Assembly (NCBI GenBank): GCA_947478455.1
Contig: CANJWR010000023.1
Span: forward strand, 1 to 37,921
DNA: 37,921 nt
DNA from: Beijerinckiaceae bacterium
Lineage (GTDB): Bacteria; Pseudomonadota; Alphaproteobacteria; Rhizobiales; Beijerinckiaceae
Direction: 5' to 3'
This document shows positions 1 through 37,921 of the stretch, piece after piece. The position numbers and the translations under genes were made by a program. The notes beneath the pieces were generated by a model. It was not told the DNA's origin, did no database searches, and saw only the letters and a list, made by a program, of their open reading frames with translations. Every line of letters begins with the position of its first letter. Position 1 is the first letter of the stretch.

Positions 1-611
1 AGCGCCTGTCCGGTCACCGACGTGTCGGCGCGACCATAGCGTTGATCTGACACTATCTTGAGGCCAAACTTTGCGCCTTGCGCCTTCATCTCGTCGACCC
101 AGAGATCGCCCCAGGAATCCGAGAATCCGATCATGCCGACTTCTTTCACGCCATTCTTCTGCATGTGCTCGAAGATCTTCTTCGCCATCAGCGGAACCGG
201 CTGGGGCATCACGACGCTCCATTTCTCCTTGCCGGGCGCAAACGGCATCGGGCCAAGGCCGAAATGTGGAACGCCGGCTTCGAAAGCGACATTGGAAATC
301 GCAATTGTCGGCGGTGTCGTGGCGGAACCGAGAATCACATCGACCTTGTTTTCGGTGATGAGACGGCGGGCATTTGTGGTTGCGGTCGTGGGGTCGCCTG
401 CATCGTCGAGAACGATGAGATTAAGCTTCACGCCAGCGATTTCCTTCGCGACGAATTCAAGCGAATTGCGTTCGGGAATTCCGAGCGCAGCCGCGGGGCC
501 GGTGGTGGAAATCGAGATGCCGATGTTTATGTCCTGCGCCTGAGCGCCCGACAGGGATGCGCCAACGAGCAAAGCGCCCGCGATGCAGACCGAACGTGTC
601 TTGCTAATCAT
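1..611 (-). CDS. ABC transporter substrate-binding protein, branched-chain amino acid (LivK) type, 3' end outside window
   Basis: I translated this frame by hand from an ATG at 611; it stays open to the window edge (about 203 codons), so the C-terminus is missing. A signal peptide is visible: a basic start (MISKTR), a hydrophobic stretch and an AQA-type cleavage site near residue 25. The mature protein opens with INIGISISTTGPAAALG, the usual start of periplasmic type I binding proteins of the Leu/Ile/Val family. It is the last gene seen in the minus-strand catabolic operon, 36 bp after the thioesterase. In Rhodopseudomonas, related binding proteins beside coumarate genes bind aromatic acids, so the ligand here is probably a phenylpropanoid or aromatic acid. 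That ligand is inferred from context only. The matching permeases and ATPases would lie to the left of the window. Confidence 0.85.
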   Translation of the reverse strand, partial: MISKTRSVCIAGALLVGASLSGAQAQDINIGISISTTGPAAALGIPERNSLEFVAKEIAGVKLNLIVLDDAGDPTTATTNARRLITENKVDVILGSATTPPTIAISNVAFEAGVPHFGLGPMPFAPGKEKWSVVMPQPVPLMAKKIFEHMQKNGVKEVGMIGFSDSWGDLWVDEMKAQGAKFGLKIVSDQRYGRADTSVTGQA

Positions 612-647
612 GTTCACTCCCTTGTTCGCGCTATGCGAGGCCGCGCG

Positions 648-1079
648 TCAGCCTTTTTTAAAACGGTCGATAATCTCTTGCGGAACGGGCCTTGATTTCA
701 TACGTGCTGGATCGTCCGGATGCCGACCTGTCCAGACGCGAGTCTCCCATGCCTCAATGGCGAGTGCTTCGCCTTTGTAAACCTTGTGGGTCACATCGAA
801 GCTCGAACGGCGGAATTCCGCAATTGTGCTTTCGATTATGATGTCGTCGCCATAGGTGGACGGGATGATGAATCTGGCGCGCGTGTCCACCATTGGATAG
901 CCGATGAAGTCGCTGTTCTTTTGCAATACCGGCTGGGAAAAGCCGGCGGCCTCGAACAAATACTGCGTCGAGGCGTCGAAGAACGCGAAATAGCGCGGAT
1001 AGAAGACGATATTTGCGGCGTCACAATCGCCCCATTCAATCCGCACTGTGCGCCGGTTCGTGAGCATACGGGTTTCCAT
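648..1079 (-). CDS. Acyl-CoA thioesterase, 4-hydroxybenzoyl-CoA thioesterase (hotdog) family
   Basis: This is a 143-aa single hotdog-fold domain, normal for the family. The N-terminal motif WGDCDAANIVFYPRYF (residues 16-31) matches the active-site strand and helix of Pseudomonas-type 4-hydroxybenzoyl-CoA thioesterase, whose catalytic Asp is the second Asp of GDCD (D20 here). It would hydrolyse an aryl- or acyl-CoA to the free acid in the cytoplasm. The gene starts 6 bp after the SDR stop codon, so the two are co-transcribed. Together with the ligase, crotonase and SDR, this suggests release of a benzoate-type product after side-chain shortening of a cinnamate-type substrate. ATG at 1079 is used; M5 is an alternative start. 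The exact substrate is unknown. Confidence 0.85.
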   Translation of the reverse strand: METRMLTNRRTVRIEWGDCDAANIVFYPRYFAFFDASTQYLFEAAGFSQPVLQKNSDFIGYPMVDTRARFIIPSTYGDDIIIESTIAEFRRSSFDVTHKVYKGEALAIEAWETRVWTGRHPDDPARMKSRPVPQEIIDRFKKG

Positions 1080-1085
1080 TCAGAC

Positions 1086-1847
1086 TTATTTGGGGGCCAT
1101 GCGCAGAGCGCCGTCGAGTCGGATGATTTCGCCGTTGAGGAAACCGTTTTCCACGCAATGCAGCGCCAGCGCGGCAAATTCAGACGGATCGCCGAGGCGC
1201 GGCGGAAATGGAACGGACGCCGCCAGACTTTTTTGCGCAGGCTCCGGCAGTTCGGCCAGCAAAGGCGTCAGGAAAAGCCCCGGCGCAATGGTCAGAACCC
1301 GAATGCCGAACTGGGCGAACTCGCGAGCAACCGGAAGCGTAAGAGCCGCAATGCCGCCCTTGGAGGCAGAATAGGCGGCTTGCCCGATCTGTCCCTCGAA
1401 AGCCGCCACCGAAGCGGTGGAGACAATGACGCCGCGTTCGCCGCCCGCGAGCGGCTCGTGTTTCGTCATTTCAGCGCCCGCAAGGCGCATCATGTTGAAC
1501 GAGCCGACGAGGTTCACGCGGATAATTTTCTCGAACTCGGCCAGATCGCAGGGCCCGTCGCGGCCGACCACGCGACGGGCCACCGCAATGCCGGCGCAAT
1601 TCACCAGAACCCGCACGGCGCCGAGGTCGTTTTGCGCCTGCGCGATAGCGGCGGCTGCGCCTTTTGCGTCAGCCACGTCGCACACATAGGCCTTGCCGCC
1701 GATGGATTGCGCGACCTCGTTTGCGCCCTTCGGGTTGATGTCGAAGACCGCGACCTTTGCGCCTTTGTCGGCCATCGCCCGCGCGGTGGCGGCGCCAAGG
1801 CCCGAGCCTGCGCCGGTGACGATTGCGGTGATGCCTGCGAGGTTCAT
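1086..1847 (-). CDS. SDR-family dehydrogenase, 3-hydroxyacyl-CoA dehydrogenase type 2-like
   Basis: This 253-aa protein is a classical short-chain dehydrogenase. It has the nucleotide-binding TGAGSGLG (residues 11-18), NCAG (83-86), catalytic Ser146 and the YSASK motif (Tyr159, Lys163). An acidic residue after strand 2 (FDINP) favours NAD over NADP. The sequence resembles type II 3-hydroxyacyl-CoA dehydrogenases (HSD10-like), including the AFEGQIGQAAYSASK stretch typical of that group. It probably oxidises the 3-hydroxyacyl-CoA made by the neighbouring crotonase. A GGAGAG-like ribosome-binding site lies just upstream of the ATG. The family assignment is firm; the substrate is inferred from the operon. 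Confidence 0.88.
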   Translation of the reverse strand: MNLAGITAIVTGAGSGLGAATARAMADKGAKVAVFDINPKGANEVAQSIGGKAYVCDVADAKGAAAAIAQAQNDLGAVRVLVNCAGIAVARRVVGRDGPCDLAEFEKIIRVNLVGSFNMMRLAGAEMTKHEPLAGGERGVIVSTASVAAFEGQIGQAAYSASKGGIAALTLPVAREFAQFGIRVLTIAPGLFLTPLLAELPEPAQKSLAASVPFPPRLGDPSEFAALALHCVENGFLNGEIIRLDGALRMAPK

Positions 1848-1915
1848 GGCCTGTCTCTCCTCATCTCATCATAGCAGCTTGTTCGAAATCTTCCGCGATG
1901 CGTCGGCATGGTCCT

Positions 1916-3763
1916 TCACGTCGTGCATAGTGTGCGAGCCGAGGGTTGTTCAAGATAAAGCTCCTCGACCAGATCAGGCCTGCTCTCCAGTACGGCGCGC
2001 TGGTTTATGGAGCCCTTGTCGGTGACTTCGCCGAGATCGATGGAGGGCGGTGTTTCCAGCACGATGGCGCGGACGACACGTGTCGAACTTCCGGTGCTTT
2101 TTACTGCGAAGCTTGCCAGATGTTTCGTGAGTTCGGTGCGAATTTCCGGGTGCTCTGCAAACGCCCGTAGGGGCGCATCGGGTGAAAGTTCAGGCGCGAG
2201 CGTGCGGCAGCCTTCGGGGTCGAGCAACAGTAGAGCTGTCACATCGTCGGTGCCGTGGCCGGCGATAATTGCCTCGCGTAGCAGCGGCGCGAAATGGGCC
2301 ACCATCGCGGCGCGTAGCGGACCGACGCTGACCCATGTGCCGGTGCCGAGCTTGAAATCTTCCGTCACGCGGCCGTCGAAAATGAACCCCATGGCGGGAT
2401 CGTTCTCGTCGACGAATTTCACCGCATCGCCGAACTTGTAGAAGCCTTCCTCATCGAAGGCGGCTGCTGTGAGATCGGGCTGGCGCCAGTAGCCGGGCGT
2501 GATGTTGGGACCGCGCACGCGGGCTTCAAGTTTCGTGCCGTTGTGGACGAGCTTCAACTCGCAATCCGGTGTCGGAATGCCGATCATTCCAGCGCGCGCC
2601 GCCCGGATCGTGGTGAACAGCGCCGATGGTCCGGTCTCGGTCGCCCCCAAACCGGTCATCATGAAAATGCGTTCGCCGACAGTCTGCACGGCGAGTTCGT
2701 CAAGCTCGTCCCACACATGCTGCGGCAGGCCTGCGCCGGCATAGAACATCATTTTCAGGCTGCTGAAGAAATTGCGCCGAAGGTCATCGTCAATACGCAT
2801 GCGGGCGACGAGCATTTCGTAGCCCTTCGGGACGTTGAAATAGATTGTCGGGGCAATCTCCTTGAGGTTCTGAACCGTCGGCTCGAAGCCCGGACCCGGC
2901 ACCGGCTTGCCGAAATCGATGTAGAACGAGCCGCCATTGTCGAGCGCAATCGAGATGTTGTGGTTGCCGCCGAATGTGTGATTCCAGGGCAGCCAGTCCA
3001 CCAGCACGGGCGGCTCGTCTTCCAGAAACGCCATCGAATGCAGGATCTGGCGCGCATTGGAGCAGATCAGCCGTTGCGTGTTGATCACCGCTTTCGGCAT
3101 CGAAGTTGAGCCTGATGTGAACAGGAATTTTGCGATCGTATCCGGCCCCACGGCTTCGTGCGCGGCCTGCATGGCGGGCGTCGGCGTCGTGTTCAGCAAA
3201 TCCGCGAACAGGGTCGCCGAGCGGCCCGGCGGCGGATCGCGCGTCACGACCAGTTCTGCGTCGGCAGGCATGATGGCCGCAATGGCGCGCGCAAAGACGC
3301 TGCCGCTGGCGGCGAAAATCAGTTTCGGGGTGAGCAAGTTGACGATGTGGCGCAACTTGCCGAAATCGGTCGAGACCAGCGAATAGGCCACCGACACGGG
3401 GGCAAACGGTATACCCACATGGACGCAGGCCAGATGTAGCAACAAATGCTCAATGTCGTTGCCGGACAGGATAGCAACCGGGCGATCAACCGAAAGGCCG
3501 CGCGCCACAAGCGCAGAACCGATGCGTTCGACGGCGTCGAGCGTCTGAGCGTAGGTGAGCGTGCGCCATGTTCCGTCGGGCTTTCGCTCGCCGACGAAGG
3601 TGCGATCCGGCGCCTTCTGTGCCCAATGCACGAGGCGATCCGTGATGCATGTCGGGTAAGGTCCCAGCAGATGCGTGGAACGCACGCGCATTGAGCCGTC
3701 CGGGCGCTTCTCCAGCGTCACTTGATCTGATCCAAGTCTGACTGCGCGCAGCTTGTGTTGCAT
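1916..3763 (-). CDS. Feruloyl/4-coumaroyl-CoA synthase-like acyl-CoA ligase
   Basis: This 615-aa member of the ANL adenylating superfamily activates a carboxylic acid with ATP and CoA. Visible motifs are the P-loop-like TSGSTSMPK (216-224), the A5 motif GATETGP (373-379) and FGD (444-446), which contains the ribose-binding Asp. Length and details such as VDWLPWNHTFGGNHN and the GTWVSVGPLR C-terminal region are typical of bacterial feruloyl-CoA synthases (fcs/couB type) rather than short plant-type 4CL enzymes. It lies between the crotonase (39 bp upstream) and the SDR (68 bp downstream) in the same operon. The likely substrate is a hydroxycinnamate such as ferulate or coumarate, but related ligases accept other aromatic acids. 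Confidence 0.85.
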   Translation of the reverse strand: MQHKLRAVRLGSDQVTLEKRPDGSMRVRSTHLLGPYPTCITDRLVHWAQKAPDRTFVGERKPDGTWRTLTYAQTLDAVERIGSALVARGLSVDRPVAILSGNDIEHLLLHLACVHVGIPFAPVSVAYSLVSTDFGKLRHIVNLLTPKLIFAASGSVFARAIAAIMPADAELVVTRDPPPGRSATLFADLLNTTPTPAMQAAHEAVGPDTIAKFLFTSGSTSMPKAVINTQRLICSNARQILHSMAFLEDEPPVLVDWLPWNHTFGGNHNISIALDNGGSFYIDFGKPVPGPGFEPTVQNLKEIAPTIYFNVPKGYEMLVARMRIDDDLRRNFFSSLKMMFYAGAGLPQHVWDELDELAVQTVGERIFMMTGLGATETGPSALFTTIRAARAGMIGIPTPDCELKLVHNGTKLEARVRGPNITPGYWRQPDLTAAAFDEEGFYKFGDAVKFVDENDPAMGFIFDGRVTEDFKLGTGTWVSVGPLRAAMVAHFAPLLREAIIAGHGTDDVTALLLLDPEGCRTLAPELSPDAPLRAFAEHPEIRTELTKHLASFAVKSTGSSTRVVRAIVLETPPSIDLGEVTDKGSINQRAVLESRPDLVEELYLEQPSARTLCTT

Positions 3764-3802
3764 GGGGTTCTGGCGTTCCCGTGGCTGTTGGCGGTGCGTC
3801 GG

Positions 3803-4615
3803 CTACTTTTTCTCGACCTGAACCTTGGGTGCCTTCTTGTCCAGGAAGGCCCGCACACGGCGCTTTGCTTCCACGTCGGATTGAGCGATGGCCGACATGA
3901 GCGATTCTGTCAGATAACCGGCGGCCGGGTCGGCGCTGGCGATGCGTGGCAGGGCCTGCACCACAGCGAAATTCGTCAGGGGCGCGTTGGCGGCGATGCG
4001 CTCCGCCAGCACGAGCGCTTTCCCAAGACCCTCGCCGTTTTCGACCAGATATTGCGAGAAGCCGATCGCCAGGCCTTCTTCTGCGTTATAGGTGTGCCCG
4101 GTGAGCATCATGTCGGCCATGCGGGCGACGCCCACCAGACGCGGAATGCGCACTGATCCGCCGCCGCCGACGAAGATGCCGCGCTGGCCCTCCGGCAAGG
4201 CATAGAAGGCGCTGCGTTCTGCGACACGGATATGGGTTGCGCAGGCGAGTTCGAGGCCGCCGCCGATGACCGCGCCTTTCAGCACAGAAACCACCGGCGC
4301 GCGGCTGAATTCGATTTTCTGAAAAGCCCTGTGCCACATGGCCGAATGGGCCATGCCCTCGGGGGCGTCGCGCTCGGTCAGTTCGGAGAGATCGAGGCCG
4401 GCGGAGAAATGATCGCCGACACCATGCAGCACGATGGCCCTAACGTCTGCGTCAAGAGTCGCGAAGAGATGATCGATGGCCAGTACGGTTGCGTCGTTCA
4501 TGGCGTTGCGCTTGAGGGCGCGATTGATGCCGACGAGGAGCATTCCGTCGCGACGCTCGGTCACCAGCGGCGCGTTTTGCGTCTGCATTGCAACCGCAGC
4601 CTGCTTCGCGCCCAT
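3803..4615 (-). CDS. Crotonase / enoyl-CoA hydratase family protein
   Basis: This 270-aa crotonase-fold protein has the oxyanion-hole segment FSAGLDL (70-76) and GGGLELA (118-124). Both acid/base glutamates of hydratases are present (E122 and E142, the latter in ALPEG), so it should hydrate an enoyl-CoA. It could also act as a hydratase-lyase, as in the Ech step that turns feruloyl-CoA into vanillin; the adjacent SDR makes a beta-oxidative route more likely. It is the first gene of the minus-strand catabolic operon. A strong GGAGGA ribosome-binding site sits about 5 bp before the ATG, which supports this start. A palindrome lies about 31 bp upstream of the start codon. Confidence 0.88.
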   Translation of the reverse strand: MGAKQAAVAMQTQNAPLVTERRDGMLLVGINRALKRNAMNDATVLAIDHLFATLDADVRAIVLHGVGDHFSAGLDLSELTERDAPEGMAHSAMWHRAFQKIEFSRAPVVSVLKGAVIGGGLELACATHIRVAERSAFYALPEGQRGIFVGGGGSVRIPRLVGVARMADMMLTGHTYNAEEGLAIGFSQYLVENGEGLGKALVLAERIAANAPLTNFAVVQALPRIASADPAAGYLTESLMSAIAQSDVEAKRRVRAFLDKKAPKVQVEKK

Positions 4616-4645
4616 GGGTTCCTCCGGATCAAGTTAGGATCGTTA

Positions 4646-4658
4646 TAGTTCATAACTA
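4646..4658. promoter_or_regulatory. Palindrome, candidate MarR-type operator of the catabolic operon
   Basis: TAGTTCATAACTA is a perfect inverted repeat (TAGTT-CAT-AACTA) in the 111-bp gap between the divergent crotonase and DMT-transporter genes. A second, overlapping dyad, GTTAT-N5-ATAAC, spans 4642-4656. AT-rich dyads of this size in front of hydroxycinnamoyl-CoA genes are typical of operators for MarR-family repressors such as CouR, which respond to the CoA thioester. No regulator gene is present in the window, so this role is inferred. Confidence 0.4.
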
Positions 4659-4726
4659 ATTCTTCAGTCAAGCCGGGTTTGCGCCGCCGGGCTGCTTCGC
4701 TATTGTGGCCGTAACCCAAGGACAAT

Positions 4727-5659
4727 GTGCAAAGCTCCGCCCCCGAAACTCCGAATGTGCTCCGTTTGATGATCGCGCCGCTCGCGCGCATCTGGTCCGG
4801 TATGTCGCCGATGGCGCGCGGGGTTTTTCTGGTCTCGACGGGATCTTTGACGCTGGTGATCATGGGATCCATCACCAAGCTTCTCGGGGATCGGCTGCCG
4901 AGCTTCGAGCTTTTGTTCTTCCGTTCCTTCGTGGGCTTTTTCTTTGTCGCGCCGCTTTTTTGGCGCGATCCGACGGAGCCGTTCCGGACGAAGCGGTTCG
5001 GGATGCATTTCGTACGGGGAGCCATCGGGTCTGCCGGCAATATGTGCTTCTTCTGGACGCTGACGCATATGCTGCTTGCGGATGCGATGGCGCTGCAGTT
5101 TTCGCGACCGCTGTTCATGATCCCGCTGGCGGTGCTGTTTCTGCGCGAAGTGGTCAGTGCAAACCGGATGATTGTGTCGACCATCGGGTTTGCAGGCATT
5201 CTGCTTTATGCGCGACCCTTCACGGCGGGCTTTGACCCCAATGTGGTGGTCGGGGCAATGGGGGCCATGTTCGGCGGGCTGGTGATCGTCTGCATCAAGC
5301 GGCTCTCGACCACCGAATCGACCGCGACGATCATGTTCTACTATGCGTTCTGGAATGCGATTCTGGTGGCGATTCCGACCTGGAGCGTCTGGGTCACGCC
5401 GCAGGGGGCCGAATGGCCGCTGCTGGTGTTGATCGGCATTCTGGGCATCGGCGGTCAGGCGCTGGTGACGTCCGGGCTGCGGCTTGGCGATTCGACAGCG
5501 CTGACGCCGCTCGACTATTCGCGCGTGCTCTATTCGGCGATTATCGGTTTTCTGTTTTTCGGCGAATTGCCCGGCCCGTGGAGCCTCGCCGGCATGGGGC
5601 TGATCCTTGCGGCCTCACTCTATCTTGTGCTGACCGAGCGGCGGCGTGGGCCTGCCTGA
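4727..5659 (+). CDS. DMT-superfamily (EamA) transporter
   Basis: This 310-aa inner-membrane protein has about ten predicted hydrophobic segments arranged as two EamA repeats (roughly residues 25-160 and 170-305). It shows the characteristic ALQFSRPLFMIPLAVLFLRE and LTPLDYSRVLYSAIIGFLFF segments that end each repeat. Such carriers export small metabolites; the substrate cannot be read from sequence. The start used is GTG at 4727 preceded by AAGGA; the next in-frame start, at residue 15, would also keep the first membrane segment. It is transcribed divergently from the catabolic operon and ends 3 bp from the convergent kpsF. It could export a product of the catabolic operon or be unrelated to it. 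Confidence 0.85.
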   Translation: MQSSAPETPNVLRLMIAPLARIWSGMSPMARGVFLVSTGSLTLVIMGSITKLLGDRLPSFELLFFRSFVGFFFVAPLFWRDPTEPFRTKRFGMHFVRGAIGSAGNMCFFWTLTHMLLADAMALQFSRPLFMIPLAVLFLREVVSANRMIVSTIGFAGILLYARPFTAGFDPNVVVGAMGAMFGGLVIVCIKRLSTTESTATIMFYYAFWNAILVAIPTWSVWVTPQGAEWPLLVLIGILGIGGQALVTSGLRLGDSTALTPLDYSRVLYSAIIGFLFFGELPGPWSLAGMGLILAASLYLVLTERRRGPA

Positions 5660-5662
5660 GGC

Positions 5663-6679
5663 TCAGGCGATCCCGATGGCGTAGAGATCGTGCAGATGCA
5701 CGATGCCGACCGGCTTACGGGCGTCATCCACCACGATCACCACATTGCGCTTCTTCTCGTTGAGAAGCGCCAGCGCCTCGGCCGCCATGGCGTCGGATTC
5801 GATGGTCATGGGCGTGACGGTCATGATCGACCGCACCGGCGCGCCGAGCAGATCGCCGCCGGACTTCATGTGGCGGCGCAGATCGCCGTCGGTGATAATG
5901 CCGGCCAGCAGGCCCTGACGGTCGATGACCGCCACGCAGCCAAGGCGTTTGCCGGTCATCTCGATGACAGCAGTCTCCATACGGGCGTCGTCGGCCACAA
6001 CCGGCATGTTGTCGCCGCTGTGCATAATGTCGCGAACGAAGGCCAGCTGGGCACCGAGCTTGCCGCCCGGATGGAAGGCGCGGAAATCCTGCGCCGTAAA
6101 GCCGCGCGCCTCAAGCAGCGCCACCGCCAACGCATCCCCGATGGCGAGCTGCATCGTGGTGGACGTGGTGGGCGCGAGACCGTTCGGGCAGGCTTCTTCG
6201 GATTTCGGCAGCGCCAGACAGACGTCGGCCTCGCGGCCCAGCGCGCTCTCGGCATTGGAGGTGATGGCGATAAGGCCGATCCGATAGCGACGGGAATAGG
6301 TGATGATGTCGGCCAGTTCGCTGGTTTCGCCGGACCACGACAGGCCGATGATGGAGTCACCCGCCTGAATCATCCCCAGATCGCCATGGCTGGCCTCGCC
6401 CGGATGGACAAAATATGCAGGTGTGCCGGTCGACGCGAAGGTCGCGGCCATTTTGCGGCCCACATGGCCGGATTTTCCCATGCCGGTGATGATGACCCGC
6501 CCGGGCGATTGCCGAATCAACTCGACGGCGGAGTCGAAACGAGCGCCCAGCCCGTCCGGCCCGGCGACCCCGATAGCGTCTTCAAGCGCCGCAATACCAG
6601 CGCGCTCGAGGCGGAGCGTTCGCAGGGCGGATTGGGTGGAGGCCGATCCGGCCTGACGCTGATCATGAACCACTTGCAT
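5663..6679 (-). CDS. kpsF: D-arabinose 5-phosphate isomerase, KpsF/GutQ family
   Basis: The protein has 338 aa, close to the family norm. An N-terminal SIS sugar-isomerase domain (about 45-190) contains GMGKSGH (66-72) and HPGEASHGD (92-100), followed by two CBS domains (about 215-338). It converts ribulose 5-phosphate to arabinose 5-phosphate, the first committed step to CMP-Kdo, in the cytoplasm. It is divergent from the capsule exporter across a 243-bp gap, which suggests coordinated control. KdsD has the same fold and reaction, so whether this copy serves capsule or lipopolysaccharide Kdo cannot be told from sequence. The position next to kpsE/M/T argues for a capsule link. Confidence 0.9.
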   Translation of the reverse strand: MQVVHDQRQAGSASTQSALRTLRLERAGIAALEDAIGVAGPDGLGARFDSAVELIRQSPGRVIITGMGKSGHVGRKMAATFASTGTPAYFVHPGEASHGDLGMIQAGDSIIGLSWSGETSELADIITYSRRYRIGLIAITSNAESALGREADVCLALPKSEEACPNGLAPTTSTTMQLAIGDALAVALLEARGFTAQDFRAFHPGGKLGAQLAFVRDIMHSGDNMPVVADDARMETAVIEMTGKRLGCVAVIDRQGLLAGIITDGDLRRHMKSGGDLLGAPVRSIMTVTPMTIESDAMAAEALALLNEKKRNVVIVVDDARKPVGIVHLHDLYAIGIA

Positions 6680-6922
6680 GACGCCCTCATATCACCGCCC
6701 GGACGAGCTCGCCAGCGCGCCGGCGGTCAATGGGCAAGCTATTGAATTAAATATATATTCAACCCCAGCCGATGCTTGCGGCGTCGCCGCGCCTTGACTT
6801 CGCCGCAAAGAAATGTGCTTCCATAAACCTATGCGCAAACTTTACACGCTATGCAGATTTTCGGGTGAAGCCGGTCAGGGTCAGCCTAAATCTCGCGCCT
6901 CGACCAATATCGGAATTCGAGC
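6680..6922. promoter_or_regulatory. Divergent promoter region between kpsF and the capsule exporter
   Basis: This 243-bp gap separates divergent genes and must hold promoters for both. The most AT-rich part contains an inverted repeat, TTGAAT (6742-6747) and ATTCAA (6757-6762), with a 9-bp AT-only spacer. That could be an operator or part of a promoter. I could not fix convincing -35/-10 pairs, and no small gene is evident. Confidence 0.45.
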
Positions 6923-8086
6923 ATGAAGTCGGTTTCCGTTCCGATGCTCATCTCTAACCTCAAGACCCAATCGGGGTTGGGGCCGCTATTTCGCAATTTG
7001 AGCTTGGTGAGGCTCCTGTTTTTGATGATAGTCGTCGCCCCGACTGTGTCTTCAATTGTCTATTACGGACTGATCGCCAAGCCACGCTATGTGAGTGAAG
7101 CGCAATTAATTGTGCGAAGCGTAAAATCTCCGAAGATTTCAGGGCTGGACGCCATTTTCCGCACATTCGGAATGTCGTCATCAGACGACGACGCATCAGC
7201 CGTTCAGGGTTATCTGGAATCGCGCGATGCTGTTCGGGATCTCGAAAAAACAGTTCCTTTGCGAGAATATTTTTCGAGCAGTTACGCTGACGTTTTCGCG
7301 AAGTTCCCGCGCCTGTTTCGCAGCGATTCGTTCGAATCTCTTTACGAGTATTACCTCGGGCGCATAACGTTGGTGAAGTCCGGCCATACCGGCATCAGCA
7401 CCTTGCGGGTCGTAGCCTTTCGGCCAGAAGACGCCCAGACAATCGCCAGAGCGCTCATTCAGCGCGGAGAAGACCTCGTCAATCGTATGAACGAGCGAGC
7501 CCAGCGGGACGCTATGAGTAGCGCGCAGACACATCTCGAGCGGTCGCAAGCAAATGTGCTAGACGCGCAGTCTAGGATGACGGCTTTTCGAAATCGGGAA
7601 CTGATTGTCGATCCGACCAGTGAATCCATGAAACTGATAGAGCTGGTAGGCACGTTGCGGGCCGATCTGGCGATGACCTCGGCGCAGTTTGATCAAAGCA
7701 AGGCATCGGCGCCGTCTGGCCCTGGCCTTCAGTCGTTACAGGCGCGCGCCCGCGCACTTCAGGACCAGATCAATGCCGAGACTGCGAAAATAGCTGGCAA
7801 CAAGGAAGCGCTCGCGTCAAAAATCTCCGAATTTGAAGGGTTGTCGTTGAGCCGACAATTCGCTGAAGCCCAGTTGATGACTGCATCGGCCAGTCTCGAA
7901 AATGCAATTCAGGATGCCCGACGCCAGCAGATTTATATCGAACAGGTTGTGCAACCAAATTTGCCTGATGAGTCGACCGAGCCGAGAAGGCTGCGGCTTA
8001 TCATTACCGTTTTTGTATTTTCTTTCACGATTTTTGGCATGATCTGGATCTTGTTCATCGGAGCCAGGGAGCACGCGAATGGCTGA
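6923..8086 (+). CDS. Capsule export inner-membrane protein, KpsE/CtrB/BexC family (first copy)
   Basis: This 387-aa polysaccharide co-polymerase (PCP-3) class protein has a short cytoplasmic N-terminus, a first membrane helix (about 27-50), a large periplasmic region rich in coiled coil (about 180-330), and a second helix near the C-terminus (about 358-380). The second helix is preceded by the proline motif QPNLPDESTEPRR. Such proteins oligomerise in the inner membrane and bridge the ABC transporter to the outer-membrane channel. It overlaps the kpsM start by 8 bp, so the two are translationally coupled. A second homologous protein lies two genes downstream; they share the SGTGIS..EVR..RPEDA pattern and the membrane-proximal proline motif but differ widely elsewhere. 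Confidence 0.88.
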   Translation: MKSVSVPMLISNLKTQSGLGPLFRNLSLVRLLFLMIVVAPTVSSIVYYGLIAKPRYVSEAQLIVRSVKSPKISGLDAIFRTFGMSSSDDDASAVQGYLESRDAVRDLEKTVPLREYFSSSYADVFAKFPRLFRSDSFESLYEYYLGRITLVKSGHTGISTLRVVAFRPEDAQTIARALIQRGEDLVNRMNERAQRDAMSSAQTHLERSQANVLDAQSRMTAFRNRELIVDPTSESMKLIELVGTLRADLAMTSAQFDQSKASAPSGPGLQSLQARARALQDQINAETAKIAGNKEALASKISEFEGLSLSRQFAEAQLMTASASLENAIQDARRQQIYIEQVVQPNLPDESTEPRRLRLIITVFVFSFTIFGMIWILFIGAREHANG

Positions 8087-8900
8087 AATGCCGGGCACGT
8101 TGTCTCTCGGGTATATGAAAAGTCAGATCATCGCGCCATTGCGCATCCAATTGCGCGTCATCGGAGCGATGATGCTTCGCGAGGCGATGACTCACTATGG
8201 CCGCGAAAGTCTGGGCTTCTTCTGGCTGGTTGCAGAGCCGATGATCCTGACAGTCGGGGTTATGATCATGTGGACCATCACGGGACAAACGCATGGTAAG
8301 TCAGTGGGCGTTATTCCCTTCGCGCTCAGCGGCTATTCATTGCTGACAATCCACCGCCACGTCACCGGACACTCTGTCCATATGTATCGGCGCAACGCCA
8401 GCCTGCTATTTCATCGTCATATTCATTTGCTCGATATTTTTATTGCTCGGCATATGCTGACAATGGTGGGAACCGTCCTGGCGTTCTTTTTGACGTATCT
8501 ACCCTTTTACCTTCTGGACTATGTAGATCCATTCTACGACCCGTTGCTGATGGTCATCGGATTCATTCTGATGACCTGGTATGCGTCCGGCATTGGATTG
8601 ATCATCGCCGGTTTGACCGAAATGTCGGAGCCAGTGGAACGCTTTGTGCAGCCGGTGATGTACATCACCTTGCCATTCACAGGCGCCTTTTACATGGTCG
8701 AATGGTTGCCCGAAAAAGCGCAACCCTATGTCCTGTGGTCGCCGCAGGTACATATTAACGAAATGTTTCGTGACGGAATGTTCGGTCATTTGGTCGAGGC
8801 CCAATGGAATATCTGGTATATTCTGGCTTGGTGCGTGGCCTTCACCGCAATTGGCTTGGGCCTTCTTAAGCGGGCGCGACTGGCTGTGAGATTCGAATGA
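8079..8900 (+). CDS. kpsM: Capsule polysaccharide ABC transporter permease, KpsM/CtrC/BexB family
   Basis: This 273-aa ABC-2 type permease has about six hydrophobic segments. The N-terminal cytoplasmic stretch (IGAMMLREAMTHYGRESLGFFW, split around residues 29-50) is the hallmark of KpsM-like permeases, including the LRE..TRYGR-type motif followed by the EPM segment. It moves the lipid-linked polysaccharide across the inner membrane together with the ATPase encoded at 10136-10894. Its start lies inside the end of the first kpsE-like gene. Unusually, the ATPase gene is not adjacent: a second kpsE-like gene intervenes. Confidence 0.9.
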   Translation: MAEMPGTLSLGYMKSQIIAPLRIQLRVIGAMMLREAMTHYGRESLGFFWLVAEPMILTVGVMIMWTITGQTHGKSVGVIPFALSGYSLLTIHRHVTGHSVHMYRRNASLLFHRHIHLLDIFIARHMLTMVGTVLAFFLTYLPFYLLDYVDPFYDPLLMVIGFILMTWYASGIGLIIAGLTEMSEPVERFVQPVMYITLPFTGAFYMVEWLPEKAQPYVLWSPQVHINEMFRDGMFGHLVEAQWNIWYILAWCVAFTAIGLGLLKRARLAVRFE

Positions 8901-8927
8901 AACATCCCGTCAGAATGGCTTTGACGA

Positions 8928-10136
8928 ATGGCTGAAACCGCAACAGCGCCTGACCTGCGCGTTATCGAGCTTAGCCCCATCGATTCGCTGGGCGATCTTG
9001 CTCCGTTCGAGCAACCGCATTTTCTGCCGGAAGAGCGGAAGAGCTTTCTTCGCCGCTGGGCGTTGTTTATCTGTTTGGTCGTGGCGCCAGTCATCGTCGG
9101 CGGGGGATATTTCGCATTTCTGGCCAGCGATCAATTTATCTCTGAGGCCAGTTTTTTTGTTCGCGCATCCTCATCGACAGAGGGCGCTGGCGGACCTTTA
9201 AATCTGTTCAGTCCGCCGGGATCCTATACGCGGTCGGTTGAAGATACGCATGCCCTGAACGAATACATGCAGTCGCGTGACATGGTCAATATTCTGATCA
9301 AGGAAGACGGTCTGCGCGAAATTCTCAGTCGTCGGGAAGGGGATTTTATTGCCCGCTTTCCGAATGTTTTTTCCAAGAACACACAGGAAGCGATCTACGG
9401 ACATTTCCGTAAAATCGTCAATGTTAGCGTCGACAGCGGGACCGGCATCAGCTTGCTGGAAGTCAGGACATTCACCCCCGAGGATTCCAAGAAACTGGCC
9501 GAAGCGCTGATCCGCCATGGTGAGGCTTTGATCAACAAACTCAACTCGCGGGCGCGAGACGACGCAGTCAAGGTTGCTCAGACGGAGGTAAAACTCGCCG
9601 AAAAACGGCTTGAAGATTTGCAGGTTCGCATGACGGACTTTCGCAACAGTGAAATGATTCTTGACCCTCTTCGGCAGTCGACTGCAGCGCTTGAAGCCGT
9701 GTCCAAAATGGCCGCAGAAGTCGCCAGGCAACAGGCTCAATTGGCGCAGGTGCTCGCCATGGCTCCCAACAGTCCGCAGGCGCAGCCCATTCGGGAAAGC
9801 ATCAAGGCTCTGAGAGCGCAGATAGAGTTACAACGTTCGGATATCGTGGGCGGCGATCGCTCGCTCTCGTCGAAGCTTGGCGCCTATGACCGGCTTTCAC
9901 TGGAGCGCGAACTGGCGACGAAGTCGCTTGCTTCGGCTCTCGCTTCGCTTGAGTCGGCCAGGCGGGAAGGGCAGAAACAGCAACTGTATCTGGAAACAAT
10001 CGTTCAGCCCCATCTCTCAGACTATTCCACCTACCCCCGTCGACTGTTGATGTTCCTCATAATACTGGGCGGATCTTTGTCGCTCTTCTGGATCGTCAAT
10101 TCGATGCGCGAGATTCTTCGGGAGCATCAGGCGTAA
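8928..10136 (+). CDS. Capsule export inner-membrane protein, KpsE/CtrB/BexC family (second copy)
   Basis: This 402-aa protein is homologous to the product of 6923-8086. It has a longer cytoplasmic N-terminus (about 43 residues, acidic), a first membrane helix (about 44-68), a coiled-coil-rich periplasmic part, the motif QPHLSDYSTYPRR, and a second helix (about 372-392). Known group 2/3 capsule loci encode one such PCP-3 protein, so two in one operon is atypical. They may form a mixed oligomer, or one may serve a different step. The stop codon overlaps the kpsT start as TAATG, so kpsT is translationally coupled to it. The gap after kpsM is only 27 bp. Confidence 0.88.
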   Translation: MAETATAPDLRVIELSPIDSLGDLAPFEQPHFLPEERKSFLRRWALFICLVVAPVIVGGGYFAFLASDQFISEASFFVRASSSTEGAGGPLNLFSPPGSYTRSVEDTHALNEYMQSRDMVNILIKEDGLREILSRREGDFIARFPNVFSKNTQEAIYGHFRKIVNVSVDSGTGISLLEVRTFTPEDSKKLAEALIRHGEALINKLNSRARDDAVKVAQTEVKLAEKRLEDLQVRMTDFRNSEMILDPLRQSTAALEAVSKMAAEVARQQAQLAQVLAMAPNSPQAQPIRESIKALRAQIELQRSDIVGGDRSLSSKLGAYDRLSLERELATKSLASALASLESARREGQKQQLYLETIVQPHLSDYSTYPRRLLMFLIILGGSLSLFWIVNSMREILREHQA

Positions 10137-10894
10137 TGCAGTGGTTGCCCACATTGCAGAAGGCGGCGCAATTGCCGCAAGTGATCGCCGACCGGATCGG
10201 AACGGTCGAAGCGGCGAGTGATGCGCGACGGTCATCGTTGGGCCGCCGGATTGTGCTCGAAGATATTGTCAAGGATTACCATACCGAGATCGGCAGACGA
10301 CGCATCCTCGACGGAATTGGATTTAGCATCGCACCCGGTGAGAAAATCGCTGTTCTTGGTGTGAACGGCGCAGGTAAGTCCACGCTTGTGAAGATAATCG
10401 GTGGTGTAGAGCCGCCGACCTCCGGCGTCATTCATCGCGGCCTGTCCATGTCGTGGCCGATCGCTTTCGGTGGCGGATTTGAAGCCGCAATGAGCGGGAT
10501 GGACAACATTCGTTTCATCGCCAGGATATATGGCGCTTCGGTGAAGGACACCGTGGCGTTTGTCGACGACTTCGCAGAACTGGGCCGTTTGTTATACGTT
10601 CCGGTGCGGACTTACTCGTCCGGTATGCGGGCGCGTCTGGCATTCGCCTTGACGCTGGCGATCGATTTTGAATGCTTCCTGATCGACGAAGTGATCGCGG
10701 TGGGCGATCAGCGTTTTCATCGCAAATGCCATGACGCGCTTTTCGTCAAGCGCCGCGACAGCGCGATGATTCTGGTCAGCCATGACCTCCACATCATCAA
10801 GCAATATTGCGACAAGGCCCTCATTTTGAAGGCCGGACGCGGGCGCGTCTTCACAGATATCGATTTCGCGCTGGATATCTATCGCACGCTTTAG
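10136..10894 (+). CDS. kpsT: Capsule polysaccharide ABC transporter ATPase, KpsT/CtrD/BexA family
   Basis: This 252-aa ATPase has Walker A GVNGAGKST (75-83), signature YSSGM (160-164), Walker B ending LIDE (182-185) and the switch His216 in SHD. It energises polysaccharide export with KpsM. It lacks the C-terminal carbohydrate-binding domain of Wzt-type O-antigen exporters, which supports the KpsT class. About 35 residues before the conserved domain exceed the usual 215-220-aa length. The start is nevertheless supported by the TAATG overlap with the upstream stop. The 3' end overlaps the convergent epimerase gene by 4 bp. Confidence 0.92.
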   Translation: MQWLPTLQKAAQLPQVIADRIGTVEAASDARRSSLGRRIVLEDIVKDYHTEIGRRRILDGIGFSIAPGEKIAVLGVNGAGKSTLVKIIGGVEPPTSGVIHRGLSMSWPIAFGGGFEAAMSGMDNIRFIARIYGASVKDTVAFVDDFAELGRLLYVPVRTYSSGMRARLAFALTLAIDFECFLIDEVIAVGDQRFHRKCHDALFVKRRDSAMILVSHDLHIIKQYCDKALILKAGRGRVFTDIDFALDIYRTL

Positions 10895-12030
10895 GCGCGC
10901 TGCCCGGCGAATTTCAGCAATTCCGAAAACGACAGGAAGACGTGATAGAATGTCGACGTCGGCGCAAATTCTACGCGCGGCTTCAAGTCGCCTGTTACAT
11001 GATCGATCCAGAGCCCCGGATGCCCCGGATCGAGATAGTGGTCAAAAATTTTTCCGACCAATTTTTCGATTTCAGCTGACGGGTCCAGACCTCGGATTTC
11101 CGAAATCGCAATCCATGCCTTGACGGCCTCAAGCTGAGGCCAGATGCGATGATCGCCTTCAAGAATATTTCCTGCAGGATCGACTGCGTCCCGGATCAGC
11201 CCGGTTCGCGATGCGACCCCGTTGTGGATGGCGAAATTGAATAATGTTTCGGCCAGTTCGGTAGCTTCTGTGGATCCCGTCAGATCGTGAAATCGCTTGA
11301 GAATCCAGGTCCATTCAAAATGATGGCCGGGTTCGACGCGAATTCTTTCTGGTCTGCTCCAGTCGGCCTCAAAGAATTCAGCTAACGTTCCGCTTCCACC
11401 GATAAATCGCTTTCGAGCCAGCCGGAACAGGCTTTGGGCTTCATCCAGAAAAAGCGAACCGGGCGATTTCTGCGCGAGGAAAAGCATCGCTTCAAGCAGG
11501 TGCATGTGAGGGTTTTGTTCGTAGGGCGCGCCTGCGCCGGCAAATTGCAGATAGCCCTCGCCGGAAGGGTGACGAAGATTGCGATGAATCGCCGCCAGTG
11601 TCTGTTCCGCTAACCGGATCGGTTCATTTTCTCCGGAAACTCTTGCCCACCAAGAGAGGCTGAAAAGCACAAAGGCTAGGTCATACAGGTCCTGCGTCCT
11701 GTCGATGATCTCGCCGCGGGTCGAGACCCGGCGGGCCCATTCGCCCGAGCCCATGTGGAATTTTCCAACCAGATAGCGATAGCCGCTTTCGGCGATCTCT
11801 CTGGCGCCCGCAAAGCCCAGAATTGAGGCGTGCGAGAACACATAGAGCTGCCTGGCCGTGACCCTGCAGCGTTTAAATCCAGGGTCGTCGGGCAATCCTG
11901 ACAGGGAGAAACGCTCGACGAAACCGCCATGCGGCAGATCGACGGCGTTGTCGCGCCAGAAGCCCCATGCGGTCTCGTTCAGCCAGTGGCGTACCCTCGC
12001 CTCGGCCGCAGTATTTGTCGATTCACTCAT
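10891..12030 (-). CDS. AGE-family epimerase/isomerase (N-acylglucosamine 2-epimerase or mannose isomerase-like)
   Basis: This protein of about 379 aa has the (alpha/alpha)6-barrel family pattern: RQLYVFSHA, RTQDLYDLAFVLF, NPHMHLLEA and EPGHHFEWTWIL carry the conserved active-site Arg and His residues. Family members interconvert sugars at C2 (GlcNAc/ManNAc, glucose/mannose) or isomerise mannose and fructose. The locus suggests supply of a mannose- or ManNAc-type precursor, but the substrate cannot be fixed. The frame can start at GTG 12045 or at ATG 12030; ATG is chosen, and neither has a good ribosome-binding site. It is convergent with kpsT and divergent from the glycosyltransferase gene. 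Confidence 0.8.
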   Translation of the reverse strand: MSESTNTAAEARVRHWLNETAWGFWRDNAVDLPHGGFVERFSLSGLPDDPGFKRCRVTARQLYVFSHASILGFAGAREIAESGYRYLVGKFHMGSGEWARRVSTRGEIIDRTQDLYDLAFVLFSLSWWARVSGENEPIRLAEQTLAAIHRNLRHPSGEGYLQFAGAGAPYEQNPHMHLLEAMLFLAQKSPGSLFLDEAQSLFRLARKRFIGGSGTLAEFFEADWSRPERIRVEPGHHFEWTWILKRFHDLTGSTEATELAETLFNFAIHNGVASRTGLIRDAVDPAGNILEGDHRIWPQLEAVKAWIAISEIRGLDPSAEIEKLVGKIFDHYLDPGHPGLWIDHVTGDLKPRVEFAPTSTFYHVFLSFSELLKFAGQRA

Positions 12031-12211
12031 GGATATGGGTTGCACATTCGCTCGCGGAGAAATCCATGGTACCAGAACCTGCGGGTTTCTATCCCGATTT
12101 CATCTGGTGAGGAAGTGTCCGGGTGCGCAGCCGGTTTGCAGATTCTCATGGTCAGGCCTTCTGGCTTTGCGAGCGACGCTCCCTCATGGCGCATTTGGAC
12201 GGGGTTTCCAC

Positions 12212-13504
12212 ATGAGGCCCGTTGCGTATGATGTGCTCAGGCTCCTGCTTGGCCCGTTCAGCGAGACGCCACGCGGCATCGACCGTGTCGATCTAGGATG
12301 CGCCCTGCGCCTGCTGAAAGATCCGGCGCTCGACTGCACGGGCCTGCTGCCGACGCCTTTTACAACCCGCTGGTTCCGGCGCGAACAGATAACCCAGTTC
12401 GAATCCTATTTCGATCGTATGTGGGGGGAGGATGTAACGTCCCGACCGGACGCATCCTTCGAACGTGTTCGTAACTGGCTTCTGGGAATGCCTTATGCCG
12501 AAATTCCGAGTCGACAACGGAACAAGCACTACGAAAATTTTCTCGGACTGTGCCGGCTTTACGCAATGCTTTTGCAGCATTCCTGGTCGTTGGGACGGAG
12601 CGTCAAGTCTCTACCACGCAATTCTCTCTATTTGAATATCGGTCAACTTGGTCTGAGCCGGCCGCACTTGCTGGAATGGCTCGACACGAGACCAGACGTT
12701 GCGTCTGTGTTCATGATTCACGATGTGATTCCACTGTCTCATCCCGAACTGGTCTCTCCGGGCAATACTTCATTGCACGATCGGGTAATGACGAGCGCCA
12801 TTCGCTATGGACGGGCGCTCCTGACGCCAAGCGAGGCGGCGCGCGCTGCTGTGGAAGAAGAACTCCATCGCCGAGGCGCGGCGTCGCTCCCGGTCTATGC
12901 AACGCCCCTGCCGATCAACGATGTTTTCCTCAGACAAGAGCCGCCTGATCCGGAACTCGCAGGTCGGCCCTATTTCGTCATTTGCGGCGCAGTCGAGAAG
13001 AGGAAAAATCATATCCTTCTTCTGCGGGTCTGGCGGGAGATGAATCGACGTTTCGGCGTCGATGCGCCCAAACTGGTGATTGCAGGTTCACTTGGCTGGG
13101 GCTGTGCGGAGGTTCTCGGCTTTCTGGATGCAAACCCGGAAGTGCGCCGTCATGTTATTCTTGCGGAAGGCATGTCGACGATTGGCGTCAAACGCTTGAT
13201 GTCAAATGCACGGGCGGTCTTGACGCCGTCCTTTGCCGAGGGCTTCGGGCTTCCGCCGATTGAGGCTCTGGCTGTGGGCGCACCTTCGGTCCTTTCGGAT
13301 ATTCCCTCGCATCGGGAAGGCGCAGGCGCATTCGGCATCTATCTCGATCCGTCAGATCTGGAAGGATGGACGGATCGGATTGTTCGTCTGACGGAAGGCG
13401 ACATTGGCATCCAAGCATTGCACCTTGGACATTCGGGATTCCGCGCCAATTCATGGGCCGATTTCGGAGAGCGAATGAAAAACGTCTTGAGCCGGATTGA
13501 TTGA
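12212..13504 (+). CDS. Glycosyltransferase family 4 (GT-B fold)
   Basis: This protein has 430 aa from the ATG at 12212. The frame extends upstream, but MRPVAYDVLRLLLG followed by TPRGIDRVD is the usual N-terminus of this group, and the longer version would run into the divergent epimerase gene. The C-terminal half has the nucleotide-sugar-binding pattern of GT4: VICGAVEKRKNH, then FAEGFGLPPIEAL (the E-x7-E motif) and GAPSVLSDIPSHRE. It is probably cytoplasmic or peripheral to the membrane and adds a sugar to the surface polysaccharide. Donor and acceptor are unknown. Confidence 0.85.
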   Translation: MRPVAYDVLRLLLGPFSETPRGIDRVDLGCALRLLKDPALDCTGLLPTPFTTRWFRREQITQFESYFDRMWGEDVTSRPDASFERVRNWLLGMPYAEIPSRQRNKHYENFLGLCRLYAMLLQHSWSLGRSVKSLPRNSLYLNIGQLGLSRPHLLEWLDTRPDVASVFMIHDVIPLSHPELVSPGNTSLHDRVMTSAIRYGRALLTPSEAARAAVEEELHRRGAASLPVYATPLPINDVFLRQEPPDPELAGRPYFVICGAVEKRKNHILLLRVWREMNRRFGVDAPKLVIAGSLGWGCAEVLGFLDANPEVRRHVILAEGMSTIGVKRLMSNARAVLTPSFAEGFGLPPIEALAVGAPSVLSDIPSHREGAGAFGIYLDPSDLEGWTDRIVRLTEGDIGIQALHLGHSGFRANSWADFGERMKNVLSRID

Positions 13505-13637
13505 TTACAGATTTATTCTGCGCCGTCGGAACAATTCGGCATTTTCCCGCGTTGCTTTAGTAGCGCCTCATATCGCGGTGACGCAGTCATTGCGACAATT
13601 CATTATTTTTTCAGCGCTGGATCACAAGGCCGGGTTC

Positions 13638-14618
13638 ATGTTTCTAGTCACCGGCGGCGCAGGATTTATCGGATCGAATCTTGTCGCGGATCTGAATGAA
13701 CGCGGCCATTCTGATATAGTGATCATCGATACGCTCGGTGTCGACCAGAAGTGGAGAAATATTGCAAAGCGGCGCATTAGTGATGTGATTTTTCCAGATG
13801 ACGCAGAAAAATTTTTGTCCGGGCTCGATAAGGTTGAAGCAGTTTTCCATATGGGAGCCAATTCTTCCACCATCGCCTTCGATGCCGACGACATTGTTCG
13901 CTCGAATTTTCACGCATCGACGATGATGTGGAACTGGTGTTCGAAATCAAGAACGCCATTGTTCTATGCCTCCTCGGCCGCCACTTACGGCGATGGGTCA
14001 GAAGGTTTCGACGACGACGAAAGCTCCGCCGCTCTCGATAGATTGCGGCCGCTCAATCTCTATGGCTGGTCGAAAGTTGTCTTCGACCGCTGGGTGGCGA
14101 TGCAAATTGCACGCGATCATGCGCCGCCCAAGTGGGCCGGACTACGATTTTTCAACGTGTATGGACCGAATGAATATCACAAAGGCGACATGCAAAGTCT
14201 TGTCGCCAAGAATACGCCTCGGGTTCGCGATAAAAATGAAATTGGCCTTTTCAAATCATATCGCGAAGGACATGCGGATGGCGAACAGCTGCGAGACTTC
14301 ATTTATGTGAAGGATTGTTGTGCTGCGATGTTCTGGCTGTCCGAGGCGGCAAACGCGAACGGCATCTTCAATCTCGGCACCGGGAAAGCGCGGTCCTTTC
14401 GCGATTTGGCGCTCGCGATCGGTAAGGCTCTTGATATTCAGCCGGATATAAAATTCATCGACATGCCGGAATCCATCAGGCCAAATTATCAGTATTTTAC
14501 CGAGGCCCGTATGGAAAAATTGCGCGCATTCGGTTTCGATCTGAAATTCCATTCGCTTGAAGAAGGCGTCGCTGACTATGTGCGGTCCTACCTCGTCAAG
14601 CCTGATCCCTATCGATAG
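13638..14618 (+). CDS. hldD: ADP-L-glycero-D-manno-heptose 6-epimerase
   Basis: The protein has 326 aa from the ATG at 13638, the family length. The longer frame from 13497 adds residues before the strand that begins every member (FLVTGGAGFIGSN), so the internal start is preferred; AAGG lies about 9 bp upstream of it. It shows the NADP-binding Rossmann motif TGGAGFIG, ASSAATYG, the catalytic YGWSK and the HldD-specific segment YGPNEYHKGDMQS. It converts ADP-D-glycero- to ADP-L-glycero-beta-D-manno-heptose for lipopolysaccharide core or capsule. Its partners hldE and gmhB lie about 7 kb away on the other strand. Confidence 0.88.
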   Translation: MFLVTGGAGFIGSNLVADLNERGHSDIVIIDTLGVDQKWRNIAKRRISDVIFPDDAEKFLSGLDKVEAVFHMGANSSTIAFDADDIVRSNFHASTMMWNWCSKSRTPLFYASSAATYGDGSEGFDDDESSAALDRLRPLNLYGWSKVVFDRWVAMQIARDHAPPKWAGLRFFNVYGPNEYHKGDMQSLVAKNTPRVRDKNEIGLFKSYREGHADGEQLRDFIYVKDCCAAMFWLSEAANANGIFNLGTGKARSFRDLALAIGKALDIQPDIKFIDMPESIRPNYQYFTEARMEKLRAFGFDLKFHSLEEGVADYVRSYLVKPDPYR

Positions 14619-14667
14619 CCCCCTTGAGAGCTTAGCGGCTCGAACTATAGCTGATCCGAGCAGCGTC

Positions 14668-16521
14668 TCAGGCCCGAGCCTTGGCGGCTGGTACAAAATT
14701 CGCGATAGTCTTGCGGATATCGTCCGATGTGATTGCGCCGATGCATGGGCTGTGGCCGAGCGAGCCCGTTACGTAACAGGGCAGGTCTTCATTTCTCCAG
14801 CATGGCGTGCATGGAAATGCCTCGCTCATTGTGATGACACGCGATCTTCTGCGATGTTTCGTCAGGATTTCGCCGTTTGTCGGGCCAAACATTCCAATGA
14901 CGGGAATATCGAATGCCGAGGCTGCGTGAAAGAAGGCGGAATCGACTGATACAAGCGCGTCGAGCTTCGATACGAGCGCGAGTGACTTCTGCAGGGAGAG
15001 GCCTGCAGTCGTGGCAATGCCTTTTCCAGTCGGTAAGCCGTCTGAACTGTGATGGAACAGGACGAGGTCATAGTCACGGGATAGATCTGCAATGATCTCG
15101 CGGATCTTGGCGTGATCCTTGTAGGAGTCTCGCGAATAGGGCTGAACGCCGATAATCGGCCTTGCACCGAAGCCTGTTTCCCTGAAAAAATCCTCCGCAA
15201 AGCGCTTCTGGGCGTCGGTCAGATTGATTTCAACGCCCCGTCCGGCCTCGTTCAACCTCGATTTCCGCACACCCATTGCGGCCGCAAAAAGTTCGACTCT
15301 GTCTTTCCGGATATTCGGGCGCTTGCGGACTTCGTATTTGGTTGCCGGACAAGCGGTGAAGTTATGCCACTTGCGATAGTTCTGAAGGTCCAACGGAGGA
15401 CCGTCTATGTCGACTAACTCAACATGAGGGTTGTTGGCGAAAACCGGGAAAAATTTCTGCGGCACCGCAACGCGGACGGGCCGGCCAATCTTTTTAGAAA
15501 GCGCGCGCAATCCAGGCGTCATCATCAGCAAATCGCCAATGCCGCCCATGGCGCGCGTTACAAGAACGTCCTGCCCATCGGAGGCGCTTCCGTCGGCTTG
15601 AGCGCCCTTGAGGTAGGATGTCGGCTTCACGCCACGGAAGGACAGCGCCAGCAGAGCGACTTGAAGCAGCCGCGAGTTAAAATTTACAATTCTTTTAGCT
15701 CGCTTGTCTCTGCCGGGCTTGCCGCGCTTGCGACTAGCCTCAGCGATGCGGTTAGCAAAATAGCCGACTGTCGAAATAAGCCGGCCCGACGGTAAGGGGT
15801 CGGCGCCTTTGATGCTTATGAAAGGCGCTAATTTCAGACCGATATTGCGAGCCTGCAGGGGTTCGCGTTGCGTGAGCATTAACGCATGCAAAAAGGCGAT
15901 TCTGGCGCAATGGCGAATATCGCCCAGCGCCGTTCTGGCCTGCAGATCAAGGCTAAGAAGATCAAGCGTCCGGTGAATGTCGGCCTCAATCAGATAGGGT
16001 CGGTCTGCGTAATGGGCGAGTATCTCGCGGGTGCCGGCAGGGTCGCCGCGTAACATTCTCGTTTGGCCGTGAATGAGCACCGCCCGCAGATATTCGGTCG
16101 GGTAGGATCTGACTTCTGTTTTCGCGAAGGCCTCTACGACAGCTTCGAAATGTTTGCCGATCAGCGGATCGTCCGTGCGGAACAGAAATTCATTGGCCTT
16201 GAGCGCATCTTCCAGCGCCTGATTGATGCGAGCGCAATCGCGCGGGCGGATTTTTGGAAAGCCCGACTCCGTGTAGGGCTGGCGCGACAAAACCGAGATC
16301 AGATTTTCAATGGAAGCGAATTCGGAAGAAGTTAATTCTGCGCGCTGCGACACATGTTGAGCCAGTGCGCGCGAAGCCTTTTGGAGAAGCTTGAGACGTT
16401 CAGCCCATTCCGCCTCCTGCGATGGATCGACGTTTGAGGCGCTGCTCAGGAGATCGATGATCTCCGCCAGATCGCCAGAGGATGCGGAGCCGCCTTTGTC
16501 GGGTGTCGTGACGCCGTTCAT
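14668..16521 (-). CDS. GT9 (heptosyltransferase-like) protein with helical N-terminal domain, paralogue A
   Basis: This 617-aa protein is about twice the usual GT9 length. Residues 1 to about 290 are mostly predicted helical, with spacing reminiscent of TPR-like repeats. The GT9 part begins near 318 with VTRAMGGIGDLLMMTPG and continues with SVDSAFFHAASAFDIPVIGM, the sugar-nucleotide-binding region of heptosyltransferases. Near the C-terminus is C571-x2-C574-x7-C582-x10-C593, conserved in the adjacent paralogue and possibly metal-binding. The start overlaps the previous gene's stop as ATGA. With hldD and hldE nearby it may transfer heptose, but GT9 enzymes also use other donors. Confidence 0.8.
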   Translation of the reverse strand: MNGVTTPDKGGSASSGDLAEIIDLLSSASNVDPSQEAEWAERLKLLQKASRALAQHVSQRAELTSSEFASIENLISVLSRQPYTESGFPKIRPRDCARINQALEDALKANEFLFRTDDPLIGKHFEAVVEAFAKTEVRSYPTEYLRAVLIHGQTRMLRGDPAGTREILAHYADRPYLIEADIHRTLDLLSLDLQARTALGDIRHCARIAFLHALMLTQREPLQARNIGLKLAPFISIKGADPLPSGRLISTVGYFANRIAEASRKRGKPGRDKRAKRIVNFNSRLLQVALLALSFRGVKPTSYLKGAQADGSASDGQDVLVTRAMGGIGDLLMMTPGLRALSKKIGRPVRVAVPQKFFPVFANNPHVELVDIDGPPLDLQNYRKWHNFTACPATKYEVRKRPNIRKDRVELFAAAMGVRKSRLNEAGRGVEINLTDAQKRFAEDFFRETGFGARPIIGVQPYSRDSYKDHAKIREIIADLSRDYDLVLFHHSSDGLPTGKGIATTAGLSLQKSLALVSKLDALVSVDSAFFHAASAFDIPVIGMFGPTNGEILTKHRRRSRVITMSEAFPCTPCWRNEDLPCYVTGSLGHSPCIGAITSDDIRKTIANFVPAAKARA

Positions 16522-18278
16522 CGGATGTCGTTCCGTTGTGGGGCTGACTCAAGAAATGCCTGTACGGCGTCAATAACGATCGAGCGTGGAATCGCCGAAA
16601 GGCAGGGACTTGCGCCTACGTTCCTGGTGACCAGACACGGCTCATCTTCATTGCGCCAGCAGGGTGAGCATGGGAATTGCTTGTCCAGTGAGATGACTTT
16701 CACGCGGTCGAGGTGGCGGGTGCGGATCGCACCGTCAATCGGCCCGAACAGGGCCACGACCGGAATGTCGAAAGCCGACGCGCCATGCAGAAAGCTCGAA
16801 TCCACCGAAATAAGAACATCGAGCATGGACATGAGCGCAAAGGATTTGCGCAGCGAAAGGCCGGCCGTCGTGTAGATTCCTGGCCCGGAAGGAAGACCGT
16901 CCGACCGATGATGGAAAATAAGAATATCGTGGGTTCGGGCCAGTTCCTGAACGACCGCGTCCATGCCCGGATAGTTCCGGTATTCCTCGCGCGAGAAAGG
17001 CTGAACGCCGATGAGCGGCCGAGCGCCGAATTGGTGCTGCGTCTTGAATTCCTCGCAAAACGCCCGTTCTTCATCGCTCAGTTTGATGTCGATGCGCTGC
17101 CCAACCTGTTTGAGCATCCTCGCCTTGACGCCGATGCCGCGTGCGAACAATTCGACGCGACCTTTCTTGATGAAAGGACTGTTGGGCGCCTCATAGGCGC
17201 TTGCGGGACAAATCGTCAGGTTGAACCATCGCCGGACATTCTCCATTTCGATCGGAGGCCCGTCGATGTCGACAAGTTCGACATGCGGCAGATTTGCAAA
17301 AACTGAAAAGAACTTTACCGGGATGGCCATTTTAATAGGCTGACCGTAGCGCCGCGACAATGCGCGCAATCCCGGCGTCATCATCAGGAGATCGCCGATG
17401 CCACCCATGGCGCGCGTCACCACAATATCTTTCGTAGCGCCGCCGGTACCACCGCTTGACCGCAGCGGTATGTCGCCAAAGCGCAGCAGATAGAGATTCC
17501 ATCCCAGAAAGCCGGCGAATACATGCGCCTTGAAGCTGGCGATTTTTTGCGAAACCGTAACGTCATTCTTCCGTTCGCTCAGCAGCGGGTCCACGACGAA
17601 CGCGACGCCTTTGCGGTGTGCGCGCGAAATTGCATCCGCCCAGAAATGACAAATGGCTTCAATGACGCTGGCGCTTCTGGTTGTCTTCCCGCGCAGGCTG
17701 ATAAAATTCGCGAAGCGCCAGCCGATATACCAGGCTTGTCCCGGCCGCAGGCTCACGAGCAGCTTGACGTTCTGCATTGCAGCCTTTGCGCATCCATCGA
17801 TGTCGCCCAAGGCGGATTTGCATTGCAGATCGATCGACAGAATATCCATCATTCCGAAGAAGCCGGTCTGAATCGTATAGGGCCGCGCCGCAAGCGGACC
17901 CACGATAGCCTGCGCGCCTGCTGCGTCGCTGCGCAGGAGCTTCATGCGCGCATGAAGTGTCAGAACGCGCTGGAATTCGCCATCGTAACTGCGAACCTCG
18001 GTCTTGAGATAGGCAGCGATGATCCGATCGAATTGCTCCGCAATCGAAGGATCGCCCATGCGAAACAGGTCCGCATTGTCGATGAGGACCTTTTCAAGAG
18101 CGTCCGTAATTCTGGAACAGTCGGACGGGCGGACCCTGGGAAACCCCGAATTGGTGAAGGGCTGCCGTACAAAAAGTGCGATCAGTCGTTCTGCGGCTGT
18201 GAAATCCGTCGCCTCGAACGATTCAAGAAGTTCCGCGCCTTCAGCGAAAGAGCCAGCTTTTTTCGGGGGTCTTTGCAT
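16518..18278 (-). CDS. GT9 (heptosyltransferase-like) protein with helical N-terminal domain, paralogue B
   Basis: This 586-aa protein is a clear paralogue of the product of 14668-16521 over the whole length. Shared stretches include RQPFTNSGFPRVRPSDC against RQPYTESGFPKIRPRDC in the N-terminal domain, and VTRAMGGIGDLLMMTPGLRALS in the GT9 domain. The cysteine pattern recurs with identical spacing (C537, C540, C548, C559). The two genes overlap by 4 bp and are surely co-expressed. The order suggests a tandem duplication followed by divergence, with the two proteins adding successive sugars or working as a pair. The donor is probably ADP-heptose from context, unproven. Confidence 0.8.
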   Translation of the reverse strand: MQRPPKKAGSFAEGAELLESFEATDFTAAERLIALFVRQPFTNSGFPRVRPSDCSRITDALEKVLIDNADLFRMGDPSIAEQFDRIIAAYLKTEVRSYDGEFQRVLTLHARMKLLRSDAAGAQAIVGPLAARPYTIQTGFFGMMDILSIDLQCKSALGDIDGCAKAAMQNVKLLVSLRPGQAWYIGWRFANFISLRGKTTRSASVIEAICHFWADAISRAHRKGVAFVVDPLLSERKNDVTVSQKIASFKAHVFAGFLGWNLYLLRFGDIPLRSSGGTGGATKDIVVTRAMGGIGDLLMMTPGLRALSRRYGQPIKMAIPVKFFSVFANLPHVELVDIDGPPIEMENVRRWFNLTICPASAYEAPNSPFIKKGRVELFARGIGVKARMLKQVGQRIDIKLSDEERAFCEEFKTQHQFGARPLIGVQPFSREEYRNYPGMDAVVQELARTHDILIFHHRSDGLPSGPGIYTTAGLSLRKSFALMSMLDVLISVDSSFLHGASAFDIPVVALFGPIDGAIRTRHLDRVKVISLDKQFPCSPCWRNEDEPCLVTRNVGASPCLSAIPRSIVIDAVQAFLESAPQRNDIR

Positions 18279-18562
18279 TATTTGACCGGCTCCGGCATCG
18301 GAAAACTGATCTACGATTCTATCCAGCGCAGGCCGCAGGATTCACGGCGTCTGTTGAGCCAACCGACCCGAAAACCAATGCGAGCGGGCATGACCCACTT
18401 GTAGCCAGTCGAACCTGGCCCTTGCGTCAGTCAGCCAGACTATCAGAACGGCACTTCGCATGCTGCATAGTGACCACACAAGCGCGAGATCGCAGTGGGA
18501 GCAGAACGGCAAATGCCGCCGATCAGTCATCTTTAGCGACCATTCCGATTCTGCGGGGGTAT
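18279..18562. other. Intergenic region upstream of the GT9 pair
   Basis: This stretch of about 285 bp lies between the terminator after the FkbM gene and the GT9 paralogue B start. No reading frame here looks like a protein. It should contain the minus-strand promoter for the GT9 pair, but I could not assign a -35/-10 pair with confidence. Confidence 0.4.
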
Positions 18563-18563
18563 G

Positions 18564-18600
18564 AAAATCCAGCGCATTCTTGAAAATTGCGCCGGATTTC
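18564..18600 (-). terminator. Hairpin terminator after the FkbM gene
   Basis: Arms AAATCCAGCGCA (18565-18576) and TGCGCCGGATTT (18588-18599) pair over 12 bp with a single G-T wobble (on the minus-strand transcript) and an 11-nt loop. On the minus strand the stem is followed by TTTTC. It begins 9 bp after the stop of the minus-strand FkbM gene, the expected position for a rho-independent terminator, although the T-run is short. Confidence 0.65.
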
Positions 18601-18608
18601 AAAACAAA

Positions 18609-19886
18609 TCAACCGAGTCGGATCAGTTCTATTTTCTCGATCTCGACCTTTGCATCAGCGCTGGACGATCTGGCGACGCATTCGAAATAAACAAGATCGC
18701 GGTCGACGATGACATCCATTTCATTTTGCCCCGCCGAAAGATCAAACCGGTAAACGGATGTCCCAAACCGTGCTGCGAAAGTCACGGTCACCGATCCCTC
18801 CACTTTTCCATGGATGACAAACTTGTATGCGCCGCGACGCAAGAACCAGTATGGTCCGTGGAATAGCAGGCTCTCGGGACCACCGGCCACGATCAGCTTG
18901 TCGCGATCGAGCGATTCCAATGTACTGCTGTTGACCGACAACTGACGCGGATAAACCGAAAATCGGGAGCGCGTTGTAGCTGTGCCAATTGCGCTTGCTG
19001 GTGCGGCCAGAATGTACCCATCCCATGCCGACAATCCGCCAGCAGGGATTTCACGCAAAACGGAACCGCTTTCCACGCCGTAAAGCGAGTGTCCAAGGCC
19101 GCGGAAAATTGTTTCGATCTCGGCTTCGTAGCCGCGGTCTGTTCCGATTTTTTCGAACAAAATCTTGGCGTCGCGATTTCGCCCAAGCGTCCCCAACATT
19201 CCGCGAAGAACTTCTATTTCATGCCCTTCAACGTCGATCTTCGCCAGATCGAATTTGAAATTCGAATCAAAATAATCATCGAGCCGGCGAATTTCCGCAT
19301 TGATGGCGGTATTCCCCGCGATATCGGCGGATGTGACGCCTCCACCAGCCAGAAAGCCGATCGGATAGCTGAACTGAACGGTCGTATTCTCGTCACCGAG
19401 GCCGCATTGGTGAGTTGCAATTGCGCCCGCTCCACCGCCCCCGACATCTCCGAGACCATTCAGGAACGAACTGGCGCGCAACAAGCGGATCAATTCCGGA
19501 TGGGGTTCAAACGAGTGAACTTTACCAAACTGCCGAACTCTTCGGGCGATTTGTAGCGAAAAGAAACCAAGATTTGCGCCGATGTCGAGAAAAACGGTAT
19601 CGTCTCGGACAAAGCTCATCAGGACGTCGAGATTTTCCTGTTCGTAGACACCGCCGCTCATGAAGTTCGCCGACGGACCAAAGTCATGCGAGTTTATGTA
19701 AATCGGCATCTCGTCGGTGAGGTACGTCAGCGCAACTCCGTCACCGATGTAGTTCGATACGTGCGAGCGCAAGAATTCTGTATTCGCAAGGATTTCATCA
19801 AGCTTGGATTCAAGCCGCATGAAATGATTTCGGATCGCCTTGGGGCTGGAATTTTCAAACATCATCGCCGCTGTCATTCTCATCAC
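18609..19886 (-). CDS. FkbM-family methyltransferase with C-terminal beta-sandwich-like extension
   Basis: This protein of about 425 aa starts with a predicted coiled coil (about 15-45). An FkbM-type SAM-dependent methyltransferase domain follows (about 60-290), with motif I VFLDIGANLGFFSLQIA, the FEPHP segment and KIDVEGHEIEVLRG. The last 100 residues (GPYWFLRRGAYKFVIHGKVEG onward, split) are strand-rich and not part of the FkbM fold; they resemble the end of the neighbouring protein at 20055-21122. The role is probably O-methylation of a surface sugar in the cytoplasm. Several start codons lie close together (GTG 19886; ATG 19883, 19877, 19865), and none has a decisive ribosome-binding site. 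A terminator follows directly. Confidence 0.8.
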   Translation of the reverse strand: MMRMTAAMMFENSSPKAIRNHFMRLESKLDEILANTEFLRSHVSNYIGDGVALTYLTDEMPIYINSHDFGPSANFMSGGVYEQENLDVLMSFVRDDTVFLDIGANLGFFSLQIARRVRQFGKVHSFEPHPELIRLLRASSFLNGLGDVGGGGAGAIATHQCGLGDENTTVQFSYPIGFLAGGGVTSADIAGNTAINAEIRRLDDYFDSNFKFDLAKIDVEGHEIEVLRGMLGTLGRNRDAKILFEKIGTDRGYEAEIETIFRGLGHSLYGVESGSVLREIPAGGLSAWDGYILAAPASAIGTATTRSRFSVYPRQLSVNSSTLESLDRDKLIVAGGPESLLFHGPYWFLRRGAYKFVIHGKVEGSVTVTFAARFGTSVYRFDLSAGQNEMDVIVDRDLVYFECVARSSSADAKVEIEKIELIRLG

Positions 19887-20054
19887 GTTAAGTTACGGTC
19901 CCATAACACGGTCGGTACCCTGATCAAAGTAATTTGACCCGTTTTTCGTAGAGGCGCGATGGTAAAAGGAATTAAACTAGAAAATATATAATAATATCAG
20001 ATTGTTACGTCTTTTTTCGTCGTCGGCTTTGATGATTGGCCTGACCCCTTTCTG
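19887..20054. other. AT-rich intergenic region upstream of the FkbM gene
   Basis: This 168-bp gap contains the most AT-rich run of the region (about 19967-20005, including an ATATATAATAATAT stretch). Such a run in an otherwise GC-rich locus is a likely promoter for the minus-strand FkbM gene. No gene and no clear hairpin were seen. Confidence 0.35.
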
Positions 20055-21122
20055 TCAAACCGGAGTGCCCTCGGAGATGCTGTCGAAGCACACGAGTCTG
20101 AGTGACAGTTCGCCCTCGATCGCGCCCTGCTGGATTGCAAGTCGGACGTGAAGCGGAAAGAACGGATCGTCGCAGTTGAACGTCATATCATATTCAAAAG
20201 CACCCTGAGCTGGAAGCTTCGCCGTGATAATGCTGACGACCTTCTCTTCGGCAAGAATATCTGAAAACAAGAAGTTTCCTGACCAATTGTTCGAAATTTC
20301 AATCAGTATCCGTGCGCGCCATTGTCCTCTCGGCAGGTGCAGTGCATGTCCGCCGATAAAGACGCGTGCGGGGCCCTGCAGAGATATATGTCCGCCTGCG
20401 TAGGCGCCGGGCTTATCAAGGTGCGGGAAAACCTCAGCCGGCCATATCAATCGCGATGGTAAGCGGCCTTCGATGAGGCAGGCGTATTGAGGAAGCGTCC
20501 TGGCTACAATTTCGGCTTCTTCTAATGACCACGTTTTGGCAAATTCTCCCGGAGGACGCGCCATTGCGACCTGCTGCATGACGCATTCGAGAATTGTGGC
20601 CTCCTCCGGGAGGCCTCCGTTGCAGCGAACCAGGATCGAATTGAATTCATCAGCGCTGACGATAATATCAAAGTGATTGATGATATCGTCAATAATTTGA
20701 CGAGGCGTCTTCTTGTAATACTTATCAGAAATTACCAGATTTTTCTTTTCATTTATGATTTCGCACAATGTGCAGAGGCTTTGTGTGACAAAGCGCATCG
20801 ACGAAACAATTTCGTATTCTCGCGTCGCCCTAACGTATCCATAGACGTCATTAGGTTGTTCGGTAACCACCAGCGTTGGGATGTTCGTGGCCAGGAACAG
20901 GTCCACAAGAGGACGTTGCGGGCAGTCGGTATGGAAGATGACGGGCTTGCCGTCACGTTGCGACCAGGCATTTCTAAAATCATCGATTGTAACAGCCGCA
21001 ATATATGCGAAATCTCCGGCTAGGACGTTTACAATGACGGTTGCGAGATTTACGACCCATGACGAGAGCGCCGACGGCGTTCCGAACACAGGCAGGAAGA
21101 TCATTTTTCTATCAGAGGTCAT
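20055..21122 (-). CDS. Unrecognised protein, possibly divergent sulfotransferase-like, with C-terminal beta-sandwich
   Basis: I do not recognise this 355-aa protein with confidence. The N-terminal half (about 1-160) has a layout that recalls P-loop sulfotransferases: MIFLPVFGTPSALSSWVV where PRSGTS would be, PTLVVTEQPNDVYGYVRA where the PAPS-binding 'RdP.D...S' helix would be, and later LVISDKYYKKTPRQIID. The key P-loop residues are not canonical, so activity is doubtful. The last 120 residues (GPARVFIGGHALHLPRGQW onward) look like an all-beta carbohydrate-associated module, similar to the end of the FkbM protein next to it. AT-rich codons in the middle suggest transfer from elsewhere. The start is ATG 21122, with M7 possible. 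Confidence 0.6.
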   Translation of the reverse strand: MTSDRKMIFLPVFGTPSALSSWVVNLATVIVNVLAGDFAYIAAVTIDDFRNAWSQRDGKPVIFHTDCPQRPLVDLFLATNIPTLVVTEQPNDVYGYVRATREYEIVSSMRFVTQSLCTLCEIINEKKNLVISDKYYKKTPRQIIDDIINHFDIIVSADEFNSILVRCNGGLPEEATILECVMQQVAMARPPGEFAKTWSLEEAEIVARTLPQYACLIEGRLPSRLIWPAEVFPHLDKPGAYAGGHISLQGPARVFIGGHALHLPRGQWRARILIEISNNWSGNFLFSDILAEEKVVSIITAKLPAQGAFEYDMTFNCDDPFFPLHVRLAIQQGAIEGELSLRLVCFDSISEGTPV

Positions 21123-21267
21123 GCTGCTTCTTATCCGAAATCTGGCCGATAGTTGAGGAGATCCTGCTGTTTGCGAACGCTATTCCTCAGCGCCTGTCCG
21201 CGACCGCGTTGGTCGGGCCAAATGGCGCGTTCCTATTGTGCGGACAGGCTTACCGCGATCTCGATCA

Positions 21268-21399
21268 CTATGCCTGCGGACGTGTCCGGCGAAGCGGCAG
21301 GAACAGGTTGAGGCTGCCAGCGCGACCGCAAATTCTAAAGCCCTTCGCGAACAATGCGACGCCTATTGGACGAAAGAGATTGAGCTTCGCCGTTTTCAT
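21268..21399 (-). CDS. Possible small ORF, 43 aa, basic
   Basis: I found this by reading the 289-bp gap after gmhB. ATG at 21399 is preceded by AAAGG at a 5-bp spacing, and the frame runs 43 codons to TAG. The peptide starts MKTAKLNLFRPIGVALFAKG and is basic with a hydrophobic stretch (PIGVALF) and an arginine-rich end (PLRRTRPQA). It starts 12 bp after the gmhB stop, so it would be co-transcribed. No family is recognised, and chance cannot be excluded at this length. The rest of the gap (21123-21267) shows nothing. Confidence 0.28.
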   Translation of the reverse strand: MKTAKLNLFRPIGVALFAKGFRICGRAGSLNLFLPLRRTRPQA

Positions 21400-21411
21400 C
21401 CGGACCTTTGA

Positions 21412-22038
21412 TCAGCCCAATATGGCAGGAATATCGGCGATTGAATCTCTCGGCGCGACTTCGATCCTGCGTCCGAGGGCGTTCGCAAGTTCCGCCCTTT
21501 CGGCGCCGCCGTGCCCGGTCAGGACGTGGACGGCGGTTTTCAGACCGGCTGCAGCTGCAGCCTCAAGATCCGACCCCTTGTCGCCGACCAGAATCGAGCG
21601 GGTAAGGTCAAGGTTCATGACCCTTGCGGCTTCCAGCAACATGCCGGGGCCGGGTTTGCGCCAATTATTCGGATCGAAATTGTAGGGCGGCTTTCCATCC
21701 GGCAGATGCGGACAGGCCAGAACCATGTCGACGCGTGCGCCGGCAGCGGCCAGCAGGTCTTCGAGACGTTGTTCCACAGCCTCGTATTCCTCCCAGCCGA
21801 ACTTGCCGCGCGCGATGCCCGACTGATTGGTCACAACAACCACCGCCCAGCCAAGCGCCCTTGCGCTCGTTATGGCGTCCGGCGCGCCGGGAACGAGTTC
21901 GACCAAGTCTGGATCGCAGAGATAGTTGCGTTCCTCGATCAGCACCCCGTCGCGGTCGAGAAACAGGCAGGGTCGCGGAGTCGGCGACGGGGCGGAATTG
22001 ATCTTCTGCCAGTTGTGGTCCGGGCGGCGGCTGATCAT
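21412..22038 (-). CDS. gmhB: D-glycero-D-manno-heptose 1,7-bisphosphate phosphatase (HAD family)
   Basis: This 208-aa HAD phosphatase has LDRDGV (nucleophile D28 and acid D30), VTNQSGIARGKF (second motif, 69-80) and VGDKGSD (151-157). It removes the C7 phosphate of heptose 1,7-bisphosphate between the two HldE reactions. An AGGA ribosome-binding site precedes the ATG, and the gene starts 14 bp after hldE. The loop that binds zinc in E. coli GmhB as C-x-H...C-x-C retains CPH (109-111), but the second Cys pair is replaced by DPNNW before RKP, so zinc is probably not bound. The histidinol-phosphatase relative is less likely given hldE next door. Confidence 0.88.
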   Translation of the reverse strand: MISRRPDHNWQKINSAPSPTPRPCLFLDRDGVLIEERNYLCDPDLVELVPGAPDAITSARALGWAVVVVTNQSGIARGKFGWEEYEAVEQRLEDLLAAAGARVDMVLACPHLPDGKPPYNFDPNNWRKPGPGMLLEAARVMNLDLTRSILVGDKGSDLEAAAAAGLKTAVHVLTGHGGAERAELANALGRRIEVAPRDSIADIPAILG

Positions 22039-22052
22039 GGGAGTTCCTGACT

Positions 22053-23558
22053 TCAGCCGAACGGCGTATTGGCGCGGGCGATCAGCTTTGTGGTCGACTG
22101 GCCTTCGACCAGATCGACCAGCACGACGCGGCCGCCATAGGATTGCACGAAATCGGCGCCCACCACCTTGTCGACCGTATAGTCGGAGCCTTTCACGAGC
22201 AGATCCGGCTTGAGGGCCTGAATCACTTCCAGCGGCGTATCTTCTTCAAACAGCATGACCAGATCGACCGATTCAAGCGCACCGATCACCCGCGCACGTC
22301 CGGTTTCGTTCTGGACCGGGCGGGTTTCGCCCTTGAGGCGGCGTACCGACGCATCAGTGTTGAGCGCCACGATCAGCCGGTCGCATTGGGCAGCGCAATC
22401 TTCAAGCAGACTCACATGACCGGGATGCAGAAGGTCGAAGCAGCCGTTGGTGAATCCGACGGTCAGCTCCATCTGGCGCCAGGTTTCGCGCATGCGGATT
22501 GCTTCGGATAAGGAAAACAGCCGGCCGCGTCCGGTATTCGCCGCATGGTCTTCCAGATGCAGGGCGGCCGCCAGTTCTGATCGCGAAACAGTCGCGGTGC
22601 CAAGCTTGCTCACCACGATGCTGGCGGCGTGGTTGGCGCAGCGCATGGAGTAGCGCACGGGAAGTTTCGACCCGAGGCCCATTGCAAGCGTGGCGGCGAC
22701 GGTGTCGCCGGCGCCCGAGACATCGAAGACTTCCTTGGCGAAGGTCGGGAGATGGATCGGCGACGCATCGCTGGTGAAGTAGGACATGCCGTTCTCCGAG
22801 CGCGTCAGGATCACCGACGATCCGGTTTTGGCAATCACCTGCCGGGCGGCGTCTTCACATTCTGCATCGGTCCCGACTGGATGCCCGGTCGAGGCCGCGA
22901 GTTCAGCGCGGTTGGGCTTGATGACCGTTGCGCCGGCATAAATGGAAACATCGCGCTGCTTAGGATCGACGATCGAGGGGCGGCCATGACGGGCGGCGAT
23001 TTCCAAAGCTTTGGTGACGACTTGCCGGACGCAGACGCCCTTGTCGTAATCTGAGATCAGCACAACGTCGGCCCAGTCGATCGCGCGCTCGATTTTGGCG
23101 ATCAGAGCCTCTCCAGTCTCGACGGAGAGTCCGCTCTTGTCCTCGTTGTCGATGCGGACAAACTGGTGATGGCCGCTCATCACGCGGGTTTTTGTTGTGG
23201 TCGGCCTGTCGGGCGTCGTCACCAGATACGACGTGTCGATTCCCGCAAAGGCCTTGAGGCGTTCCTGCAGCGTCCTCGCCGCATCATCCTCGCCGATAAC
23301 CCCGATCAGCCGCGCCTTGCCGCCCAGCGTCGACACATTAGCGGCCACATTGGCTGCGCCGCCCGGAACATACCTGACATTCCTCTGATGCAGAACCGCG
23401 ACTGGCGCTTCCGGTGAAACGCGCGAGACCGAACCTTCAACGTAAATGTCCAGCATCAGGTCGCCGACGATCAGAACCCGCACATTTTCAAAACCAATTG
23501 AATCTGCGTTCAAGTCGCTGTCACTGCGGGACGCAGTGGATGTGGCATTTTTATTCAT
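22053..23558 (-). CDS. hldE: Bifunctional heptose 7-phosphate kinase / heptose 1-phosphate adenylyltransferase
   Basis: This is a two-domain protein of about 501 aa. The N-terminal PfkB-type kinase (GGAANVAANVSTLGG; DVSGAGDTVAATLA with the catalytic Asp) phosphorylates heptose 7-phosphate at C1. The C-terminal nucleotidyltransferase (TVGFTNGCFDLLHPGHVSLL, with the HxGH motif) then makes ADP-heptose. The frame extends upstream to a GTG at 23615, but those 19 residues are not expected in the family and have no good ribosome-binding site, so ATG 23558 is preferred. It lies between nadE and gmhB on one strand. The isomerase gmhA, needed to make the substrate, is not in the window. Confidence 0.9.
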   Translation of the reverse strand: MNKNATSTASRSDSDLNADSIGFENVRVLIVGDLMLDIYVEGSVSRVSPEAPVAVLHQRNVRYVPGGAANVAANVSTLGGKARLIGVIGEDDAARTLQERLKAFAGIDTSYLVTTPDRPTTTKTRVMSGHHQFVRIDNEDKSGLSVETGEALIAKIERAIDWADVVLISDYDKGVCVRQVVTKALEIAARHGRPSIVDPKQRDVSIYAGATVIKPNRAELAASTGHPVGTDAECEDAARQVIAKTGSSVILTRSENGMSYFTSDASPIHLPTFAKEVFDVSGAGDTVAATLAMGLGSKLPVRYSMRCANHAASIVVSKLGTATVSRSELAAALHLEDHAANTGRGRLFSLSEAIRMRETWRQMELTVGFTNGCFDLLHPGHVSLLEDCAAQCDRLIVALNTDASVRRLKGETRPVQNETGRARVIGALESVDLVMLFEEDTPLEVIQALKPDLLVKGSDYTVDKVVGADFVQSYGGRVVLVDLVEGQSTTKLIARANTPFG

Positions 23559-23668
23559 CGTACTGATGCCTGATTTTGAAGCGGATATCTCGCCGGGCAA
23601 TATACGCGTTTTCACTGCTTTTCGCCCGGTGCAGTTTCATGCGCCGGGTGGCCGCCAATGGTTTCAAC

Positions 23669-25729
23669 CTATATGCGCGGCTTCTGCAATTCCGATAGCC
23701 ACGTGACTGACGCGCTGTCGCTGGGCGCGCGCCAGTCGCCACGTGGCGACAGAGATCCGCCCGGGCTCACCTTCGGGCCGTTCGGCACAGCAGAACGCTT
23801 GAACTGGCTCGTACCGAAGAAGCGCTTCACAAACACCGTCAACCATTTGTCGATGGCGTCCAGCGTATAGGCGTTGCGATTTTGCGCCGGCAGTCCCGGC
23901 GGCCAGCGACCGCGATCGACATCGCCCCACGCGTGATGCGACAGGAACGCGATCTTGCTCGGCCTGAAGCTGTGACGGGTCGTGTAGTAGAGATTGAAAT
24001 CCTGCAGTTCGTAGGGACCGACGATGTCTTCGGTTCGCTGGATAGGCTTGTCGGCTGTTCCGGGCACGAGTTCGGGTGAAATTTCGGTACCGAGAATGTC
24101 GATCAGAATCTTGCTCGCGTCTTCGCTGAACAAATGCGAATCCGCGACCCAGCGGATGAGATGCTGGATCAGCGTCTTCGAGACCGATGAATTGACGTTA
24201 TAGTGCGACATGTGATCGCCGACGCCATAGGTGCACCAGCCGAGTGCGAGTTCTGACAAATCGCCGGTGCCGAGCACCATGGCGTTGTGGAAATTCGCCA
24301 GACGGAAGAGAAGCGATGTTCTGGCGCCGGCCTGCACGTTCTCGAATGTGATATCGTATTGCGGTTCGCCGTTGACGAACGGATGCCCGATATCGACCAG
24401 CATCTGCCGGCAGGCGGGCGAAACGTCAATCTCGTCGGCCGTGACGCCGAGCGAACGCATCAACCGCCATGCGTTGTTCTTTGTTTTGTCCGTCGTCGCG
24501 AAGGCCGGCAATGTGTAGGCGAGAATGTTGGTGCGCGGCAGCTTCATCGCATCCATCGTGCGCGCCGCAACCACAAGCGCCTGCGTCGAATCCAGGCCGC
24601 CCGAGATGCCGATGACGAGCTTCGATGTATTCGATGACTTCAGGCGCTGCACGAGGCCGTGAACCTGGATGTTGTAAGCCTCGTAGCAAAGCTCGCTGAG
24701 CTTTGCCGCGTCATTGGGCACAAACGGGAAGCGGTCGATGTTCCGACGCAATGGAACCGCACGATCCAGCGGCGGTGCGAGCGTAAATTCGATTCGCCTG
24801 AACGTATTCGGCCCAATGTTGTGGTTTGCCGCGCAGCTCTCGAACGTATTGTGACGCATCCGCTCCTGTCGAAGCAGTTCGAGGTCAATGTCCGCGCTGA
24901 TCGTGCAGCCTTCGGGTGCGAAACGCTGGCTCTCGGCCAATAAGGCGCCGTTCTCGTAGGCCATGGCGTGCCCGTCCCACGCAAGATCGGTGGTCGATTC
25001 GCCCGGGCCTGCTGCTGAATAGATGTAGGCGGCCATGCAGCGTCCCGAATGGGCGCGGCATAGCGAATGGCGATAGTCTGACTTGCCGATTGTGGCGTTG
25101 CTGGCCGACAGGTTCACCAACACGCTGGCCCCGGCAAGCGCCGCATGGGCGCTGGGGGGAATCGGAACCCAGACATCTTCGCAAATCTCGATGTGAAAGA
25201 CGAAATCCGCATAATCTGATGCGGCGAAAAGCAGGTCCGTCCCGAATGGCATCGATTGGCCGAAGCGGTCGATCCGGTCGACCGGCGTGTGAGCGCCCGA
25301 CGCAAAGTGCCGCGCTTCGTAGAACTCGCGATAGTTGGGAAGATAGGTCTTCGGGGTGACGCCCAGCACGCGCCCGCGGTGGATGGCGATTCCGCAATTA
25401 TAGAGACGTCCGGCGATCCGCAGTGGGGCGCCGACGATCGCAATCGGCGACAGGTCCCGGCTGGCCGCAATCAGGGTTTCGATGGCGGCTTCGGCGTCAT
25501 CCAGAACCGCATCCTGCAGCAGGAGATCGTCGATCGAATATCCGGTGAGGCCAAGTTCGGGAAAAACGATCAGGCCCGCGTCGCCCGCATGGGCCGCCCG
25601 CCAGGCTTCGAGCGTTTTGGCTGCATTGGCGGACGGTTGTGCAATCGACACGACCGGAGCCACGACCGAGACACGCAGCATCCCGTGGCGATAGATGTTG
25701 TCGAACGCGCCGGACTTCGTAGCCATCAT
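23669..25729 (-). CDS. nadE: Glutamine-dependent NAD+ synthetase
   Basis: This protein of about 686 aa fits the long two-domain form. The N-terminal nitrilase-type glutaminase has its Glu-Lys-Cys triad at E58 ([10 protein letters not shown]), K127 (TPKTYLPNY) and C183 (HIEICEDVW). The C-terminal ammonia-dependent synthetase has the P-loop [10 protein letters not shown] (about 374-383). It makes NAD+ from deamido-NAD+, ATP and glutamine in the cytoplasm. ATG 25729 is chosen because AAGG lies about 8 bp before it; the GTG at 25735 would be too close. A housekeeping gene inside a polysaccharide locus is unusual. It follows a terminator, so its promoter must lie in or near 25730-25800. Confidence 0.92.
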
Positions 25730-25743
25730 TGTCACACCTTAGC

Positions 25744-25781
25744 AAAAACGCCCCGCGCTCCGGATGGAATGCGAGGCGTTT
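25744..25781 (-). terminator. Rho-independent terminator after the methyltransferase gene
   Basis: Arms AAACGCCCCGC (25746-25756) and GCGAGGCGTTT (25771-25781) pair over 11 bp with one mismatch and a 14-nt loop. On the minus strand the stem ends in a T5 tract. It lies about 48 bp after the stop of the minus-strand methyltransferase gene and immediately before the nadE start, separating the two transcription units. Confidence 0.75.
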
Positions 25782-25828
25782 GAATCATCACATTGGTCTG
25801 CTTCTCTCGAAGCGGAACATGAATGGCC

Positions 25829-26632
25829 TCAGATCGGCCGCGCCGTGATCAGCATGTGCCAGCCGAAGCGGTTTTCCAGCGCGGCGAACATTTCCTTCGA
25901 CATCGCCTTGAACCACGGCTGCAGTTCGTACTCATACTTGATGTACTTTTCGATGACGTAGGGGAAGATATGCGCCTGCTGGGTGCTCTCGACCTTGAAC
26001 AGGCCGCCGAGCAGCTGCTCGACCATCTCGACCGTGTAGGTAGTGGCGATCGGGCAGCCCGACTGGGCTTCCGGCTGGTCGAAACCGCATTCGATCATGG
26101 CGTCCTTCCACGAATGCTTGGCGTACAGCATGCAGCGGAATTCGCCATCGGGACGGATCAGCTTGCGGATGTTCTCGATGACGGCGCGCTGGTCCGGCGT
26201 GTGATGGATCACGCCGAAAGAATAAATCATGTCGAAGGAATTGGCCGGGAACTGCTCGGCGACGCTCTCGCCGTCACAGACCTTGAACTGGCCCTTGAGG
26301 CCGAACAGTTCGAAACGCTGACGCGCCAGCGACAGGCTGGCTTCCGACAGATCGACGCCCGTGTAGTCCGCACCGTTGCGGGCGAAGTTCACAGCGTCGG
26401 TGCCGAGTCCACAGCCGACTTCAAGAACCTTCTTGCCTTTCCAGCGCGGAAAATCAGCGAAGCCGGGGATGTGCGGCTCGACAAAATATTTACGCGCCTC
26501 GACCTGATCGAAATAGTCCTTGGTGCCGATCGGGTGGCTCGAGTGACGAATGTTGCAAGGACGGGAATTCCAGTAATTGCGAACGTCGTCGATGGTGGCC
26601 GAACCGGTGGGTACCTGGGTGCTGATGTTCAT
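25829..26632 (-). CDS. Class I SAM-dependent methyltransferase
   Basis: This protein has 267 aa from ATG 26632, which has AGG about 9 bp upstream; the frame also extends to a TTG at 26659, less likely. Motif I is KVLEVGCGLGTDAVNFA, followed by YTGVDLSEASL (acidic residue binding the SAM ribose) and DMIYSFGVIHHTPD. It probably methylates a small molecule or glycan precursor; the substrate is unknown. It is downstream of the dehydrogenase gene with a gap of about 80 bp, likely co-transcribed, and ends before a strong terminator. The N-terminal segment (VRNYWNSRPCNIRHSSHPIG) is found in other surface-polysaccharide and secondary-metabolite methyltransferases. Confidence 0.85.
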   Translation of the reverse strand: MNISTQVPTGSATIDDVRNYWNSRPCNIRHSSHPIGTKDYFDQVEARKYFVEPHIPGFADFPRWKGKKVLEVGCGLGTDAVNFARNGADYTGVDLSEASLSLARQRFELFGLKGQFKVCDGESVAEQFPANSFDMIYSFGVIHHTPDQRAVIENIRKLIRPDGEFRCMLYAKHSWKDAMIECGFDQPEAQSGCPIATTYTVEMVEQLLGGLFKVESTQQAHIFPYVIEKYIKYEYELQPWFKAMSKEMFAALENRFGWHMLITARPI

Positions 26633-26710
26633 GCGAAAGCCTCGGTCAAAAAGTTGCAATGAATGCGTTCAGTCCGGCAGAATGTTCTGCTCCTGCGGCG
26701 ACTTGCCGGA

Positions 26711-28033
26711 CTATTTGAGAGCTGCCTTTCCGAGAATGACATGGCGGCTGGCGCCGGCTGCTGCTTCCGGAGAGATAACACGCCACGGGTCGATCACAAC
26801 GCGCGAACGAAGGTCGGCGGCCGTCAGGGACTTGAAATCGGCCCAGGGGGTGGCGACCACCACCACGGCTGCGCCCTCAAGCGCCTCTGCGGCCGAATCG
26901 GCGACCTTGACCTTTTTGCCGATGGCGTTGCGGGCGTTGCCGCCGGCCTGAGGATCGAAAACCGAAACCTTGTAGCCGGCGTCTGCCAGCAATTCCGCCA
27001 GCATGACGCCCTGAGCCGCCTCGATGACGGCCGTTTCGGGCTTGTAGGAAAGTCCGAGGATCGCCACCGCCTGTCCGGCGCTGGCGGAGGCTTCAACCGC
27101 GCCCTGAAGGCGCACAAGCTGGTGATCGTTGATGTGATCGGTCGCTTCGGCCAGATCGCAACGCGCGCCCAGCTTGCGTCCGAGTGCCGCGAAGGCCTTG
27201 TTGTCGCGCGGGAAGCAGGGGCCGCCGTACCCGATGGCGCTCTTCAGATATTTGCGACCGATTCGGCTATCCGCACCGACAGCGGCGTTCACCACATTGG
27301 CGTCGGCTTCCGGCAGGCGGTCGCAAATGTCGGCGATCATGTTTGCGTAGGAAATCTTCGTGGTGACGAACGTGTTGACCGAAATCTTGGTCAGTTCCGC
27401 GTTGACGAAGTTCATCCGGTGGAACTCGGGGTTGCTGTTGGTCGAGCTGCGGTAGATGCCTTCCAGCATCTCGCCAGCCTTGGCGTCGGATTCGCCGATC
27501 AGGATAAGGTCGGGGAACAGCATGTCGCGGACGACCGAGCCGAGCGCGATGAATTCCGGATTGTAGCAAAGGCCCATGTCCGGGCCGACCTTGCGGCCCG
27601 ACGCTTTTTCAAGCGCTTCCTGCAGGACTGTGCCGGTGGAGCCTGGCATCACGGTCGAGGTGACGACAACCAGATGATAGTCCTTCTTGGCCTTCAGGGC
27701 TTCGCCGATCTTCGTCAAAGCGTCGATCAGGTACTTGTTGGTGAAGAATTTGTCCGGGCCGCTGGGGGTCGGGACGATGATGAAGGTGACGTCGCTCTCG
27801 CCAACTGCCACGCTCCAGTCCGTGGTGGCGCGGATGTCGGCGCGGTGCTTGTCGATAAGCTCCTGCAGGCCGGTTTCTTCAACAGGCGCCTTGCCGGCGG
27901 CCAGAGAGGCCACAAAGTCAGGATTGATATCCAGGCCGACGACCGAATAACCCTTGTGAGCAAAAACCGCAGCCATCGGCGAGCCGAGTTTACCTAATCC
28001 GATGATCGAAAGCCGCAGTGGTTTTATGCTCAT
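26711..28033 (-). CDS. UDP-glucose/GDP-mannose dehydrogenase family protein
   Basis: This 440-aa nucleotide-sugar dehydrogenase has the N-terminal NAD-binding motif IGLGKLGSPMA (11-21), the catalytic cysteine C273 in GYGGPCFPRD, and a C-terminal UDP-binding-like domain with ILGLSYKPET. Enzymes of this family oxidise C6 of UDP-glucose, GDP-mannose or UDP-HexNAc to the acid. GGPCFPRD rather than GGSCFPKD marks a less characterised branch, so the sugar cannot be named. A strong AAGGAG ribosome-binding site 7 bp before the ATG fixes the start. It probably supplies a uronic acid for the surface polysaccharide. It is first in a two-gene unit with the methyltransferase at 25829. Confidence 0.85.
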   Translation of the reverse strand: MSIKPLRLSIIGLGKLGSPMAAVFAHKGYSVVGLDINPDFVASLAAGKAPVEETGLQELIDKHRADIRATTDWSVAVGESDVTFIIVPTPSGPDKFFTNKYLIDALTKIGEALKAKKDYHLVVVTSTVMPGSTGTVLQEALEKASGRKVGPDMGLCYNPEFIALGSVVRDMLFPDLILIGESDAKAGEMLEGIYRSSTNSNPEFHRMNFVNAELTKISVNTFVTTKISYANMIADICDRLPEADANVVNAAVGADSRIGRKYLKSAIGYGGPCFPRDNKAFAALGRKLGARCDLAEATDHINDHQLVRLQGAVEASASAGQAVAILGLSYKPETAVIEAAQGVMLAELLADAGYKVSVFDPQAGGNARNAIGKKVKVADSAAEALEGAAVVVVATPWADFKSLTAADLRSRVVIDPWRVISPEAAAGASRHVILGKAALK

Positions 28034-28714
28034 ATATCGTCTCCTTTATAATCGGCATCAAAAGCGAGAATGCCAACAAGTGTCTGAATTATAAGGGCCT
28101 GACTTATCCGGGATGGAAATTCTGCCCATTTCCGACCGGGTGGCGTGGCATAACGTTCTTCGCCGACCGAGCAGGTTCTGCTGCCCGCAGGTGCTGCCAT
28201 ATCGCGGGGCTACCCTGAAGGTCAATATAGCGATTACAGATAGCGATCCCGACCGGTCGCTGATGGGGTCGTCTGAAATCCTTCTAGATTTGTCGGCAGG
28301 TTCCCATGGTCGCGGCGAACGGGTTGCGGCAAGCGTTGTACTGACAGAGGCTTGGGCGGGTTGATTTACCCTGCCTAAGGTTTGCTTCGCCCGTAGCGTC
28401 GCAATGGTGGCGAGACGCAGCCGGCGACTTCAACAATGGCAGAGCTGGCCAGCGGCGCCTCCGGTCGATTTGAAGCGACAATACAACCCGCACTTCCTCG
28501 AAGCGGTCTTGGAAGGGCAAGAAAACGAGACCGGGAACGCTCGTTCGGCCGGATCTAAGCTCGGGCGCGAGCCGAACAACCGTCGGTTGACGGATAATCC
28601 GGACGAGTTTTGCGCTTACTGGCCGAGTGTATGCCGGCGGTCGGGCGTTCTTTTGACAATTCTACTATCTGAACCAAAGTCGTTAGTTGATTCGCTCGAA
28701 CGGTGGAAACTCAG
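28034..28714. other. Long intergenic region between divergent genes
   Basis: About 680 bp lie between the divergent dehydrogenase and FkbM genes. Open frames exist on both strands (for example 28404-28739 plus and 28284-28520 minus), but their translations are low-complexity, rich in Arg, Pro and Ser, and match no family I know. The region contains promoters for both flanks and may hold decayed gene remnants or an unrecognised small RNA. No tRNA, intact IS or strong hairpin was seen. Confidence 0.4.
28088..28093 (-). promoter_or_regulatory. Candidate -10 element for the dehydrogenase gene
   Basis: On the minus strand this reads TATAAT, a perfect -10 consensus, about 55 bp upstream of the ATG at 28033 and its AAGGAG site (28041-28046). 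No good -35 hexamer is seen at the expected spacing, so the assignment is tentative. Confidence 0.3.
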
Positions 28715-29827
28715 ATGCTGGACTGGCGGCCGTCAGTAATCCTCAGTCAACTCGAAAAGATCGCCGGAACTATGCCGGAGTTCCATCTGGTCGATGTTGG
28801 GGCATCCGGCGGGTTGCATTCGTCCTGGTCGCAATGGGGCGACAGACTGCACGCATTGGGAATCGATGCGCTGGTCAAAGAGGTCGTCCGATTGACGGAC
28901 GCAGAAACGCGGCCACATGTGAAATACGCGGACGCTTTGGTGACCGGACCGCCTCGGATCTCGAGCGGAAAGTCCCGAAGCAACTATGCCCTGCATCGTT
29001 CGGCAGCCTATCTGGGAACAATTCTAAAGACCATGGGCCCAGAATTGGCCGCTTCAATGACGACGGACGAATTTCTGGCGTTGTGGGAAAAGGTGGCTCG
29101 GGGCGAATACGCAATGCCACCCAGCGAGGCGAACTACAGCAATGTGGCCGATCGAAATCAGGATCCGTTTTATGCGCACTATGCAAGGATGTTCGAAAAG
29201 GCCATTGGGTTGGAAGACGTTACTGTCAGCCGCCGAACGGTGCTGTTGGACGAACTCGTAGCTGCATCTGAGCTTCAGGAAGTTGATCTCTTGAAGGTCG
29301 ATACGGACGGATATGATCTGGACGTTTTACGGGGAGCCGACTCTACATTGGAAGGCGCTCTTTTCGTCGAAATCGAATGTCAGTTTCATGGCCTTATCGG
29401 GCCTGAAGAGAACGTCTTCGCCAACATCGACACTCACTTGCGAAATCGTGGGTTCTCTCTTCTCAAGCTGGCTCCATTCTCTTATGGCCGTTCGGCCCTG
29501 CCGCCAACGTTCGTTTACCCCCACTTACCTGCACAAACACGGACAGGCCCGCTGCAGTGGGCCGATGCGCTTTATGGACGGGATGTTCTGGGCGGCGATA
29601 ACGATGCAGGTCGATTGACGGATCGTCGGTTGCAAATAATGGCCTGCATCTTCGAGATGTATGGTCTTGAAGACATGGCGGCAGAATTAATTTTGCGCTT
29701 AACGCAAGCTTTCGGCGGCGAAGTCAGACCAATTCTTGACGCGCTTTCTGCAAAGCTTATGGGCGAAGGCACGACGTATGACGATGTGTGGAAGCAATTT
29801 GGCTCGTCTGTGGCGGGCTACGCATAG
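28715..29827 (+). CDS. FkbM-family methyltransferase
   Basis: This protein has 370 aa from ATG 28715, which has GGTGGA 7 bp upstream; the frame also opens with a GTG at 28703. The N-terminal motif FHLVDVGASGGLHSSW is a SAM-binding motif I, and LLKVDTDGYDLDVLRGA is the FkbM signature. About 80 residues follow the methyltransferase domain and are mainly helical, perhaps for oligomerisation. It probably O-methylates a sugar. It is the only plus-strand gene in this part of the locus, ending 18 bp from the convergent epimerase gene, so it has its own promoter in the long gap upstream. Confidence 0.78.
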   Translation: MLDWRPSVILSQLEKIAGTMPEFHLVDVGASGGLHSSWSQWGDRLHALGIDALVKEVVRLTDAETRPHVKYADALVTGPPRISSGKSRSNYALHRSAAYLGTILKTMGPELAASMTTDEFLALWEKVARGEYAMPPSEANYSNVADRNQDPFYAHYARMFEKAIGLEDVTVSRRTVLLDELVAASELQEVDLLKVDTDGYDLDVLRGADSTLEGALFVEIECQFHGLIGPEENVFANIDTHLRNRGFSLLKLAPFSYGRSALPPTFVYPHLPAQTRTGPLQWADALYGRDVLGGDNDAGRLTDRRLQIMACIFEMYGLEDMAAELILRLTQAFGGEVRPILDALSAKLMGEGTTYDDVWKQFGSSVAGYA

Positions 29828-29845
29828 CGGGCGTCTGTCAGATCG

Positions 29846-30358
29846 TTACGCGAAATCCCGTTCCGACAGAATCGGATTTCGGACAGGCCACCAGAAATTG
29901 TAGGCTGGATCATTCCACTTGAGAGTAAACTGTCCCTCGCGATCATAAAGCGTATCTTGCTTGTAGTGGAATACGGCCGTCGGCGAGATCACCAGAAAGG
30001 CATTGCCGAATTTTGGCGGGATTAAAACCTGCTTGCGATTGTTGTCTGACAGAGTGAAAGACTTCCACTTGCGATACTGCGGTGACATCGGATCATTGTT
30101 GACAACAATAACGTAAATGACCCCGTAAATGCAGGAAATCAGCTTTGTCGTTACGCCATCGCCATGGATGCCGCGAAGAACGTGCTGGGACGACGTCGAA
30201 TAATCATCCTGAATAAACTTCGTTCGAATGCCGGCTTGATTGTAAAGCGTCTCATTGTAGATTTCCACGTAAGTGCCGCGAAAATCTTCGTGCTGCGTTG
30301 GCGGCGACACCAAGAGGACGCCGTCCAACTCTGTTTTCTCAACGTGAAATGACGACAT
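29846..30358 (-). CDS. RmlC-like sugar 3,5-epimerase (cupin), GDP-6-deoxyheptose epimerase type
   Basis: This 170-aa cupin has the RmlC active-site residues: H65 in LRGIHGD, Y132 in FHYKQDTLY and the DFRGTY strand (25-30). Unlike true dTDP-sugar RmlC (LRGLHYQ), it has LRGIHGD, FGNAFLVIS and the C-terminal NPILSERD. From memory these match the Campylobacter jejuni GDP-4-keto-6-deoxyheptose 3,5-epimerases (MlghB/DdahB). It would invert C3 and/or C5 of a 4-keto-6-deoxy sugar nucleotide. With gmd upstream in the operon, the substrate is more likely GDP-linked than dTDP-linked, and no dTDP-rhamnose genes are present. It is the last gene of the minus-strand operon. Confidence 0.78.
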   Translation of the reverse strand: MSSFHVEKTELDGVLLVSPPTQHEDFRGTYVEIYNETLYNQAGIRTKFIQDDYSTSSQHVLRGIHGDGVTTKLISCIYGVIYVIVVNNDPMSPQYRKWKSFTLSDNNRKQVLIPPKFGNAFLVISPTAVFHYKQDTLYDREGQFTLKWNDPAYNFWWPVRNPILSERDFA

Positions 30359-30368
30359 CTCTAGCCCT

Positions 30369-31841
30369 TTAGTTCAGTTCACGCGGAATATCTACAGCGT
30401 TGAAGAACGTGTCGTTGTCGTAGATATGCAGTACTTCCGGGTGGATTCCGAATTCGCTGAAATTCCGCTTTTCGTAGATCGCCTCATACTGCGCGCGCTT
30501 CTGTTTATAGTAGCCGTCAACCGCATAGGGTGGCAATCTCAAGCCGTGCTGGTATTCTCCGCCGATATTTCCCGCAACAGCATCGTCAAGCGCGGCTTCT
30601 CTTGTCTTGTAAGAGATGACTTTGCGCGACGGCTTGAATCGTTCTGGCAGACGGCTCTGCCGTTTCCCGAGCATCTGCGCGCAAAGCTCATTGGCGATAT
30701 GGGGCGAGCAAGTAAAGCCGTCCCTCTTGGTGCCGTTTGCAAACCAGATGCCGGGAACGTGGGACTCTCCAAGAAGCGGGAATGCGTCGACAGTCGTCGG
30801 CCGGAAGCCGGGGCCACGGAGTTCCATATTGGCGAAAAAGAAGCCGTAGTTGATTTCCTGAACAGCCGAGCGAAGCAGCACGTCGATGGCATGGACTCGC
30901 GCCTTGTGCTCCGGCTCAAACCAGACGCCCGACGACGCGCCAAGGTAATACTGACCATTGCCATATGGCACGACGTGGACGCCGCAAGCTCCGCCACGGT
31001 CGGTGGTGCGTATGACTGCATCCATATCCAGGATGTTTCTTTCGATTCCACCGCCGTCCCGCGTAATCCAATTCGGAAACGACAGGTCAACGCCTGATCC
31101 TGCGCCCCACAGCAGTCGCGGGGTGGCGTTGCGAATCTCCGGCACCTGATCAACCAACGCCTGGGCGAAACTGCCGTTGGCAAGCACGATATTCTTGCCC
31201 TTCAGCACGGTTCCGTCTGCAAGTTTGACAGCGCGGTCGGAGCCATTGATGAGCAGTCCTTCCACGGTCGAGTCTATTTGATCGACGCCCATGTTCCGAA
31301 AGGCTTTTTCGTAAACTTCGAGAACCTTGCGTGAATCGATGCGGCCATCGGGAACCCAGACCGAACGCTGCGTTTCGGAACGGTACTCGGGTTTCAGGAA
31401 TTTGATGTCTTCCGGATTAACGATCCGGTGTTCGATCTGGCGTTCGCGAAGTACTTTCAGCATGAAATCCATAGTCCGCCGTTCGTGCGGCGAACTCTGC
31501 GAATTCTCCAGAACGTAAGTGCCCCATTTGATGCTGATATCATCGGACGCTGCGGCCGATAACTCCTTGCAATAGTCGTCCCAAAGCTTGCCGCTCGAAA
31601 TCGTCAGTTCCGCCCGGTCGGCAAGAGCAGGGTTGTCAAACTGGCCGGGGGAAAGCTCCGCCCATACGTTGATCATCGCTCCTGCTGTCGTGGTGGCGGA
31701 ACCTTTCCGGGCGGCAGGGCCGATGATGGCGATCTTGAGACTCTTGTCCATGGACTTCAAACGATAGGCCATGGCGCAACCAAGGCCAGCGTTGCCCACC
31801 ACAATGGTGTCGTATTTTTTTTGTTGGAACGAACCAAACAT
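30369..31841 (-). CDS. FAD-dependent oxidoreductase, DAO (D-amino acid oxidase-like) family
   Basis: This 490-aa flavoprotein has an N-terminal dinucleotide-binding fold TIVVGNAGLGCAMAYRL. The glycine motif is G16-N-A-G19-L-G21, so the central Gly of the usual GxGxxG is Ala. Further family features are a middle DGRIDSRKVLEVYEKA, KNIVLANGSFAQALV and the C-terminal GPGFRPTTVDAFPLLGESHVPGIWFANGTKRDGFT (split), the second FAD-contact region of DAO proteins. They oxidise C-N or C-O bonds on amines and hydroxy acids. In this operon it may oxidise an amino sugar or sugar intermediate, a role not usual in capsule loci. The stop lies 10 bp before the epimerase start. The substrate is unknown. Confidence 0.8.
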   Translation of the reverse strand: MFGSFQQKKYDTIVVGNAGLGCAMAYRLKSMDKSLKIAIIGPAARKGSATTTAGAMINVWAELSPGQFDNPALADRAELTISSGKLWDDYCKELSAAASDDISIKWGTYVLENSQSSPHERRTMDFMLKVLRERQIEHRIVNPEDIKFLKPEYRSETQRSVWVPDGRIDSRKVLEVYEKAFRNMGVDQIDSTVEGLLINGSDRAVKLADGTVLKGKNIVLANGSFAQALVDQVPEIRNATPRLLWGAGSGVDLSFPNWITRDGGGIERNILDMDAVIRTTDRGGACGVHVVPYGNGQYYLGASSGVWFEPEHKARVHAIDVLLRSAVQEINYGFFFANMELRGPGFRPTTVDAFPLLGESHVPGIWFANGTKRDGFTCSPHIANELCAQMLGKRQSRLPERFKPSRKVISYKTREAALDDAVAGNIGGEYQHGLRLPPYAVDGYYKQKRAQYEAIYEKRNFSEFGIHPEVLHIYDNDTFFNAVDIPRELN

Positions 31842-31860
31842 GCAAGTGCCCCGCTAGCAG

Positions 31861-32976
31861 TTATTCACCCGGAACGTCATTTCTCCAGGTGGGAAGATTT
31901 TCGTCGATCAGTCCCCAGTCGGGTCCGTTGAATCGGTAGCCGCGATCTCCACGCAAAATTCGAGATAGTTCACGTTCGTGTTCGGACCAGCTCATGCTTT
32001 CATTCGCGTCGTTTCGACCTGATCGATCATGGTCTGCATGAAAGACACGATGGGGTTGCAAGTAAATAGCCTGTTCGTATCCTGCGGCGAATAGTTGCAC
32101 GATCGCATAGGCGTCAAGGTGCATATAGAAATCTGCGGTCTCGGGCATGCCGAAAATTGCGTCGAACGCAGCGCGAGGAGCGAGGATGAAATCGCCTGAC
32201 GCATTTGTATGCAGAAAAAAGCCTCGCTGGTAGCGATCGCTCTCGAACTGCTCACGCCAGACCTGCATTTCTCGCGTATCGAGCGTCGAAGGAAGCAATC
32301 GCAATTGTCTGTCGTTGCGCCAGATCAAGGCAGCGCCATGACAATAGGCCGCACCGCTATTGCCATCTCGAAAATCACCAAGCTCCATGCCGGATCCTTT
32401 GGCGACAAGGTCCCCTTTTTGGGCCGGCACGGAGATGGGCTCGTCGCTGGGGCGATGACGACGATGCACACAGAACACGTTGTCGAGGGCAGTTGCTTCA
32501 AAGTCCTGTATCGGCACATTGCGACAGGGCTCAAAATCAAAATCACAACGATCGGCGCGAAAGAAGTGACGGGAAGAAAGCCTTTTCCCGGCGATCTCCA
32601 GCATAATGCTGTCGCTGGGAAAAATATCCTGATTGACCACAAGCGTGAATTCGCCGCGCCCTCGACGAATGGCGACATTCCGGCCGATGTAGTCCAGCAT
32701 CTTGCGCGCGGATGTTCCGTAGCGACTTAAATGGGTGTCCTGTGGCACAACAACATGCGTGACATCTCCGCATTCCGACCAGTTGAAAGCTTCTCGGAGT
32801 GGCGGACGATCAGCGGGTGGGTTGTAGTCACAGATGACGAATTCGAAAATTCCAGGGAATTTTTTTGCATAGTAGCCGTAGTACTCGATGAAGCGCTCGA
32901 TGCGACGTTCAAGATCACCACCATAGCCGTCGTTCCGGTTGGTAAACGCGATGCTGCAATAGGGCGAATAGCTCAT
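31861..32976 (-). CDS. GT-A-like glycosyltransferase (GT2-related)
   Basis: This protein has about 371 aa from ATG 32976, which directly follows the upstream methyltransferase stop (TGAcATG); the frame also allows ATG 33000. The N-terminus YCSIAFTNRNDGYGGDLERR and FEFVICDYNPPADRPPL match the nucleotide-binding start of a group of poorly characterised GT-A enzymes that begin 'TRNDxHGG'. VVNQDIFPSD probably replaces the DxD metal motif, and FHADHDRSGRND lies near the C-terminus. It is probably the enzyme that adds the unusual sugar made by this operon. Fold assignment is fairly sure; donor and acceptor are unknown. Confidence 0.7.
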   Translation of the reverse strand: MSYSPYCSIAFTNRNDGYGGDLERRIERFIEYYGYYAKKFPGIFEFVICDYNPPADRPPLREAFNWSECGDVTHVVVPQDTHLSRYGTSARKMLDYIGRNVAIRRGRGEFTLVVNQDIFPSDSIMLEIAGKRLSSRHFFRADRCDFDFEPCRNVPIQDFEATALDNVFCVHRRHRPSDEPISVPAQKGDLVAKGSGMELGDFRDGNSGAAYCHGAALIWRNDRQLRLLPSTLDTREMQVWREQFESDRYQRGFFLHTNASGDFILAPRAAFDAIFGMPETADFYMHLDAYAIVQLFAAGYEQAIYLQPHRVFHADHDRSGRNDANESMSWSEHERELSRILRGDRGYRFNGPDWGLIDENLPTWRNDVPGE

Positions 32977-32977
32977 G

Positions 32978-33517
32978 TCATGCCCGTGTCGCTTCGACAT
33001 TGAGCATCATCAGGCGACCATTTTCCTTATCCATGTGCGGCAGATAGGCTTGGCTGAAATCGTCAATGCCGGCGCGCCCGATATCAGTGTCTCGCCAATC
33101 ATATCGATTGACGTCGCGAAAGCCGGCTTCGAGAATGCCGGCGCTCAATGTTTCAAAATTGAAGATCATTCCATGCCAGTCGTAATCATCCTTCTGTCCG
33201 CCGATCAGAAGACCAAGCAACTCTGGAAGATTTCCAACTTCCCGATATCGCTCAACGCAAGCGTCGAAATCAGCGGTTGAAAGGCGAAGCAGACCGCCGG
33301 GCTTGAGGACGCGAGCCCATTCCTTGAGAATGCCGATCCATTCACGTCGACCGAAATGTTCGATTGCCGCGCAACTGTAAACCATATCCACAGAAGCATC
33401 GTCCCAGGGAAGCTTCGCTAGATCGGCGATCTTGTCGACCGCAGCTGACGGCAGGATATCGACATTGATATAGCCCGGAAGCCGAATTTTTCCGCAGCCC
33501 AGATGAAGTTTTGTCAT
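32978..33517 (-). CDS. Small class I SAM-dependent methyltransferase
   Basis: This protein has 179 aa from ATG 33517, which overlaps the gmd stop as ATGA; the frame also opens at 33532. It begins at once with motif I (KLHLGCGKIRLPGYINVDI), then DMVYSCAAIEHF and the WARVLKPGGLLRLS strand typical of methyltransferase type 11 proteins. Such compact enzymes in polysaccharide loci are often sugar-modifying or regulate chain length by capping. The position between gmd and the glycosyltransferase suggests it acts on the GDP-sugar or the growing glycan. The acceptor is not known. Confidence 0.8.
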   Translation of the reverse strand: MTKLHLGCGKIRLPGYINVDILPSAAVDKIADLAKLPWDDASVDMVYSCAAIEHFGRREWIGILKEWARVLKPGGLLRLSTADFDACVERYREVGNLPELLGLLIGGQKDDYDWHGMIFNFETLSAGILEAGFRDVNRYDWRDTDIGRAGIDDFSQAYLPHMDKENGRLMMLNVEATRA

Positions 33518-34593
33518 GGCTGCTTCCTCCATCGCGAAATAGCATCTTCGGGTACGGCATCTTCGAAGCCGTAGTCGGAATAAGCCAGATCGTACCGCAC
33601 CATGATCCGGGCAAGCTCCGCTACGTTCGTGCGGGCGCGCCAGCCGATCTCCTGGGCAATCTTGGTTGGATCGGCCTGCAGATGCTCGACTTCCAGGGGG
33701 CGCAAATATCTCGGATCAGTTTTCACAAGAGGCTTGCCGGATCTGGAATCGACGCCGATCTCCAATTTGTCATCCCGGATCCAGTCGAGGTGAATATTCA
33801 CTTCGGCGAAACACAATTCGACAAACCTGCGCACGGTGGTCGTAACGCCGGTGCCTACGACATAATCTTCGGGCCGTTCTTGCTGCATCATAAGCCACAT
33901 GGCTTCAACATATTCAGGCGCATATCCCCAGTCGCGCTCGGCGTCGAGATTGCCGAGCACCAGAGTGTCCTGTTCGTCGCGCGCGATGCGAGCCACAGCC
34001 TGGCTGATCTTCTTGGTCACAAAAGTTCGGCCACGTCTGGGCGACTCGTGATTGAACAGGATCCCGTTGACAGCGAACATGTCGTAAGCTTCGCGATAGT
34101 TTCTGACGGTCCAGTAAGCGAAGAGCTTGCCGGCCGCGTAGGGGGAGCGGGGCATGAACGTCGTAGCCTCGCTTTGCGGAACGGTGCCGGGCAGGCCGCC
34201 GAAAAGCTCCGACGTGGAAGCTTGATAAAATCGCGATGCAAGCCCGATCTCTTTGACCAGACTTAGAATGCGCAACGCTCCGAGCGCATTCACTTCAGCC
34301 GAATAGTCGGGCACATTAAACGATACCTGCACGTGGGATTGTGCAGCTAGATTGTAGATCTCGGTCGGTTGAGTTCTGATCAAGAGTGTATGGAGCGACG
34401 AGACATCGACCATATCGCCGTAGTGGGTCGTCACGGCCGGATTGGTCAGCAATCTGTCGATGCGTTTCGACGTAAAGTCAGAATTACGGCGAACGATGCC
34501 ATGAATTTCATAGCCTTTTGCCAGCAAGAACTCGGCCAGATAGGAACCATCCTGCCCGGTGATGCCAGTTATCAATGCGACCCGACGGGACAT
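33514..34593 (-). CDS. gmd: GDP-mannose 4,6-dehydratase family
   Basis: This protein has 359 aa from ATG 34593. The frame opens at 34626, but MSRRVALITGITGQDGSYLA is the conserved start of the family. It shows TGITGQDG (NADP binding), YNLAAQSHVQVSF, STSELFG (catalytic Ser and Glu) and SPYAAGKLFAYW (Tyr and Lys). NHESPRRG and ERDWGYAPEYVEAMW complete the fold. It dehydrates GDP-mannose to GDP-4-keto-6-deoxymannose. Closely related enzymes (DdahA/WcbK) use GDP-heptose instead, and the neighbouring heptose-type epimerase leaves that possibility open. No fcl/wcaG reductase is present, so the product is not simply GDP-fucose. Confidence 0.88.
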   Translation of the reverse strand: MSRRVALITGITGQDGSYLAEFLLAKGYEIHGIVRRNSDFTSKRIDRLLTNPAVTTHYGDMVDVSSLHTLLIRTQPTEIYNLAAQSHVQVSFNVPDYSAEVNALGALRILSLVKEIGLASRFYQASTSELFGGLPGTVPQSEATTFMPRSPYAAGKLFAYWTVRNYREAYDMFAVNGILFNHESPRRGRTFVTKKISQAVARIARDEQDTLVLGNLDAERDWGYAPEYVEAMWLMMQQERPEDYVVGTGVTTTVRRFVELCFAEVNIHLDWIRDDKLEIGVDSRSGKPLVKTDPRYLRPLEVEHLQADPTKIAQEIGWRARTNVAELARIMVRYDLAYSDYGFEDAVPEDAISRWRKQP

Positions 34594-34601
34594 AGCGGTT
34601 C

Positions 34602-35357
34602 TCAAGATTTTCGGGCGCGCAGCCATTGCCGAAAGGAAGCGTCAGAAGGCGGAACTCCAGTGTCGGCGTAGGCGTGGAACGAAATGTTGTCAAACCCGCA
34701 TTCCGAAAAGATCTTCGTTAACATCTCCCGCCCCCAAAGCTTCAGCTCAAGGAGCTCCCGGAAACGAACGGATTCGTCTGGCGCCTCAATGCTGATATGG
34801 TAATCGAGACTTACAGCCAAAGCATCCCGGTTGAAGACTGGATTGATTTCCTGCAAGATCGATGTCTCGCCAATCAGTTTCGTTCGTTTTTCCTGGCGTG
34901 GCGGGTCTAACATGACGGCCTCGCAATTCCACAAATCAGCCAAGAACCAAGCGTCGGGTTTCATCTTCGACGCAAGGGCGGCTACAAACTGCGCCATCTC
35001 GTCGCGATCGACATAATTGAGAACGTGAAAGAGCGCACAGGCAGAATCGAAATCCCGATCGGGAATCTGGTCAAGCTGAACAGGTGCGACAGTCACGTTT
35101 GCAAGACGGCGATCTTGAACTTTTGCTTGCAAGACCTGAACGAAGTCCGGATCGATTTCGACGCTGACCAGACGATCGACGCATTTGCTGATGAGTGTCG
35201 TGTGGTTTCCGGTGCCGGCGCCAATTTCTAAAACTTTCGGATTTCGAAGTTGGTTCAGGCCGGTCAATTCGGAAAATACAGCAATGTCGCGAGAGTAGTC
35301 CTTGTCGCCGTAAATACGATCATAGAAGCGAACGAAAGGACGGATACTACCGTTCAA
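34602..35357 (-). CDS. Class I SAM-dependent methyltransferase
   Basis: This 251-aa protein has motif I VLEIGAGTGNHTTLIS, RLVSVEIDPDFV, and ALFHVLNYVDRDEM in the active-site region, followed by the C-terminal LWGREMLTKIFSECGFDN. It starts with TTG at 35357, overlapping the aminotransferase stop by 4 bp. A GGAG sequence 8 bp upstream supports this rare start, and the next in-frame Met lies after the SAM motif. Methyltransferases of this kind beside PLP aminotransferases often N-methylate amino sugars; that role fits the position between DegT and gmd but is inferred. Together with the product of 32978 it gives the operon two methylation steps. Confidence 0.82.
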   Translation of the reverse strand: MNGSIRPFVRFYDRIYGDKDYSRDIAVFSELTGLNQLRNPKVLEIGAGTGNHTTLISKCVDRLVSVEIDPDFVQVLQAKVQDRRLANVTVAPVQLDQIPDRDFDSACALFHVLNYVDRDEMAQFVAALASKMKPDAWFLADLWNCEAVMLDPPRQEKRTKLIGETSILQEINPVFNRDALAVSLDYHISIEAPDESVRFRELLELKLWGREMLTKIFSECGFDNISFHAYADTGVPPSDASFRQWLRARKS

Positions 35358-36457
35358 TTGTTCGCTCCGAAAAATTCTCTGACCTTGGCGACAACGTGAT
35401 CGATGTTGGCGTCCGAAATGTGATGATGGAGCGGCAGCAGAATTCCTTGCTCAAACAAACTTTCGGCTACTGGCAGATTGGCGGGCGGCTCTACTCTGAG
35501 CTCGGGCTGCAGATGCATCGGGTAGAAGCAGCCTCGGCACTGAATGCCTGCCGATTCCAGAAATGCGCTTAGCTCTTCTCGCTTGCGCGTGAGAAGCGGA
35601 AACCTGAAGGCGACAAGTTCGGAACCATCAGTCACAGACATGAACCGCAGATCGCCAACGCCTTTCAAACCATCCATATAGCGGTTCCAGCGACGGGCGC
35701 GACCGGCCTTGATGGCTTCGAGTTTCGTCAATTGAACGCATCCAATCGCCGCCTGCAAATCGGTGATGCGGAAATTCATGCCGAGAGATGGATGAATAAA
35801 GGTCCCGGCGTTCGGGCGACCCTGATTGCGGAGCAGCCGCAACCGTTCTGCCAGTTTGTCATTGTCCGTGACCAGCACGCCTCCCTCGCCCATTGTGGCG
35901 AGCTTGTCCGAGAACATCGAGAATACCCCGATGTCTCCAAATGTTCCGGCGGCCTTTCCTCGATAGCGAATGGTCAGGGCCTGCGCTGCGTCTTCAACCA
36001 CGAGGAGGTTGTGTTCCCGCGCAACTTCCATGATTTCGGCGATTTCGCAGACCTGTCCAAAAATATGGACGGGCATGATTGCGCGCGTCGCGGGCGTGAT
36101 CGCCGCCCGGATGGCACGAGCTGTCGATTGAAAAGTGTCGGGATCCGCATCGACGAATACTGGCTTCAGGCCGGCGAAAACAGCGGCTGTTGCTGATCCG
36201 TAGAAAGTGAAAGTTGGAATGATGATTTCCGAGCCGCGAGGCAGGTCCAGCGTCAACAGCGCAAGAAAAAGTCCAAGAGTTCCGTTCGGCGCAAAGAAAA
36301 CGTGTTTGGCGCCAAGTTGTTCGGCGATCATTTTTTGCAGCTTGGCGCAGTTCGGGCCTTCGGTCAGCCAACGTGCGTCAAGGGATTCGTTCACGGCCGC
36401 CTTTTCTCGTTCGTCAAGAAAAAGATCGACCTGCATGATCTTTTCGGAACTGGGCAT
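35354..36457 (-). CDS. DegT/DnrJ/EryC1/StrS family sugar aminotransferase (GDP-perosamine synthase-like)
   Basis: This 367-aa PLP-dependent aminotransferase has VEDAAQA (154-160, PLP contact) and the PLP lysine K185 in FSMFSDKLATMGEGG. Because Lys is retained, it should aminate and not dehydrate (ColD has His there). Together with Gmd, the simplest product would be GDP-perosamine (4-amino-4,6-dideoxymannose). The RmlC-like epimerase could act before amination to give another isomer. The N-terminus lacks the usual FxxP..G start but keeps the ARWLTEGP turn. It overlaps the downstream methyltransferase by 4 bp and follows the unrecognised 397-aa gene by 64 bp. Confidence 0.83.
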   Translation of the reverse strand: MPSSEKIMQVDLFLDEREKAAVNESLDARWLTEGPNCAKLQKMIAEQLGAKHVFFAPNGTLGLFLALLTLDLPRGSEIIIPTFTFYGSATAAVFAGLKPVFVDADPDTFQSTARAIRAAITPATRAIMPVHIFGQVCEIAEIMEVAREHNLLVVEDAAQALTIRYRGKAAGTFGDIGVFSMFSDKLATMGEGGVLVTDNDKLAERLRLLRNQGRPNAGTFIHPSLGMNFRITDLQAAIGCVQLTKLEAIKAGRARRWNRYMDGLKGVGDLRFMSVTDGSELVAFRFPLLTRKREELSAFLESAGIQCRGCFYPMHLQPELRVEPPANLPVAESLFEQGILLPLHHHISDANIDHVVAKVREFFGANN

Positions 36458-36521
36458 GCTTGGGATATTCCCCGAGAGTTCGGACCGCCGCTATTGAGCG
36501 GGCAGATGATGGATTGGAATA

Positions 36522-37715
36522 TTATTTCATTTCTTCCGCCAAAGCCCGTGCAATCTCGCGTTCGGCCTGCGGACCGCCCAATGCGTAATCGGTCCAGTCG
36601 CCGCGAGGCGACAGTCGAGAAATCAGCCCCTCTATTGGCTTTTTCAAGTTGTCGAATGGGCGGGGTTCGGGCGCCGTGTAGTCTTCGGGCGTCGGTCCCC
36701 AGACAGGCGACTCGAGTTTTGCCTGTTTGACATTCGCCCAGCGCTGAACCGACACGCGTGCATTCATTTCATCAAGCGCGCGCTCTGGATGTTCGGTCGC
36801 GCCCGGAAGTTCGAAACCCAGACGCGCCAAACGGGAAACGAAATCTGATTTTGCGAGAGCGTTCCGGACAGCCAGGTATTTTACAACATGACATGGAGCC
36901 GAGCCGCCGGGGTAGTCCGGATAACTGTAAAGGACATAGATCGTATAGCCCTTCCGGGCGAACGCGCTGAATACCGCGGGCAACGCATAAAAAGTTTCTG
37001 GTTGTCCGTGATTGTAAACTGACACATCGTCTCGTGTTGTCGAATAGGCATCCTCGATCATGACCGCATCAAACCGGCCTGTTGCAAATTCGACGAATTT
37101 GCCGGCGTCGGGAAAAACATAACTGGCCACGAAGCGGGAGATCAGACCATTGAACTGATCGGTCTGAGGCACATCGTTGCAATCAGTGACGAGTTCGACG
37201 GCCTTGTCGTTATGGAGCAAACGGGTTGTGTCGTGCATGAACATTGAATTGTCGATGCCAACCCAATGCGGCTCCATTTGCTTCCAGTCGTCGAAAAGCG
37301 CACGAGCCGCTGTGTTGACGATCTCGAACCTCAATTTCGAAGCAAAGAATGTCGACCCGAGTTCAACCATTTGAGGCTTGATGGAGCCTGCCGCCTCCGC
37401 CAGCATTGTCATAATGGCTACGAAGTCAAAACTGAGCTGTGACAGTTGGTAATAGGGGTCGATGCGAGAGCGATCAGCCCTGGCCCAGACCGCGCCCTGA
37501 AGGCCTCGAAAAATGTTTGCCTGGTCCAGTTCCTCGAGTTCAGGCAATTTGGCCCGCAGCCGTTCGATGGCGAGGAATTCGGTGAGGTAAACCCAAGCAT
37601 ACATGCATTCGTGGGCTCGCTCACCCGCCAGCGCACGCCGCAATATCGGGGCGTCTCCCTTCACGAGATCGCCCCAGAGCAAAACAGGCAGGCGAACGGA
37701 ATGGTTGGTTTGCAC
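36522..37715 (-). CDS. Unrecognised 397-aa protein, possibly SAM-methyltransferase-like
   Basis: This appears to be the first gene of the long minus-strand operon. It starts with GTG at 37715, preceded by GGGGGA. I do not recognise the family. The middle contains MVELGSTFFASKLRFEIVN and HWVGIDNSMFM, which could be motif I and the acidic strand of a degenerate SAM-binding Rossmann fold. FDAVMIEDAYSTTRDD and GYTIYVLYSYPDYPGG follow. The C-terminal 80 residues (RLGFELPGATEHPERAL onward) are mixed helical. There is no signal peptide or membrane segment, so it is probably cytoplasmic. A sugar-modifying role is suggested only by the operon; it could also act in recognition or regulation. Confidence 0.6.
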   Translation of the reverse strand: MQTNHSVRLPVLLWGDLVKGDAPILRRALAGERAHECMYAWVYLTEFLAIERLRAKLPELEELDQANIFRGLQGAVWARADRSRIDPYYQLSQLSFDFVAIMTMLAEAAGSIKPQMVELGSTFFASKLRFEIVNTAARALFDDWKQMEPHWVGIDNSMFMHDTTRLLHNDKAVELVTDCNDVPQTDQFNGLISRFVASYVFPDAGKFVEFATGRFDAVMIEDAYSTTRDDVSVYNHGQPETFYALPAVFSAFARKGYTIYVLYSYPDYPGGSAPCHVVKYLAVRNALAKSDFVSRLARLGFELPGATEHPERALDEMNARVSVQRWANVKQAKLESPVWGPTPEDYTAPEPRPFDNLKKPIEGLISRLSPRGDWTDYALGGPQAEREIARALAEEMK

Positions 37716-37843
37716 TGAAATTCCCCCGGAAACCGTGAGTTATGACCTCTCGCAGGGACATAATCTCGACCCTTAACCAGAACGGTTCCGGATTGTCAAC
37801 GCGATGAGCTATGTCGGAAACTGGGTGACGGTATGAAGAAGGC

Positions 37844-37898
37844 GGCGTAACGGGGTTGGTGCTGAAGCCACCCGAACCTCCCGAAGGAGCGTTACGCC
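37844..37898. repeat. Inverted repeat before the last gene
   Basis: GGCGTAACG (37844-37852) and CGTTACGCC (37890-37898) are perfect 9-bp inverted repeats with a 37-bp spacer, ending directly at the ATG at 37899. They could be a regulatory dyad or part of the terminal sequence of an insertion element. Confidence 0.5.
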
Positions 37899-37921
37899 AT
37901 GAACGAGGATAGAGTGATCCC
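37899..37921 (+). CDS. Start of a gene cut by the window edge, possibly a transposase
   Basis: ATG at 37899 has a good GAAGGAG ribosome-binding site (37883-37889) 9 bp upstream. Only seven residues are visible (MNEDRVI). The intergenic stretch before it (about 37780-37850) differs in character from the flanks and, with the inverted repeat, recalls the left end of an insertion sequence, perhaps of the IS256 type. This is a weak guess; the remainder is outside the window. Confidence 0.4.

Follow-up and report, generated by a model that had tools for sequence, protein, structure and literature searches.

Closest Described Systems

To our knowledge, the glycine-derived N-formimidoyl or N-iminoacetyl amidine is known only from antibiotics. 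The closest described enzyme is Orf1 of Streptomyces luteocolor, an FAD-dependent N-formimidoyl/iminoacetyl synthase of the streptothricin-type antibiotic BD-12 (PDB 7xqa/7xyl; PMC10156733, in excerpt). The excerpted text describes a glycine site shaped by A54, G55, A56, M57, H284, Y294, R342, and R368, and reports that the R342A mutant loses glycine oxidation, while C281, which forms an NOS adduct, cannot be changed to Ala or Ser without loss of product. The E426Q mutant still oxidizes glycine but its transfer step, and with it the end product, is abolished; transfer is also lost in the tunnel mutants A278V and H419Y (PMC10156733). KasN, which resembles the fortimicin formimidoyl synthase, has been proposed in an excerpt of PMC8869731 to equip a kasugamine precursor with a carboxyformimidoyl group derived from glycine; that case concerns a UDP-sugar and an antibiotic, whereas the proposal made below concerns a GDP-sugar and a surface glycan, and the two are likened here by description, not by sequence.

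The stretch of DNA analyzed here (the window, 37,921 nucleotides from a Beijerinckiaceae bacterium) contains an operon with a relative of Orf1. Like Orf1, the window enzyme is an FAD enzyme of about 490 aa with the same glycine-site residues and catalytic cysteine, but the two are only 28-30% identical, Gln replaces E426, and the tunnel and acceptor-site residues are changed. Moreover, the window enzyme is encoded in an alphaproteobacterial surface-sugar operon, whereas Orf1 belongs to an antibiotic cluster. Gmd and perosamine synthase are a known pair, and the operon shares with the GDP-perosamine pathway a Gmd and a perosamine-synthase-like DegT protein, to which it adds an epimerase, two methyltransferases, the Orf1-like enzyme, and two genes without a family match. 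Amidines on amino sugars of Gram-negative bacteria, as proposed for the window, also occur in the acetamidino/acetimidoyl surface glycans of Pseudomonas and Legionella, although there it is glutamine-dependent amidotransferases that convert N-acetyl groups into acetimidoyl groups, and not a flavoenzyme using glycine.

Organization of the Operon

Positions 29846-37715 are filled by eight minus-strand ORFs with gaps of 64, -4, -25, -19, -23, 19, and 10 bp, in agreement with the first-pass annotation, which had described eight tightly packed genes. The first gene (36522..37715, minus strand, 397 aa) has no match in Pfam or NCBIfam, and its only five PDB matches are all to BamA/YaeT, at E 0.14 or worse; a plasmid search found no relatives, and among 229 family genomes the gene is present in its own genome only. 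A putative sugar O-methyltransferase of Azospirillum was considered as a relative and ruled out as unrelated. The sixth ORF (31861..33000, minus strand) encodes a 379-aa protein previously read as a glycosyltransferase, an assignment that could not be confirmed by Pfam, NCBIfam, or plasmid searches, which gave no match, or by the PDB, where matches are absent up to E 5; a structure predicted from the single sequence is unreliable (pLDDT 32.5).

The two methyltransferases named earlier are both recognized as SAM-dependent by family search. The larger (34602..35357, minus strand) overlaps the DegT gene by 4 bp, an arrangement found likewise in a homologous pair of DegT and methyltransferase genes in Azospirillum TSA2s p2. 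Its best PDB match is 9ri2 ("Methyltransferase, putative", E 3e-6), TDP-amino-sugar N,N-dimethyltransferases have E values near 1e-4, and it is therefore a possible sugar N-methyltransferase. The smaller (32978..33532, minus strand, 184 aa; PF08241, E 1e-10) has a relative at another locus (L101 of genome G1495) with 38% identity over 185 residues. Downstream, a convergent gene for an FkbM-type methyltransferase (28703..29827, plus strand; PF05050, E 4e-11) adjoins the operon.

Sugar Nucleotide Route

The enzyme encoded at 33514..34626 (minus strand) had been described as a dehydratase of GDP-mannose or GDP-heptose. It scores 479.5 bits with the NCBIfam model TIGR01472, above the cut-off of 415, and matches GDP-mannose dehydratases at E 2e-115 (PDB 5in4) versus only E 1.5e-28 for the GDP-heptose dehydratase 7us5, and is thus a GDP-mannose 4,6-dehydratase (Gmd). 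The PLP aminotransferase reported earlier is likewise borne out: the protein encoded at 35354..36457 (minus strand) is of the DegT type (PF01041, E 5e-101) and is nearest to perosamine synthase, its best PDB match being the perosamine synthetase 3bn1 (E 1.5e-75), presumably of Caulobacter origin. It has a Lys aligned with the "NK" lysine of 3bn1, which we take to be the catalytic lysine. The operon therefore contains both enzymes that the GDP-perosamine pathway requires, and it also contains an RmlC-type 3- or 3,5-epimerase, which might act before amination, a step that pathway does not include.

The epimerase (29846..30358, minus strand) matches PF00908 (E 4e-44) and falls under the cut-off of the rmlC model TIGR01221. 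Its likeness to GDP-6-deoxyheptose enzymes, remarked upon earlier, is real: the best PDB matches are entries named GDP-D-glycero-4-keto-D-lyxo-heptose 3,5-epimerase (8db5, E 2.5e-33), which we take to be Campylobacter enzymes, with dTDP-4-dehydrorhamnose epimerases following from E 2e-31 and 3e-28 on. Two close relatives (61-62% identity) occur in Azospirillum; a GHMP kinase gene lies beside one of them, and no gmd is listed near either in a gene table that is incomplete. A fucose-type reductase had been noted as absent, and accordingly none of six matches in the genome, whose assembly is 92% complete, exceeds the cut-off for GDP-fucose synthase (best 106 bits, 500 needed), so that a GDP-L-fucose pathway is not favored. 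Elsewhere in the window, the HldE domains and HldD pass models of the ADP-heptose route, and a GmhB-like gene remains under its cut-offs.

The Flavoenzyme

The DAO flavoprotein of the first-pass annotation (30369..31841, minus strand; PF01266, E 3e-29) is the most unusual part of the operon, and its affiliation had been missed: judged by its sequence, it belongs to the N-formimidoyl synthase family of Orf1 and Fsm14. Its best PDB match is Orf1 (7xyl, named N-formimidoyl fortimicin A synthase) at E 5e-47. A ThiO-type glycine oxidase was rejected, with 84 bits for TIGR02352 versus a cut-off of 250.8, E 2e-5 for the best ThiO-like glycine oxidase in the PDB, and ordinary homologues that lack the ACGxH loop described below. 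The protein is 490 aa long, compared with 491 for Orf1, whose C-terminal end carries an additional domain of some 100 residues; it aligns with relatives from Agrobacterium and S. finlayi over 467-470 columns, and a structure predicted from a two-row alignment is unreliable (pLDDT 32.4).

All eight glycine-site residues of Orf1 are identical in the window protein, which keeps A53, G54, A55, M56, H289, Y299, R347, and R373, together with C286, aligned with C281 of Orf1. The ACGxH loop that carries this cysteine is a gap in all 10 aligned ordinary DAO homologues, nine from relatives and one from the same genome; these are the ones that matched the window protein among 28 loci with an ORF of at least 330 aa, out of 29 considered, and the 18 outside the alignment include the second-best PF01266 match of the same genome (L056). 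In four alignments, the position of E426 is occupied by Q431. The same Gln is found in the sister genome and in both relatives from another genus (g31), that is, in the whole clade, while the position is L or D in P. syringae and E in Agrobacterium, S. finlayi, and G1207. The window protein also differs from Orf1 at H419, N299, F279, A278, E312, E313, and F316. Because E426 is replaced, the enzyme is proposed below to work like Orf1, and its family membership is not meant in a functional sense.

Relatives and Genomic Context

In trees, the Orf1-like group including the window protein is separated from ordinary DAO homologues with support of 99/98, rising to 100/100 in the reduced tree. Inside the Orf1 family, the window protein, which sits on a long branch and is atypical in composition, forms a clade with the sister protein and the two g31 relatives; support is 98/97, 99/96 when the long or partial rows L019, Psyr, and L025 are dropped, and 93/98 when G1207 is dropped as well (L055_o1_417 was left out throughout). 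The flavoenzyme was found in 4 of 397 family genomes, and overlapping draws of 397 genomes from the order, 385 from the class, and 398 from the phylum, with the best few candidates per genome scored, gave only its own genome at E 1e-15. A search of genome contigs with patterns from the window protein alone returned one locus, the sister contig.

In the sister genome, the flavoenzyme (86% identity) and the epimerase (91%) are still adjacent, and a gene for an FkbM-type methyltransferase (61%) adjoins the epimerase. The pairing of the flavoenzyme with Gmd and DegT is not confirmed there, since the contig ends inside the flavoenzyme gene and a DNA search gave no match to the Gmd-DegT part. In g31, flavoenzyme relatives with 28-29% identity occur in 2 of 67 genomes, from two species, and in each the first downstream ORF on the same strand encodes a DegT protein, scoring 442 and 560 bits for dTDP-4-amino-4,6-dideoxygalactose transaminase (cut-off 375), with WbqC, GT2, and methyltransferase genes close by. 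All four clade members keep the catalytic cysteine and its loop, but the g31 relatives lack G55, H284, and Y294, and their donor may therefore differ from glycine. In the window itself, the flavoenzyme gene begins 19 bp after its upstream neighbor and ends 10 bp before the epimerase gene, and DegT lies five genes away. No DegT is present in the 4.5-kb stretch around the window flavoenzyme, and the same holds for ordinary DAO loci. The 43 loci compared do not amount to 43 independent DAO genes, since some are further segments of a gene already counted and many match the FAD-binding part alone.

Proposed Pathway and Alternatives

The sequences themselves show to which family each enzyme named below belongs, that the glycine site and catalytic cysteine are conserved, that the genes form an operon, and that related flavoenzymes are linked to 4-aminotransferases in two other genomes. 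We infer from them a substrate, an order of steps, a sugar stereochemistry, and an added group as follows. Gmd would convert GDP-mannose to GDP-4-keto-6-deoxymannose, the epimerase would invert C3 and/or C5, and DegT would place an amine on C4, with the two methyltransferases adding methyl groups to the sugar or the amine. The Orf1-like flavoenzyme would use its FAD to oxidize glycine or a similar amino acid, keep the oxidized product on its cysteine, and pass it to the C4 amine, giving an N-formimidoyl or N-iminoacetyl amidine. The chances seem about evenly balanced that the operon makes such an epimerized and methylated GDP-4-amino-4,6-dideoxyhexose, with a glycine-derived formimidoyl or iminoacetyl group on its amine, for a surface glycan. 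What speaks most against this reading is the Gln in place of E426; the altered tunnel residues, the low identity to Orf1, and the distance between DegT and the flavoenzyme gene in the window also count against it. The earlier suggestion of a new methylated (amino) sugar holds as the best broad reading, for a sugar derived from GDP-mannose, while a heptose origin is not favored. More tentatively, and with somewhat less than even confidence, it can be proposed that the Beijerinckiaceae Orf1-like clade installs the glycine-derived amidine on GDP- and dTDP-linked 4-amino-4,6-dideoxyhexoses of surface glycans.

The flavoenzyme might instead oxidize an amino acid with its transfer altered, acting as an oxidase or leaving another N-substituent (such as a longer iminoacyl group or an N-oxidized product) on the amino sugar. 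This is rather unlikely, but it would explain why Gln stands where the transfer-dead Orf1 mutant has it, and it fits the altered tunnel and acceptor-site residues and the changes at G55, H284, and Y294 in g31; against it, all four clade members retain the cysteine and loop, for which a plain oxidase would have no need. Oxidation of the sugar amine or hydroxyl, yielding an oxidized methylated sugar without an amidine, would suit the general DAO fold and an operon for a sugar. However, R342 and R368, which hold or border the glycine carboxylate, are kept, as are the other glycine-site residues, and this indicates an amino-acid rather than a sugar substrate, which makes this reading improbable.

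An ordinary operon for GDP-perosamine or a related amino sugar, suggested by the presence of Gmd and DegT, would reduce the flavoenzyme and epimerase to passengers. Their tight spacing on one strand, the persistence of their adjacency in the sister genome, and the recurrence of the flavoenzyme family next to 4-aminotransferases in another genus speak against this, and it must be considered very improbable. Least credible, with hardly any likelihood, is a GDP-6-deoxyheptose pathway. It draws on the best PDB matches of the epimerase and on the GHMP kinase adjoining one of its two Azospirillum relatives, presumably of the family of HddA, the kinase of the GDP-heptose route. It is not favored because Gmd passes the cut-off for GDP-mannose 4,6-dehydratase, as its PDB matches also indicate, and the heptose genes of the window are those of the ADP-heptose route; nor is a gmd listed, in the incomplete gene table, by the Azospirillum epimerases.

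Significance

Among the literature matches listed, with most subscription journals outside their scope, none concerns a formimidoylated surface glycan. N-formimidoyl on O-antigen gave no match, formamidino in a polysaccharide context led to tRNA only, and the formimidoyl mention in the available part of PMC12080928 names only formimidoylglutamate deiminase. If the amidine-forming pathway proposed here is correct, a rare chemistry that relies on a flavin and a cysteine N-O-S adduct would move from antibiotic clusters to the building of cell-surface sugars, and the acetimidoyl route would no longer be the only one leading to positively charged amidine sugars. Furthermore, because Gln is common to the whole clade at the position of E426, a residue essential in Orf1, the question arises whether E426 is naturally replaced by something else in these enzymes.

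Organization of the Operon and Its Surroundings

The operon comprises eight genes on the minus strand, from 37715 to 29846; adjacent genes overlap at four junctions and are nowhere more than 64 bp apart, as tightly packed as the first-pass annotation had described. By family search, the genes encode, in transcription order, a 397-aa protein, a DegT aminotransferase, a SAM methyltransferase, Gmd, a small SAM methyltransferase, a 379-aa protein, a DAO flavoprotein, and an RmlC-type epimerase. Searches of Pfam and NCBIfam with the 397- and 379-aa proteins returned nothing, nor did the PDB yield a meaningful match; thus, the glycosyltransferase initially assigned to the operon is unconfirmed.

The host draft genome (4.60 Mb, 317 contigs) is 92% complete. 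Copies of the last ~116 bases of the window (37806-37921) with 98-100% identity lie in at least six other places of this genome, three of these no more than 160 bases from where a contig begins, and at least two relatives have copies at 91-92%; they are probably a repeat at which the assembly broke. Profile searches of the window placed a KpsF-type isomerase above its model cut-off and KpsE-like and KpsM-like export proteins below theirs, and an ABC ATPase is nearest to teichoic-acid and galactan exporters. The KpsE-like, KpsM-like, and ABC ATPase genes form an export block (6923-10894), where an ORF between the latter two (8928-10136) is KpsE-like by eye, with no Pfam match at E 1e-5. The window also has heptose genes, of which the HldE domains and HldD exceed their cut-offs and a GmhB-like gene falls below. 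Two GT9 glycosyltransferases are encoded; at 14668-18278, adjacent proteins of 586 and 617 aa each have a GT9 heptosyltransferase domain at the C terminus and, ahead of it, a long N-terminal region with no Pfam match.

Enzymes of the Sugar Core

With 479.5 bits, Gmd exceeds the cut-off (415) of the GDP-mannose 4,6-dehydratase model, and it matches GDP-mannose dehydratases in the PDB at E 2e-115 versus only E 1.5e-28 for the GDP-heptose dehydratase 7us5, so that, of the two substrates first proposed, GDP-mannose is favored over GDP-heptose. The nearest PDB entry to DegT is the perosamine synthase 3bn1 (E 1.5e-75), and DegT has a lysine aligned with that of 3bn1, which we take to be catalytic. 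Its gene overlaps that of the neighboring methyltransferase by 4 bp, and since the same overlap recurs in a homologous pair of Azospirillum TSA2s (36% and 25% identity), this methyltransferase is suggested to act on the amino sugar.

The epimerase remains below the rmlC cut-off (133.6 vs 155.75), and its nearest PDB entries are GDP-heptose epimerases, which bears out the resemblance noted earlier. Because of these matches, and because a GHMP kinase adjoins one of its two Azospirillum relatives (61-62% identity), a heptose role is possible for its kin. At the Azospirillum loci (L095, 10915-12519; L096, 9998-10510) a ketoacyl-ACP synthase III lies near, and in TSA2s the kinase directly precedes the epimerase. 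If the window epimerase acts ahead of DegT, stereochemistry would give an L-configured or 3-epimeric 4-amino-4,6-dideoxyhexose. No GDP-fucose synthase above cut-off occurs in the 92% complete draft.

The Orf1-like Flavoenzyme

The best PDB matches of the flavoprotein (30369-31841, minus strand) are entries of Orf1, from BD-12 biosynthesis, named N-formimidoyl fortimicin A synthase (E 5e-47), against E 2e-5 for the best glycine oxidase. According to the Orf1 study (PMC10156733), the enzyme oxidizes glycine on FAD and binds the resulting imine to C281 as an N-O-S adduct; a formimidoyl or iminoacetyl group is then handed to an amine 13.5 A away, and E426 is required for product formation. The eight residues listed for the glycine site are all kept in the window protein, as is C281 (here C286), and the cysteine loop is missing from all 10 ordinary DAO homologues aligned from 29 candidate loci (nine from relatives, one from its own genome). 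Against an Orf1-like activity, E426 is replaced by Q431 in four alignments, and residues of the tunnel and acceptor site are changed as well; an altered transfer step is the main rival reading.

The window protein, a long branch in the tree, groups with those of its sister genome (G035, of the same genus) and of two species of another genus (G1317 and G1495) with support of 98/97, which becomes 99/96 without partial and long rows and 93/98 when G1207, a further family genome, is also removed. The motif YQHG, with Q at position 426, is common to all four clade members and missing in the four other relatives; judged from these alignments, the glutamine is therefore a clade feature and not the decay of a single copy. 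G55, H284, and Y294 are missing from the G1317 and G1495 proteins, which may therefore use a donor other than glycine.

Distribution and Gene Context

Among 397 order, 385 class, and 398 phylum genomes (overlapping draws), a search with the window protein at E 1e-15 gave matches only in the genome it comes from; among 397 family genomes four matched: its own, G035 (86% identity over 311 residues), G1317 (31%), and G1207 (29%). With the G1317 protein as query, two of the 67 genomes of its genus matched (G1317 and G1495). Among 72,556 plasmid records there were 23 matches at E 1e-5, the closest from Agrobacterium (6e-41) and Streptomyces finlayi (6e-38).

Downstream of the enzyme, the first same-strand ORF (counted from at least 150 or 180 aa) is a DegT in both G1317 and G1495, ~550 and 26 bp away, respectively. 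These two score 442 and 560 bits with the model for dTDP-4-amino-4,6-dideoxygalactose transaminase, whose cut-off is 375. Both neighborhoods also contain WbqC, GT2, and methyltransferase genes, and G1495 has a relative (38%) of the window's small methyltransferase. DegT was absent from 43 ordinary DAO-type loci, which span just 2.2-4.1 kb and are partly non-independent, as it was from a 4.5-kb stretch around the window flavoenzyme, whose DegT is five genes away. It was also absent from four other Orf1-like loci of 17-29 kb each (Agrobacterium, S. finlayi, Pseudomonas syringae, and G1207). Searched at the DNA level, the sister genome yielded the flavoenzyme, the epimerase, and other window pieces, and no Gmd-DegT part; its contig (CANJEY010000216.1) ends inside the flavoenzyme gene.

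The plasmid clusters hold Orf1-like enzymes with the cysteine loop and are possibly unstudied natural-product loci: Agrobacterium pAtCFBP5499c (L026, 13983-15473), S. finlayi (L027, 11989-13446; with RidA and NRPS), and P. syringae PP4 (L028, 8007-9455; with 2OG oxygenase, AMP-binding, and MATE genes). In G1207 (L094, 9215-13000) the neighbors include a LysE exporter and a TauD-family oxygenase, clavaminate-synthase-like but under that cut-off.

Proposed Product

No formimidoylated surface glycan was found in the literature searched, targeted searches included. The nearest functional precedent is KasN of kasugamycin, proposed in PMC8869731 to act on a kasugamine precursor. The gene set supports the methylated amino sugar first suggested, here as a methylated GDP-4-amino-4,6-dideoxyhexose whose amine would be modified by the Orf1-like flavoenzyme; judging from sequence, the group added is most likely a glycine-derived formimidoyl or iminoacetyl amidine.
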